64,000 nt of DNA. It comes from Reyranella humidisoli. Its GTDB lineage: Bacteria; Pseudomonadota; Alphaproteobacteria; Reyranellales; Reyranellaceae. Position 1 is the first letter of the stretch; every line of letters starts with the position of its first letter. A model generated the notes under the pieces. That model did no database searches and was not told where the DNA came from. It saw only the letters and a program-made list of their open reading frames with translations. The translations under genes were made by a program, and so were the position numbers. Where the stretch lies: contig NZ_JAHOPB010000001.1 in NCBI RefSeq assembly GCF_019039055.1, positions 3,012,001 to 3,076,000 of the forward strand, read 5' to 3'. Positions 1-64,000 of this stretch are shown piece by piece.

Positions 1-2
1 CG

Positions 3-497
3 GTGGACGTGGCCTATGCCGAGGAATGGAAGTTCGACCATGGCATCTCGGTGCCGCTGCATTTCCTGACGCCCGACTACGACCTGCCGATCGTGCCGGC
101 CAACATCAACTGCCAGGGTCCGCCGCTCGCGCCGCTGGCGCGTGCCTGGGCCTTCGGCGAGGCGCTGCGCCGCGCCGCCGATTCGGTGCCCGAGCGCATC
201 GCCCTGATCGGTACCGGCGGCCTCTCGCACTGGCCGGCAACGCCCGACTCGGGGAAGATCAATCGAGAGTGGGACAAGGAGTTCCTGCGCCGCTGGTCGG
301 CCAACGATCGCGAGGCGCTGCTGTCCTACACGGATGCCGAGACCTATCGCGAAGCAGGGCAGGGTGGCTTCGAGATCCGCACATTCATCGCGGCCGCGGC
401 GGCCGCGAAGGGCGCTAAAGGAACGGTCGACTTCTGCGAACCGGTCCCGATCTTCGCGGTGAGTTGCACGCTCGCGCACATGCACATCGCAGCATGA
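3..497 (+). CDS. LigB-family extradiol ring-cleavage dioxygenase, C-terminal part (5' end outside window)
   Basis: This is the C-terminal 160-odd residues of a class III extradiol dioxygenase (LigB superfamily: protocatechuate 4,5-dioxygenase beta chain, gallate dioxygenase, MhpB). Members open aromatic diol rings with a non-haem Fe(II). The visible evidence is the conserved segment GTGGLSHWPATP followed by a WDKEFL block and the ending IRTFIAAAAA...VDFCEPVP, which matches the tail of this family. The first readable codon is a GTG at position 3 but the frame is open to the window edge, so the true start lies upstream. The iron ligands lie in the missing N-terminal part, so substrate and activity cannot be judged. 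The next gene faces the other way. Confidence 0.8.
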   Translation: MDVAYAEEWKFDHGISVPLHFLTPDYDLPIVPANINCQGPPLAPLARAWAFGEALRRAADSVPERIALIGTGGLSHWPATPDSGKINREWDKEFLRRWSANDREALLSYTDAETYREAGQGGFEIRTFIAAAAAAKGAKGTVDFCEPVPIFAVSCTLAHMHIAA

Positions 498-503
498 AAA
501 GAT

Positions 504-627
504 AAGGATCCTTCGCTTCGCTCAGGATGACACAGTTGTTGTGGTCCGCGCGGTGCGCCATCCGCAAGATGGGCGCAGTGCGCCGCTCAAGAAAACGGTG
601 TCATCCTGAGCGAAGCGAAGGATCCTT
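504..627. repeat. Long inverted repeat, family A copy 1
   Basis: The arms at 504-533 and 598-627 are perfect 30-base inverted copies (arm begins AAGGATCCTTCGCTTCGCTC). They flank a 64-base centre that itself contains GC-rich complementary pieces. The element fills the gap between the converging dioxygenase and 2OG-Fe oxygenase genes. Two further copies lie at 2696-2794 and 14439-14537. Such REP-like palindromes often sit between convergent genes and may act as bidirectional terminators or mRNA stabilisers; that role is inferred. Confidence 0.85.
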
Positions 628-653
628 GCGCGTTCGACGGCCAGTCGAAGCCG

Positions 654-1406
654 TCAGGGCTTCTTCTTGAACGTCACCACCAGCACGTCGCGATAGGCGG
701 GGTGGGCCGGATTCTCCGGCTCGACCGGCGTGACGCCGTGATAGCAGCGGGCGTCGTCGACCAGCGCGGCATCGAGCGGATCGGTGAGGGTGAAGCTGCC
801 GAGCGCGCGCTTGTCGAGGTCGTGCACCGTCGTGGTGCCGCTGGCGATGTTGCGGCGGTTGATCAGCAGCACCAGCACATAGTCGACACCGTCGCGGTGC
901 ATGCCTTCGGGCGTCGGCTTGCCCTGCTCGCCGGTCTTCGCCTCGATGCGGAACTGGTGGACCTCGACGTGCCACTTCGCTGTCTCAGGCGCGAGGCGGC
1001 CGAACAAGGCGCGGCAATATTCGAGGATGGTCCGCATGGAGGCGCCGCCACCGATCTCGTCGTTCAACGGCTTGAACCAGCGCTCGATGCCGCCGTTCAG
1101 GTTGTTGTAGCTGAGGCCCTGGTAATGCGGCTGGTGTGCGCCACGCACAATCGCGCCCTGGCGCTCGGCTTCGTAGACGCCGAAGCGGCGCTTCCGGTAG
1201 CGGCCGCCATCGCCCATGTAGGTGTCGACCTCGAGATCGTTCCAGCTCTCGGCAAAGGCCGGCCAGTCGGCGAGCGTCCCGAAGCGCGCAAACGCAGTGC
1301 GCATGTCGGAGGCTTCGACGAAGGCATAGCCCGCGCGCTCGACGGAGGCGCGGATGCCCGAGGCATTCTGGAGACCGGTTCCGATTTCGCTCATGCGGCC
1401 AAGCAT
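654..1406 (-). CDS. 2OG-Fe(II) dioxygenase family protein
   Basis: A 250-residue protein resembling the 2OG-Fe dioxygenase family Pfam lists as 2OG-Fe_dioxy_2 (BsmA-like). It would be a soluble oxygenase using 2-oxoglutarate and Fe(II). The facial triad is readable: H170 and D172 in the segment MHRDGVDY, H223 in CYHGV, and R239 in YRD as the likely 2-oxoglutarate anchor, with an LFGRLAP region upstream. Related enzymes hydroxylate free amino acids, but the substrate here cannot be read. An alternative start five codons in (ATG at 1394) is equally plausible because neither ATG has a clear Shine-Dalgarno sequence. It is a single-gene unit converging on the dioxygenase fragment. Confidence 0.75.
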   Translation of the reverse strand: MLGRMSEIGTGLQNASGIRASVERAGYAFVEASDMRTAFARFGTLADWPAFAESWNDLEVDTYMGDGGRYRKRRFGVYEAERQGAIVRGAHQPHYQGLSYNNLNGGIERWFKPLNDEIGGGASMRTILEYCRALFGRLAPETAKWHVEVHQFRIEAKTGEQGKPTPEGMHRDGVDYVLVLLINRRNIASGTTTVHDLDKRALGSFTLTDPLDAALVDDARCYHGVTPVEPENPAHPAYRDVLVVTFKKKP

Positions 1407-1598
1407 AGCACCGCATGTCCATCGTTCGGCAGGTGAGGCGCATGAAGGTTTCTAGGGATTGCGCCGACCACGGCCAGGCCGCATCGCGGCTGACATCAAG
1501 GTGGATTTGCCGCGGCCCTCTACGTCACAATCGCCGGGCTTCGTCGCTCTGGCCCGTGAACTGCGCGGGCTGGTCGGCGCCGAGAGGGAGAGCGAGTG

Positions 1599-2483
1599 AT
1601 GGCTTATGCAACGACCGACGATGGCGTGAAGCTCTACTACGAAGAGACGGGGGCGGGCGCGCCGATCGTGTTCGTGCACGAATTCGCCGCCGACCACCGC
1701 TCGTGGGAAATGCAGATGCGCCATTTCGGCCAGCGCTATCGCTGCATCACCTACGGCGCGCGCGGCTATCCGCCGTCGGACGTACCCGAGAAGCCCGAGA
1801 GCTACAGCCAGAACCGCGCCACCGACGATATCCTGGCGGTGATGGATCATCTCGAGATCGACAAGGCCCATATCGTCGGGCTGTCGATGGGCGGCTTCGC
1901 CAGCCTGCATTTCGGCTTCCGCCATCCCGCCCGCGCCCGTTCGCTGGTCGTGGCCGGCGTCGGCTACGGCGCAGAGAAGCACGAGCAGGCGAAGTTCAAG
2001 GCCGAGGTCGGCATCGTTGCCAGGTCGCTGCTGGAAGAGGGCATGGCGGCCTTCGCCGGCAAGTACGCCTACGGCCCGACGCGCGTTCAGTTCGAGAACA
2101 AGGATCCGCGCGGCTTCGCCGAGTTCAAGGCCGCCCTGGCCGAGCATTCGGCGCTGGGCTCGGCCAACACCCAGCTCGGTTGCCAGGGCGAACGGCCCTC
2201 GCTCTACGACCTGGTCGACAAGATGCGCGCGATGACGGTGCCGACGCTGGTGCTGACCGGCGACGAGGACTGGCCCTGCCTTGCGCCGTCGATGCTGATG
2301 AAGCGCGAGATCCCGTCGGCGGCGCTGGCGGTGATGCCGAACTGCGGCCACACGATCAATCTCGAGGATCCCGACCAGTTCAATCGCATCGTTGGCGATT
2401 TCATCGTCCAGGTCGAAGCTGGCCGCTGGCCCAGGCGCGATCCGCGGGCCATTTCGGGCTCGATCACGGGGATGAAGTCCTAG
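1599..2483 (+). CDS. Alpha/beta-fold hydrolase
   Basis: A 294-residue alpha/beta hydrolase, probably cytoplasmic (no signal peptide). The nucleophile elbow is GLSMGG with S96; the likely acid is D222 or D224 in LTGDEDWP, and the base H251 in NCGHTINLE. The oxyanion region is VFVHEFAADHRSW, where the usual HGF/HGW is HEF. The cap region (about 120-210) resembles the 3-oxoadipate enol-lactonase / aryl-ester hydrolase group, but the substrate is not identifiable. The ATG at 1599 is chosen over the GTG three bases upstream because GAGAGGGAG lies at the right distance. It is a lone gene followed by inverted repeats. Confidence 0.8.
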   Translation: MAYATTDDGVKLYYEETGAGAPIVFVHEFAADHRSWEMQMRHFGQRYRCITYGARGYPPSDVPEKPESYSQNRATDDILAVMDHLEIDKAHIVGLSMGGFASLHFGFRHPARARSLVVAGVGYGAEKHEQAKFKAEVGIVARSLLEEGMAAFAGKYAYGPTRVQFENKDPRGFAEFKAALAEHSALGSANTQLGCQGERPSLYDLVDKMRAMTVPTLVLTGDEDWPCLAPSMLMKREIPSAALAVMPNCGHTINLEDPDQFNRIVGDFIVQVEAGRWPRRDPRAISGSITGMKS

Positions 2484-2520
2484 CGCCATTCCGGTCGAGG
2501 AAGAATCGCCACTGCAAAGA

Positions 2521-2635
2521 CCACCTCACCCTGAGAAGCGCTCCGCAGGAGCGCGTCTCGAAGGGTGGGCACGCGCACCGAGTTTGTTGCCCATCCTTCG
2601 AGACGGCGCTTCGCGCCTTCTCAGGATAAGGTCGG
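2521..2635. repeat. Imperfect long inverted repeat, family B
   Basis: The left arm 2521-2570 and right arm 2589-2635 are inverted and share the cores CCTGAGAAG and GTCTCGAAGG. Each arm carries its own small hairpin (GCGCTCC...AGCGC on the left, GGCGC-TTC-GCGCC on the right), so the RNA would fold as a branched cruciform. It lies just after the hydrolase gene and together with the family A copy at 2696-2794 fills the 309-base space up to the SDR gene; I see no gene there. Confidence 0.7.
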
Positions 2636-2695
2636 TGGGTCAATGTGAGACGGAAAGACTCTAGAGGCGCCACGGCCTATTTGTTGAAGCGACGG

Positions 2696-2794
2696 AAGGA
2701 TCCTTCGCTGCGCTCAGGCTGACACCTTTGTTTGAATCGGCGCACTGGGCCAATGCCACTACCCGTGTCATCCCGAGCGTAGCGAGGGATCCTT
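2696..2794. repeat. Long inverted repeat, family A copy 2 (diverged)
   Basis: The arms 2696-2725 and 2765-2794 are inverted with about four mismatches and match the arms of copies 1 and 3. The right arm runs into the end of the leftward SDR gene: the complement of its last two bases forms part of that gene's stop codon at 2793-2795. Insertion or expansion of the repeat may therefore have set the end of the gene. Confidence 0.8.
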
Positions 2795-3551
2795 AGGCGG
2801 TGAGTCCCCCGTCGCACACGAACTCGGATCCCGTCGAAAAGGTCGACTCGTCCGAGAGCAGGAACAGGATCATGTGCGCGACCTCGTCGGCCTGGCCGAG
2901 GCGGCCGAGCGGGTGGAGGTCTTCGAGTGCCTGGCGGCCGGTCATGTTGCCCACGTTGCTGTCGAGCCGCGGCGCGATCATCGGCGTGTCGATGTAGCCC
3001 GGATGCACCGAATTGCAGCGGATGTTGTACTTCTGCTGTGCACAGTGGAGCGCGATGTTCTTGCTGAGGGTGCGCACCGCGCCCTTGGAGGCGCAGTAGG
3101 CCATGGCGTAGGAGGCGCCACGCAGGCCCAGCACCGAGGAGATGTTCACGATCGAGCCGCCGCCTGCCGCCTTCATCGCCGGGATGGCGTGCTTGCAGCC
3201 GAGGAACGTGCCCAGCGAGTTGATGTCGTTGACGCGGCGGTATTCCGCAAGCGTGCAGTCCTCGATCGAGTTGCGCACGCCGACGCCTGCAGCATTGAGC
3301 AGCCCGTGCAGTGCGCCGAATTTTTCGACGGTGGCGGCGACGGCGGCCTGCCAGCTCTCTTCCTGCACGACGTCGAGCGGCACGAAGTGCGCGGCCGCGC
3401 CGAGTTCGGCGGCGAGCGCCTGGCCCCTGGTCTCATCGCGATCGGCCAGCACCGCCTTGCCGCCCTCGCGCACGACCATGCGCGCGGTCGCCGCACCGAT
3501 GCCCGACGCGCCGCCGCTCAACAGGACGACCTTGTTCTCAAGACGGGGCAA
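2793..3551 (-). CDS. SDR family NAD(P)-dependent oxidoreductase
   Basis: A 252-residue classical short-chain dehydrogenase/reductase. The cofactor-binding motif SGGASGIG spans residues 12-19, NAAG 86-89, the active-site serine is S138/S139 in NISS, and Y152-x3-K156 lies in YCASK. D60 in the PLDV segment matches the adenine-contacting Asp. It would reversibly oxidise a secondary alcohol or reduce a ketone; the substrate is unknown. Its start overlaps the last 14 bases of the upstream SDR gene, so the two are probably co-translated. The two proteins share long stretches such as FLGCK-AI, RCNSVHPG and EF-DGGLTA, indicating a tandem duplication. Confidence 0.88.
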   Translation of the reverse strand: MPRLENKVVLLSGGASGIGAATARMVVREGGKAVLADRDETRGQALAAELGAAAHFVPLDVVQEESWQAAVAATVEKFGALHGLLNAAGVGVRNSIEDCTLAEYRRVNDINSLGTFLGCKHAIPAMKAAGGGSIVNISSVLGLRGASYAMAYCASKGAVRTLSKNIALHCAQQKYNIRCNSVHPGYIDTPMIAPRLDSNVGNMTGRQALEDLHPLGRLGQADEVAHMILFLLSDESTFSTGSEFVCDGGLTA

Positions 3552-4332
3552 GGAGCGACCTCCTCTGCAATCCGGCAGTCAAACCTCCGTCGGAGGTGAA
3601 CTCCGCGCCGGTGACGAAAGACGAGCGGTCCGAGGCCAGCCACAGCACCAGCTCGCCCAGATCCTGCGGCTCGGCCATGCGGCCGATCGGATGGCGCGAT
3701 CCCAGGAAGGCCTTGCCCTGCTCGCGGCCGACCGCCTGCCACAGCGGATTGAAGATCGCGGTATCGACGCCGCCCGGATGCACGGAATTGCAGCGGATCC
3801 CGTATTTCTGCTCCGCGCAGTAGAGAGCCACGCTCTTGCTCAACAGCCGCACCGCGCCCTTGCTGGCGGTGTAGGCCGTGGGGCCGGCGCCGCCGACCAG
3901 GCCGGCGATCGAGGAGATGTTGACGATCGAGCCGCCGGACGCGGCCTTGCCGGCGCCGAGATGCTTCATGCCCTGGATGGCGTACTTGCAGCCGAGGAAC
4001 ACGCCCTCGGAATTGATCGCCTGGACCTTCTGCCAGTTCTCTACGGTGGTGTTCTCCGGGTTGCCGGGGCCACCGGAGATGCCGGCATTGTTGACCATGA
4101 TGTCGAGCCGGCCTTCATGCTGCAGGACGTCTGCAAGCAGAGATTGCCAGGACTCCTCCGATGCAACGTCGTGCATCACGAAGCGGCCTGCGGACGCCTC
4201 CTTCGAACCCTCGGCCAGATCGGCCACGATCACCACGGCGCCGGCCGCCGCAAGCAGGGTCGCCGATGCAGCGCCGATACCGGACGCGCCGCCGGTGACG
4301 ACCGCCACCCTCCCGGAAAGTTCATCGCTCAT
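3538..4332 (-). CDS. SDR family NAD(P)-dependent oxidoreductase
   Basis: A 264-residue SDR, first gene of a two-gene leftward unit. Readable motifs are TGGASGIG (13-20), NNAG (81-84), S140/S141 in NISS and Y154-x3-K158 in YTASK. Compared with its neighbour it has an extra 10-15 residues after the canonical GGLTA end, produced where the reading frame runs over the start of the next gene. That C-terminal extension (LQRRSLLAPS) may be a by-product of the 14-base overlap. The paralogous pair may act on related hydroxy/keto substrates, a guess from family only. Confidence 0.88.
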   Translation of the reverse strand: MSDELSGRVAVVTGGASGIGAASATLLAAAGAVVIVADLAEGSKEASAGRFVMHDVASEESWQSLLADVLQHEGRLDIMVNNAGISGGPGNPENTTVENWQKVQAINSEGVFLGCKYAIQGMKHLGAGKAASGGSIVNISSIAGLVGGAGPTAYTASKGAVRLLSKSVALYCAEQKYGIRCNSVHPGGVDTAIFNPLWQAVGREQGKAFLGSRHPIGRMAEPQDLGELVLWLASDRSSFVTGAEFTSDGGLTAGLQRRSLLAPS

Positions 4333-4391
4333 GTCGAGGCGACCATAGCGGCTAACCGCGCGCTGCGTTAGCGTATCGTCAGGAGGATCGC

Positions 4392-4709
4392 ATGGCGAAG
4401 TTGACGCATGTTCTCGGACTGATGGCGGCGCCGCTGGCGCTGGCGGCCTGCACGCAGACGGCGGGCGGACCGCCGCCCGGCATGACGGCGGCCCAGGGGG
4501 CGGCCTATTGCAGCAAGCTCACCACGGTCTACAGCGAGTACGTCGCGGGCGTCAGCACTTCGATGGGCGGCGTCGGCCGTGGCGGCGGGCAATCCGACAT
4601 CGATGCCCGGGTGGCGATCGCCCAATGCCAGGACGGCAACACCGCCGCCGGCATTCCGGTGCTGCAGCGCGAGCTGCGCGACAACAAAGTCGAGGTGCCG
4701 GCGCCATGA
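4392..4709 (+). CDS. Small lipoprotein, tandem paralogue 1
   Basis: A 105-residue predicted lipoprotein. A short hydrophobic signal (about residues 3-19) ends in a lipobox-like LAAC, after which the mature chain begins CTQTA. The mature part has a PPPGM motif, one Cys in AAYCSKL, another in AQCQDG and a C-terminal block IPVLQRELR-NKVEVP that looks like a short helical repeat. I do not recognise a named family. The preceding AGGAGG at 4380-4385 is a good ribosome binding site. It overlaps the next gene by ATGA and is clearly its paralogue. Confidence 0.75.
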   Translation: MAKLTHVLGLMAAPLALAACTQTAGGPPPGMTAAQGAAYCSKLTTVYSEYVAGVSTSMGGVGRGGGQSDIDARVAIAQCQDGNTAAGIPVLQRELRDNKVEVPAP

Positions 4710-5032
4710 TCCGGATTACGCGCTCGCTGGCCCGCCTTGCCGGGCTCGCTCTCCTGCCGCTGCTGGCGGCGGCCTGCACACAGACGGCCAGCGGCCCGCC
4801 GCCCGGCATGTCGGCGGCCCAGGCCGCTGCCTATTGCAGCAAGCTCAGCTGGGCCTACGGCGAGTATGTCGCCAGCGGGCTGGGCGACAGCGCGGGCGAC
4901 GACGACAACACCAACGCCGACATCAACGCCCGTCTGGCGATCGCCCAGTGCCATGAGGGCCAGACCGGCGCCGCCATCCCGGTGCTGCAGCAGGAGCTCC
5001 GCCGCAACAAGGTGCCGGTGCCTCCGGTCTGA
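4706..5032 (+). CDS. Small lipoprotein, tandem paralogue 2
   Basis: A 108-residue lipoprotein whose ATG overlaps the stop of the preceding gene (ATGA), indicating translational coupling. It repeats the layout of its neighbour: a signal with lipobox LAAAC, the mature start CTQTA, GPPPGM, AAYCSKL, a DINARLAIAQC segment and an IPVLQQELR-NKVPVP end. The middle differs: this copy has an acidic DSAGDDDN stretch where the other has a glycine-rich stretch. Two Cys outside the lipobox are conserved in both, so a disulphide in the periplasm is plausible. Function unknown. A strong terminator follows. Confidence 0.75.
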   Translation: MIRITRSLARLAGLALLPLLAAACTQTASGPPPGMSAAQAAAYCSKLSWAYGEYVASGLGDSAGDDDNTNADINARLAIAQCHEGQTGAAIPVLQQELRRNKVPVPPV

Positions 5033-5051
5033 TCCGGCCTGCGCAAAAGAA

Positions 5052-5085
5052 AACCCGCGCGGTCTCCCGCGCGGGTTCGTTTTTC
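5052..5085. terminator. Bidirectional intrinsic terminator
   Basis: A perfect 11-bp stem, AACCCGCGCGG (5052-5062) with CCGCGCGGGTT (5067-5077) and a TCTC loop, is followed on the + strand by CGTTTTTC. On the other strand it is followed by TTTCTTTT, so it can end both the lipoprotein pair and the leftward binding-protein gene. Confidence 0.92.
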
Positions 5086-5102
5086 TCACCTGCGGACGAA
5101 GG

Positions 5103-6299
5103 CTAGAAGAGCAGATCGCCCTTCACCAGTACCCAGCGGCCGTTCTTGACTTCCTGGATCTGGGTGATCGTCGTCGCCAGATGGTTGGTCTTGGAGAACT
5201 TGGTCGGTGGTGAGCCGAAGATGTCCTGGTAGACGCTTCCCGACTCCATCGCATCGAGCAGCTTCTGGCCCGTGAGGTCCTTGCCCGCGACCTGCGCGTA
5301 GTGGGCGAAGGTCATGACGGCGTTGTAGCCAATGACGGCCTGGCTGTTCGGCTCGACATTGAACTTCTTGAAATAGGCTTCGCACCAATCCTTGACGGCA
5401 CCTGTCGAGGTGTCGCGATAGGGAATGACGAAGCCCGCCGCCGCGTACAGGCCCTCGACCAGTTCCTTTCCGAGCGCGGGGATTTCGAGCACGTTGACCG
5501 GCGTCGCGCCGAGCCAGACCGGCGCGAACCCGATCTTCTTGGCCTCTGCCATCAGGCCGATCGTCTCGCGAATGACGGTACCCATCACCACGAGGTCGCA
5601 TCCGTCGGACTTCATCTTCGCGGCCTGGGCGCTGAAGTCGGAGGCGCCGCGCTTGTAGGTCGTGACCGACGCGGGCTTCATCTTCATGGCTTCGAGCTGC
5701 TGGGTGAAGCCGTCGAACACGTTCTTACCGTATTCGTCGTCCTGGTACATGATGCAGGCGGCCTTGGGCTTCTTCCATTCGACCATGTACTTGACCGCGG
5801 CCCGCGTGCTCTCGACGTAGGGCAGCAGGTTGTTGAACTTCAGACGCTCCTGCGGCTTCTTCGGGTCGAACTTGAAGGTGAACTCCGCTGCCGTCAGCGG
5901 GAATAGCTGAGGGACGCCCGCGTCGAACAGGATGTCCTGCGAAGCAAGGACGGTCGGCGAGCCCATCGGGCCCACCATGGCGAACACCTTGTCCTTCTCC
6001 ACCATCTTCTGGCTCGCCAGCACCGCCTTCTTCGGGTCGTACTGGCTGTCCTCGGCGACGAGGCGGATCTTGCGCCCGTGGATGCCGCCCTTGGCGTTGA
6101 CGTCATCGACGGCGAGCTGCATGCCGTTGAGGACGGGGACGCCCCATACCTTGATCGGACCTGAAAGGTCCTGATGAGTACCCAACACGATTTCGGTGCT
6201 GGTGACGCCCTGATTGGTGACCTTGGTCTGCGCGACGGCGGGCAATACCGCCAGCGTGGTCGTGCAGGCAAGCGTCACCGCGAATGCCTTGAAATGCAT
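5103..6299 (-). CDS. ABC transporter substrate-binding protein, Liv type
   Basis: A 398-residue periplasmic binding protein of the branched-chain amino-acid (type I, LivK-like) family. The signal peptide is MHFKAFAVTLACTTTLAVLP ending at AVAQ. The mature protein shows the family landmarks: EIVLGTHQDLSGP, NGMQLAVDDVNAKGGI-GRKI, a second lobe with ACIMYQDDEYGKNVFDG, and the tail NGRWVLVKGDLLF. The start at 6299 is preferred because GGAGGA lies eight bases upstream; 17 more codons are open upstream but lack a site. It lies downstream of the livHMGF and acyl-CoA synthetase genes in the same direction and probably supplies their importer. The neighbouring CoA ligase suggests a carboxylic acid ligand rather than an amino acid; this is inference. 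Confidence 0.88.
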   Translation of the reverse strand: MHFKAFAVTLACTTTLAVLPAVAQTKVTNQGVTSTEIVLGTHQDLSGPIKVWGVPVLNGMQLAVDDVNAKGGIHGRKIRLVAEDSQYDPKKAVLASQKMVEKDKVFAMVGPMGSPTVLASQDILFDAGVPQLFPLTAAEFTFKFDPKKPQERLKFNNLLPYVESTRAAVKYMVEWKKPKAACIMYQDDEYGKNVFDGFTQQLEAMKMKPASVTTYKRGASDFSAQAAKMKSDGCDLVVMGTVIRETIGLMAEAKKIGFAPVWLGATPVNVLEIPALGKELVEGLYAAAGFVIPYRDTSTGAVKDWCEAYFKKFNVEPNSQAVIGYNAVMTFAHYAQVAGKDLTGQKLLDAMESGSVYQDIFGSPPTKFSKTNHLATTITQIQEVKNGRWVLVKGDLLF

Positions 6300-6492
6300 G
6301 TTTCGTTTCCTCCACTGCTGCGCTCTTTGTCTTTTCGGCGGGTGGCGCAAACGACCCGGTCCGTCGTCGCTTTGCGCGACTTATAAGCAATTAGAGCAGT
6401 TTCGCAGCGGTTATGCACGACGAAACGGAGGACTCTGGCTTTCAAAAAAAGCCCGGCGCTGGCTTGGGTCTTTGCGGCAGAGGGGACCACCT
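6300..6492. other. Upstream region of the binding-protein gene, no gene seen
   Basis: No intact gene is visible. On the minus strand a TATAAG hexamer (complement around 6380-6385) could be a -10 element for the binding-protein gene, but I could not find a convincing -35 at the right spacing. The region is bounded on the right by the decayed fragment at 6493-6670. Confidence 0.4.
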
Positions 6493-6670
6493 CTATCCGC
6501 TCCTGAGTTCGCGCTTCAGCACGATCCAGCGGCGGTCCGTGACCTGCAGCAAGCGCGTACATGGTGACTGCGGCGGCAGTCAGCCCGGGCTCGGGGACGG
6601 CCTCGTTGCAGCCGTCCAGTACGTTCCCGCCGAACTCGTCGTCATGGTTGGTCACGCAGGGCTTCTTGGT
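6493..6670 (-). pseudogene. Remnant of a second Liv-type substrate-binding protein gene
   Basis: Two pieces of a paralogous binding protein are readable in different frames. The first (about 6557-6670) encodes KKPCVTNHDDEFGGNVLDG... and ...AAAVTMY, which aligns with CIMYQDDEYGKNVFDG and PASVTTY in the intact gene downstream. The second (6493-6549) encodes LQVTDRRWIVLKRELRSG followed by a TAG stop and matches the C-terminal tail (EVKNGRWVLVKGD) of that family. The 100-plus residues normally between them are gone and the frame shifts at the joint. This is a deletion remnant, not a functional gene; no start or signal peptide survives. Confidence 0.75.
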
Positions 6671-6760
6671 GACCTGCTCCTGCATCAGGTGGCGCGCACT
6701 GGCGCGCACGCTCCTCCAACTAGACTCTACGGAACTCTCTCGGACCCGGTTCGCCCCGGC

Positions 6761-8605
6761 TCAGGCCGCCTGGGGGCGGTACATCGCGTCGATCTGGTCC
6801 TTGTACTTGGTGTTTACGAACGACCGCTTGAGCTTCATCGTCGGTGTCAGTTCCTCGTCCTCGGGCGTGAGCTGCTGCTCGATCAGGAAGAAGCGTTTGA
6901 TCGTCTCGACGCGGGCGAAGTTAGCGTTGACCCGCTCGATCTCCGCCCAGATCAGGTCCTGCACTTCCTTGGAACGGCACAGGCTGGTGTAGTTGGTGAA
7001 GGGCACGTCGAGATCCTGGGCGAATTTCTCGACCGTCTCGCGCTCGATCATCACCAGGCAGGTGAGATAGGCGCGCTTGTCGCCGATCACGACGGCGTCG
7101 CTGATGTAGGGCGAGGCCTTGAGCTGGTTCTCGATCTCCGACGGCGTGATGTTCTTGCCGCCCGCCGTGATGATGATGTCCTTCATCCGGTCGGTGATCT
7201 TGACGTAGCCTTCCTCGTCGATCAGGCCGACGTCGCCGGTGTGCAGCCAGCCATCCTTGTCGACCGTCTCGGCGGTCTTCTCGGGCTGGTTCAGGTAGCC
7301 CATGAACACCATGTCGCCCTTGATCAGGATCTCGCCGACCGAGGAGATCGCGACCTGGCCATAGGGAACCGACTTGCCGACCGTGCCGAGCTTGATGCCG
7401 TTGGCCGGCATCGCCGTTGCCAGCCCGCAATTCTCGGTCTGGCCATAGACCTCGTACATGTCGAGGCCGAGCGCCAGGTACCAGCGGATCAGCTCAGGGG
7501 AGATCGGCGCGGCGCCGGTGAACAGCCAGCGGCAGCGGTCGAGGCCGATCATGCGGCGGATGTTCTTCAGCACCAGCCAGTAGGCGGCCTGGAAGCGCAG
7601 CTTTTCGAAGGCGGTCGGTTCCCGCCGGGCCAGCCGGGCGTCGGCGATGGCGAGGCCGGCGGAGATCGCGCGCCGGTAGGCCCATTGCTGCAGCGGCGTG
7701 GCATCCTTCAGGGCGATCGTGATGCCGGCGTAGAACTTCTCCCAGACGCGGGGCACGGCGCCGAACAGGGTGGGCTGGACCTCGCGGATATTGTCGGGAA
7801 CCGTCTCCGGGCTTTCGGCGAAGTTGCTGCAGACGCCAGTCGCCACCGAGTAGTAGCTGCCGGCGACGCGCTCGGCGACGTGGCAGAGCGGCAGGAACGC
7901 CAGACGCTCGTCGCCCTCGTACCAGGAGAGCGACAGCTCGGGGTGCATGCAGTTCTGCATCGTGTAGACGACGTTGCGATGGCTGTGCATCGCGCCCTTG
8001 GGCGGCCCGGTGGTGCCGGACGTATAGACGAGGATGGCCAGGTCGTCGGGCTTGCGCGAGTCGACCAGTTGTTCGAAGAGCGCATCCTTGCCCTGGCCGT
8101 AGTTGCGGCCCGACGCCATGAACTCGTCGAGCGAGATCACCATCGGATCGTCGAAGGTGCGAAGCCCCTCCATGTCGAACACGACGATCTTGCGTAAGCT
8201 GGGACAGCGGTCGCGCACGTCGAGCGCCTTGTCGAGCTGTTCGTCATCCTCGACGAACAGGACGGAGGTCTTCGAATCGTTGATCAGGTACTCGACCTGC
8301 TTGGCCGAATCGGTCGGATAGATGCCGGAGGAAACGCCGCCCGCACAGAGGATGCCGAAGTCGGCGTAGTTCCATTCCGGCACGGTGTTGGCCAGTACCG
8401 AGGCGACGTCGCCCGGCCGGAAGCCCATTTCGTGCAGCGCCAGGCTGATGGCGCGCGAGCGCTCCAGCCACTGGTTCCAGGAGATGGCATTCCAAATCCC
8501 GAAGAGCTTCTCGCGCATCGCCGGCTTGTCGCCGCGCGTCCGGCAGGACAGGACGAAGCTCTTCGGAAGGGTCTCCGCAACGGTCAGTGTCGCTTTGGTG
8601 GGCAT
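6761..8605 (-). CDS. AMP-dependent long-chain acyl-CoA synthetase
   Basis: A 614-residue adenylate-forming ligase that activates a carboxylic (probably fatty) acid to its CoA thioester through an acyl-AMP. The AMP-binding loop YTSGTTGPPKG is at 194-204, followed by YGQTENCG, GWLHTGDVG and the hinge/A8-A10 region TDRMKDIIITAGGKNITP. The GGKNITP form and the long C-terminal domain are typical of the long-chain FadD-like / bubblegum branch. Its start is 17 bases after the livF stop, so it belongs to the leftward transporter operon, suggesting that the imported compound is immediately activated. Substrate length cannot be read. Confidence 0.9.
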   Translation of the reverse strand: MPTKATLTVAETLPKSFVLSCRTRGDKPAMREKLFGIWNAISWNQWLERSRAISLALHEMGFRPGDVASVLANTVPEWNYADFGILCAGGVSSGIYPTDSAKQVEYLINDSKTSVLFVEDDEQLDKALDVRDRCPSLRKIVVFDMEGLRTFDDPMVISLDEFMASGRNYGQGKDALFEQLVDSRKPDDLAILVYTSGTTGPPKGAMHSHRNVVYTMQNCMHPELSLSWYEGDERLAFLPLCHVAERVAGSYYSVATGVCSNFAESPETVPDNIREVQPTLFGAVPRVWEKFYAGITIALKDATPLQQWAYRRAISAGLAIADARLARREPTAFEKLRFQAAYWLVLKNIRRMIGLDRCRWLFTGAAPISPELIRWYLALGLDMYEVYGQTENCGLATAMPANGIKLGTVGKSVPYGQVAISSVGEILIKGDMVFMGYLNQPEKTAETVDKDGWLHTGDVGLIDEEGYVKITDRMKDIIITAGGKNITPSEIENQLKASPYISDAVVIGDKRAYLTCLVMIERETVEKFAQDLDVPFTNYTSLCRSKEVQDLIWAEIERVNANFARVETIKRFFLIEQQLTPEDEELTPTMKLKRSFVNTKYKDQIDAMYRPQAA

Positions 8606-8622
8606 TGTTTCCTCGCGTCCCG

Positions 8623-9399
<777 letters not shown>

Positions 9400-9410
9400 C
9401 TCTTCTCCGC

Positions 9411-10165
<755 letters not shown>

Positions 10166-10169
<4 letters not shown>

Positions 10170-11317
10170 CGGTTGCGCTCCGACTTCACGTAGGTCTTCT
10201 GTCGCTTGAAGGTCGCCTTCTTGTAGAGCGGGAACAGCTGGAAGAAGAGCTTCACCTTGAGCCAGCGTCCGTAGAGGCCGTAGGGCTCGAACAGGATGAA
10301 CATCATGATGATCAGGCCGTAGATCGCGCCCTTGAGTCCGGCCGCGGAACCGATCGAGGACATGGTTTCGCGCAGCTTGCCAGAAGCCTCGGGCGACATG
10401 CCGAGCGACGACGCGAGGCTGGCCCCGAGCACCGGCACGTCGTCCTTCAGCGCCGTCAGGAAGGGGTCGACCATGACGATGAAGATCGCGCCCAGCACCG
10501 CGCCGTGCACGCCGAAGGCGCCGCCGATGATGATCACCATTATGAACTCGATGGAGAGCAGCAGGGTGAACATTTCGGGCGAGATGAAGGACATCTTGTG
10601 GGCGAACAGGACGCCCGCCATGCCGGTGAGGGCGGCGCTGATGGCGAAGGACTTGACCTTGTAGCCGGCCAGGTCGATGCCCATGCTCTTGCCCGCGGTC
10701 TCCGAATCGCGGATGGCGATGAAGGCCCGGCCGGTGGGGGAACGCAGCAGGTTCAGCGCCAGCAGGATCGAGCCGACCAGAACCAGCAGACACAGGAAAT
10801 AGAACGCGTCGCTGTCTCGCGGCATGGGCTGGCCGAGCAGATCGAGCGTCCTGACCCGCATGCCCTCGTTGCCGTGCGTCACCGATTCCCAGCGGGCCAG
10901 GATTTCCTCGACGATGAAGGCGAAGGCGATGGTGGCGATCACCAGGTAGATGCCACTGAGGCGCAGCGCCGGGAAGCCCACCATCGCCCCGACCGCGCCG
11001 GTGATGATCGCCGCTGCCGGGAAATAGACGATGAACGGTATGCCCTTGCTCTGCATGAAGCCGGCCGTATAGGCGCCGATCGCGAGGAAGGCGGCGTGAC
11101 CCAGCGAGGCCTGGCCGGTGAAGCCGGTGAGGATGATCAGCGCCACGCCCACGATGGCGTAGATGAAGACGAATACGATCTGGCTCTGCAGATAGCTGCC
11201 GATCAGGTAGGGCGCGGCGATCATCACCGCCAGCAACGCGCCGTAGGACCACCAGTAGCCGCCGTGTTTCAGCAGCTTGATGTCCTGATTGTAGTCGGTC
11301 TTGAAGACGAAACGCAT
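10166..11317 (-). CDS. livM: Branched-chain-type ABC transporter permease LivM
   Basis: A 383-residue inner-membrane permease with about eight to ten hydrophobic segments between residues 25 and 350. Family landmarks are LTGFTGQASLGHAAFLAIGAY and the cytoplasmic loop RDSETAGKSMGIDLAGYKVKSF, which contacts the ATPases. A hydrophilic N-terminus (MRFVFKTDYNQD) precedes the first helix. It lies four bases after livH and overlaps livG. It forms the translocation pore with LivH. Confidence 0.92.
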
Positions 11318-11321
11318 GGGC

Positions 11322-12197
11322 TCAGACCTTCTTGCGCATGCTGGGACCGAACAGCCCGTGCGGCCGCACCAGCAGGACGATCAGGAGCACGACGTAGGGG
11401 GCGACATCCTTCCAGCCCTGCGGCAGGTAGAAGCCGGCCAGCGTCTCGATCACGCCGATGATCAGGCCACCGATCACCGCGCCGGGGATCGAGCCGAACC
11501 CGCCCAGAACCGCGGCGGGAAAGGCCTTAAGGCCGAGCGCCAGGCCCACGTTCGAATGGATGAAGGTGATGGGCGCCAGCAGCACGCCCGCCGTCGCCGC
11601 CACCGCCGCGCTGATCGCCCAGATCAGCGAGACCACGCGCTTCACGGGAATGCCCATGTAATAGGCGGCCAGCATGTTTTCCGAGGTGGCGCGCATGGCG
11701 GTGCCCATCCGCGTGTAGTTGAAGAAGGCGTAGAGCACGATGCACAGGATGACGGTGGCCACGATCACGGAGAGCTTGTCGTGGGCGATCACCAGGTCGC
11801 CGAGCTTCAGTACGCCGGTCGAGAAGGGGGTCTCGATCTTGAGGTCGTCAGTGCCCCAGATCATGCCGGCCAGGGAGCGCAGGAAGTAGCCTAGCCCGAT
11901 GGTGGCCATGACGATCGAGAATTGCGGATAACCCAGGATGGGCCGGATGAGGATGCGTTCCGTGGCCATGCCGAACACGGCCATGCCGCAGACGGCGAAC
12001 AGGAAGCCCAGCCAGTAGTCGAGACCGATCAGCCCGATGAAGGTGAAGACGAAGAACCCGCCCAGCATCATCAGGTCGCCCTGGGCGAAATTAACGACTT
12101 CCGTCGCCTTGTAGATGAGCACGAAGCCCAGCGCGATCAGGCCGTAGACGCAGCCGAGCGCGATTCCGCTCACCAGCTGCTGGATGAAATCGAGCAT
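11322..12197 (-). CDS. livH: Branched-chain-type ABC transporter permease LivH
   Basis: A 291-residue permease and first gene of the leftward transporter operon. It begins MLDFIQQLVSGIALGCVYGL and has the LivH hallmarks NFAQGDLMMLGGF and the loop ATSENMLAAYYMGIPVKRVV, with about eight hydrophobic segments. The operon order livH-livM-livG-livF followed by a CoA ligase and a binding protein is characteristic of alphaproteobacterial importers for organic acids as well as amino acids. The 141 bases to the divergent dehydrogenase gene must hold both promoters. Confidence 0.92.
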   Translation of the reverse strand: MLDFIQQLVSGIALGCVYGLIALGFVLIYKATEVVNFAQGDLMMLGGFFVFTFIGLIGLDYWLGFLFAVCGMAVFGMATERILIRPILGYPQFSIVMATIGLGYFLRSLAGMIWGTDDLKIETPFSTGVLKLGDLVIAHDKLSVIVATVILCIVLYAFFNYTRMGTAMRATSENMLAAYYMGIPVKRVVSLIWAISAAVAATAGVLLAPITFIHSNVGLALGLKAFPAAVLGGFGSIPGAVIGGLIIGVIETLAGFYLPQGWKDVAPYVVLLIVLLVRPHGLFGPSMRKKV

Positions 12198-12338
12198 TCC
12201 CCTACCCTGTAAACCGGCCGTTTGTTGGCTTCGCGTTTAACTGGATTGATATGACATGGCAGCGCTGCGGAGAGTCAATGGATTTTCGCTCTGTGCGTTG
12301 TACTGTTGATCGATCAAGCGTCATCACCGGAGAAGCCC
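12198..12338. promoter_or_regulatory. Divergent intergenic region between livH and an acyl-CoA dehydrogenase
   Basis: This AT-richer stretch separates two divergent gene sets that look functionally linked, so both promoters should lie here. On the + strand TTGGCT (12225-12230) lies 17 bases before GATATG (12248-12253), a weak sigma-70-like pair. I see no clear operator palindrome and no regulator gene beside it. Confidence 0.4.
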
Positions 12339-13511
12339 ATGTCGCTCGCCGAGCAGGCCATCCCGTCGGGGAGGCCGCCGTCGCCGTTCTATACCGAGGA
12401 GCACGAGGCCTTCCGGAGCACCGTCCGCCGGTTCGTCGAGCGCGAGATCATGCCCCATGTCGACCAGTGGGACGAGGCGGAGGAGTTCCCGCGCGAGCTC
12501 TATCGCAAGGCCTCGGCCGCGGGGCTGATGCAGCTCGGCTTCCCGGAGGAATATGGCGGCGTCCCGACCGATCCGTTCTTCGGCATCGTCAAGGCCGAGG
12601 AGATGGCGCGCCACGGCAGTGGCGGGCTCAACGCCAGCCTGAACAGCCACACGATCGGCGCGCCCCCTATCGCGGCCCTCGGGCCGGAATGGATGAAGCG
12701 CAAGGTGCTGCCCGAAATTCTGGCCGGGGAGAAGATCAGCGCACTCGCCATCACCGAGCCCAGCGGCGGCTCCGATGTCGCGAACCTCAAGACCACGGCA
12801 CGGCGCGAGGGCGACCACTATGTGGTCAACGGCTCCAAGATGTTCATCACCTCCGGCATGCGCGCCGATTACTACACGGTCGCGGTCCGCACCGGCGGGC
12901 CGGGGGCGGGTGGCGTCTCGCTGCTGCTGATCGAGCGCGACCGCGAGGGCTTTGCCCGCACCAAGCTTAAGAAGATGGGCTGGTGGGCGTCGGATACCGC
13001 CCAGCTCTTCTTCGACAATGTGAAGGTCCCGGTCGAGAACCTGATCGGCGAGGAGAATCGCGGCTTCATCGGCATCATGCTGAACTTCAATTCGGAGCGT
13101 CTGGGCATGTCGGCCGGCGCCTGCGGCTACGCCAAAGTCTGCCTCGATGAGGCGATTGCCTATGCCCGCGAGCGCCACACCTTCGGCAAGCCGCTGATCG
13201 CCAACCAGGTGGTGCGTCACCGGCTGGTCGATATGGCCATGCGCATCAACGCCGTGAAGTCCACGCTCGAGCTGCTGGCCTACCGGGTCGGTCAGGGCGA
13301 GAAGCCGGTCGCCGAGATCTGCATGTTGAAGAACCTCGCGACCTCGACCATGGAGTTCTGCGCCAACGAAGCAATGCAGGTGTTCGGCGGTGCGGGCTAT
13401 CTGCGGGGCGCCAAGGTCGAGCGCATCTATCGCGAGACCAAGGTCATGTCGATCGGCGGCGGCTCGACCGAGATCATGAAGGATCTCGCCGCCCGCCAGA
13501 TGGGGCTTTAG
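12339..13511 (+). CDS. Acyl-CoA dehydrogenase
   Basis: A 390-residue FAD-dependent acyl-CoA dehydrogenase that introduces the alpha,beta double bond of an acyl-CoA. Visible family motifs are ALAITEPSGGSDVANLKT (FAD/substrate site), the HTFGKPLIANQ segment, QVFGGAGYLRG and the C-terminal YRETKVMSIGGGSTEIM. The ATG at 12339 is preferred over a TTG 11 codons upstream because GGAGAAG precedes it. It is directly followed by two thioesterase genes with zero-gap and overlapping junctions, and is divergent from the Liv operon, which suggests it oxidises the imported, CoA-activated acid. Chain-length preference is not readable. Confidence 0.92.
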   Translation: MSLAEQAIPSGRPPSPFYTEEHEAFRSTVRRFVEREIMPHVDQWDEAEEFPRELYRKASAAGLMQLGFPEEYGGVPTDPFFGIVKAEEMARHGSGGLNASLNSHTIGAPPIAALGPEWMKRKVLPEILAGEKISALAITEPSGGSDVANLKTTARREGDHYVVNGSKMFITSGMRADYYTVAVRTGGPGAGGVSLLLIERDREGFARTKLKKMGWWASDTAQLFFDNVKVPVENLIGEENRGFIGIMLNFNSERLGMSAGACGYAKVCLDEAIAYARERHTFGKPLIANQVVRHRLVDMAMRINAVKSTLELLAYRVGQGEKPVAEICMLKNLATSTMEFCANEAMQVFGGAGYLRGAKVERIYRETKVMSIGGGSTEIMKDLAARQMGL

Positions 13512-13976
13512 ATGGAAAAGGACGCGCGCATCGCGCTCTTCCAGCAATGGTTCTCCGACAACATCCCGCACAACAAGGCGCTGGGCCTTAAGGTGATCGG
13601 CGCCTCGCGCGGCTTCGCCTCGATGCAGCTCGAGTGGCGCGAGGAGCTGGTCGGCAATCCCGAGACGGGCGTGCTGGCGGGCGGTCCGCTCACCGCCATG
13701 CTCGACGGCTGCTGCGGCATGTCGGTCGCCACCATGCTCAAGGCGCCCGAGCCCTTCGCGACGCTCGACCTGCGCATCGACTATGTTCGGCCGGCGGAGC
13801 CCGGCAAGCCGGTGATCGCCGAGGCCGAATGCTATCGCATCACGCGGTCGGTCGCGTTCACGCGGGCCTTCGCCCATCACGGCGATGCCAAAGACCCGAT
13901 CGCGGCCGCCGCCGGAACCTTCATGCTGGGGACCAAGGGCAAGGCCACCAGGCCGGCACTGGCGGACAAGCCATGA
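13512..13976 (+). CDS. PaaI-like hotdog-fold thioesterase
   Basis: A 154-residue single-hotdog protein starting on the base after the dehydrogenase stop. The family features are the GGPLTAMLDGCCGMSVA helix, the FATLDLRIDYVRPA strand and the tail AAAAGTFML. In PaaI-type enzymes the acidic residue on the central helix (here D in MLDGCC) assists hydrolysis of the acyl-CoA thioester. It would release CoA from intermediates of the pathway formed with the neighbouring dehydrogenase. Substrate unknown. Confidence 0.85.
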   Translation: MEKDARIALFQQWFSDNIPHNKALGLKVIGASRGFASMQLEWREELVGNPETGVLAGGPLTAMLDGCCGMSVATMLKAPEPFATLDLRIDYVRPAEPGKPVIAEAECYRITRSVAFTRAFAHHGDAKDPIAAAAGTFMLGTKGKATRPALADKP

Positions 13977-14434
13977 GTGCCTTGCTCGAACGCCTCGCTG
14001 AGGCACGCAAAGAGGGCAATGTGGCGCGCCTGGCCGAGGCCATTCCCTATGCGCGCTGGATGCAGATCGCGCCGGAGAACGGCACCGGCGAGCTGCTGAC
14101 CCGCATGCGCTTTCATCCGGAGCTGATCGGCAACACGTTCCTGCCGGCGATCCACGGTGGAACCCTGGGCGCCATGCTGGAAATGGCGGCGATCTTCCAT
14201 CTCCTTTGGGAGACGGAGACCGAGACGGTACCGAAGATCGTCAACATCACCGTCGACTACCTGCGCTCGGCACGCCCGGTCGACGTGATCGCCTGCGCCA
14301 AGGTGACGAAGCAGGGGCGGCGCATGGTCAACGTCTTCGCCGAAGCCTGGCAGGAGGATCGCTCCCGCCCCGTCGCCACCGCCAATGCCCATTTCCTGGT
14401 CAAGTCCGACGCCGACGCGCCGCCGTCGCTCTGA
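13973..14434 (+). CDS. PaaI-like hotdog-fold thioesterase, second copy
   Basis: A 153-residue hotdog protein whose ATG overlaps the stop of the previous thioesterase gene (ATGA). Its core AIHGGTLGAMLEMAA and VNITVDYLRSARP correspond to the helix and strand of the first copy, with E replacing D at the putative catalytic helix position. Pairs of diverged hotdog genes next to acyl-CoA dehydrogenases are common in alphaproteobacteria and may form heteromers; this is inference. A family A inverted repeat follows five bases after the stop. Confidence 0.85.
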   Translation: MSALLERLAEARKEGNVARLAEAIPYARWMQIAPENGTGELLTRMRFHPELIGNTFLPAIHGGTLGAMLEMAAIFHLLWETETETVPKIVNITVDYLRSARPVDVIACAKVTKQGRRMVNVFAEAWQEDRSRPVATANAHFLVKSDADAPPSL

Positions 14435-14438
14435 GAAG

Positions 14439-14537
14439 AAGGATCCTTCGCTGCGCTCAGGATGACACCGTTTTCTGCCGGGGCGCTCTGCGCCAGCCTC
14501 AAAAATCATGTCATCCTGAGCGCAGCGAAGGATCCTT
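14439..14537. repeat. Long inverted repeat, family A copy 3
   Basis: The arms 14439-14467 and 14509-14537 are perfect 29-base inverted copies of the family A sequence (one base differs from copy 1: GCTGCGCT for GCTTCGCT, compensated on the other arm). The centre of 41 bases is unrelated to the centre of copy 1. It lies between convergent genes, as copy 1 does. The compensatory change implies that pairing is maintained or that arms are copied from each other. Confidence 0.88.
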
Positions 14538-14555
14538 GCTCGGTCGCCGATAAGC

Positions 14556-15053
14556 TCACCCCAGCGGGTTGCTCAGATCGACGCCGTAGTGCCGGGCGTT
14601 CAGCGCCATGTAGTGATCGCGGCCGTGGACCGGATCGCCGCGAACGGCGGCCTCGACCATATCCATGAAGGTGTGCCACCCCATGGCGTTGAGCTTCACG
14701 AAGCGCTCCTGCACCGGCAGATGCTCGAGCGTGAACGTCGTGCCCTCGACGGCCGCCGCCAAGGTCAGGATCAGGTAGGATTCGGGATACGGCGAGGTCG
14801 CGTCGCCCGGATTGTAAACGTTCCATGTGTAGGCAATCCGGCCGGGCGGTTGCCATTGCGTGACTACGCCCCGGATATGGCCGCCCATCAGCGAGACGGC
14901 GCCGCCGACCCGCGGTTCGATGGCTCCGTCGCCGTACCAGCCGGGAAGGCGGCCGGTGTCGGCGAGGAAACCCCAGGCCTGGGCAGGCGGGCCGGGAAGG
15001 CGCCGTTCGAAGCGCACCATATGCGCATGGGTGAATTGCGCGCCGTCGCTCAT
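14556..15053 (-). CDS. SRPBCC (START/Bet v1-like) domain protein
   Basis: A 165-residue protein of the SRPBCC fold, AHSA1/polyketide-cyclase-like branch. It starts with an RFERRLPGPPAQAWGFLAD strand-helix and continues with LPGWYGDG, a GHIRGVVTQWQPPGRIAYTW strand series and the C-terminal long helix around NAMGWHTFMDMVEAAVRG. Such proteins bind a hydrophobic ligand in a cavity; no catalytic role can be assigned. It diverges from the transglutaminase-like gene. Confidence 0.75.
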   Translation of the reverse strand: MSDGAQFTHAHMVRFERRLPGPPAQAWGFLADTGRLPGWYGDGAIEPRVGGAVSLMGGHIRGVVTQWQPPGRIAYTWNVYNPGDATSPYPESYLILTLAAAVEGTTFTLEHLPVQERFVKLNAMGWHTFMDMVEAAVRGDPVHGRDHYMALNARHYGVDLSNPLG

Positions 15054-15089
15054 GGACTTTCCCGCCTCTTGGCTTAAAGAAAACGCCGC

Positions 15090-15830
15090 ATGGATTACGA
15101 TTCCCTCAAGACAGCGGGCGACGACGTCGTTCGTGACGGCGCCAGCTTCGAGGCCTATCGGCTGCCGGGCGACTTGATCGATTCACAACACCCGATAATC
15201 GTGGCCTATGCAAGGCGTGTGGCCGGCGAGGGCAGCGACCGGGACAAGGCGCTGCGCCTCTACTACGCCGTGCGCGACGAGCTGCGCTACGATCCCTACA
15301 ACACGCCGATGAAGCGCGACGCCTATCGCGCCAGCACGACGGTGGCGGCGGGTCACGGTTACTGCGTGAACAAGGCGGGCGTCATGGCCGCGGTCTGTCG
15401 CGCCGCCGGCATTCCGGCCCGCCTCGGCTATGCCGACGTGCGCAACCACATGACGACGCAGCGGCTTTCGGAGCTGATGGGCAGGGACGTCTTCTACTAT
15501 CACGGCTACACCGACGTCTGGCTGGACGGGCGCTGGATCAAGGCCACGCCCGCCTTCAACCGCGAGCTCACCGACAAGTTCGGCCTGAAGCCGCTCGACT
15601 GGGACGCCGTGGGCGATTCGATCTATCACCCGTTCGATCTGAGCGGGCGCCGTCACATGGAATATCTCGCCTACCGCGGCGTCTTCGCGGATATCCCGTT
15701 CGAGGAGATCCGCGGCGCCTTCCGCCACTATTACCCACGCCTGACCAAGGCGCAGGAGGAGATGGCTCCGGGTGGCGATTTCGGCGCCGAGGGCGCGGCA
15801 GAATCAGGGATCGGGGCGAAGACCAAGTGA
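15090..15830 (+). CDS. Transglutaminase-like cysteine protease-fold protein
   Basis: A 246-residue protein with a transglutaminase-like core. The nucleophile is probably C92 in GHGYCVNKA and the histidine H138 in YYHGYTDVWLDG. At the place where the triad Asp normally follows (usually W-x-x-x-DP) the sequence reads KATPAFN, so the third catalytic residue is not the standard one. That KATPAFN form recurs in a subgroup of these proteins, so it need not be inactive. It has no signal peptide. Its TGA overlaps the GTG start of the MFS gene downstream (GTGA), indicating coupling. Confidence 0.78.
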   Translation: MDYDSLKTAGDDVVRDGASFEAYRLPGDLIDSQHPIIVAYARRVAGEGSDRDKALRLYYAVRDELRYDPYNTPMKRDAYRASTTVAAGHGYCVNKAGVMAAVCRAAGIPARLGYADVRNHMTTQRLSELMGRDVFYYHGYTDVWLDGRWIKATPAFNRELTDKFGLKPLDWDAVGDSIYHPFDLSGRRHMEYLAYRGVFADIPFEEIRGAFRHYYPRLTKAQEEMAPGGDFGAEGAAESGIGAKTK

Positions 15831-17041
15831 ATCTCGCACCGCGGTCGCCCGCCTACATTGCCCTGCTGGTTGCACTGGGCAGTTTCGGCCCGCTTACCAT
15901 GAGCATCTACACCCCGGTCATGCCGTCGGTCGGCCACGAACTGCTGGCGACACCGGAGAATGTGAAGCTCACGCTCACGACCTACATGCTGGGCTTCGCG
16001 GTCGGGCAGCTCTTCTACGGGCCGCTCAGCGACCGTTACGGGCGCCGGCCGGTCCTGCTGGGCGGGCTGCTGTTCTTCACGATCACGAGTTTCGCCTGTT
16101 CCTTCGCGCCGTCGATCGGCGGATTGATCGGCCTGCGCATCCTCCAGGGGCTGGGTGCGGCCTCAGGCTCGGTGCTGGGCCGGGCGCTGACGCGCGATGC
16201 CTACACGTTCAAGGAAATGCCGCTGGTCATGAGCTGGATCTCGCTCGGCCAGAACATTGCACCCTCCCTGGCGCCGACCGTCGGCGGCTTCCTCGGCGAA
16301 TGGGCGAGCTGGCGGGCGACCTTCTGGTTCGTGGGCGGCTTCGGCACGATCCTGTTCCTGGTGACGCTCGCGGGTCTGCGCGAGACCAACAAGTTCCGCA
16401 GCGAGCGCATCGACCTGTCGAGCCTGCTGCGTGGCTCGGGCGAGATGCTGCGCGACCGGCGTTTCCTCGGCCACATCCTGCCGCTGGGCTTCGCCTTCGC
16501 GCTGAACTTCGGAATGCTGGCGGGCGTGCCCTTCGTGCTCCAGGAGAGCATGGGCTTCAGCCCGCGCGAATTCGGCCTGATCGTGCTGCTCTCGGTCGGC
16601 GGCTTCACGCTGGGCACCTTCGTGAACAACCGGCTGGTGGGCCGCGTCGCACCGGTCGACATCATCATGTTTTCCGGCTGGTTCCACGTGGCGGCATTGG
16701 TCGGGATGGCGGCTCTTTCGCTCGCCGGCATCGTCACCTGGTGGGCCATCGTCGGGCCGCACATGCTGCTGAGCTTCGGGACCGGCATGATCGTGGCCAA
16801 TGCCAATGCCGGCGCCGTGGGGATGTATCCGCGGCTGGCCGGCACGGCCTCGTCGCTGGCAGGCCTCGCGCAGATGGGCATGGGGGCGATGGGCACCGTC
16901 GCCGTGGCCGCACTCACGGTCGTCGGCAGCCGCTATATCGCCATGCCGATGGTGATTGGACTGGCGCCGTTCGCCGTTGCCACGGTGCTGAGCGCGCGGT
17001 TGTTGCGCGGCGAGCCGCGGACACCGAAACTGGATCAATAG
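15827..17041 (+). CDS. MFS transporter, Bcr/CflA type
   Basis: A 404-residue, 12-helix major facilitator. The helix 1 segment MSIYTPVMPSVGHEL, the loop 2-3 motif GPLSDRYGRRPVLLGG and the helix 4-5 motif RILQGLGAASGSVLGRALTRD match the Bcr/CflA drug-resistance branch of proton-driven exporters. The start is GTG overlapping the previous stop. Substrates of this branch include antibiotics and small metabolites; none can be assigned here. It is co-transcribed with the transglutaminase-like gene and perhaps the following SDR, 19 bases away. Confidence 0.88.
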   Translation: MNLAPRSPAYIALLVALGSFGPLTMSIYTPVMPSVGHELLATPENVKLTLTTYMLGFAVGQLFYGPLSDRYGRRPVLLGGLLFFTITSFACSFAPSIGGLIGLRILQGLGAASGSVLGRALTRDAYTFKEMPLVMSWISLGQNIAPSLAPTVGGFLGEWASWRATFWFVGGFGTILFLVTLAGLRETNKFRSERIDLSSLLRGSGEMLRDRRFLGHILPLGFAFALNFGMLAGVPFVLQESMGFSPREFGLIVLLSVGGFTLGTFVNNRLVGRVAPVDIIMFSGWFHVAALVGMAALSLAGIVTWWAIVGPHMLLSFGTGMIVANANAGAVGMYPRLAGTASSLAGLAQMGMGAMGTVAVAALTVVGSRYIAMPMVIGLAPFAVATVLSARLLRGEPRTPKLDQ

Positions 17042-17060
17042 AAGAGGGAGAGAGAAGACC

Positions 17061-17984
17061 ATGACGAACATGCTGAAGGACAAGGTCGTGCTTGTGACCG
17101 GCGCGGGCGGCGGCATCGGCCGCGAGATGGCGCTGCTGGCAGCCCGTGAAGGCGCCAAGGTCGTGGTCAACGACCTCGGCGGCGCGGTCGACGGCGAGGG
17201 CAGCGGCAGCGCGACGGCGGCCGAGAAGGTCTGCGAGGAAATCAAGGCGGCCGGCGGCCATGCCGTTCCGAACGGCGACAGCGTCTCCGATCCGGCCGGC
17301 GCCGAGCGCATGGTCAAGGCGGCCGTGGAGAATTTCGGCCGCATCGACGGCGTCATCAACAATGCCGGCATCCTGCGCGACCGCATCTTCCATCGCATGA
17401 GCCACATGGACTGGAAGATGGTCATCGACGTCCATCTGAACGGCTCGTTCAACACCAGCCGCGCCGCCGCCAACTACTTCAAGGAGCAGAAGTCGGGCGC
17501 CTTCGTGCACTTCACCTCGACCTCCGGCCTCGTCGGCAATTTCGGCCAGGCCAACTACTCGGCCGCCAAGATGGGCATCATCGGCCTGTCGCGCTCGATC
17601 GCGCTGGACATGGCGGCGTTCAACGTCCGTTCGAACTGCATCTCGCCGTTCGCCTGGACGCGCATGATCGGCACCATTCCCGCCGACACCGATGCCCAGA
17701 AGGCGCGCCTGGAGCGCTCCAAGAAGATGACCCCGGCCAAGATCGCGCCGATGGCCGTCTACCTGCTGTCGGACTCGGCACAGGAGCAGGGCATCACCTC
17801 GCAGATCTTCGGCGTGCGCATGAACGAGATCATGCTGTTCAACGCCAACCGCCCGGTACGCTCCGTGCACAACTCCGAGGGCTGGACCCTGGAGGACATC
17901 GCCGAGCACGCCGTACCGTCGATGAAGCCCTACTTCACCGACCTGAAGCGCTCGCCCGAGTACTTCACCTGGGATCCGATCTAG
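17061..17984 (+). CDS. SDR, (3R)-hydroxyacyl-CoA dehydrogenase-like
   Basis: A 307-residue SDR that resembles the dehydrogenase domain of the multifunctional beta-oxidation enzyme MFE-2: TGAGGGIGREMALLAAREGA, the VVNDLGGAVDGEG segment after beta-2, NNAGILRDR and the extended C-terminus after YSAAKMGIIGLSR. The active-site tyrosine is in NYSAAK. Such enzymes oxidise (3R)-hydroxyacyl-CoA with NAD, but these stand-alone forms are poorly characterised. AGGGAGAG precedes the ATG. A 39-base two-tier hairpin follows the stop. Confidence 0.82.
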   Translation: MTNMLKDKVVLVTGAGGGIGREMALLAAREGAKVVVNDLGGAVDGEGSGSATAAEKVCEEIKAAGGHAVPNGDSVSDPAGAERMVKAAVENFGRIDGVINNAGILRDRIFHRMSHMDWKMVIDVHLNGSFNTSRAAANYFKEQKSGAFVHFTSTSGLVGNFGQANYSAAKMGIIGLSRSIALDMAAFNVRSNCISPFAWTRMIGTIPADTDAQKARLERSKKMTPAKIAPMAVYLLSDSAQEQGITSQIFGVRMNEIMLFNANRPVRSVHNSEGWTLEDIAEHAVPSMKPYFTDLKRSPEYFTWDPI

Positions 17985-18002
17985 GTCCCAGACGCCAACA
18001 GC

Positions 18003-18041
18003 CCCTCATCCCGGGAAGGCGACGCCTTTGCGGGATGAGGG
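18003..18041. repeat. Two-tier palindrome between SDR and peptidase genes
   Basis: CCCTCATCCCG (18003-18013) pairs perfectly with CGGGATGAGGG (18031-18041), and inside it AAGGC (18016-18020) pairs with GCCTT (18024-18028). There is no U-run, so it is a REP-like palindrome or mRNA-stabilising hairpin rather than a classical terminator. It ends 20 bases before the peptidase start. Confidence 0.75.
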
Positions 18042-18061
18042 TCGCCAACCGGAGTTGAGAG

Positions 18062-19222
18062 ATGGCCGCCGAGAGCATGAAGAACGAGCCAAAGATCGAT
18101 CCCAAGGAGATCCTCGAAGGGATCGTCGAATGGATCGAGATCGAGAGCCCGAGCCACGACGCGAAGGCGGTCAATCTCATGGTCGACAAGGTCGAAGGCC
18201 AGTTCCGCGACCTCGGCCTCGACCTCGATCGCACGCCGGGCCGCGACGGTTTCGGCGACATCCTGGAAGCGAAGACCCCGGCCGAGTGGAGCACGGGGCA
18301 GGGCAAGGGCATCCTGGTCCTCGCGCACCTCGACACGGTGCATCCGCTGGGGATGAAGGAGAAGGAGCTGAAGATCCGCCAGGAAGGCGACAGCGTCTTC
18401 GGTCCCGGCATCTACGACATGAAGGCGGGCGGCTACATCGCCTATTACGCGCTGCGCCACCTGATCCGCCAGGGCAAGAAGACCAAGCTGCCCGTGACGT
18501 TCCTGTTCATTCCCGAGGAAGAAGTCGGCAGCCCGACCTCGCGTGCCCGCATCGAGGAAGCCGCCCGGGGCCACAAATATGCACTGGTGATGGAGCCGGG
18601 GCGCGACGGCGACAAGGTCGTCACGTCGCGCAAGGGCGTCGGCCGCTTCACCCTGACGGTCAAGGGCCGCGCCGCCCATGCCGGCGTGCGCCATGAAGAC
18701 GGCCGCAGCGCCATCCTGGAAATCGCCCGCCAGATCGTGCGCATCGAGGAGAAGACCGACTACGCCCGCGGCATCACCTGCAATGTCGGCCTTATCCGCG
18801 GCGGCTCGGGCGTCAACGTCACGCCGGCCGAATGCACCATCGACGTCGACCTGCGCGTGCCCAGCATGCAGCTCGCCGAGGAGATGACGCACTGGTTCCT
18901 GAACCTCGAACCGATCGGCAAGGAAGTAGAGCTGACGGTCGAGGGCGGCATGAACCGGCCGCCCTACCAGAAGGACGCGGGCATCACCGATCTCTTTCAG
19001 AAGGCGCAGGCGATCTATCGTGAGATCGGCAAGGAACTGAACGACGTGCCCCTGACCGGCGGTGGCAGCGACGGCAACTTCACCGCCGCGCTGGGCATCC
19101 CGACGCTCGACGGCCTCGGCGCCGACGGCAAGGGCGCCCACGCCATCACCGAGCAGATCTATTATTCCTCGCTGCAGCCCCGCACCTACCTCTGCGCCCG
19201 CCTGCTCGAGACGCTGGAGTAG
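18062..19222 (+). CDS. M20 family metallopeptidase (carboxypeptidase G2-like)
   Basis: A 386-residue M20 zinc amidohydrolase. Metal ligands and catalytic residues are readable: H89 and D91 in AHLDTVHP, D119 in YDMKAGG, the EEEVGS cluster at 152-157 (catalytic and bridging Glu), a Glu in VMEPGR, and the C-terminal His in GKGAHAITEQ. The lid/dimerisation domain occupies about 190-300 (GVGRFTLTVKGRAAHAG). Family members cleave C-terminal glutamate, acyl-amino acids or dipeptides; no signal peptide is present, so it is likely cytoplasmic. The GGAGTTGAGAG before the ATG supports the start. Confidence 0.9.
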   Translation: MAAESMKNEPKIDPKEILEGIVEWIEIESPSHDAKAVNLMVDKVEGQFRDLGLDLDRTPGRDGFGDILEAKTPAEWSTGQGKGILVLAHLDTVHPLGMKEKELKIRQEGDSVFGPGIYDMKAGGYIAYYALRHLIRQGKKTKLPVTFLFIPEEEVGSPTSRARIEEAARGHKYALVMEPGRDGDKVVTSRKGVGRFTLTVKGRAAHAGVRHEDGRSAILEIARQIVRIEEKTDYARGITCNVGLIRGGSGVNVTPAECTIDVDLRVPSMQLAEEMTHWFLNLEPIGKEVELTVEGGMNRPPYQKDAGITDLFQKAQAIYREIGKELNDVPLTGGGSDGNFTAALGIPTLDGLGADGKGAHAITEQIYYSSLQPRTYLCARLLETLE

Positions 19223-19265
19223 GAGCTGCGTGTCGCCCGAGCGGAGCTCAGGGTGACAACATCGC

Positions 19266-19880
19266 CTAATACGCCGCGGTAAACCGCTTGCGGAGGTGCT
19301 TGGGCTTCTCGATCTCGTTCACGATGGCGACCGCGAAGTCCTCGCGGCTGATCCGGCTCTCGCCGTTCTTGTCTTCCAGCAGTTGATCCTTGCCGAGCCG
19401 GAACTTGCCGGTGCGGTCGCCGGGCTGGATCGAGGCGGGCGGCGAGATCGCCGTCCAGTCGAGATCCTTGATCTTGCGCACCTCTTCCAGCGCCAGCGAC
19501 GCAGGCTTCGAGGTCGGCGGCTGGATGCCGCGATCAGCCATGTGGTCGAGATGGGTGCGGCCGTCGGCGCGCAGCAGGCTGCCGGCGCCGACCACGAACA
19601 GGACGCGCTTCACGCCGCTGGCACGCACGGCCTCCAGCACGTGATGGACGCTGGCCTCGTTCCACTTCACCGAGGCCACGACGATGTCGTGGCCCTTGAG
19701 GATGGACGCCATCGACACGGCGTCCGTGGTGCTGCCCTGCCGGACGGTCATGCCGGGGCGCGGCTTCAGCTTCGAGCCGTCGCGCGTGATGGCGGTGACG
19801 CTGTGTTTGCGGGACAGCGCCTCATCGAGGACGTGGCTGCCGATATTACCCGTGGAGCCGATGAGGGCGATGGTCGTCAT
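19266..19880 (-). CDS. NAD(P)-binding atypical SDR (NmrA/YwnB-like)
   Basis: A 204-residue Rossmann-fold protein of the atypical SDR5 / NAD(P)H-binding group. The nucleotide motif is IALIGSTGNIGSHVLDEA at residues 4-21; it then has RQGSTTD and VLFVVGAGSL, with the tail ISREDFAVAIVNEIEKP typical of YwnB/YesF-like proteins. It lacks the Y-x3-K catalytic pair of classical SDRs. Its ATG overlaps the stop of the upstream hydrolase gene (ATGA). Members are quinone reductases or redox sensors; the role here is open. Confidence 0.82.
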   Translation of the reverse strand: MTTIALIGSTGNIGSHVLDEALSRKHSVTAITRDGSKLKPRPGMTVRQGSTTDAVSMASILKGHDIVVASVKWNEASVHHVLEAVRASGVKRVLFVVGAGSLLRADGRTHLDHMADRGIQPPTSKPASLALEEVRKIKDLDWTAISPPASIQPGDRTGKFRLGKDQLLEDKNGESRISREDFAVAIVNEIEKPKHLRKRFTAAY

Positions 19881-20776
19881 TCTGGCGTTTCCTTCATGAG
19901 ATCGCGCAGGGCCGCGACCGTTTCGGCCGGCGCCTCCTGGGGGACGTTGTGGCCGATGCGCGGCAGCATGCGCCGCTCGTATCCGCCGGTAAACTTCTCG
20001 GATTGCCCGTCGCGATCCGACGCGGGGCCCACGCCGTCGGCGGCGCCGTGCAGGTTGATGGTCGGCACCGCGATCGCCGGCTGCTTTGCCAGCTCCGCTT
20101 CGAGCGGCTCCAGCATCGGATCGCCCTTGGTATAGCCGTAGCGGTGCCGATAGGACTGGATCACCACGTCGACGAAGTCGGGATTGTCGAAAGACGACGC
20201 CGTCCTCTCGAACGCCGCCTCGTCGAAGGTCCATTCCGGCGACCACAATTTCCACAGGAGCCGGCAGACGTCGCGGCGGTCCTTCGTCAGGCCCGCGCGG
20301 CCGCGCTCCGTATTGAAGTAGTACTGGTACCAGAGCCGATGCTCGGCGGCTGCCGGCGCCGGCTCGACCGAAGCGGCGATGTTCTGGAGATTGTAGCCGG
20401 TGCAGCTCACCAGGCAGCGCACACGCGCGGGCCACAGCGCCGAGACGATGCAGGCCGCCCGGCCGCCCCAGTCGTAACCCGCCAGTGCTGCGCGTTCGAT
20501 GCGGAGCGCCTTCATCAACTGGTGCAGGTCGTGGCCCAGCGCCGCCTGCTCGCCCGAGCGCAGCGTGTCCGGGGACAGGAAGCGGGTCGGGCCGTAGCCG
20601 CGCAGATACGGCACCAGCACCCGGTTGCCGTCGGCCGCCAGCGCCGGCGCCACCTCGTCGTAGGCACGCACGTCGTAAGGAAAACCATGCAGCAGGATCA
20701 CCGGCGCGCCATCGGGCGGGCCGTGTTCCTCGTAGGCGACGTCGAGGACGTCGGTGCGGACGGATTTGCGTTGCAT
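19877..20776 (-). CDS. Alpha/beta hydrolase, epoxide-hydrolase-like
   Basis: A 299-residue alpha/beta hydrolase. The oxyanion motif is LLHGFPYD and the nucleophile elbow GYDWGG, giving D102 rather than Ser as nucleophile, which is the haloalkane dehalogenase / epoxide hydrolase arrangement. The likely base is H276 in RIGHNVP. The cap domain lies around 130-220. The combination points to an epoxide hydrolase or a related ester-cleaving enzyme. It is translationally coupled to the downstream NAD(P)-binding protein, so the pair may act on one substrate. Confidence 0.85.
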   Translation of the reverse strand: MQRKSVRTDVLDVAYEEHGPPDGAPVILLHGFPYDVRAYDEVAPALAADGNRVLVPYLRGYGPTRFLSPDTLRSGEQAALGHDLHQLMKALRIERAALAGYDWGGRAACIVSALWPARVRCLVSCTGYNLQNIAASVEPAPAAAEHRLWYQYYFNTERGRAGLTKDRRDVCRLLWKLWSPEWTFDEAAFERTASSFDNPDFVDVVIQSYRHRYGYTKGDPMLEPLEAELAKQPAIAVPTINLHGAADGVGPASDRDGQSEKFTGGYERRMLPRIGHNVPQEAPAETVAALRDLMKETPE

Positions 20777-20841
20777 CCACCAACATATAGCTGCACCCAG
20801 CCGGCGTTGACAGTCGCCCGTGCCGCGACCAGCCTCGCAGA

Positions 20842-21807
20842 ATGAGCCGGATCGGCGAATTCCTGACCCTGGAGCAGACCCGGAGGCTCGGCGCCCGGTC
20901 TAACCTGATGGGCGCGCTCCTGGTGCTGCATGCCTGGGGGCTGATCGCGGTCGCCATGGCTCTCTTCGCCTGGTGGCCCAATCCGTTCACGTTCCTGCTG
21001 GGGGTCATGCTGATCGGCGGCCGCCAGCTCGGCATCGCGATCCTGATGCACGACGCCGCGCACGGGCTGCTGTTCGCGGAACGTCGCCTCAACGACTGGG
21101 TGGGAAGCTGGCTCTGCGCCTATCCGGTCTTCACCAGTCTCACGCTCTACCGGCCTTACCATCTGCAGCATCACCGCTTCACCCAGCAGCCCCAGGATCC
21201 CGATCTCGGCCTGTCTGCGGCGTTTCCGACCAGCCGCACCAGCCTTCGGCGCAAGATCGTCCGCGATCTCACGGGGCAAACCGCCTTCCTGCGGCGGGGC
21301 GAGCAGCTTCGTCGCGCGCTCGGGCCCGCCGACGCGCCGCTCGCCATGCAACTGGGCAACCTGTGGCGCAAGGAGAAGGGACCGCTGGTCGCGAACGCTG
21401 TCCTGCTCGCGGGCCTGTCGGCCATCGGTTACTGGTGGCTGTACCCCGTGATGTGGCTGCTGCCGCTCGCGACCTGGTATCAGCTCGTGAGCCGCATCCG
21501 GAACATCGCCGAGCATGCGGTGGTGCCAGACAATGACGATCCCCTGCGCAACACGCGCACAACCCACGCCAATCCCCTGATGCGGCTGCTGGTGGCGCCC
21601 TACTGGGTGAACTATCACCTCGAACATCACCTGTTCATGTTCGTGCCCTGCTGGCGCCTGCCGCAGGCGCATCGCGCCCTTCTGACGGCAGGCCGCGGTC
21701 CGTCGATGGAGCTGAAGCCGGGTTATCTCGCCGTCCTGAAAGCCGCCACCACGGGCGCGTCGCGCGACGGCCATGGCCCGGGCGAAAGGACTGCACAGCA
21801 CATTTGA
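20842..21807 (+). CDS. Membrane fatty acid desaturase
   Basis: A 321-residue membrane di-iron desaturase/hydroxylase. The three His boxes are readable: HDAAH at 70-74, HLQHH at 107-111 and HLEHH at 259-263. There are four or more hydrophobic segments (about 24-45, 48-68, 190-215). The third box of the H-x-x-HH type and the NPLMRLLVAPYWVNYHLEHH context match the FA_desaturase family acting on acyl lipids or carotenoid-like substrates. It is a monocistronic unit ending in a bidirectional terminator. Confidence 0.85.
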   Translation: MSRIGEFLTLEQTRRLGARSNLMGALLVLHAWGLIAVAMALFAWWPNPFTFLLGVMLIGGRQLGIAILMHDAAHGLLFAERRLNDWVGSWLCAYPVFTSLTLYRPYHLQHHRFTQQPQDPDLGLSAAFPTSRTSLRRKIVRDLTGQTAFLRRGEQLRRALGPADAPLAMQLGNLWRKEKGPLVANAVLLAGLSAIGYWWLYPVMWLLPLATWYQLVSRIRNIAEHAVVPDNDDPLRNTRTTHANPLMRLLVAPYWVNYHLEHHLFMFVPCWRLPQAHRALLTAGRGPSMELKPGYLAVLKAATTGASRDGHGPGERTAQHI

Positions 21808-21822
21808 AGCAGCCCACAAAAG

Positions 21823-21850
21823 AAAAGGCGGCCCGGGCGGGCCGCCTTTT
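21823..21850. terminator. Bidirectional intrinsic terminator
   Basis: AAAAGGCGGCCC (21823-21834) pairs perfectly with GGGCCGCCTTTT (21839-21850) around a GGGC loop. The A-run and T-run at its ends make it symmetric, serving the desaturase gene on + and the lipoprotein gene on -, which converge here. Confidence 0.93.
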
Positions 21851-21877
21851 CGTCTCTTCCTGTTCGACTCGTCTTGC

Positions 21878-22435
21878 TTACTGAGCCGGGCAGGCGTGAA
21901 TGTTCATCTCCGGGCCGAGATCGTACGGCGGCGGCACCTGCGCCAGCGTCGTGACCTTCGGGTCCATTGCCCAGTCGAAGGCACGCTTGCCGCGGGAACA
22001 GAAATCCTTGTCCGTCGGTGCGCGCTGCGCCGTGCGGTTGGCGATCTCGGTCACGAACACGTCGGTGTTGAAGCGCTTGCGGCCGGCGATCTGCGACAGC
22101 GAGCGGGCGTTGGTTGCGAACTCGGCGCGGAACTTGCCGACGAAGTCGGCGTAAACCTGCTCATACGCGCGGCGTCCACCGGGGCCCTGGCACTGAAGGG
22201 TCACCACCTGCAGCTCCTGCTGCACCATGCGGGCGCGCACGATGGAGAGGTCGGCCTCATTGTAGCAAATGGCCCGGATCTGATTCGCGGGAGGCGAAGG
22301 CGGAACGGCTGCCTGATAGTCGGCCGCCGGGGCCTTCGCGGGCGCCGCTGCGGTCTTGGTCTGGCCAAGCGTGCAGCCGCCCAAGGCCAGGATACTTCCT
22401 GTAAGAACTGCCGCCTGTGTAAGCCTCTTGAACAT
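21878..22435 (-). CDS. Predicted lipoprotein, function unknown
   Basis: A 185-residue protein with a lipoprotein signal (MFKRLTQAAVLTGSILALGG, lipobox LGGC). After an Ala/Pro-rich linker the body has Cys residues in ICYNEAD, LQCQGPGG, DFCSRGK and a final HACPAQ, suggesting disulphides. The start at 22435 is chosen because GGGAG is seven bases upstream; another ATG two codons earlier is only one base from it. I do not recognise a named family. It stands alone and shares a terminator with the desaturase gene. Confidence 0.78.
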   Translation of the reverse strand: MFKRLTQAAVLTGSILALGGCTLGQTKTAAAPAKAPAADYQAAVPPSPPANQIRAICYNEADLSIVRARMVQQELQVVTLQCQGPGGRRAYEQVYADFVGKFRAEFATNARSLSQIAGRKRFNTDVFVTEIANRTAQRAPTDKDFCSRGKRAFDWAMDPKVTTLAQVPPPYDLGPEMNIHACPAQ

Positions 22436-22548
22436 CCGCATACTCCCAACGCCGTTGGCCCGGAAACCGCAGCGGGTACAACAGTTAGACGCCCGTTTCA
22501 AATCCAAATACCAGTTACGGGGGAGGAAGCGCCGAATTCGCTCAATTT

Positions 22549-24452
<1,904 letters not shown>

Positions 24453-24544
24453 TTCGTCCCCCTGGAAGCCGTTCGCCTTGTCGTTGCCATACATGGCGCG
24501 TATTTTGCAAATCCATGACGGTACCGACTGGCCAGTGTAGAGAA

Positions 24545-25309
24545 ATGGGCCCTAAAAAAATCGCCATCGTCGTGCATCAGCAGCATTCGCGGCCCGGGCG
24601 GGTCGGCGCCCTGCTTGAACAGCGCGGATACGAACTCCATCGACTTTGCCCCAATCTGGGCTGCAACCTGCCCGAGGACATGTCCGACTATGCCGGCGTG
24701 GTGATCTTCGGCGGCCCCATGTCGGCCAACGACTGTGGCACGCTGGCGGGCATCAAGTGCGAACTCGACTGGATCCCCAAGGTCGTCGATGCCGGCGTCC
24801 CCTTCCTCGGCCTCTGTCTTGGCGCCCAACTCCTGACGCGCGCGGCGGGCGGGCGGGTTGGGCCGCACCCCGAAGGCCTGGTCGAGATCGGCTATGTCGA
24901 CGTCGAGCCGACGGAAACGGGCCGCGCCTGGTTCAGGGCGCCGATGAAAGTCTATCAGTGGCATCGGGAAGGCATGACCATTCCGGACTGCTGCGAACTG
25001 CTCGCGACCAACGACCGCTACCCGGTCCAGGGCTTCCGCTGCGGGCCGAATGCGTTCGGTTTCCAGTTCCATCCCGAGGTAACGCTCGAGATGAAGAGCA
25101 TCTGGACCCTGAGCGCGGCGGAGCGCCTGAAGATGCCGGGCGCACAGCAGCGCGGCGTCCACCTCTCGATGCACGCGCTCTACGATCCGCCACTCGACCG
25201 CTGGATCAACGGCTTCCTCGACCGCTGGCTCGCGACCGATCAGCGGATTTCGGCTCCGTCCACCAGAGAAGCCGTTGCGCAACCCGAGTTCGCCGCCGCC
25301 GCCGACTAG
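24545..25309 (+). CDS. Class I glutamine amidotransferase-like protein
   Basis: A 254-residue stand-alone class I glutamine amidotransferase. The catalytic triad is readable: C91 in GLCLGAQ, and H176 and E178 in FQFHPEV. FGGPMSAND fits the oxyanion region. No synthetase domain is attached, and the genes beside it do not reveal an acceptor, so it could be a GMP-synthase-like amidotransferase, a gamma-glutamyl hydrolase-type PuuD-like enzyme or another family member. The ATG at 24545 is used; an in-frame ATG ten codons upstream is possible. Confidence 0.82.
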   Translation: MGPKKIAIVVHQQHSRPGRVGALLEQRGYELHRLCPNLGCNLPEDMSDYAGVVIFGGPMSANDCGTLAGIKCELDWIPKVVDAGVPFLGLCLGAQLLTRAAGGRVGPHPEGLVEIGYVDVEPTETGRAWFRAPMKVYQWHREGMTIPDCCELLATNDRYPVQGFRCGPNAFGFQFHPEVTLEMKSIWTLSAAERLKMPGAQQRGVHLSMHALYDPPLDRWINGFLDRWLATDQRISAPSTREAVAQPEFAAAAD

Positions 25310-25384
25310 CGGCGCTTCTGGCGGCAAGTTGGTCCCACGCGCCGGCATGGGCTAGGGTCCCTGTGAAATCCAGGGAGACGCTCA

Positions 25385-26350
25385 ATGTTGTCGGGTGCGC
25401 TGATATTCGTGTTGGCCGTCGTCCTCGTGGCGCTGGTGCTGATCTTCGCCGGCGTGAAGACGGTGTCGCAGGGCACCAACTGGACCATCGAGCGGTTCGG
25501 CCGCTACACGCGCACCCTGGCGCCCGGGCTGCATTTCATCGTGCCCTTCGTCGACACGGTCGGCCGCAAGATGAACATGCAGGAGAACGTCCTCGACATT
25601 CCGGGACAGAAGGTCATCACCAAGGACAATGCCACCGTGCAGGTGGATGCCGTTGCCTTTTACCAGGTGGTCGATGCGGCGCGCGCGGCCTACGAGGTCC
25701 AGAACCTTCATCTCGCCATCACCAACCTGGCGCTGACCAACATCCGCTCGGTCATGGGCAACATGGCGCTCGATGAAGCCCTGTCGAAGCGCAACGACAT
25801 CAACAACACCCTGCTGGCCGTCATCGACCAGGCGACCGGCCCGTGGGGCGTCAAGGTCCTGCGCATCGAGGTCAAGGACATCGCGCCGCCCGAGGATATC
25901 GTGGTCGCGATGGGCCGGCAGATGAAGGCCGAGCGCGAGAAGCGCGCCACCATCCTCGAGGCCGAGGGCGTGCGCGAATCGAGCATCCAGCGCGCCGAAG
26001 GCGAGAAGCAGTCGGCCATCCTGACCGCCGAGGGCCGTCGCGAAGCCGCCTTCCGCGATGCCGAGGCACGCGAGCGCATGGCGCAGGCCGAAGCCAAGGC
26101 CACCTCGGTAGTGGCCGAGGCGATCGCCGGCAACGGCGTGCAGGCGACCAACTACTTCCTCGGCACCAAGTACGTCGAAGCGCTGTCCAAGATGGGCTCG
26201 AGCCCCAACGCCAAGGTGTTCTTCCTGCCCGTCGAAGCCGCCGGCGTCATGGCCTCGATTGCCGGCATCGGCGAACTGGCCAAGGAGGCGCAGGCGCGCG
26301 GCGTCGAAGCCAGCGGAAGGCCACGCGGCTCCGTGCCAAACGCGGGCTAG
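25385..26350 (+). CDS. SPFH/Band 7 membrane protein (stomatin/QmcA-like)
   Basis: A 321-residue protein with one N-terminal membrane helix (about 5-24) followed by a Band 7/SPFH domain (about 27-200: GTNWTIERFGRYTRTLAPGLH, DNATVQVDAVAFYQVVD, KDIAPPEDIVVAMGRQ). A coiled coil rich in Glu, Ala and Arg follows (about 200-260). Such proteins oligomerise in the inner membrane and are usually paired with an NfeD protein, as here six bases downstream. The GGGAGACGC before the ATG is the ribosome site. A membrane-organising or FtsH-modulating role is inferred from the family. Confidence 0.9.
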   Translation: MLSGALIFVLAVVLVALVLIFAGVKTVSQGTNWTIERFGRYTRTLAPGLHFIVPFVDTVGRKMNMQENVLDIPGQKVITKDNATVQVDAVAFYQVVDAARAAYEVQNLHLAITNLALTNIRSVMGNMALDEALSKRNDINNTLLAVIDQATGPWGVKVLRIEVKDIAPPEDIVVAMGRQMKAEREKRATILEAEGVRESSIQRAEGEKQSAILTAEGRREAAFRDAEARERMAQAEAKATSVVAEAIAGNGVQATNYFLGTKYVEALSKMGSSPNAKVFFLPVEAAGVMASIAGIGELAKEAQARGVEASGRPRGSVPNAG

Positions 26351-26356
26351 ACCACG

Positions 26357-26800
26357 ATGTTCAAGATCGTCTTCTGGTACTGGTGGGCGGTCGCGGCGGT
26401 GCTGCTCGTCTTCGAGATGATGCTGCCGGGCGTCGTCTTCCTGTTCCTGGCCATTGGCGCGGCGGCGGCGGGTCTCTTCCTGCTGGTCGTGTCGGACCTG
26501 TCGCTCGAGCTACAGCTCCTGACCTTCGCCGTGATTTCGGTCGTGGCGGCGGTCGGGCTTCGCCGAACGCTGCGCCGGCTGCAGCATGCCGACAATCCCG
26601 CGACGTCGACGCTCAATGCCCGCGCCGATGCGCTGATCGGCAGGATCATCGTTCTCGACGAGCCGATCCTGAACGGGCGCGGCAGGGTCATTCTGGGCGA
26701 CGGGAGCTGGAGCGTGACTGGCCCTGACATGGTGAGGGGGGCCAAGGTGAAAGTGAAATCCGTGAGCGGCACCGAGCTGGCCGTCGAGCCTGCGCCATGA
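26357..26800 (+). CDS. NfeD-like membrane protein (short form)
   Basis: A 147-residue NfeD1b-type protein lacking the ClpP-like domain. Hydrophobic helices occupy about 5-75 and an OB-fold occupies the C-terminus (ALIGRIIVLDEPILNGRGRV...VKSVSGTELAVEP). It works with the SPFH protein encoded immediately upstream; this pairing is near universal for the family. Its ATGA overlap couples it to the Bug-type binding-protein gene downstream, an unusual third member. Confidence 0.88.
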   Translation: MFKIVFWYWWAVAAVLLVFEMMLPGVVFLFLAIGAAAAGLFLLVVSDLSLELQLLTFAVISVVAAVGLRRTLRRLQHADNPATSTLNARADALIGRIIVLDEPILNGRGRVILGDGSWSVTGPDMVRGAKVKVKSVSGTELAVEPAP

Positions 26801-27759
26801 GACGCCGGGTTCTATTGGCGCTCCCTGGACTGCTTGCGTTCAAGACCGCGAGCGCCCAGACGCCCTATCCGACCAAGACCGTCCGCTTGATGGTCGGCGC
26901 CAATGCCGGAGGCGGCACCGACATCGTGGCCCGCATGCTGGCGGAGAAGCTGGCCGAATCGATGAAGGGCACCTTCGTCGTCGAGAACAAGCCGGGTGCT
27001 TCCAACACGATCGCCGCCGATCTCACGGCCAAGGCGCCGCCCGACGGACACACGATCCTCGTCGCGACCAACACCGGGCAGGCCATCGCACCGCATCTGC
27101 TCAAGCTCGGCTTCGATCCGATCAAGGACCTGATCCCGATCGGCCTCGTGGTGAACGTGCCCAACGTGCTGGTTGTCGGCGCCTCGGTGCCGGTCAACTC
27201 GGTGGCCGAGCTGATCGCCGCGATGAAGGCGAAGCCCGGCGAGTTCAAGTACGCCTCCTCGGGCGTCGGCAGTACGCAACACATCGCGGGCGAGGCTTTC
27301 GACGTGGCGGCAGGCGTGAAGGGCCTGCACGTCCCCTACAAGGGCAGCGCTCAGGCGCATCTCGATATCATCGGCGGCAACGTCCAGATGATGTTCGACA
27401 CGACTTCCTCGTCGATGGGCCAGATCAAGGCCGGCAAGTTCAAGCCTCTGGCGGTGACGTCCGATCGCCGAAGCAGCGAGCTGCCCGGCGTGCCGACGCT
27501 CGCCGAGGCGGGCCTGCCGGGTTTCGACATGACGACCTGGTACGCCGTCTATGTGACGGCGGGCACGCCGCCCGACGTGGTGGCGAAGCTGCAGGCTGAA
27601 CTGATCCGCATCGTGGCGCTGCCCGATGTCCAAGCGAAGCTGCGCGGGCTCGGCGGGGAGCCGGGCACGATGAGCGTGGAGCAGTTCACGCGCTTCAACG
27701 CGCAGGAATACGAGCGATTCGGCCGCCTGATCCGCGAGGCCAACATCAAGCCGGAGTAG
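26797..27759 (+). CDS. Bug-type (TctC) tripartite tricarboxylate transporter substrate-binding protein
   Basis: A 320-residue periplasmic binding protein of the Bug/TctC family. The signal peptide is MRRRVLLALPGLLAFKTASA; the mature domain has YPTKTVRLMVGANAGGGTD, VENKPGASNTIAAD, YASSGVGSTQHIAGE and FDTTSSSMGQIKAGKFKPLA, all typical. These proteins bind small carboxylates for secondary TctAB carriers; no tctA/tctB gene is adjacent, as is common for Bug paralogues. It overlaps the nfeD-like gene, although no functional link is known. A palindrome follows. Confidence 0.9.
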   Translation: MRRRVLLALPGLLAFKTASAQTPYPTKTVRLMVGANAGGGTDIVARMLAEKLAESMKGTFVVENKPGASNTIAADLTAKAPPDGHTILVATNTGQAIAPHLLKLGFDPIKDLIPIGLVVNVPNVLVVGASVPVNSVAELIAAMKAKPGEFKYASSGVGSTQHIAGEAFDVAAGVKGLHVPYKGSAQAHLDIIGGNVQMMFDTTSSSMGQIKAGKFKPLAVTSDRRSSELPGVPTLAEAGLPGFDMTTWYAVYVTAGTPPDVVAKLQAELIRIVALPDVQAKLRGLGGEPGTMSVEQFTRFNAQEYERFGRLIREANIKPE

Positions 27760-27778
27760 TCTCCGGGGCGAGATTTCC

Positions 27779-27896
27779 GTCATCTCGACCGGAGCGCGCA
27801 GCGCGGAGCGGAGAGATCTTTTTTCCACGATTAGCCGGCTTTTGGTGGAGCGAAGGTCTCTCCACTCCGCACCTTCGGTACTCCGGTCGAGACGAC
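27779..27896. repeat. Long inverted repeat, family C
   Basis: The left arm 27779-27819 and right arm 27855-27896 are imperfect inverted copies sharing the core TCTCGACCGGAG and the outer GGAGAGA. A T-run (ATCTTTTTT, 27817-27824) sits just inside, so the left arm plus T-run could end transcription of the Bug-type gene. The element fills the gap before the MFS gene and differs in sequence from families A and B. Confidence 0.75.
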
Positions 27897-27962
27897 GTTG
27901 CTCGATAGCTTGCCAATAATTAACCAGAAAGTTAAATATAGACCTCCTCAAGGAGGATCGCG

Positions 27963-29174
27963 ATGGAACGGTCTTACGGCTGGGTGATCGTCGGCGCCGG
28001 TGCGCTGATGGGTTGCGTCGCCATCGGCGCATTGTTTTCGCTGGCGGTCTTCCTGCAGCCGATGTCGGAGGCGACCGGCTGGTCGCGCACCGGCATTTCG
28101 AGCGCCATGACGCTCGACTTCCTGGCAATGGGCGTCGCAGCCTTCGGCTGGGGCGCGCTCAGCGACAGGTTCGGCCCGCGCATCGTCGTCCTGTCGGGCA
28201 CCCTCCTGCTGGGGCTTGGTCTCGCGCTCGCCAGCCGGGCCACCAGCCTGCTCGAATTCCAGCTCATCTACGGCATCGTGGTCGGTGTCGCCGCGGGCGC
28301 GGTTTTCGCGCCGATGATCGCCACCGTCACCGGCTGGTTCGACAGGCATCGCAGCCTTGCCGTCTCGCTGGTGTCGGCCGGCATGGGCGTGGCGCCCATG
28401 ACCATCTCGCCCTTTGCGCAGTGGCTGATCTCCGCTCACGACTGGCGGACCGCGATGTTGACCATCGCCATCGGTGCCTGGGGGCTGCTGGTCCCGGCGG
28501 CCCTGCTGGTCCGCCGCCCGCCGGAGGTCACGGCCGCGTCGCCCGGAATGCCTGCGGAAGGTGGGGAGGGAATGAAAGTGGGGCAGGCGCTGCGCTCGCC
28601 GCAGTTCATCGTCCTGTCGCTCACTTTCTTCTGCTGCTGCGCGGCCCATTCCGGCCCGATCTTCCACACGGTGAGCTATGCGCTCGCCTGCGGCCTGCCT
28701 GCCATGACGGCGGTGACGATCTACAGCGTCGAGGGACTGGCGGGGCTGGGCGGCCGCATCCTGTTCGGCCTGCTGGGCGACCGGTACGGCGCGCGCAGGA
28801 TCGTCGTCATCGGGTTGATGGTCCAGGCAATCGGGGCGGGCAGCTACTACTTCACGCGCGACGCCGGTGAGTTCTATGCCGTCGCGATCCTGTTCGGCAT
28901 GGCCTATGGCGGCGTCATGCCCCTCTATGCGGTGATCGCTCGCGAATATTTTCCCCTACGGATCATGGGCACGGTGTTCGGCGGCGCGGCGATGATCTCC
29001 AGCCTCGGCATGGCGCTGGGCCCGGCCGTCGGCGGCTGGATCTTCGATACCTTCCACGGATACGGCTATCTCTACATCGCGTCCTTCGGCATCGGCCTCG
29101 CGGCAGTGGCCATGGCGCTGGCTTTCCCGCCGCTTCCGTCGTCGCAACGCGGCATGGAGGTCCAGCCGGCATAA
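27963..29174 (+). CDS. MFS transporter, oxalate/formate or monocarboxylate type
   Basis: A 403-residue, 12-helix MFS carrier. Helix 1 YGWVIVGAGALMGCVAIGAL, the loop GWGALSDRFGPRIVVLSG and the central loop (about 190-210, acidic EGGEGMKVG) resemble the monocarboxylate/oxalate:formate antiporter branch. A strong AAGGAGG lies seven bases before the ATG. The preceding 50 bases are AT-rich (around 27905-27945) and probably hold a promoter, but I cannot fix the hexamers. Substrate unknown. Confidence 0.85.
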   Translation: MERSYGWVIVGAGALMGCVAIGALFSLAVFLQPMSEATGWSRTGISSAMTLDFLAMGVAAFGWGALSDRFGPRIVVLSGTLLLGLGLALASRATSLLEFQLIYGIVVGVAAGAVFAPMIATVTGWFDRHRSLAVSLVSAGMGVAPMTISPFAQWLISAHDWRTAMLTIAIGAWGLLVPAALLVRRPPEVTAASPGMPAEGGEGMKVGQALRSPQFIVLSLTFFCCCAAHSGPIFHTVSYALACGLPAMTAVTIYSVEGLAGLGGRILFGLLGDRYGARRIVVIGLMVQAIGAGSYYFTRDAGEFYAVAILFGMAYGGVMPLYAVIAREYFPLRIMGTVFGGAAMISSLGMALGPAVGGWIFDTFHGYGYLYIASFGIGLAAVAMALAFPPLPSSQRGMEVQPA

Positions 29175-29244
29175 AATCTGCGCAGGCAGCGCAACGCCGG
29201 GGCCGCTCTCCGAGTTGATCGGAAAACGCAACCCGGAGATTTCG

Positions 29245-29529
29245 ATGAAAGTGGCTCTGTCTGCCCTTCTGGTCGTCGCTGTCGCTAGCGGCGTCGCCTA
29301 CGCCCAGCCGCAGCGCTTCAATTCCGACTTCAGCACCATGCAGGAGTCCGGTCCGCCGGTCGCCGGCGGCAACGGCACGACGGTCGGTCCGAATTGGAAA
29401 AACCAGGCGACGTCGCCAATGCCCAGCTCCCAGGAAATCAGCGAGCTGCCGCGCTACCCGATCACGGAAGAGCCGATCTGGGTAAAGCCGATGCCGACCC
29501 GAAAACTGCCGCCGCGCGCCCAGCAATAG
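29245..29529 (+). CDS. Small secreted protein, function unknown
   Basis: A 94-residue protein with a signal peptide (MKVALSALLVVAVASGVAYA) and a Pro/Gln-rich, otherwise featureless mature chain of about 74 residues ending KLPPRAQQ. No Cys in the mature part and no recognised domain. The ATG at 29245 has CCCGGAG upstream; ten more codons are open before it but lack a site. It ends three bases before the end of the converging cysteine desulfhydrase gene. Confidence 0.65.
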   Translation: MKVALSALLVVAVASGVAYAQPQRFNSDFSTMQESGPPVAGGNGTTVGPNWKNQATSPMPSSQEISELPRYPITEEPIWVKPMPTRKLPPRAQQ

Positions 29530-29531
29530 GG

Positions 29532-30638
29532 CTAGATGATCGCTTCGCCGTCCTTGAGGAAAGCTTCGAGGGCCTGCTCGTGCGGCGCGAGGTCTAGCCC
29601 CTGCGCGGCAATCCACTCGTCGTTGTAATAGGTGTGGCCGTAGCGCTCGCCGCTGTCGCAGATAAGCGACACCAGCGAGCCCTTGCGGCCCTCCGCCTTC
29701 ATGCGCGATGTGAGGATGCACAGCGCCACGAAGTTGGTCCCGGAGGAGCCGCCGACCTTCCGTCCGAGCAAACGCGACAGGACCCGCATGCCGGCCAGCG
29801 ACTGCGCGTCAGGCACACGCATCATGCGATCGATCATGTTGGGCATGAACGAGGGCTCGACCCTCGGTCGGCCGATCCCTTCGATGCGGGAGCCGCGATC
29901 GCAGGTCGCTTGCATGTTGCCTTTCGAGAAAGCCTCGAAGAAAGCCGAGAACTCCGGATCGGCCACGCACAGACGCGTCGCGTGGCGCATGTAGCGAATG
30001 TAGCGGCCGAGCGTCGCTGTCGTGCCCCCGGTGCCGGCGCTCATCACGATCCAGGTCGGCACGGGATTGGGCTCGCGACTCATCTGCTCGAAAATCGATT
30101 CGGCGATGTTGTTGTTGCCGCGCCAGTCGGTCGCCCGCTCGGCGTAGGTGAACTGATCGACGTAGACGCCCTTCAGTTCGGTGGCGAGCTTCTCGGCGGC
30201 GGCATAGATGCCGCTTCCGTCGGCGATGAGATGGCAGATGCCGTGCCGCCGTTCGATCTCGGCGATCTTCTCCGGCGAGGTCGAGGCCGACATCACGGCA
30301 TGGAAGGGAAGGCCGAGCAGTCGCGCGAAATAGGCTTCGGAAATGGCCGTCGAGCCCGACGAGGCTTCGACGATCGGCGTGTCGTGCCGGATGCGCCCGT
30401 TGCAGATGCCGTAGAGGAACAGCGAGCGCGCCAGCCGGTGCTTGAGGCTACCGGTCGGATGGGTCGATTCGTCCTTGAGATAGACGTCGATCCCGTCGAG
30501 CACCGGCAGGTCGAGGCGCAGCAGGTGGGTATCGGCCGAGCGGCGCTGGTCGTTGCGGATCAGCTCCAGCGCGTGGCGGGACCATTCGGCATCGTTGTGA
30601 CGAGCCACCGCCTCGTCGAGAAGCTGCAGGTGCGTCAT
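29532..30638 (-). CDS. PLP-dependent cysteine desulfhydrase Cds1-like
   Basis: A 368-residue fold type II PLP enzyme of the cysteine synthase superfamily. PLP lysine K66 lies in [21 protein letters not shown] binds the substrate carboxylate and [14 protein letters not shown] binds the phosphate. The signature [13 protein letters not shown] and [14 protein letters not shown] match, as I recall, mycobacterial Cds1, which degrades L-cysteine to sulfide, pyruvate and ammonia. The tail [16 protein letters not shown] is also typical. It follows the acetamidase/formamidase gene by 31 bases; sulfide and ammonia release could be physiologically linked. Confidence 0.82.
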
Positions 30639-30669
30639 GGTCCGCTCGTCCGGTTCCCGGTTCTTTTCG

Positions 30670-31608
30670 TCAGCCGCCGATGATCTTCTTCTCGATCATG
30701 CAGTGGATGCCCTTGTTGCCGTCGACCGTCTGCGTGACGTGCAGATCGGCCTGCAGGCTGCAGAGCATGTACGCGTCCTCGGGCTTGAGGCCGGTCTTGG
30801 CGGTGATCAGCCGAATCATGTCGCGCAGCGCTTCCTTGGCGGCGTCGTCGAGATCCTGGTCGAAGCCGTGGGTGATCCAGTGCGTCGCCGTCTCGGCGCG
30901 CGGATTGTTGAGCTTCATGCCCTTGTGAAGGGTGAACTTGAAGGTGCCGCTCAGGCTTGTCTCCAGCGCCGTCAGGTTGACCTCGCCGTCGCCCTGCACG
31001 CCGTGGCCGTCTCCCGTCGAGAACAGGCCGCCGTCGGCGAAGACGGGGAAATAGACGGTCGTACCCACGCGGAAGTGCTTGTTGTCGATGTTGCCGCCGA
31101 AGGCGCGCGGCTCGACCGAGCTGCACTGGCCCCATTCCGGCGGCGGGGCGACGCCCATGATGCCGAAAAAGGGCTTGAGCTCGATCTCGGTGCCCCACGG
31201 CATGGTGCAGATGCCGCGGTTGGAATCGATCGGAATGTGGGTGAGGCGGAAGAAGGGAAAGTCCTCGGGCAAGGTGCCCATCAGCGGCCGCTGGACGTTC
31301 CAGCCCCAGTTGGTGCGGAACTTGATGTCGAGCACCTCGACCGCGAGCACGTCGCCGCGCTCGGCGCCCTCGACATGGACCGGGCCGGTCAGGATGTGAC
31401 GGCCGATATGCGGCTTCAGCTTGGCCAGGATCTCACGGTGCTCGGGCAGGACGTTGAAGGGCTCGCCCGGCAGGATCTCGGCGGCGCCGGAGACGCAGTG
31501 GATGGTGGCCGTGTCGCCCGACTTGATGCGAAGCTGCGGCGGAAGCTGGCTGTCGAAGTAGCCCCAGTGGCAGGTCTCGGGTGAAGAATGCAGCTCGTGG
31601 TTGGCCAT
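30670..31608 (-). CDS. Acetamidase/formamidase family protein
   Basis: A 312-residue protein of the FmdA_AmdA family, which hydrolyses formamide, acetamide or other short amides to ammonia and acid. The family blocks are [20 protein letters not shown], the [11 protein letters not shown] region, [20 protein letters not shown] and [20 protein letters not shown], followed by [15 protein letters not shown]. The start MANHELHSS at 31608 has TGAGGA upstream. It is first in a two-gene leftward unit with the Cds1-like enzyme. Confidence 0.88.
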
Positions 31609-31689
31609 TTCGATCCTCAACTGTAGTGTCCTGCGCCCGAAGCACATACCGTGCCCGGGGAATCATCTCAAATCGGGTCAGAATCTTCC

Positions 31690-32550
31690 GTGAACTACCG
31701 CCATGGTTATCACGCCGGCAATTTTGCCGACCTGCTGAAGCATACCGCGCTCTGCGAACTGCTGCGTCTGCTGACGGCCAAGGACAAGAAGCTCCTCGTA
31801 CTCGATACCCATGCCGGTGCCGGCGGCTACGATCTTGCCGGGTCGCAGGCGCGCCGAACGGGCGAAGCGGAGGCGGGCATCGTGCGGCTGATGGCTGAGC
31901 CCAGGGCCGGCATGCCGGGCGCGGTCGCGCGCTATCTGGCGGCGGTCCAGGCCTACGATCGCAAGTTCGGCCCGGCCGGTGGAGCGCTGCAGCGCTATCC
32001 CGGATCCCCGCGCCTGGTGCGCGCGGCGCTGCGGCCGGGCGACCGGTTCATCGCCTGCGAAAGGCACCCCGAGGAGGCGCTGAAGCTCAAGCGCGAATTC
32101 GCAGGCGACCGTGCGGTCGAGGTACGCCAGGCCGACGGCTACCACGCGGTGAAGGAATTGCTGCCGCCGGCAGAGCGCCGCGCGCTTGTGCTGATCGATC
32201 CGCCCTTCGAGGCCAACGACGAGTTCGAGGTGCTGACTCGCGCCGTGCGGCACGGGCTGCGCCGCTTCGCGACCGGCTGTTATGCGGTCTGGTACCCGGT
32301 CAAGGACGAGGCGCCGGTGGCGACGTTCATCGATTCGCTGGCCGGGGTGAAATACCTCAACATGGAACTCGACCTGGGGCCGAGCACGCCGGAAGGCAAG
32401 CTCGCGATCTGCGGGCTGGTCGTGATCAATCCGCCGTGGAAGTTCGAAGAGGCGATGCGCGAGGCCCTGCCATGGATCGCCGCGCACCTTGGCGACGGCG
32501 TCAGCGCGAGCTTCTCCACGTCGCCGCCAAACGCGCCGGCTCAGGCGTGA
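31690..32550 (+). CDS. rlmJ: 23S rRNA (adenine2030-N6)-methyltransferase RlmJ
   Basis: A 286-residue SAM-dependent methyltransferase that modifies A2030 of 23S rRNA. It begins with the RlmJ hallmark MNYRHGYHAGNFADLLKH, followed by the SAM-binding LDTHAGAGGYDL and the catalytic motif IV LIDPPFE. The initiator is GTG at 31690, chosen because the family starts exactly here; no strong Shine-Dalgarno sequence precedes it, so initiation may be weak. It diverges from the amidase gene. Confidence 0.93.
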   Translation: MNYRHGYHAGNFADLLKHTALCELLRLLTAKDKKLLVLDTHAGAGGYDLAGSQARRTGEAEAGIVRLMAEPRAGMPGAVARYLAAVQAYDRKFGPAGGALQRYPGSPRLVRAALRPGDRFIACERHPEEALKLKREFAGDRAVEVRQADGYHAVKELLPPAERRALVLIDPPFEANDEFEVLTRAVRHGLRRFATGCYAVWYPVKDEAPVATFIDSLAGVKYLNMELDLGPSTPEGKLAICGLVVINPPWKFEEAMREALPWIAAHLGDGVSASFSTSPPNAPAQA

Positions 32551-32575
32551 GCGGCGTGACGAACAGCAAGGAAGC

Positions 32576-33397
32576 TTACTTCTTTTTCATCTTCTTATCG
32601 GCCGCCTCGGGACGCCAGCCCCAGGCCTCGTAGGCGGCTTCGGCGATCCTCGGATCGAGCGCGCGATCCTCGAGCGTCACACCGTCGCCCAGCGCATCGG
32701 CCACGATCCGCAAACCCGCCAGCCGGGCATGCATCTTGTCGTCGCTGGCGACGAGGTGCCAGGGCGCATGCTCGGTGTCGGTCTTCTGCAACACGTCCTG
32801 GTAGGCATCGAGATACTGCTCGCGCTTGGCGATGTTGCGGAAATCCTCGAGGCCGATCTTGTAGTGTTTGCTGGGCTTGCTCAGACGCTCGATCATGCGT
32901 CGCTTCTGCTCCTCGGCACTCACATGCACGAGCAGCTTCACAATTCGCGCCCCGTCGTCGGTGAGCTGGCGCTCGAACTCGTTGATCTCGCGGTAGGCAC
33001 GCTTCCACGCGGACCGGTCGCAGAAGCCCTCGATGCGCTCGACCAGCACGCGGCCATACCAGGTCCGGTCGAAGATCGCCCAGTTGCCGGGGGCCGGCAG
33101 TCGGTTCCAGAAGCGCCAGAGATAGTGCCGGCCCTGTTCCTCGGGAGTCGGTGCGCTGATCCGATGCACCTGCACCGATTTGGGTTCCAGCCCGGCCACC
33201 AGGCGTTCGATCAGACCGCCCTTGCCGGCGGCATCCCAGCCGTCGATGCAGATCACCACGCGTCCACCCGTGCGCAAGTGGTGGATATGGAGGTCGAGCA
33301 GCCGCTGCTGCAGGTCCTTGAGCTGTTGTTCGTAGCTGTCCTTGTCGATTGGACCGTCGATCATCTCGATCTTGTCCAGGCGCGGCCATTTGCCCAT
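32576..33397 (-). CDS. Polyphosphate kinase 2 family protein
   Basis: A 273-residue PPK2 enzyme, which transfers phosphate between polyphosphate and nucleoside phosphates. Walker A is GWDAAGKGG (53-61), D110 in IFDRTWYGRVLVERIEGF is the Walker B/lid Asp and Arg region, and WHLVASDDKMHARL is the family C-terminal block. Size and motifs fit a single-domain PPK2; which class (nucleoside mono- or diphosphate acceptor) cannot be settled by eye. The C-terminus is lysine-rich (KKMKKK). It diverges from the Mla-like operon. Confidence 0.9.
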   Translation of the reverse strand: MGKWPRLDKIEMIDGPIDKDSYEQQLKDLQQRLLDLHIHHLRTGGRVVICIDGWDAAGKGGLIERLVAGLEPKSVQVHRISAPTPEEQGRHYLWRFWNRLPAPGNWAIFDRTWYGRVLVERIEGFCDRSAWKRAYREINEFERQLTDDGARIVKLLVHVSAEEQKRRMIERLSKPSKHYKIGLEDFRNIAKREQYLDAYQDVLQKTDTEHAPWHLVASDDKMHARLAGLRIVADALGDGVTLEDRALDPRIAEAAYEAWGWRPEAADKKMKKK

Positions 33398-33454
33398 CGA
33401 ATCCTCCGGTCGTGATCGTGACAGCGGGGCGGCGGCGAGGCAATCGCTCGGAGA

Positions 33455-33483
33455 TTGACAGCGCTAACCTACGCGACGACTAA
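33455..33483 (+). promoter_or_regulatory. Candidate promoter of the Mla-like operon
   Basis: A consensus TTGACA (33455-33460) lies 17 bases before GACTAA (33478-33483), a poor -10. Transcription would begin at about 33490, only a few bases before the ATG at 33493, and no Shine-Dalgarno sequence precedes that ATG. The mRNA might therefore be leaderless. Confidence 0.5.
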
Positions 33484-33492
33484 TCAAGTCGG

Positions 33493-34617
33493 ATGGCCGA
33501 AGCGGAACCCACAATTCGTTACACGGAGCGCGCGGGCAGGCCCGTCGTCGAGGTCGGCGGGACGTGGACCGTCTTCAGCGTGCGCGGCATCCGTGAAAAA
33601 GCCGGGAAGGCGCTGAAGGCCGCCGGAGCCGTGGAGAAGGGCAAGCGCACCGTCGACGCGACCGGGCTCGAACGGGTGGACACCGCCGGCGCGCTGGAAA
33701 TCCTGGAACTGGCCGGCGGAGAGGCCGAGGTCGAGACCAAGAACGACGAACAGGCTGCGCTCTTCAAGATCGTTCGCGAAAACATGTGCGAGCCCCACCC
33801 CGCTCATAATGTCAACGGGCTGGTGCATTGGCTGGACGAGATCGGCCGCAGCTCGATCGACTTCTACAAGCAGGTCATCAATCTCTGCGCCTTCTTCGGC
33901 GAGATCCTGGTCGTGGTCATCGAGGCTATCCTGCAGCCCAAGCGGTTCCGGCCCAATGCCGTGATCCAGCAGATGTACGAGGTCTGGATCCGGGCTCTGG
34001 TGATCGTGGGCGTGCTCTGCTTCCTGATCGGTGTCGTGATCGCCTACCAGGGCGTCCAGCAGCTCCGCCAATTCGGCGCGGAGACCTTCACCGTCGAGGC
34101 GGTTGGCATCGGCATGTTCCGCGAACTTGGCCCGCTGCTCACCGCCATCATCGTCGCCGGCCGTTCGGGCAGCGCCTTCACCGCCCAGATCGGCACGATG
34201 CAGGTCAACCAGGAGGTCGATGCAATGCGCACCATCGGCCTCAACCCGATCGAATGGCTGGTCCTGCCGCGCATCACCGCGCTGCTGATTTCGATGCCGC
34301 TGCTGGCCTTCTGGGGCGACATGGCGGGACTGCTGGGTGGCGCGGTCGCCTGTACCGTCTATCTCGACTTCACCTTCGTGCAGTTCTTCGACCGGCTGCG
34401 CGACACGGTCGGCGCTTGGCACTTCTATACCGGCATGATCAAGGCGCCAGTGTTCGGCATCGTCATCGCCGTCATCGGCTGCTTCGAGGGTCTGCAGGTG
34501 AGGGGCAGTGCCGAAAGCGTCGGTCAGCTCACGACAAAGGCGGTGGTCGAATCGATCTTCTGCGTGATCGTGCTCGACGCGGTCTTCTCGATCATCTTCC
34601 TGCTCGCGGGCGTGTGA
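33493..34617 (+). CDS. MlaE-family lipid ABC transporter permease with N-terminal STAS domain
   Basis: A 374-residue protein combining a STAS domain (about residues 10-100, with [18 protein letters not shown]) and an MlaE permease (about 120-374). The permease shows the family loop [35 protein letters not shown]. In E. coli the STAS partner MlaB is separate; the fusion is common in alphaproteobacteria. It moves phospholipids between membranes with the ATPase, MCE protein and lipoprotein encoded next. The stop overlaps the ATPase start (TGATG). Confidence 0.92.
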   Translation: [374 protein letters not shown]

Positions 34618-35468
34618 TGGCCGAAGCGGGCCTGGCCAGCACCGAGGATTTGCCGCCGAAAGCGCCTTTGGTCGAGGGCGGGCAGATCAGCGATCATCGC
34701 GACGGGCGAGAAGTCGTGCTGCGCCTGCGCGGGATCCGGACCCAGTTCGGCGACAAGGTGATCCACGACAATCTCGATTTCGACGTATTCCGTGGCGAGA
34801 TTGTAGGCCTTGTCGGCGGTTCCGGCACCGGCAAGTCGGTGCTGCTCCGGACCATCATCGGCTTGAACCGGGCGCGTGAGGGTACGATCGAGATGCTGGG
34901 CGTGGACACCAGTACGCTGCATGGCAAGTCTCAGCGCGAAATGCTGGCCCGCACCGGCGTGCAGTTTCAGGACGGCGCGCTCTTTTCGTCCCTCACCGTC
35001 ACTGAAAACATCATTGTGCCGATCCGCGAGCATGCCGAGCTCGAGGACCAGACTATGCGCGAAATCGCTGCCCTGAAGATTGGCATGGTTGGGCTGCCGG
35101 CAGACACCGGGATGAAGAAGCCTTCGGAACTGTCGGGGGGCATGCGCAAACGTGCCAGCCTGGCGCGGGCGCTGGCGCTCGATCCGGAACTTCTGTTCCT
35201 CGACGAACCCACCGCCGGCCTCGACCCGATCGGCGCGTCGCACTATGACGAGCTCGTGAAAGGCCTGTGCCGCAACCTCGGGCTCACGATCCTGATGGTC
35301 ACGCACGACCTCGACAGCCTCAACGCCATTTGCGACCGGATCGCGGTCCTTCTCGACAAGCGCGTCGTGGTTGGTACCATGGCGGAATTGCTGGAATACG
35401 ATCATCCCTGGGTCCGGGAGTATTTCCACGGACCGCGGGGACGTGCAGCGCGGCAGGAGCATAAGTAA
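34617..35468 (+). CDS. MlaF-family lipid ABC transporter ATPase
   Basis: A 283-residue ATPase. Walker A is GGSGTGKS, the signature LSGGMRKRASLARA and Walker B LLFLDEPTAGLDP, followed by the H-switch MVTHDLDS. The LSGGM-KR form is characteristic of MlaF/Ttg2A. A 35-residue acidic N-terminal extension precedes the ABC domain. Its ATG shares a base with the permease stop. It would power phospholipid (or other lipid) transport across the envelope. Confidence 0.93.
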   Translation: MAEAGLASTEDLPPKAPLVEGGQISDHRDGREVVLRLRGIRTQFGDKVIHDNLDFDVFRGEIVGLVGGSGTGKSVLLRTIIGLNRAREGTIEMLGVDTSTLHGKSQREMLARTGVQFQDGALFSSLTVTENIIVPIREHAELEDQTMREIAALKIGMVGLPADTGMKKPSELSGGMRKRASLARALALDPELLFLDEPTAGLDPIGASHYDELVKGLCRNLGLTILMVTHDLDSLNAICDRIAVLLDKRVVVGTMAELLEYDHPWVREYFHGPRGRAARQEHK

Positions 35469-35474
35469 GCGTCG

Positions 35475-36509
35475 ATGGAAAGAAAATCGCCCTATGTGCT
35501 GATCGGCGCGGCGATGATCCTGTTCGTTGCGGCCGTGGCAGGCTTCGTGATCTGGAAGCTGCGCGCCGGCGATCGCACCTCCTATGCCTATTACGACATT
35601 CTCTTTTCGGGCGACGTGCAGGGTCTGACCAACGATTCGCCGGTGTTCTATCGCGGCCTCCGCGTGGGACGGGTCGCCAACATCCAGCTGACCTCGCGTG
35701 TCGATACCCAGCGCTCGACGGGCCGTGAGCGGCTCACGGAGAAGATCGAGGTCACGGTCGCCGTCGACTGGTCGATCGACATTCGTGACCGGTCCTATGC
35801 GGTGTTCGAAAAGCCGTTCATCGCCGGTGCGCCCTTCATCCAGATCGTCGGCCGCCTCGACGTCGACCAGGTGAAGCCCAAGAAGAAGCTGGGCGACAAG
35901 CCCTATCCCGAGATTCGCGAGGGCGCCTCGTTCCTGCAGGCCACCTCGACCTCGGCGCAGGAACTGCTGACCAAGGCGAGCACGACCGTCGATCGCCTGA
36001 ACGACCTGTTGAGTCCCGACAATATCGGCGCCGTAACCGACTCGCTGAAGAACCTCCAGACGGCGACGAATGCGTTTGCCAAGTCCGATACCGCGATCCA
36101 GGCGACCCTGGCCGAACTGCCGGGCGCCATCGCGGACTTCCGCAAGACGTTCGCCAAGCTGGACAATCTCACCAACTCGTTGACCCTGATCGCCCAGGAA
36201 ATCGGACCGCAGGATGCCGAGACCCGGAAGGCGTTGGCCGGGAAGGACCCGGGCGAGCTTCGCAAGACGCTGAACGAGACAAGGGCGGCGCTGGCCAACA
36301 TCAATTCCGCCGCAGGCCAGCTCAGCAAGCTGGTGACGGACAACAGCCGCCCGATCAAGAACTTCACCGAGACCGGCCTGACCGAATTCTCGCTGGCCCT
36401 CCGGGACCTGCGCCAGCTCACCGCCAACCTCAACGTCATCGCCACACGGTTGGAGCGGGACCCGGCCAATTTCGTGTTCAGCGGCAAGCAGGGATACACG
36501 CCGAAATGA
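35475..36509 (+). CDS. MCE (MlaD-like) domain protein
   Basis: A 344-residue periplasmic protein anchored by one N-terminal helix (about 8-29). The MCE domain (about 38-118: YYDILFSGDVQGLTNDSPVFYRGLRVGRV) forms the hexameric lipid channel in this family, and a long helical C-terminal part (about 150-330, Leu/Ala/Thr-rich) can extend as a tube. Compared with E. coli MlaD (about 180 residues) it is long, nearer to the alphaproteobacterial and PqiB-like forms. It starts six bases after the ATPase stop. Confidence 0.92.
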   Translation: MERKSPYVLIGAAMILFVAAVAGFVIWKLRAGDRTSYAYYDILFSGDVQGLTNDSPVFYRGLRVGRVANIQLTSRVDTQRSTGRERLTEKIEVTVAVDWSIDIRDRSYAVFEKPFIAGAPFIQIVGRLDVDQVKPKKKLGDKPYPEIREGASFLQATSTSAQELLTKASTTVDRLNDLLSPDNIGAVTDSLKNLQTATNAFAKSDTAIQATLAELPGAIADFRKTFAKLDNLTNSLTLIAQEIGPQDAETRKALAGKDPGELRKTLNETRAALANINSAAGQLSKLVTDNSRPIKNFTETGLTEFSLALRDLRQLTANLNVIATRLERDPANFVFSGKQGYTPK

Positions 36510-37243
36510 TCCGTTGCCTGGCCGCCTGCGCTGTCGCCGTCGCGCTCCTGACCGGCTGTTCCTTCGTCAGTGCCGTCGACTCGGCCGGTGAGCCGACCGA
36601 TCTCTATACGATCTCGCCCAAGAGCACCTTCGACGCCGATCTGCCGGCCGTTTACTGGCAGCTCGCGGTCGATGCCCCGGTGGCGGCGGCCAGCCTCAAT
36701 ACCGGCCGCATCGCCATCGCCATGACGCCGACCTCGACGGATTACTACGCCAAGGTGGCGTGGACCGACCGGGCGCCGCTCATGGTGCAGACGCGCATCG
36801 TCGATTCCTTCGAGAACACGCGCAAGATCGTGGCGGTCTCGCGCGAGTCGATCGGCCTGCGTGCCAACTACGTGCTGCAGCCCGACCTGCGCAATTTCGA
36901 GGCGATGTACTTCTACGGCCAGCCGCCGATCGTGAAAGTGCGGATCATCGCCAAGCTGGTGCGCATGCCCGACCGCCAGATCATCGGCGTCGCCTCCTTC
37001 GAGCGCTGCGTGCGGGCGCGTGCCGACAAGGTGCCGAAAGTGGTCGAGGCCTTCGATCAGGCACTGGGCAGCGTCATCAAGCGGCTGGTCTCGTGGACGC
37101 TGAAGACGCCGCCGGCACGCCCGCCGAGCGAGTCGGCGCCTTACGACATCGAGCGCTTTCGCAATCCGGCCAACGCCATCATCGACAGCGAAAATTGCCC
37201 CAGGGGCCAGGACGCCTCGATGGTGCCCTACGCCGACGAGTAG
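36506..37243 (+). CDS. ABC-type transport auxiliary lipoprotein
   Basis: A 245-residue lipoprotein (signal MIRCLAACAVAVALLTGC, lipobox LTGC) of the PqiC / ABC_trans_aux family, beginning with EPTDLYTISPKSTF and continuing ARIAIAMTPTSTDYYAKVAWTDRAP-like blocks. It would sit in the outer membrane and receive the MCE tube. The ATG overlaps the MCE-gene stop (ATGA), so the four genes form one operon. It substitutes for the MlaC/MlaA parts, which are not seen here. Confidence 0.85.
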   Translation: MIRCLAACAVAVALLTGCSFVSAVDSAGEPTDLYTISPKSTFDADLPAVYWQLAVDAPVAAASLNTGRIAIAMTPTSTDYYAKVAWTDRAPLMVQTRIVDSFENTRKIVAVSRESIGLRANYVLQPDLRNFEAMYFYGQPPIVKVRIIAKLVRMPDRQIIGVASFERCVRARADKVPKVVEAFDQALGSVIKRLVSWTLKTPPARPPSESAPYDIERFRNPANAIIDSENCPRGQDASMVPYADE

Positions 37244-37258
37244 GCTGGCGACGCGGCT

Positions 37259-38323
37259 TCAGGCGCGCTTTTCGACCATTTTCCAGGCGAGATCGGCCAT
37301 GGCGCGGGCGCGGTTGCCGTACTTGGTCGCCGTTTCGGACGAGGCATTGCCGTCGAGGCCGCGCTTGTAGACGCCCTGCACGATGGCGGCGAGGCGGAAC
37401 AGGGAGAAGGCCAGGTAGAAGTCCCAGGCCGGCACTTCCGTGCGGCCGGTGCGGCGGGCATAGGCCGCCAGGTATTCCCGCTCGGTGGGGATGCCGAATT
37501 CCCGCAGATCCTTGCCGGCATAGCCGCCCGAGGCGCCGAAACCCTCGCCGAAATGGTACATCATGCAGTTGTAACCGAGGTCGGCCAGCGGATGGCCGAG
37601 CGTCGACAGTTCCCAGTCGAGCACGGCGATGACGCGCGGCTCGGTCGGATGCACGATCGTGTTGCCGAGGCGATAGTCGCCGTGATTGATGCGCGTCTCA
37701 TCGCCCGGCGGGATATTCTCCGGCAGCCACTTCTTCAGGGCTTCCATCGATTCGATGTCCTCGGTGCGGGCGAGGTCGTACTGGCTGGACCAGCGCGCGA
37801 GCTGACGCTGGATGTACTGGCCCTCGCGGCCATAGTCGCCGAGGCCGACAGCGCGGTAGTCGACATTGTGCAGGCGGGCCAGCACGTCGTTCATCGAATC
37901 GAAGATCTTGCCGCGGTCGGCCGGCGAGATTCCCGGCATTTTCACGTCGGCGAGAACGCGGCCGGGCAGGAACTGCATGATGTAGAAGGTGGTGCCGATG
38001 ACCGAATCGTCCTGGCAGAGCGCATAGGGCTTGGGCACCGGCACGTCGGTATGGTCGGCCAGCGCCTTGATCACGCGATACTCGCGATCGACCTGGTGGG
38101 CCGAGGGCAGCAGCTTGCCCGGCGGCTTCTTGCGCAGGACGTACATGTTCCCACCGCCGTCGGTGACGTGGAAGGTCGGATTGCTCTGCCCACCCTCGAA
38201 CTGAAGCACGCTGATCGGGCCGCGAAAGCCCTCGACATTGGCCTTCATGTAGTCGGTGAGCCGGGCCTCGTCGAAGACGTGGGCCTGGCGGACGGGCGTG
38301 AGATTGTCGGGCAGATTGGACAT
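37259..38323 (-). CDS. Phosphotransferase family protein (APH, ACAD10/11 N-domain-like)
   Basis: A 354-residue kinase-fold protein of the aminoglycoside phosphotransferase family. The nucleotide part has FEGGQSNPTFHV and YVLRKKPPGKLLPSAHQVDREY; the catalytic loop is HGDYRLGNTIVH and the metal site VLDWELSTLGHPLADL. In animals this domain is fused to an acyl-CoA dehydrogenase (ACAD10/11) and phosphorylates 4-hydroxyacyl-CoA; bacterial free-standing forms near acyl-CoA genes probably do the same. It lies downstream of an acyl-CoA ligase, consistent with that view. It is not expected to confer drug resistance. Confidence 0.85.
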   Translation of the reverse strand: MSNLPDNLTPVRQAHVFDEARLTDYMKANVEGFRGPISVLQFEGGQSNPTFHVTDGGGNMYVLRKKPPGKLLPSAHQVDREYRVIKALADHTDVPVPKPYALCQDDSVIGTTFYIMQFLPGRVLADVKMPGISPADRGKIFDSMNDVLARLHNVDYRAVGLGDYGREGQYIQRQLARWSSQYDLARTEDIESMEALKKWLPENIPPGDETRINHGDYRLGNTIVHPTEPRVIAVLDWELSTLGHPLADLGYNCMMYHFGEGFGASGGYAGKDLREFGIPTEREYLAAYARRTGRTEVPAWDFYLAFSLFRLAAIVQGVYKRGLDGNASSETATKYGNRARAMADLAWKMVEKRA

Positions 38324-38401
38324 GGGATTGTTCTAGAACCGTGGCTGGGGGAATTCGAGACGCGTTTGCGAGGGGATCCGCAGGGCGGTCAATGACGCCG
38401 A

Positions 38402-39961
38402 TCAGTTGATGTTGCGCTCCAGGCCTTCCCAATAGGGCTTGCGCAGCTCGCGCTTCAGCAGCTTGCCGGTCGGATTGCGCGGCAGGACATCGATGAAATC
38501 GACCGACTTTGGCAGCTTGTAGCCGGCGATGCGTTCGCGAGCCCATCCGATAAGGTCGCCGGCCGTGACCTCGGAGCCTGTCTTGCGCACGACGACGGCC
38601 TTCACGGCCTCGCCCCAGCGCTCGTCGGGCACGCCGATCACCGCCACGTCGGAAACCGCGGGATGACCGAACAGCGCGCTCTCGACCTCGGCCGGATAGA
38701 TGTTCTCGCCGCCCGAGACGATCATGTCCTTCACCCGGTCGTAGATGAAGAGATAGCCTTTCTCGTCGAGATAACCTGCGTCGCCGCTCAAGAACCAGTC
38801 GACGCGAATCGCACGCTTCGTGGCGTCGGGGAGGCGCCAGTAGCCGCGCATGACCTGCGGCGAGCGGATGGCGATCTCGCCGACCTGGCCGGTGGGCATG
38901 TCGGCGCCGGTCTCGTCGACGATGCGCAACTCTACTCCGACCTGCGCATAGCCGCAGGACAGCAGCTTCTTGGGGTCGGACGGGTCGTGATCCTCGGGCG
39001 GAAGGAGGGTGATGGCGCCGGTCGTCTCGGTGAGTCCGTAGACCTGCTGGAAGCCGCAGCCGAAGGTCGCCATCGCCTGTTTCAGCAGCTCGGCGGGGAT
39101 CGGCGCGGCACCGTAGACGATGAGGCGCAGGCTCGACAGGTCCGTCTCGCGGATCTGCGGCGCCTGCACCAGAAACAGGATCATCGCCGGAACCAGCAGC
39201 ATGACTTCGATGCGGTCCCGTTCGATGATTTCCAGCACGCGCGCCGGCACGAACTCGCGCACCACATGGTTGGTCGCGCCTGCAAAAAGACCGGCGATGG
39301 CCCAGCCGGCCCCGCCGATGTGGAACATGGGCAGGCAGACGATGTTCTGCGTACCAGGTTTCATGAGCCAGCTTTCCGTCCATTGCTCGAACATGAAGGC
39401 GAAGTTGGCGTTGGTAAGCTCGGCGCCCTTCGGCAGGCCCGTGGTGCCGCTGGTGTAGAACTGGACGGCAGTGTCCTCCAGTCGGGCGGGCACACGAGGG
39501 TCGATGTCGGGATGCCGGTCGCGCCACTCGGCGAAGGCTTCCCAGGCGCCGTGACGAGGACCCAGGGTCACGATCCTGCGGACGCTCTTGAGCTGGTCGC
39601 GAATCTTCTCGACCACCGGGAAATATTCCTCGCCGACGAACAGGATTTCGGCCTCGGCGTCGTTCACGATCTGCAAGACCTCGGGCGGCGCCAGCCGCCA
39701 GTTCACCGAGACCATCACCGCGCCGGCCTTGGCGACGCCGAACAGCAGCTCGAAATAGACGTCGCTGCTCTTGTCGAGATGGGCGACGCGAGCCTGCGGC
39801 CTGACGCCTTCGGCGATCAGTCCCGAGGCGATCCGGCTGGAGGCTCGGTCGAGGGCGCCGTAGCTGGTCCGCCGGCCTTCATAGACGATCGCCACCGTGT
39901 CCGGGTGCGACGCGCCGTGGGCGCGCACGATGTCGGCCAGGCCCACCATCTCAATACTCAT
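38402..39961 (-). CDS. AMP-dependent acyl-CoA ligase
   Basis: A 519-residue adenylate-forming ligase (medium/long-chain or aromatic acid type). It shows YTSGTTGLPKGAELT, the YGAAPIP and VYGLTETTGA motifs, DWFLSGDAGYLDEKGY and VKDMIVSGGENIYP, and a final PTGKLLKRELR containing the catalytic lysine. The start MSIEMVGLAD at 39961 has GGGGGAAG about eight bases upstream; 27 more codons are open but lack a site. It is probably the first gene of a two-gene unit with the phosphotransferase 78 bases away. Confidence 0.9.
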   Translation of the reverse strand: MSIEMVGLADIVRAHGASHPDTVAIVYEGRRTSYGALDRASSRIASGLIAEGVRPQARVAHLDKSSDVYFELLFGVAKAGAVMVSVNWRLAPPEVLQIVNDAEAEILFVGEEYFPVVEKIRDQLKSVRRIVTLGPRHGAWEAFAEWRDRHPDIDPRVPARLEDTAVQFYTSGTTGLPKGAELTNANFAFMFEQWTESWLMKPGTQNIVCLPMFHIGGAGWAIAGLFAGATNHVVREFVPARVLEIIERDRIEVMLLVPAMILFLVQAPQIRETDLSSLRLIVYGAAPIPAELLKQAMATFGCGFQQVYGLTETTGAITLLPPEDHDPSDPKKLLSCGYAQVGVELRIVDETGADMPTGQVGEIAIRSPQVMRGYWRLPDATKRAIRVDWFLSGDAGYLDEKGYLFIYDRVKDMIVSGGENIYPAEVESALFGHPAVSDVAVIGVPDERWGEAVKAVVVRKTGSEVTAGDLIGWARERIAGYKLPKSVDFIDVLPRNPTGKLLKRELRKPYWEGLERNIN

Positions 39962-40094
39962 ACGACGCTTCCCCCTGCCAAACGCCCGTCCGTCGTTGCA
40001 GCCGGGCAGTATCATCCTTCGGCGGTTTTGAAGTGAATTCAAGAGCTTGATCGCCTAGTGTCGGCCGCGAAACACGGCGATTGCACGAGGCACC

Positions 40095-41066
<972 letters not shown>

Positions 41067-41072
41067 CCGCCG

Positions 41073-41174
41073 CTTCCCCATTCAGATGAGGAAGTGCCCT
41101 CGTCTTACGAGGGCGATGGGGTCATGACCCCTCCGTCGCATGAAATGCGGCACCTCCCCATTTGAATGGGGAGG
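41073..41174. repeat. Composite palindromic repeat, family D
   Basis: A dense cluster of stem-loops: GCCCTCGT with ACGAGGGC (41096-41113), GGGGTCATGACCCC (41118-41131), GTCGCAT with ATGCGGC-type pairing (41135-41151) and CTCCCCATTTGAATGGGGAG (41154-41172). The outer left CTTCCCCATTC resembles the inverse of the outer right arm, so the whole may fold as one branched cruciform. It lies between two convergent sugar-nucleotide genes. Confidence 0.75.
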
Positions 41175-41197
41175 CAACTGATCGAAGCCCAAATGCG

Positions 41198-41227
41198 AAG
41201 CGCCGCGAAGTTTCCCTCGCGGCGCTT
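41198..41227. terminator. Hairpin at the end of the GME-like gene, possible terminator
   Basis: AAGCGCCGCGA (41198-41208) pairs perfectly with TCGCGGCGCTT (41217-41227). There is no run of T after it in either direction (only CGCATTT on the minus strand), so termination efficiency is doubtful. Confidence 0.5.
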
Positions 41228-41251
41228 GAAGATACTTGCAGGACGCGTGCC

Positions 41252-42277
41252 TTACTGGGCGGCGAGGGCCTGTTTCGGCAACGCGTTGACGACCGAGACC
41301 TTGCCCGAGGTCATCTCGTCGTAGATCCACTTGTAGGTCTTCTCCATGCCGTCCTCGAGACGGATGGACGGGGCCCAGTTCATCAGCTTCTTGATCAGCG
41401 TGTTGTCGCTGTTGCGACCGCGCACGCCCTTCGGAGCGTCGAGCTTGTAGCTGCGCTTCAGCTTGATGCCGGCGATCTTCTCGACCATGTCGACCAGCGT
41501 GTTGATGCTGACCAGCTCGTCGCTGCCGATGTTCAGCGGCTCGATGATGTCGCTGTCGGCGAGCTTGATCGTGCCCTGCGTGCAGTCGTCGATATACATG
41601 AACGAGCGGGTCTGCTCGCCGTCGCCCCAGATCTCGATCTCGTGCTTGCCCGACAGCTTGGCGGCGATGACCTTGCGGCACATCGCGGCCGGGGCCTTCT
41701 CGCGGCCGCCGTCATAGGTGCCTTCCGGCCCGTAGACGTTGTGGTAGCGCGCCACGCGGGTCGCGATGCCGAAATCCTCGCGAAAGTGGCGGGCCATGCG
41801 CTCGCTGAACAGCTTCTCCCAGCCGTAGCCGTCTTCCGGCAGCGCGGGGTAGGCGTCTTCTTCCTTCAGCGCCGTGACGTTGGCGTCGGTCTGCTTGTCG
41901 CCGTTGTAGACGCAGGCCGATGAAGAATAGAAGAAGCGCGGCACGCCGGCTTCCTTGGCGGCGACCAGCATATGGGTGCTGGTAAGCACCGACAGCATGC
42001 ACTCGGCCTTGTGGGTCTCGATGAAGCCCATGCCGCCCATGTCGGCGGCGAGGTTGTAGATCATCGCGGCGTCCTTGGCGGCCTTGCGGCAGGGCTCGAG
42101 CAGGGCGAGGTCGCCCACCTGATTCTCGACGCCCGGAGTCTTCTGGTACCACTCGTCGAGCGGCTTCACATCGACCGCACGGATCTTGGTGTGGCCCCGC
42201 TGCTGCAGGACCTTGACCAGATGGCCGCCGATGAAGCCACCGGCGCCGGTGACGACGACGAGATCACTCTTGGACAT
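41252..42277 (-). CDS. gme: GDP-mannose 3,5-epimerase-like NAD-dependent epimerase
   Basis: A 341-residue extended SDR closely resembling plant GDP-mannose 3,5-epimerase, the enzyme that makes GDP-L-galactose. NAD motif TGAGGFIGGH (10-19). At a constant offset of 23 from the Arabidopsis numbering I recall, every catalytic residue is present: S120, C122, Y151, K155 and K194, within SSSACVY, DGYGWEK and GGREKAPAAM. Diagnostic plant-like strings AADMGGMGF, ARYHNVYGP, IWGDGEQTRSFMYIDD and GVRGRNSDNTLI are all present. Bacterial members are scattered and little studied; the product here may be GDP-L-galactose, GDP-L-gulose or a related L-sugar. Confidence 0.83.
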   Translation of the reverse strand: MSKSDLVVVTGAGGFIGGHLVKVLQQRGHTKIRAVDVKPLDEWYQKTPGVENQVGDLALLEPCRKAAKDAAMIYNLAADMGGMGFIETHKAECMLSVLTSTHMLVAAKEAGVPRFFYSSSACVYNGDKQTDANVTALKEEDAYPALPEDGYGWEKLFSERMARHFREDFGIATRVARYHNVYGPEGTYDGGREKAPAAMCRKVIAAKLSGKHEIEIWGDGEQTRSFMYIDDCTQGTIKLADSDIIEPLNIGSDELVSINTLVDMVEKIAGIKLKRSYKLDAPKGVRGRNSDNTLIKKLMNWAPSIRLEDGMEKTYKWIYDEMTSGKVSVVNALPKQALAAQ

Positions 42278-42585
42278 GAACGAAAGCCTTTCGAATCGAA
42301 GCGAGGGGTTTTATCCGACTTATCAACGACTTGGCGAGTCTGGCGCCGCGCCTCGGTCGAGCACGCGATCGGGGGCCCGGAAGGGAAACGGGCCGCGCGA
42401 GGAAGTCCGTTTGATCGGAAGTACCCGCCTCGTCAAGCCGCCGCCGTGCCGCATGCCTTGTGCATGATCTTGCGGTAGAGAGGCGTCGCTGAATCTCCAG
42501 GGCCGGTGAAAAAGATGGTCCCACCCGAAAATTGATCTATACCAACAACATAGGCGTAATTTTTCGCGATGCCCGACCTTTTTGC
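42278..42585. other. Intergenic region before the carbamoyltransferase gene
   Basis: A 308-base divergent spacer with no intact gene. The stretch 42433-42531 reads on the minus strand as 32 residues of coding-like sequence (FSGGTIFFTGPGD, then SATPLYRKIMHKACG and Ala residues before TGA) with no start on its right. It could be the tail of a decayed gene. The right 55 bases are AT-rich and hold a candidate promoter. Confidence 0.45.
42532..42560 (+). promoter_or_regulatory. Candidate promoter of the carbamoyltransferase gene
   Basis: TTGATC (42532-42537) and CGTAAT (42555-42560) are separated by exactly 17 bases, each matching sigma-70 consensus at four of six positions. Transcription would start near 42567, leaving a leader of about 19 bases with no clear Shine-Dalgarno sequence before the ATG at 42586. 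Confidence 0.5.
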
Positions 42586-44340
42586 ATGACCTATATCCTC
42601 GGCCTCAACGCCTATCATGCCGACGCGGCTGCCTGCCTGGTAAAGGACGGCGAACTGGTCGCGGCGGTTGAAGAAGAGCGGTTTCGCCGGATCAAGCACT
42701 GGGGCGGTTTCCCCAGCGAATCGATCCGCTACTGCCTCCGCGAGGCCGGCATAGCGCTGGCCGAGGTCGATCATGTGGCGATCAACAGTGACAACGCCGC
42801 CAACCGCTGGCGCAAGCTCGCCTATGCGCTGACCTCGGGTGTCAGCCTGAACTATGTTTTGAGCCGGCTGCGCAATCGCGGCGAACGGGCCGACGTCGCC
42901 GGCAACCTGAAGCAGCACCTGCCGGAGCAGGAGTTCCGCGGGACGGCCCACACGGTCGAGCACCATCTCTGCCATCTGGCCTCGGCCTTCCTGGTCTCGC
43001 CCTACGACAAGGCCGTCGCGGTCTCGGTCGACGGGTTCGGCGACTTTTCCTCGGCGGCCTGGGGGCTGGGCGAGGGTGGCAATCTCGCGGTCGACGGCCG
43101 GGTCTACTTCCCGCACTCGCTGGGCGTCTTCTACGAGGCGATGACCCAGTTCATCGGCTTCCCGCACTATGGCGACGAGTACAAGGTCATGGGCCTCGCG
43201 CCCTACGGCCAGCCGACCTATGTCGACCAGATGAAGGAAATCGTCCGTCTCAAGAATGACGGTACCTTCGCCCTCGACCTGCGCTACTTCCGCCACGCGT
43301 CCGGCGAGGGCGCGAATTACCAGGTGACGGACGGCATTCCCTCGGGTGGCCGCCTGTGGAGCGACGAACTCGTGAAGCTCCTGGGGCCTGCACGCGATCC
43401 GGCGGCGCCCCTCGAGGACAAGCACCGCGACATCGCACGCTCGGCCCAGGTTACCTACGAGAACGCCTTTTTCCACCTGCTGAATACGCTGCATGCGCGT
43501 TACCGAGCCGATGCTGTCGTCCTGGCGGGCGGCTGTGCCTACAATTCGGTGGCCAACGGCAAGGTGCTGGAGCGCACGCCGTTCAAGAAGCTCTACGTCC
43601 AGTCGGCCGGCGGCGACGCCGGCGGCGCCATCGGCGCGGCCTTCGCCACCTGGCACAAGACGGAGGGCGCAACAGCGAAGCGCCACTTCGTGATGGACCA
43701 TTCCTACTGGGGTCCGTCGGCGACGCCGGACGAGATCGCGGCCGCCATCGACCAGCGCCGCGCCGACTTCGAGGCGGCAGGGTGCCGCATCGAGCGCATC
43801 GCCGACGAGGCGACGCTGTGCCGGCATACGGCGCAGGCGATCTCCGAGGGCAAGGTGATCGGCTGGTTCCAGGGCCGTATGGAATGGGGGCCGCGCGCGC
43901 TCGGCAACCGCTCCATCCTGGGCGATCCTCGCCGCGCCGACATGAAGGACATCCTCAACCTCAAGATCAAGCGGCGGGAATCCTTCCGGCCGTTCGCGCC
44001 CTCGATCCTGCGCGAGGCCGTCCCCGAGTGGTTCGAGACCGACGACGACGTGCCGTTCATGATGCAGGTCTTCCGCATCCGCGAGGAAAAGCGGGCCGAA
44101 ATCCCGGCCGTCACCCATGTCGACGGCACCGGCCGCCTGCAGACCGTCACCTGGTCGGGCAACCCGCGCTATGCGCGCCTGATCTCGGCGTTCCGCGACC
44201 TCACCGGCGTGCCGATCGTGCTCAATACCAGCTTCAACGAAAACGAACCGGTGGTCTGCAAGCCGGAGGAGGCGATCGACTGCTTCCTGCGCACCAGGAT
44301 GGACGTCCTCGTGCTTGGCGACACGCTCATCCAGCGCTGA
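42586..44340 (+). CDS. NodU/CmcH-family O-carbamoyltransferase
   Basis: A 584-residue carbamoyltransferase that would transfer a carbamoyl group from carbamoyl phosphate (via carbamoyl-AMP) to a hydroxyl group. The N-terminal Kae1-like domain starts MTYILGLNAYHADAAACL and has the metal site EHHLCHLASAF and SVDGFGDFSS; AGGCAYNSVANGK and the YrdC-like C-terminal domain follow (WFQGRMEWGPRALGNRSILG, LNTSFNENEPVV). Homologues modify Nod factors, cephamycins, GlcNAc residues or O-antigens. Flanking nucleotide-sugar genes argue for a carbamoylated surface or secreted glycan; the acceptor is unknown. Confidence 0.9.
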   Translation: MTYILGLNAYHADAAACLVKDGELVAAVEEERFRRIKHWGGFPSESIRYCLREAGIALAEVDHVAINSDNAANRWRKLAYALTSGVSLNYVLSRLRNRGERADVAGNLKQHLPEQEFRGTAHTVEHHLCHLASAFLVSPYDKAVAVSVDGFGDFSSAAWGLGEGGNLAVDGRVYFPHSLGVFYEAMTQFIGFPHYGDEYKVMGLAPYGQPTYVDQMKEIVRLKNDGTFALDLRYFRHASGEGANYQVTDGIPSGGRLWSDELVKLLGPARDPAAPLEDKHRDIARSAQVTYENAFFHLLNTLHARYRADAVVLAGGCAYNSVANGKVLERTPFKKLYVQSAGGDAGGAIGAAFATWHKTEGATAKRHFVMDHSYWGPSATPDEIAAAIDQRRADFEAAGCRIERIADEATLCRHTAQAISEGKVIGWFQGRMEWGPRALGNRSILGDPRRADMKDILNLKIKRRESFRPFAPSILREAVPEWFETDDDVPFMMQVFRIREEKRAEIPAVTHVDGTGRLQTVTWSGNPRYARLISAFRDLTGVPIVLNTSFNENEPVVCKPEEAIDCFLRTRMDVLVLGDTLIQR

Positions 44341-44430
44341 TCGGCTGGCGCAGCAGGACCGGTTCCGGCAATTGAGCTATCCTGCCTGCAAGGCATTCGC
44401 CAGCAAGGCATTCGAGTGGGGGACGGCATA

Positions 44431-45426
44431 GTGCGTGTTTTGGTGGCGGGGGGCGCGGGCTATATCGGCTCGCATACGTGCAAGGCGCTTGCGCGCGCCG
44501 GCCACCTGCCGATCGTCTACGACAATCTCCACACCGGCCATCCCTGGGCGGTGAAATGGGGGCCGCTGTTCCAGGGCGACATCAACGACCCCGTGGCACT
44601 GGGTGCGGCGATCCGTGAGCACCGGCCCGATGCGGTCATCAATTTCGCCGCGCTGGCCTATGTCGGAGAGTCGATGGCCGAGCCGACGCGCTATTACCGG
44701 GCCAACGTCGCGGGCATGATCACGCTCGTCGAGGTGATGCGGGCCCACGGCATCGGCTCGATCGTCTTCTCGAGCAGTTGCGCCACCTATGGCATCCCGG
44801 AGCGCCTGCCGGTCGTCGAGGGCATGTGCCAGCGGCCGATAAATCCCTACGGTCGGACCAAACTGATGGGTGAGGAGATCCTGCGCGATGCCTGTGCCGC
44901 CCACGGGCTGGGCGCCATTTCGCTTCGCTACTTCAACGCGGGCGGCGCCGATCCGGAGGGCGAACTGGGCGAGGAGCACGATCCCGAGACGCATCTCATC
45001 CCGTTGGTGTTGCAGGCGGCGCACGGAACGCGGGCGAGCATTTCCGTATTCGGTACCGACTACGACACGCACGATGGCACCTGCGTGCGAGACTACGTGC
45101 ATGTGACCGACCTCGCGGCGGCTCACGTATCGGCGCTCATGCGATGCAAGCCGGGCACGTACCAGGCCTACAATCTCGGTGCCGGCTATGGCGCCAGCAT
45201 CGGCGAGATCATCGCGCGAGCCCGTGTCGTCACGGGCCGAAATATCCGAACCGTCGAGGCCCCCCGGCGTCCTGGTGATCCGCCCGTCCTGGTGGCCGAC
45301 GTATCGGCGGCACGGAAAGCACTCGACTGGTCGCCGGCCCATTCGTCCATCGACGACATCATCCGCAGCGCCTGGACCTGGATGACGGAAAGCCGGTCGG
45401 GCGCGATGCAGGCCAAGGCCCGCTGA
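44431..45426 (+). CDS. galE: UDP-glucose 4-epimerase (GalE-like)
   Basis: A 331-residue extended SDR. NAD motif GGAGYIGSHTCKAL, the FAALAYVGESM loop and SSSCATYG precede NPYGRTK (Y-x3-K), followed by RYFNAGGADPEGELGE, CVRDYVHVTDLA and the tail LDWSPAHSSIDDI. All match bacterial GalE, which interconverts UDP-glucose and UDP-galactose. The initiator is taken as GTG at 44431 because GGGGGA precedes it; another GTG at 44416 is possible. It is 10 bases upstream of the glycosyltransferase gene. Confidence 0.92.
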   Translation: MRVLVAGGAGYIGSHTCKALARAGHLPIVYDNLHTGHPWAVKWGPLFQGDINDPVALGAAIREHRPDAVINFAALAYVGESMAEPTRYYRANVAGMITLVEVMRAHGIGSIVFSSSCATYGIPERLPVVEGMCQRPINPYGRTKLMGEEILRDACAAHGLGAISLRYFNAGGADPEGELGEEHDPETHLIPLVLQAAHGTRASISVFGTDYDTHDGTCVRDYVHVTDLAAAHVSALMRCKPGTYQAYNLGAGYGASIGEIIARARVVTGRNIRTVEAPRRPGDPPVLVADVSAARKALDWSPAHSSIDDIIRSAWTWMTESRSGAMQAKAR

Positions 45427-45436
45427 GCGACGCCCC

Positions 45437-46231
45437 ATGGACCGCGATCTCGTCACGCCGCTGCTGATCACCTTCAACGAGATCGCGAACATCGAGCGGA
45501 CGCTGGCGAAGCTCGATTGGGCCCGGCGCATCGTCGTGATCGACAGCGGCAGTACTGACGGTACGCTCGACGTGCTGGCGAAGGATCCGCGCATCGAGGT
45601 GATCCATCGGCCGTTCGACAGCTTCGCGGAGCAGTGCAATTTTGGCCTCGCGCAAATCCGCACGGACTGGGTCCTGTCGCTCGACGCGGATTATGAGTTG
45701 AGCGATGGCTTCGTCCCGGAACTGGAGAGCCTGCAGCCGGCAGCCGAGGATGTCGGCTACAGGGCAGCCTTCGTCTACCGCATCCATGGCCATGCGCTCC
45801 GTGGCACGCTCTACCCGCCGCGCGCCGTGCTCTACCGCGTCGCGGGTGCGCGCTACGAGAACGAGGGGCACGGGCATCGTATCCGCCTGCAGGGGAGGGT
45901 CTCGAACCTCAGGAGTGCGATCTATCACGACGACCGCAAGCCGCTGTCGCGCTGGCTGGGTTCGCAGCTCAAATACGCCGCGCGCGAGGCCGTCCACCTT
46001 CTCGAGACGCCGCGCGAGCGGCTGGGGCGCGTCGACAGGATACGCCTGATGGGATGGCCCGCGCCGATCCTGGTGCTGGGCTACGTGTTGTTCGCCAAAG
46101 GTGCCGTGCTCGACGGCAAGGCGGGCTGGTTCTACGCCTTCCAGCGGCTGCTGGCGGAGGTGTTGCTGGCGCTGGAACTGCTGGACCGGCGTCTGTCGGC
46201 CGCTCAGGGTTTCAGCAGGCCCGGCCAGTAG
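45437..46231 (+). CDS. Glycosyltransferase family 2 protein (WaaE/KdtX-like)
   Basis: A 264-residue GT2 inverting glycosyltransferase. The N-terminal PLLITFNEIANIERTLAKLDWA and VVIDSGSTDGTLDVL bind the nucleotide, SLDADYEL holds the metal-binding D-x-D, and the RLQGRVSNLRSAIYHDD segment fits the acceptor part of LPS-core beta-1,4-glucosyltransferase-like enzymes. A C-terminal hydrophobic stretch (about 200-255) suggests membrane association. It follows galE closely. Its last 28 bases overlap the converging PLP protein gene. Confidence 0.88.
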   Translation: MDRDLVTPLLITFNEIANIERTLAKLDWARRIVVIDSGSTDGTLDVLAKDPRIEVIHRPFDSFAEQCNFGLAQIRTDWVLSLDADYELSDGFVPELESLQPAAEDVGYRAAFVYRIHGHALRGTLYPPRAVLYRVAGARYENEGHGHRIRLQGRVSNLRSAIYHDDRKPLSRWLGSQLKYAAREAVHLLETPRERLGRVDRIRLMGWPAPILVLGYVLFAKGAVLDGKAGWFYAFQRLLAEVLLALELLDRRLSAAQGFSRPGQ

Positions 46232-46995
46232 TGACCGTCCGGCGTCGGCCGCTTGCCGAAGATCGCCTGGCCGACGCGCACGACGTTCGATCCTTCCTCG
46301 ATCGCTTCCTCGAAGTCGCCCGACATGCCCATCGACAGTTCGGTCAGGCAAGGGTTGAGCTTGATCGCCTCGTCGCGCAGGCGGCGTAGCAAGTCGAAAC
46401 AGGGCCGCACCTTCTCCATGTCGGCATTGAGCAGGGCCAGGGTCATCAGGCCCCGCGGCTTCAGGCGCGAGTATCGTCCGAGTGTCTCGATGAAGGACGG
46501 CAGGTCGTCGGGATGCAGGCCGTACTTGGTGTCTTCGTCCGACGTATTGACCTGGATGTAAACGTCGAGGACGCGGTCCTCGATCTCCAGCCGCTTGTCG
46601 AGGAGTTCGGCCAGCTTCGCGCTGTCGAGCGCGTGGAACTCGCGGGCGAAGCGCGCCAGATACTTTGCCTTGTTGCTCTGCAGATGGCCGACGATGCACC
46701 AATCGATGGGGAGGTCCTGCAACGCGTCGCGCTTGCCCATCGCCTCCTGGATCTTGTTCTCGCCGAACGGATGGACGCCGGCGGCATGGGCGAGGCGCAA
46801 TATGTGCGCTGGCACGGTCTTGGTGATGGGCAGCAGCCGCACCGACGACCTGTCGCGCCCGGCCCGCGCGCAGGCGGCGGCGATACGCGCCTCCACGGCG
46901 GCCAGATTGACCCGGAAGGCGGCCTGCGGATCGGGACCGAAGCGTTCGGTATCTTCGGGAGAGAGCGTCAGGAGCGGGTCAATGTGGGAGGTCAT
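46204..46995 (-). CDS. YggS/PROSC pyridoxal phosphate homeostasis protein
   Basis: A 263-residue single-domain PLP-binding TIM barrel. The PLP lysine is in LLPITKTVPAHILR and the phosphate-binding GMSGDFEEAIEEGSNVVRVG; FGENKIQEAM and WCIVGHLQSNK are the family hallmark. The start MTSHIDPLL is preferred over an in-frame ATG 16 codons upstream because the latter adds a residue string unlike the family. It buffers free PLP and affects amino-acid pools. Its 3' end overlaps the glycosyltransferase gene by 28 bases. Confidence 0.92.
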   Translation of the reverse strand: MTSHIDPLLTLSPEDTERFGPDPQAAFRVNLAAVEARIAAACARAGRDRSSVRLLPITKTVPAHILRLAHAAGVHPFGENKIQEAMGKRDALQDLPIDWCIVGHLQSNKAKYLARFAREFHALDSAKLAELLDKRLEIEDRVLDVYIQVNTSDEDTKYGLHPDDLPSFIETLGRYSRLKPRGLMTLALLNADMEKVRPCFDLLRRLRDEAIKLNPCLTELSMGMSGDFEEAIEEGSNVVRVGQAIFGKRPTPDGHYWPGLLKP

Positions 46996-47053
46996 GCAGC
47001 ACGGCCCTGTCGCTGGAAGTGCGGGAGAAGGCCGGCGCGCCACCGCCCGGGAA

Positions 47054-47128
<75 letters not shown>

Positions 47129-47155
47129 GCCGGACCTTGCGGCGGGACGTTTACC

Positions 47156-47920
47156 TCAAACCGCCGGCCGTTGTCGCGCCCACTCGTAAGCCGCGACGGC
47201 GGCGGCATTGGAGACGTTGAGGGCGGACAGGGCGTTGCTGGTGGGAATTGTCACCAGCCGGTCGCATTTCTCCGCGGTCAGCCGCCGCAGCCCTTCGCCT
47301 TCCGCGCCGAGCACGATGCAGGTGCGGCCCTTGAGGTCGAGGTCGCCGATCTTCGTGTCACCGCTCTCGGCCAGCCCGTAAGTCCAGAAGTCGGCTTCCT
47401 TGAGCTGGTCCAGGGTGCGGGCAAGGTTGACGGCGCGCACCAGCGGCACGACTTCGAGGGCCCCGGAGGCGGACTTGGCCAGGGTGCCGGTATCGGAAGG
47501 GGTGTGGCGGTCTGTCACGATCACCCCGGCGGCGCCGAAGGCCGCGGCGGAGCGCAGGATGGCGCCGACATTGTGCGGGTCGCTGACCTGGTCGAGCGCC
47601 AGGACCAGGGCATTGTCGCCGCAGCGGCCCAGTATGTCTTCGATACCGGGCTCTTCCAAGGGTGCCACGAGGGCGGCGATGCCCTGGTGGACGGAGCCGT
47701 TGGGCAGCCGCTGGTTGAGATCCTCGCGCGACGTGATGGTCATGTCCGTCTTGCCGATCTCCGCGGCATGGTTATCGGCCATTTCCTTCGTGGCGAAGAC
47801 GCGCTCGATGCGGCGGTCGGGATTGGCGAGGGCCGCGAGCACGGCGTGACGGCCGAAAATCCAGATGGATTGGTTACCGGTGCGGGACTGGCGGTGGGGG
47901 CGGTTGGGGCGAGGGCGCAT
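47156..47920 (-). CDS. rlmB: 23S rRNA (guanosine2251-2'-O)-methyltransferase RlmB-like (SpoU/TrmH)
   Basis: A 254-residue SPOUT methyltransferase. An N-terminal substrate-binding domain begins at WIFGRHAVLAALANP, and the catalytic domain shows SPOUT motif 1 PHNVGAILRSAAAFGA, motif 2 VLGAEGEGLRRL and motif 3 ALNVSNAAAVAAYEW. This is the RlmB/TrmH pattern for ribose methylation of 23S G2251; a TrmH tRNA target cannot be fully excluded. A basic N-terminal tail (RPRPNRPHRQSR) precedes the fold. The start at 47920 has AAGG upstream. Confidence 0.9.
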   Translation of the reverse strand: MRPRPNRPHRQSRTGNQSIWIFGRHAVLAALANPDRRIERVFATKEMADNHAAEIGKTDMTITSREDLNQRLPNGSVHQGIAALVAPLEEPGIEDILGRCGDNALVLALDQVSDPHNVGAILRSAAAFGAAGVIVTDRHTPSDTGTLAKSASGALEVVPLVRAVNLARTLDQLKEADFWTYGLAESGDTKIGDLDLKGRTCIVLGAEGEGLRRLTAEKCDRLVTIPTSNALSALNVSNAAAVAAYEWARQRPAV

Positions 47921-48068
47921 GGCGAGCCTTGTATGGCGCTGAGCCCCTGTGGGCAATGCTGCGGCCGCGCTGCTACCCCGGCGGTGGGGTGCGGCACAGC
48001 CGGCAGCCGGACTGCGCGGGTTTTGCGGGTGCCGGGACCTTCTGTTCCATTGGCTTTTAAGGAAGTGC

Positions 48069-48097
48069 TTGCAGCCGACCGGGCGGCACTGTATCTC
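48069..48097 (+). promoter_or_regulatory. Candidate promoter for tRNA-Tyr/tRNA-Gly/tuf
   Basis: TTGCAG (48069-48074) and TATCTC (48092-48097) are 17 bases apart, and transcription would begin near 48104, about 34 bases before the mature tRNA-Tyr. No other promoter-like pair is visible before tuf, so the tRNAs and tuf are probably one transcript. Confidence 0.55.
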
Positions 48098-48137
48098 CGC
48101 GCCCCTACAGGCTTTTTCGTTCTATGCCCGTTGGGAC

Positions 48138-48224
48138 GGAGGGGTGGCCGAGCGGTCAATGGCAGCAGACTGTAAATCTGCCGACTTCGCGTCTACGAAG
48201 GTTCGAATCCTTCCCCCTCCACCA
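48138..48224 (+). tRNA. tRNA-Tyr (GTA)
   Basis: The acceptor stem GGAGGGG pairs with CCCCTCC, the CCA is encoded, and the anticodon loop CTGTAAA gives GTA (Tyr). The long variable arm is that of a class II tRNA, as expected for bacterial tRNA-Tyr. It is the first of two tRNAs before tuf. Confidence 0.96.
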
Positions 48225-48261
48225 TCGGACCATTGCGCGGGATTGGCTGTAATCGGGCGTT

Positions 48262-48335
48262 GCGGGTGTAGCTCAATGGTAGAGCAGAAGCCTTCCAAGC
48301 TTACGACGAGGGTTCGATTCCCTTCACCCGCTCCA
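48262..48335 (+). tRNA. tRNA-Gly (TCC)
   Basis: The acceptor stem GCGGGTG pairs with CACCCGC, with discriminator T and an encoded CCA. The anticodon loop CTTCCAA gives TCC (Gly). It lies 37 bases after tRNA-Tyr and 64 bases before tuf, the conserved tRNA-tuf arrangement. Confidence 0.96.
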
Positions 48336-48399
48336 GGATTGGCCTCGTCGGCCAGTTAGTTCGGTCTGTGTCTGAAAGAATCACGAGGGTCGTGACACC

Positions 48400-49590
<1,191 letters not shown>

Positions 49591-49637
49591 TGCTATAGAG
49601 GATCGCCGCCGGCACCAAACGGCGGTGATTTGACTGC

Positions 49638-49713
49638 AGGAGTGTAGCTCAGTTGGTAGAGCATCGGTCTCCAAAACCGAGGGTCGTGGGTTCGAGTCCC
49701 TCCGCTCCTGCCA
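49638..49713 (+). tRNA. tRNA-Trp (CCA)
   Basis: The acceptor stem AGGAGTG pairs with CGCTCCT (one T-G pair), with discriminator G and encoded CCA. The anticodon loop CTCCAAA gives CCA (Trp). Its position between tuf and secE is conserved in many Proteobacteria and supports correct identification of the following small gene. Confidence 0.97.
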
Positions 49714-49733
49714 TTATTTGAAGAACGGCGATC

Positions 49734-49925
49734 ATGACAAAGAATCCGCTCGAGTTCGTCCGTGAAGTCAGGGCCGAGGTGGCGAGAGTCACCTGGCCGA
49801 CTCGGCGTGAAACCATGATCACCACCAGCATGGTGTTCATCTTCGTCGTCATCGCGGCGCTGTTTTTCCTCGTGGCCGACAAGGTCATTGGCTTCGTCGT
49901 GAAGCTTCTGCTCGGAGTTTCCTGA
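49734..49925 (+). CDS. secE: Preprotein translocase subunit SecE
   Basis: A 63-residue single-span SecE, the short alphaproteobacterial form. The conserved amphipathic helix FVREVRAEVARVTWPTRRE precedes one membrane helix (about 29-57). It clamps SecY in the inner-membrane secretion channel. It lies 20 bases after tRNA-Trp and ends one base before the nusG start. Confidence 0.96.
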   Translation: MTKNPLEFVREVRAEVARVTWPTRRETMITTSMVFIFVVIAALFFLVADKVIGFVVKLLLGVS

Positions 49926-49926
49926 C

Positions 49927-50463
49927 ATGGCTCATCGCTGGTACGTCGTTCACGCCTACTCGGGCTTCGAGAACAAGGTTGCCCAGTCGATCCGCGAGCA
50001 GGCCGGCAAGAAGGGCCTCGACGACGAGATCACCGAGGTCATCGTGCCGACCGAAGAGGTTGTCGAGATTCGCCGCGGGGCCAAGGTCAACACCGAGCGC
50101 AAGTTCTTCCCGGGCTATGTGCTCGTGAAGATGGATCTCACCGACGACTCCTGGCACCTGGTCAAGAACACGGCCAAGGTCACGGGCTTCCTGGGCGGTG
50201 GCGGACGCGGCAAGCCGGTGCCGATCTCTGATGCCGAGGCCAACCGCATCCTGAAGCAGGTCCAGGAGGGCGTGGAACGGCCCAAGCCGGCCGTCAGCTT
50301 CGAGATCGGCGAGCAGGTGAAGGTGGCCGACGGCCCGTTTGCCTCTTTCAACGGCACCGTCGAGGATGTGGACGAGGAACGGGCACGTCTGAAGGTCGCC
50401 GTGTCGATCTTCGGTCGGTCGACCCCTGTCGAACTCGACTACGCGCAGGTGGAAAAGATCTGA
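49927..50463 (+). CDS. nusG: Transcription termination/antitermination factor NusG
   Basis: A 178-residue NusG. The NGN domain begins WYVVHAYSGFENKVAQSI and includes the FPGYVLVKMDLTDDSWHLV strand; the KOW domain (about 125-178: ADGPFASFNGTVEDVDEERARLKV) binds NusE or Rho. It is cotranslated with secE and followed by a terminator, so secE-nusG can be a separate unit from rplKA. Confidence 0.98.
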   Translation: MAHRWYVVHAYSGFENKVAQSIREQAGKKGLDDEITEVIVPTEEVVEIRRGAKVNTERKFFPGYVLVKMDLTDDSWHLVKNTAKVTGFLGGGGRGKPVPISDAEANRILKQVQEGVERPKPAVSFEIGEQVKVADGPFASFNGTVEDVDEERARLKVAVSIFGRSTPVELDYAQVEKI

Positions 50464-50535
50464 TCCGTTCCCCTGCCGGGGGACAAATAGAGGGTTGTGG
50501 CGGGCGATCTTATTTGGTAGATCGCGCGCCCTCGG

Positions 50536-50561
50536 AAGGGCTGGCCATGCGCCGGCCTTTT
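50536..50561 (+). terminator. Intrinsic terminator after nusG
   Basis: GGCTGGC (50539-50545) pairs with GCCGGCC (50551-50557) around CATGC, and the stem can extend through A-T pairs into the following TTTT. It separates secE-nusG from the ribosomal protein genes; the 110 bases after it probably hold the rplK promoter, which I could not pin down. Confidence 0.75.
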
Positions 50562-50672
50562 CTCATGAGGCTGGTTTTCTCAAAAAATCCTTTTGGATCA
50601 ATGAGTTGACCGGAATATTGGTGCGGGAGGCCTGCCATGGCCGGACCGCGCCGCCCACAGAAAGGGGCATGC

Positions 50673-51101
50673 ATGGCTAAAAAGATCCAAGCCTACGTCA
50701 AGCTGCAAGTGCCGGCCGGGAAGGCCAATCCGTCTCCGCCGATCGGGCCTGCGCTCGGTCAGCAGGGCGTCAACATCATGGAATTCTGCAAGCAGTTCAA
50801 CGCTCGCACGCAGAAGATGGAACCGGGCATGCCGATCCCGGTGGTCATCACCGTGTTCCAGGACCGCAGCTTTTCGTTCGTCACCAAGACGCCGCCGGTG
50901 AGCTACTTCCTGAAGAAGGCGGCCGGCGTCGAGGCCGGCGCCAAGACGGTCGGTACGCAGATCGTCGGCAAGGTCACGAAGCAGCAGGTCAAGGAGATCG
51001 CCGAGCAGAAGATGCCCGATCTCAACTGCGATACCGTCGAGTCGGCGATGGCCCAGGTGGTGGGCTCGGCCCGCTCGATGGGCCTCCAGGTGGTGGAGTA
51101 G
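50673..51101 (+). CDS. rplK: 50S ribosomal protein L11
   Basis: A 142-residue L11, which forms the GTPase-associated centre with 23S rRNA. It begins [42 protein letters not shown], of which the [11 protein letters not shown] proline-rich segment is diagnostic. AAAGGGG precedes the ATG at 50673; an in-frame ATG 12 codons upstream does not match the family start. It is two to four bases upstream of rplA and is cotranslated with it. Confidence 0.98.
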
Positions 51102-51105
51102 GACC

Positions 51106-51801
51106 ATGGCCCAGGGCAAGCGTTACAAGACGGCGTCCGCTACGGTCGACCGCGATAAGATGTACCCGCTCGACGAGGCGGTTAAGATCGTCAAGGCCAA
51201 CGCCAAGGCGAAGTTCGACGAGACCATCGAGGTCGCGATGAACCTCGGTATCGATCCGCGTCACGCCGACCAGGCGGTGCGCGGCATGATCGAACTGCCG
51301 AACGGCACCGGAAAGTCGGTGCGCGTGGCGGTGTTCGCTCGCGGCCCCAAGGCGGACGAGGCCAAGGCGGCCGGTGCCGACCTGGTGGGCGCCGAGGACC
51401 TGGCCGAGAAGATCAACGGCGGCGAGATGGCTTTCGAGCGCTGCATCGCCACGCCGGACATGATGGGCATCGTCGGCCGTCTCGGTAAGGTGCTGGGCCC
51501 CCGCGGCCTGATGCCGAACCCGAAGCTCGGCACAGTGACGCAGGACGTCGCTGCCGCGGTAAAGGCCGCAAAGGCCGGCTCGATCGAGTTCCGCGCCGAG
51601 AAGGCTGGCATCATTCATGCTGGCGTCGGCAAAGCCTCGTTCAGCGAGGAGGCGATCACCGCCAACGTCAAGGCGCTGGTCTCGGCCATCAACCGGGCCA
51701 AGCCGTCGGGCGCCAAGGGCACCTTCATCAAGAAGGTTTCGCTCAGCTCGACGATGGGTCCGGGCATCAAGCTCGACCCGGCCACCGCGCTGACGAGCTG
51801 A
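51106..51801 (+). CDS. rplA: 50S ribosomal protein L1
   Basis: A 231-residue L1 with the hallmark segments [18 protein letters not shown] and [22 protein letters not shown]1 forms the mobile stalk at the tRNA exit site and in many bacteria represses its own rplKA transcript by binding the leader. It follows rplK after four bases. Confidence 0.98.
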
Positions 51802-52133
51802 GGCGCGGGCTAAAGTTTTAGAGTTTCCGTCGCAGGCCGCGAGGCCCGCGACGGAGGGAGCGAAGGAACCGCAAGGTTTTGAGCTCCACCTGTCCGAGAC
51901 CGCCGGTACTTGGCCTCCAGGGGCCTCGTGTAATGGGGAAACCCGCCAGCGCAGACGGGGGCAAGGGAATCGACGCTGCACCGTTTGGTGCGCGCACGCG
52001 CCCGAACTTCCGGGGCAGGCGAACCGGACCGCAAGGTCTCCGTTCGCGCTAACCCGCTAACGGAGGCTGCGCAGTCTGTAACGCAGCCGGTCCGATCCGG
52101 ATTCCCCGGGTTGGACCTAAGTTGGAGAAAGCC
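51802..52133 (+). promoter_or_regulatory. Structured leader upstream of rplJ (L10-leader candidate)
   Basis: This 332-base gap has no open gene and folds well. CCGTCGC (51827-51833) pairs with GCGACGG (51848-51854); AACC-GCAA-GGTT (51867-51878) and GGACC-GCAA-GGTCT (52026-52039, extended by CGAAC 52020-52024 with GTTCG 52042-52046) are GNRA-capped hairpins; GCACC (51978-51982) pairs with GGTGC (51987-51991). Leaders of rplJL in other bacteria bind L10-L12 and repress translation. Whether this RNA belongs to that known class or is a separate alphaproteobacterial design cannot be decided by eye. A promoter for rplJL may also lie here. Confidence 0.65.
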
Positions 52134-52661
52134 GTGAATCGTTCGGAAAAGGCCGAAGCGATCGTCGAGCTGAACCAGATCTTCAAGGACGCCAACCTGA
52201 TGGTGATCACTCGCCAGTCCGGTCTGACCGTCCAGGAAGTGACGGACCTGCGTCGCAAGATCAGGGCAGCCGGCGCTAGCTACAAGGTCACGAAGAATCG
52301 GCTCACGCTGCGTGCCCTCGAGGGCACGCCCTTCACGGCGCTCGGTCCCATGTTCACGGGTCCGACTGCCATCGCCTATTCCAAGGATCCGGTCGCAGCG
52401 GCGAAAGTCGTCGCGGCCTATGCCAAGGACAACGAAAAGCTGACCATCGTCGGCGGTTCTCTGGATGGTGAGACATTGGACGTCGCTGGCGTCCAGGCCC
52501 TCGCCACCCTGCCGTCCCTCGATGCTCTGCGCGGGAAGATCATCGGCCTCCTGCAGGCTCCGGCGACCAAGGTCGCCGGCGTGCTCGTGGCACCGGCTGG
52601 TCAGCTCGCTCGTGTGTTCGGGGCTTATGGAGCCACGGAAGACGGCGCGAAGGCGGCGTAA
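52134..52661 (+). CDS. rplJ: 50S ribosomal protein L10
   Basis: A 175-residue L10, anchor of the L7/L12 stalk. It begins NRSEKAEAIVELNQIFKDANLMVITRQSGLTV and contains RAAGASYKVTKNRLTLRAL and the C-terminal L12-binding helix region (LLQAPATKVAGVLVAPAGQLARV). The initiator is taken as GTG at 52134 because GGAG lies six bases upstream; a TTG four codons earlier overlaps that site. It is translated after a long structured leader. Confidence 0.97.
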   Translation: MNRSEKAEAIVELNQIFKDANLMVITRQSGLTVQEVTDLRRKIRAAGASYKVTKNRLTLRALEGTPFTALGPMFTGPTAIAYSKDPVAAAKVVAAYAKDNEKLTIVGGSLDGETLDVAGVQALATLPSLDALRGKIIGLLQAPATKVAGVLVAPAGQLARVFGAYGATEDGAKAA

Positions 52662-52715
52662 GTCGCTACCAAATCGACGTCACGAAATCGAAGTTCGGGT
52701 TACTAGGAGACTAAA

Positions 52716-53087
<372 letters not shown>

Positions 53088-53102
53088 GAACGTTTACCGG
53101 CC

Positions 53103-53151
53103 GGGCCGGCTTCCTTCGGGAGGCCGGCCCGTTCGGGCCTCTTTTCCGAAC
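53103..53151 (+). promoter_or_regulatory. UUCG-capped hairpin in the rplL-rpoB spacer (attenuator/processing site candidate)
   Basis: GGGCCGGCTTCC (53103-53114) pairs with GGAGGCCGGCCC (53119-53130) around a TTCG tetraloop: 12 pairs, one of them G-T. It is followed by a second small stem, GTTCGG (53131-53136) with CCGAAC (53146-53151), carrying a TTTT run in its loop. The spacing resembles the E. coli rplL-rpoB region, where an attenuator and RNase III cut lower rpoBC expression relative to ribosomal proteins. The same role is inferred here. Confidence 0.7.
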
Positions 53152-53279
53152 GGATTTCCCTGCGGGGTCCGTTCCGACAAGTGGCCCTCTGCAACGGATG
53201 GGGCGAACGGCTGGCGGGCCGGGAGCTCCGAGAAAGCAGCGGGTGTTTATCACCGCCCTTGAACCTTCGAGGACGCAGG

Positions 53280-57449
<4,170 letters not shown>

Positions 57450-57455
57450 GCGTGA

Positions 57456-61676
<4,221 letters not shown>

Positions 61677-61702
61677 TATCGGTCCACGAGACTGAAAAAT
61701 GG

Positions 61703-61735
61703 GAAGGCCGCGCTCGCAAGAGGGCGGCCTTCTTC
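61703..61735 (+). terminator. Intrinsic terminator after rpoC
   Basis: GAAGGCCGC (61703-61711) pairs with GCGGCCTTC (61724-61732) around a 12-base loop and is followed by TTCAATTG. It ends the rpoBC transcript 27 bases after the stop. The T-run is short. Confidence 0.75.
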
Positions 61736-61739
61736 AATT

Positions 61740-61877
61740 GTGGCCGCGGCGTGAAAAAGCCACCAGATATAGTTGTTAGATTCTTGCGCCCTTCGCTTCA
61801 TGCGAGTCAGGAACGAGTCGGATTCAAACGACTCAGAAATAACCAACGATATCAATGCGAAAAGCGATGGAGCGCGC
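61740..61877. other. AT-richer spacer before the str promoter, no gene seen
   Basis: I find no gene, tRNA or repeat here. It is richer in A and T than the surrounding genes (for example GATATAGTTGTTAGATTCTTG around 61767-61787), consistent with a promoter-upstream region. Confidence 0.5.
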
Positions 61878-61906
61878 TTGACGCTTGGGAACAGCGGCCA
61901 TATAAG
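61878..61906 (+). promoter_or_regulatory. Promoter of the rpsL-rpsG-fusA operon
   Basis: TTGACG (61878-61883) and TATAAG (61901-61906) are exactly 17 bases apart, each matching sigma-70 consensus at five of six positions. Transcription would begin near 61913, giving a leader of about 197 bases before rpsL. This is the best promoter match in the window. Confidence 0.8.
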
Positions 61907-62109
61907 CGCGCCACCTCGTCGAGGGGCTGGTGGTTGGCGTGAGCCAAAACGCAGCCTGACGCCGAGGACCGCTACAAGTCAGGCCACCAGGCCACAAAGC
62001 TATTCATCCGCGCGGGGCAGTGCGTTAGTCGCTATGCCCGCGCATATGCTTTGTGCCGACGCGTCGATGTTGGGCGGACCCGAGACGGCGTTAAGGAAAC
62101 CGGAAATCA

Positions 62110-62481
62110 ATGCCGACTATTAACCAGCTGATCCGCAAGCAGCGCCACGGCCTCAAGGCCCACAACAAGGTGCCGGCGCTCGAGGCTTGCCCGCAGAAGC
62201 GTGGCGTTTGCACCCGCGTCTACACCACGACGCCCAAGAAGCCGAACTCCGCGCTGCGCAAGGTCGCCAAGGTGCGTCTGACCAACTCTTACGAGGTGGT
62301 GAGCTACATCCCGGGCGAGGGTCACAATCTCCAGGAGCATTCGGTGGTCATGATTCGCGGTGGTCGCGTGAAGGACCTTCCGGGCGTTCGCTATCACATC
62401 ATTCGCGGCACCCTCGATACGCAGGGTGTCAAGGACCGCAAGCAACGCCGTTCGAAGTACGGCGCGAAGCGTCCGAAGTAG
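62110..62481 (+). CDS. rpsL: 30S ribosomal protein S12
   Basis: A 123-residue S12, part of the decoding centre. It contains [20 protein letters not shown], then [14 protein letters not shown] with the lysine (K43) whose change gives streptomycin resistance, and [13 protein letters not shown] with K88; both are wild type. The start codon follows AAGGAAACC. It is the first gene of the str operon here, after a long untranslated leader. Confidence 0.98.
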
Positions 62482-62496
62482 GCGAGGGAGAAAAGC

Positions 62497-62967
62497 ATGT
62501 CCCGTCGTCGCGCAGCTGAAAAGCGTGAAGTCCTGCCGGACGCCAAGTTCGGCGATATCGTTCTCAGCAAGTTCATGAACACGCTGATGGAGCGTGGCAA
62601 GAAGTCGGTCGCCGAGCACATCGTCTACGGTGCGCTCGATGAGGTCGAGGCCAAGCTCAAGCAGGATCCGGTTCCGGCCTTCCACGAGGCGCTGGAGAAC
62701 GTGAAGCCGGCCGTCGAGGTCCGCTCGCGTCGCGTCGGTGGTGCCACCTATCAGGTGCCCGTCGAGGTCCGTCCGGAGCGTCGTCAGGCGCTGGCCATCC
62801 GCTGGATCATCCAGGCCGCCCGCGACCGCTCCGGCCACAGCATGACCGAGAAGCTCTCCGCCGAGCTGCTCGACGCCTTCAATCGTCGCGGTAACGCGGT
62901 GAAGAAGCGCGAGGACACCCACAAGATGGCCGACGCCAACAAGGCGTTCGCGCACTACCGCTGGTAA
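62497..62967 (+). CDS. rpsG: 30S ribosomal protein S7
   Basis: A 156-residue S7, the primary 16S rRNA 3'-domain binder. It begins [19 protein letters not shown] and contains [15 protein letters not shown] and [16 protein letters not shown]. It follows rpsL after 15 bases with GGGAGAAAAGC as ribosome site and has the usual C-terminus KAFAHYRW. In E. coli S7 represses this operon; the equivalent site would lie in the short rpsL-rpsG spacer. Confidence 0.98.
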
Positions 62968-63003
62968 GCGCTCTCCAGGCCCCCTCCAAGAAAGCCCAGT
63001 TCC

Positions 63004-64000
<997 letters not shown>

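Follow-up and report, generated by a model that had tools for sequence, protein, structure and literature searches.

Gene content of the locus

The window, a 64,000-nucleotide stretch of the Reyranella humidisoli genome (contig NZ_JAHOPB010000001.1, positions 3,012,001 to 3,076,000), contains a group of sugar genes, one of which very probably encodes a GDP-mannose 3,5-epimerase (GME) (Table 1). The stretch AAAGG lies 9 bases before the ATG of the GME frame. Because a composition-based gene caller retained this frame and dropped every other long frame across the same interval, the overlapping frames have the appearance of the shadow frames that arise in high-GC DNA. A promoter scan over positions 41000-42700 returned no match, a result that carries little weight.

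Table 1. Sugar genes around the GME gene, in window coordinates
Predicted product	Position	Strand	Features
GDP-mannose 3,5-epimerase (GME)	41252..42277	minus	341 codons/aa, ATG start; GAGGFIG NAD loop; S120/C122/Y151/K155/N180/K194/R224/R288
UDP-glucuronate decarboxylase (UDP-xylose synthase, UXS)	40095..41066	plus	convergent with GME; PDB matches
O-carbamoyltransferase (Carbam_trans_N and _C)	42586..44340	plus	divergent from GME; Pfam PF02543, PF16861; PDB matches
GalE, UDP-glucose 4-epimerase	44416..45426	plus	TIGR01179, 405 bits (cut-off 262)
Family 2 glycosyltransferase	45437..46231	plus	PF00535, 1.3e-15

The UXS protein matched PDB entries 4gll, 2b69, 4m55 and 4lk3 at 385-388 bits, with the next molecule at 132 bits. 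The carbamoyltransferase, for which an alternative upstream start is possible at 42532, matched 7xb6, TobZ, GdmN and others at 4e-80 or better. Just past the sugar genes, positions 47054-50463 hold tRNA-Thr, tRNA-Tyr, tRNA-Gly, a tuf-like gene, tRNA-Trp and a nusG-like gene. Positions 33493-37243 are occupied by an operon for Mla-type lipid transport (permease, ATPase, MCE protein and lipoprotein). In 18 loci, that of the window among them, this operon clusters with the same genes. Gene names in these two flanking regions were assigned by eye.

Sequence, fold and phylogeny of the epimerase

A preliminary description of this DNA had proposed a bacterial GME homologue in which five catalytic residues of the plant enzyme recur at a constant offset. 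All five were recovered: S143, C145, Y174, K178 and K217 of Arabidopsis GME correspond to S120, C122, Y151, K155 and K194 of the window protein, with an offset of 23 throughout. Three more diagnostic residues were matched, the conserved Asn (Arabidopsis N203), the diphosphate Arg (R243) and the Arg beside the Cys (R306) corresponding to N180, R224 and R288, respectively. The residue map adds a shift of two between the PDB chain index and the Arabidopsis numbering, chosen because all eight published residues then fall into place. The NAD loop, which in GMEs reads GxxGxxG or GxxGxxA, is GAGGFIG at residues 11-17, and the catalytic S/Y/K triad is formed by S120, Y151 and K155. The acid-base pair C122 and K194 (C145 and K217 in Arabidopsis) is kept in 130 aligned GME rows.

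GME has been described as using Cys as the acid, Lys as the base and Arg as their partner, and fucose synthase as using Cys, His and Lys, with GalE lacking the extra acid and base (PMC8787198). The window protein carries the residues by which GME has been told apart from both of these enzymes in the literature. An alignment of 133 rows, thinned by leaving out all but two of the rows at least 89% identical to the window protein, had the same eight diagnostic letters in 128. In two of the five exceptions, both of them GME rows, T replaces the first S. The other three were non-GME rows, namely, the window UXS and the window GalE, both without the Cys, and the genome's own fucose synthase, which has His/Lys where the window GME has Lys/Arg.

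The best phmmer matches in the PDB were plant GMEs: 8sg0 (4.7e-93, 315 bits), followed by 2c59, 2c54, 2c5a and 2c5e (9e-92 to 6.2e-91, 308-311 bits). The next molecule was GDP-L-fucose synthase 7ll6 (2.7e-27, 99 bits). Identity to the plant GMEs was 46-48% over the aligned stretch. A structure predicted from 44 aligned sequences (pLDDT 84, pTM 0.86) was used for a fold search of the PDB, in which the first 14 matches by E-value were GMEs (3.4e-36 to 2.9e-32) and the next had 2.0e-24. TM-scores alone do not discriminate, with TMq values of 0.80-0.86 for GMEs and 0.70-0.82 for the other listed epimerases.

For phylogeny, 152 tblastn pieces (at least 40% identity and at least 290 columns) were reduced to distinct sequences, giving an alignment of 129 rows with the plant and outgroup sequences added. 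In a 95-row tree, from which all but five of the rows at least 89% identical to the window protein were left out, 92 GME rows stood apart from three outgroups (one UXS, one GalE and one fucose synthase) with support of 99/99, and the window GME fell within a nine-row Reyranella-type group at 100/99. Because very long outgroup branches, at the length limit, meet at the former split, the separation of GMEs from the outgroups rests on residues and scores too. The preliminary description had named placement in a UDP-sugar epimerase clade as evidence against its proposal; the protein instead grouped with GMEs and not with UXS, GalE or fucose synthase.

Family models could be taken to suggest another extended SDR, either a UDP-sugar 4-epimerase or a GDP-4-keto-6-deoxymannose epimerase/reductase (GDP-fucose synthase). 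The Pfam matches of the protein were general SDR domains, and its NCBIfam matches, all 20 of them far below their cut-offs, were led by GDP-fucose synthase (NF047922, 112 bits against a cut-off of 500). However, the 20 NCBIfam matches include no model of GME, which leaves a GME nothing to score against; the Pfam matches included no curated GME model either. The cut-off of NF047922 proves little on its own, since the genome's own fucose synthase also misses it (235 bits). The UDP-glucose 4-epimerase model TIGR01179 gave 80 bits against a cut-off of 262, and the Cys/Lys pair is present. In place of the His base and Lys partner of a fucose synthase, the protein has Lys194 and Arg288, and the genome encodes a separate fucose synthase, with His/Lys, beside gmd. 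An SDR of another kind is very improbable, and identity as a UDP-sugar epimerase or fucose synthase was rejected from the residues, the scores and the tree.

By these sequence comparisons, chance resemblance to GME is excluded. Homology, the full residue set, the fold match, the tree placement and a GDP-mannose-making enzyme in the genome support the reading of the gene product as a self-sufficient GDP-mannose 3,5-epimerase with GDP-mannose as substrate, which we consider highly probable. We infer the activity and product ratio of the protein from its sequence. Judged by the tests made, it is a typical GME and an ordinary further member of a known family.

Relatives of the epimerase and their distribution

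By 2011, plant GME already had 43 close homologues in bacteria by one published count (PMC3220709), and a cyanophage with an annotated GME has been reported (PMC9602691). The GME of Methylacidiphilum fumariolicum (MfGM35E, UniProt I0K0X9), 50.5% identical to the Arabidopsis enzyme, was purified and assayed in 2019 (PMC6678494). The earlier remark that bacterial members are little studied is therefore right in part: our literature search found one purified and assayed bacterial GME, but with that report and a 2022 review (PMC8787198) the novelty of the window gene is smaller than had been implied. Among the Reyranella papers listed as matches, none was on surface sugars or GME by its title. The window gene adds a confident, genus-wide example to the bacterial GME family and may provide another enzyme for rare-sugar synthesis.

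MfGM35E has Arg281 as its partner residue, and glycosyltransferase and phosphatidylglycerolphosphate synthase genes lie near its gene (PMC6678494). Four loci that we retrieved (L222-L225) are presumed to be from Methylacidiphilum. Their proteins have Arg at position 281 and are 49.7-50.6% identical to Arabidopsis GME, and the fetched stretches have 40-41% GC. L224, the one of the four checked, has a GT4 gene directly beside GME and a CDP-alcohol transferase gene nearby, as in the MfGM35E report. Two further loci, L221 and L226, also encode Arg281 but have 48 and 53% GC. The presumed Methylacidiphilum GMEs are 50-52% identical to plant GMEs, and the window GME is about 51% identical to those of L222-L225.

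A FastTree of 130 GME rows without outgroups, thinned like the 133-row set and drawn rooted on plants, contained a 118-row branch (support, 0.995) that unites the large group of the window GME with the presumed Methylacidiphilum proteins; ten further bacterial rows lay outside. If the naming of L222-L225 is right, assayed enzymes stand on two sides of the window branch point, which favours the same activity in the window protein. Its path to Arabidopsis is 2.61, compared with 2.04-2.09 for the presumed Methylacidiphilum proteins. Given this longer path and the lower identity to plants, a shifted product ratio is possible.

The window protein resembles MfGM35E in its bacterial source, GxxGxxG loop and Cys/Lys/Arg set and differs from it in belonging to a separate bacterial branch and in its gene neighbours. 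It shares the fold and the eight diagnostic residues with the plant GMEs (Arabidopsis 2c54, 2c59, 2c5a and 2c5e; Myrciaria dubia 8sg0), whereas the loop of the Arabidopsis and Myrciaria dubia enzymes is GxxGxxA, and published accounts place the plant enzyme in ascorbate and cell wall synthesis. GDP-L-fucose synthase (GMER) belongs to the same superfamily and has the Cys acid but, unlike GME, requires a prior 4,6-dehydratase.

We next consider how widely the gene is distributed. A GME match at 1e-60 was found in 57 of 61 genomes of the genus, some of them partial and the window's own genome included. With 57 genomes keeping the gene and gene order largely stable in the loci read, a strain-specific capsule gene was discarded as an explanation. 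The nearest loci to the window GME have record titles that name Reyranella. At 1e-80, GME was present in 27 of 385 sampled genomes of the class, five of these in the family of the window. It was also found in 66 of 188 sampled genomes of the class of Chthoniobacter. A scan of species genomes gave at least 588 relatives, and the best 80, which were kept, include records titled Acidobacteriota, Verrucomicrobiota, Planctomycetota and Chloroflexota.

Several genomes hold more than one copy. A second, distant GME (50-53% identical to the window protein) occurs in three genomes of the class (G246, G306 and G428), and loci L150, L151 and L152 represent such a distant group, whose genomes carry an enzyme of the window type as well; the two types may have different uses. 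Within the genus-level search, genomes G014 and G039 each have two near-full copies, and a partial second copy (G022:C1:1956722-1957162) covers residues 2-148 with 95% identity. In Enhydrobacter aerosaccus ATCC 27094 (L053), GME is 91% identical to that of the window, and the gene order is much as in Reyranella.

Proposed reaction and glycan sink

If the mechanism follows that of the plant enzyme, tightly bound NAD+ with Y151/K155 would oxidize GDP-mannose at C4, and C122 and K194 would exchange protons at C5 and C3. R288 would lower the pKa of C122, and S120/Y151 would stabilize the enolate. Reduction of the C4 ketone would then yield GDP-L-galactose for the most part, along with the by-products GDP-L-gulose and GDP-D-altrose. 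GME has been reported to give L-galactose as its main product and both L-gulose and D-altrose on the side (PMC8787198). The L-galactose or L-gulose of the preliminary description are thus both among the known products, but that list was too narrow, and because known enzymes give all three sugars, we add D-altrose. Reyranella aquatilis KCTC 52223 and R. soli NBRC 108950 (loci L040 and L050) are named strains in which these three sugars could be sought in the envelope.

That GDP-mannose is the substrate gains support from the gene context: a GMP/PMI, which makes this sugar nucleotide, is encoded in the genome, and four related loci have GMP/PMI right after GME. The genomic GMP/PMI matched TIGR01479 at 549.9 bits (cut-off, 372.95), and its gene lies about 158 kb from GME, near glycosyltransferase and polysaccharide export genes. 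The four loci (L161, L061, L062 and L063) have, on one strand and in this order, genes for an initiating sugar transferase, a GT4, GME and GMP/PMI; the members of L161 were checked by Pfam (GMP/PMI also by NCBIfam), and those of L061-L063 were assigned by clustering at 40% identity. In the 63 loci outside the first Reyranella set with GME called (L061-L117 and L161-L178, of which L172 belongs to the genus of the window and some may represent one genome twice), GMP/PMI was within four genes of GME in 6.

With UXS, GalE, a carbamoyltransferase and a glycosyltransferase encoded by the neighbours, a surface glycan, LPS or exopolysaccharide, is the likeliest sink. A glycosyltransferase encoded nearby or elsewhere in the genome would put the product into a surface polymer, possibly with xylose, galactose and a carbamoyl group. 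Members of four recurrent glycosyltransferase clusters (two WecG-type and two GT4, typed by Pfam on representatives) were directly adjacent to GME in 28 of the 63 loci, as opposed to 3 of the 193 genes that lay at least six places from GME, a control biased by the choice of clusters for their recurrence near GME. The GT4 partner of the relatives had no close match in the genome of the window (best, 8e-6).

Three other readings concern the product and its destination. The protein could be a GME relative tuned to one epimerization, yielding chiefly GDP-L-gulose (C5 only) or GDP-D-altrose (C3 only), both already side products of known GMEs. A C5-only route has been proposed for BlmG of bleomycin (UniProt Q9FB21), described as a bacterial GME relative that would make NDP-L-gulose (PMC6678494, PMC8787198). 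The bleomycin sugar unit pairs L-gulose with 3-O-carbamoyl-mannose, and a carbamoyltransferase gene lies next door to the window GME. BlmG differs in its antibiotic cluster and in its reported 42% identity to Arabidopsis GME. The window protein, however, keeps the residues with a known part in both epimerizations. The Trp between Y151 and K155, unlike in plants, also occurs in the presumed Methylacidiphilum proteins, and Trp153 was therefore dismissed as a specificity change of the window's branch. We judge a single epimerization unlikely, though it is the strongest of the three.

The product might instead enter a small secreted compound, an antibiotic or glycolipid. GME activity has been described in the A201A pathway, a GME relative has been proposed for bleomycin (PMC6678494), and carbamoyltransferases occur in antibiotic clusters, with TobZ, GdmN and the novobiocin enzyme among the PDB matches. 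However, positions 28000-48000 contain no open reading frame above 609 codons and so no synthetase of NRPS/PKS size, the gene is kept across most of the genus, and relatives often lie beside WecG-type or GT4 glycosyltransferase genes, some beside an initiating sugar transferase gene. These points favour a surface polymer and leave a small compound rather improbable. A part in vitamin C synthesis, as in plants, would use the same enzyme chemistry, but the model of the plant-type galactonolactone dehydrogenase, the only plant step searched, reached at best 41 bits in the genome against a cut-off of 458. On this one missing enzyme, vitamin C was rejected as a likely role, and we give it next to no credence.

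To return to the surface glycan, GME and the carbamoyltransferase recur together in the Reyranella-type loci. GME was called in 21 of 23 such loci (L038-L060, among the best 80 of at least 588 relatives). UXS adjoined it on the opposite strand in 15 of the 21, and the carbamoyltransferase lay within four genes, also on the opposite strand, in 17. Among the remaining four, the L052 and L054 sequences stop roughly 1 kb upstream of GME, the 10 kb of upstream DNA in L048 contain GalE in its place, and L059 has a GT4 beside GME and no carbamoyltransferase. Of the two loci without a called GME, L049, too short for the gene caller, has the carbamoyltransferase, and L057, where GME was missed by the caller, has none by tblastn.

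Across the class, a close carbamoyltransferase (at least 58% identity, one a fragment) was found in 15 of 385 genomes, 7 with GME and 8 without. In the seven with both, four of which belong to the family of the window and are not independent, the genes were no more than 10 kb apart in five, 20 kb apart in another and on different contigs in the last. Since 8 of the 15 genomes have no GME, both enzymes need not act on the same residue, and the carbamoyltransferase may or may not act on a GME-derived sugar. It is doubtful, and a little less probable than a small secreted product, that the two act on one glycan, an LPS or exopolysaccharide with a carbamoylated sugar unit containing L-gulose or L-galactose, as a surface counterpart of the bleomycin disaccharide.

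In genomes without a GME match, the carbamoyltransferase gene has a gene of HldE type nearby (L166) or genes of both HldE and GmhA type (L168), types whose domains were checked on members of L099. The genome of the window also has an HldE-type kinase. A putative carbamoyltransferase and a carbamoylated heptose of the LPS core have been reported in Pseudomonas (PMC8005017), and by analogy these neighbours hint that the carbamoyltransferase may act on the LPS core. In L099 itself, genes of GmhA type (SIS) and HldE type (PfkB plus cytidylyltransferase) come after GME on its strand.
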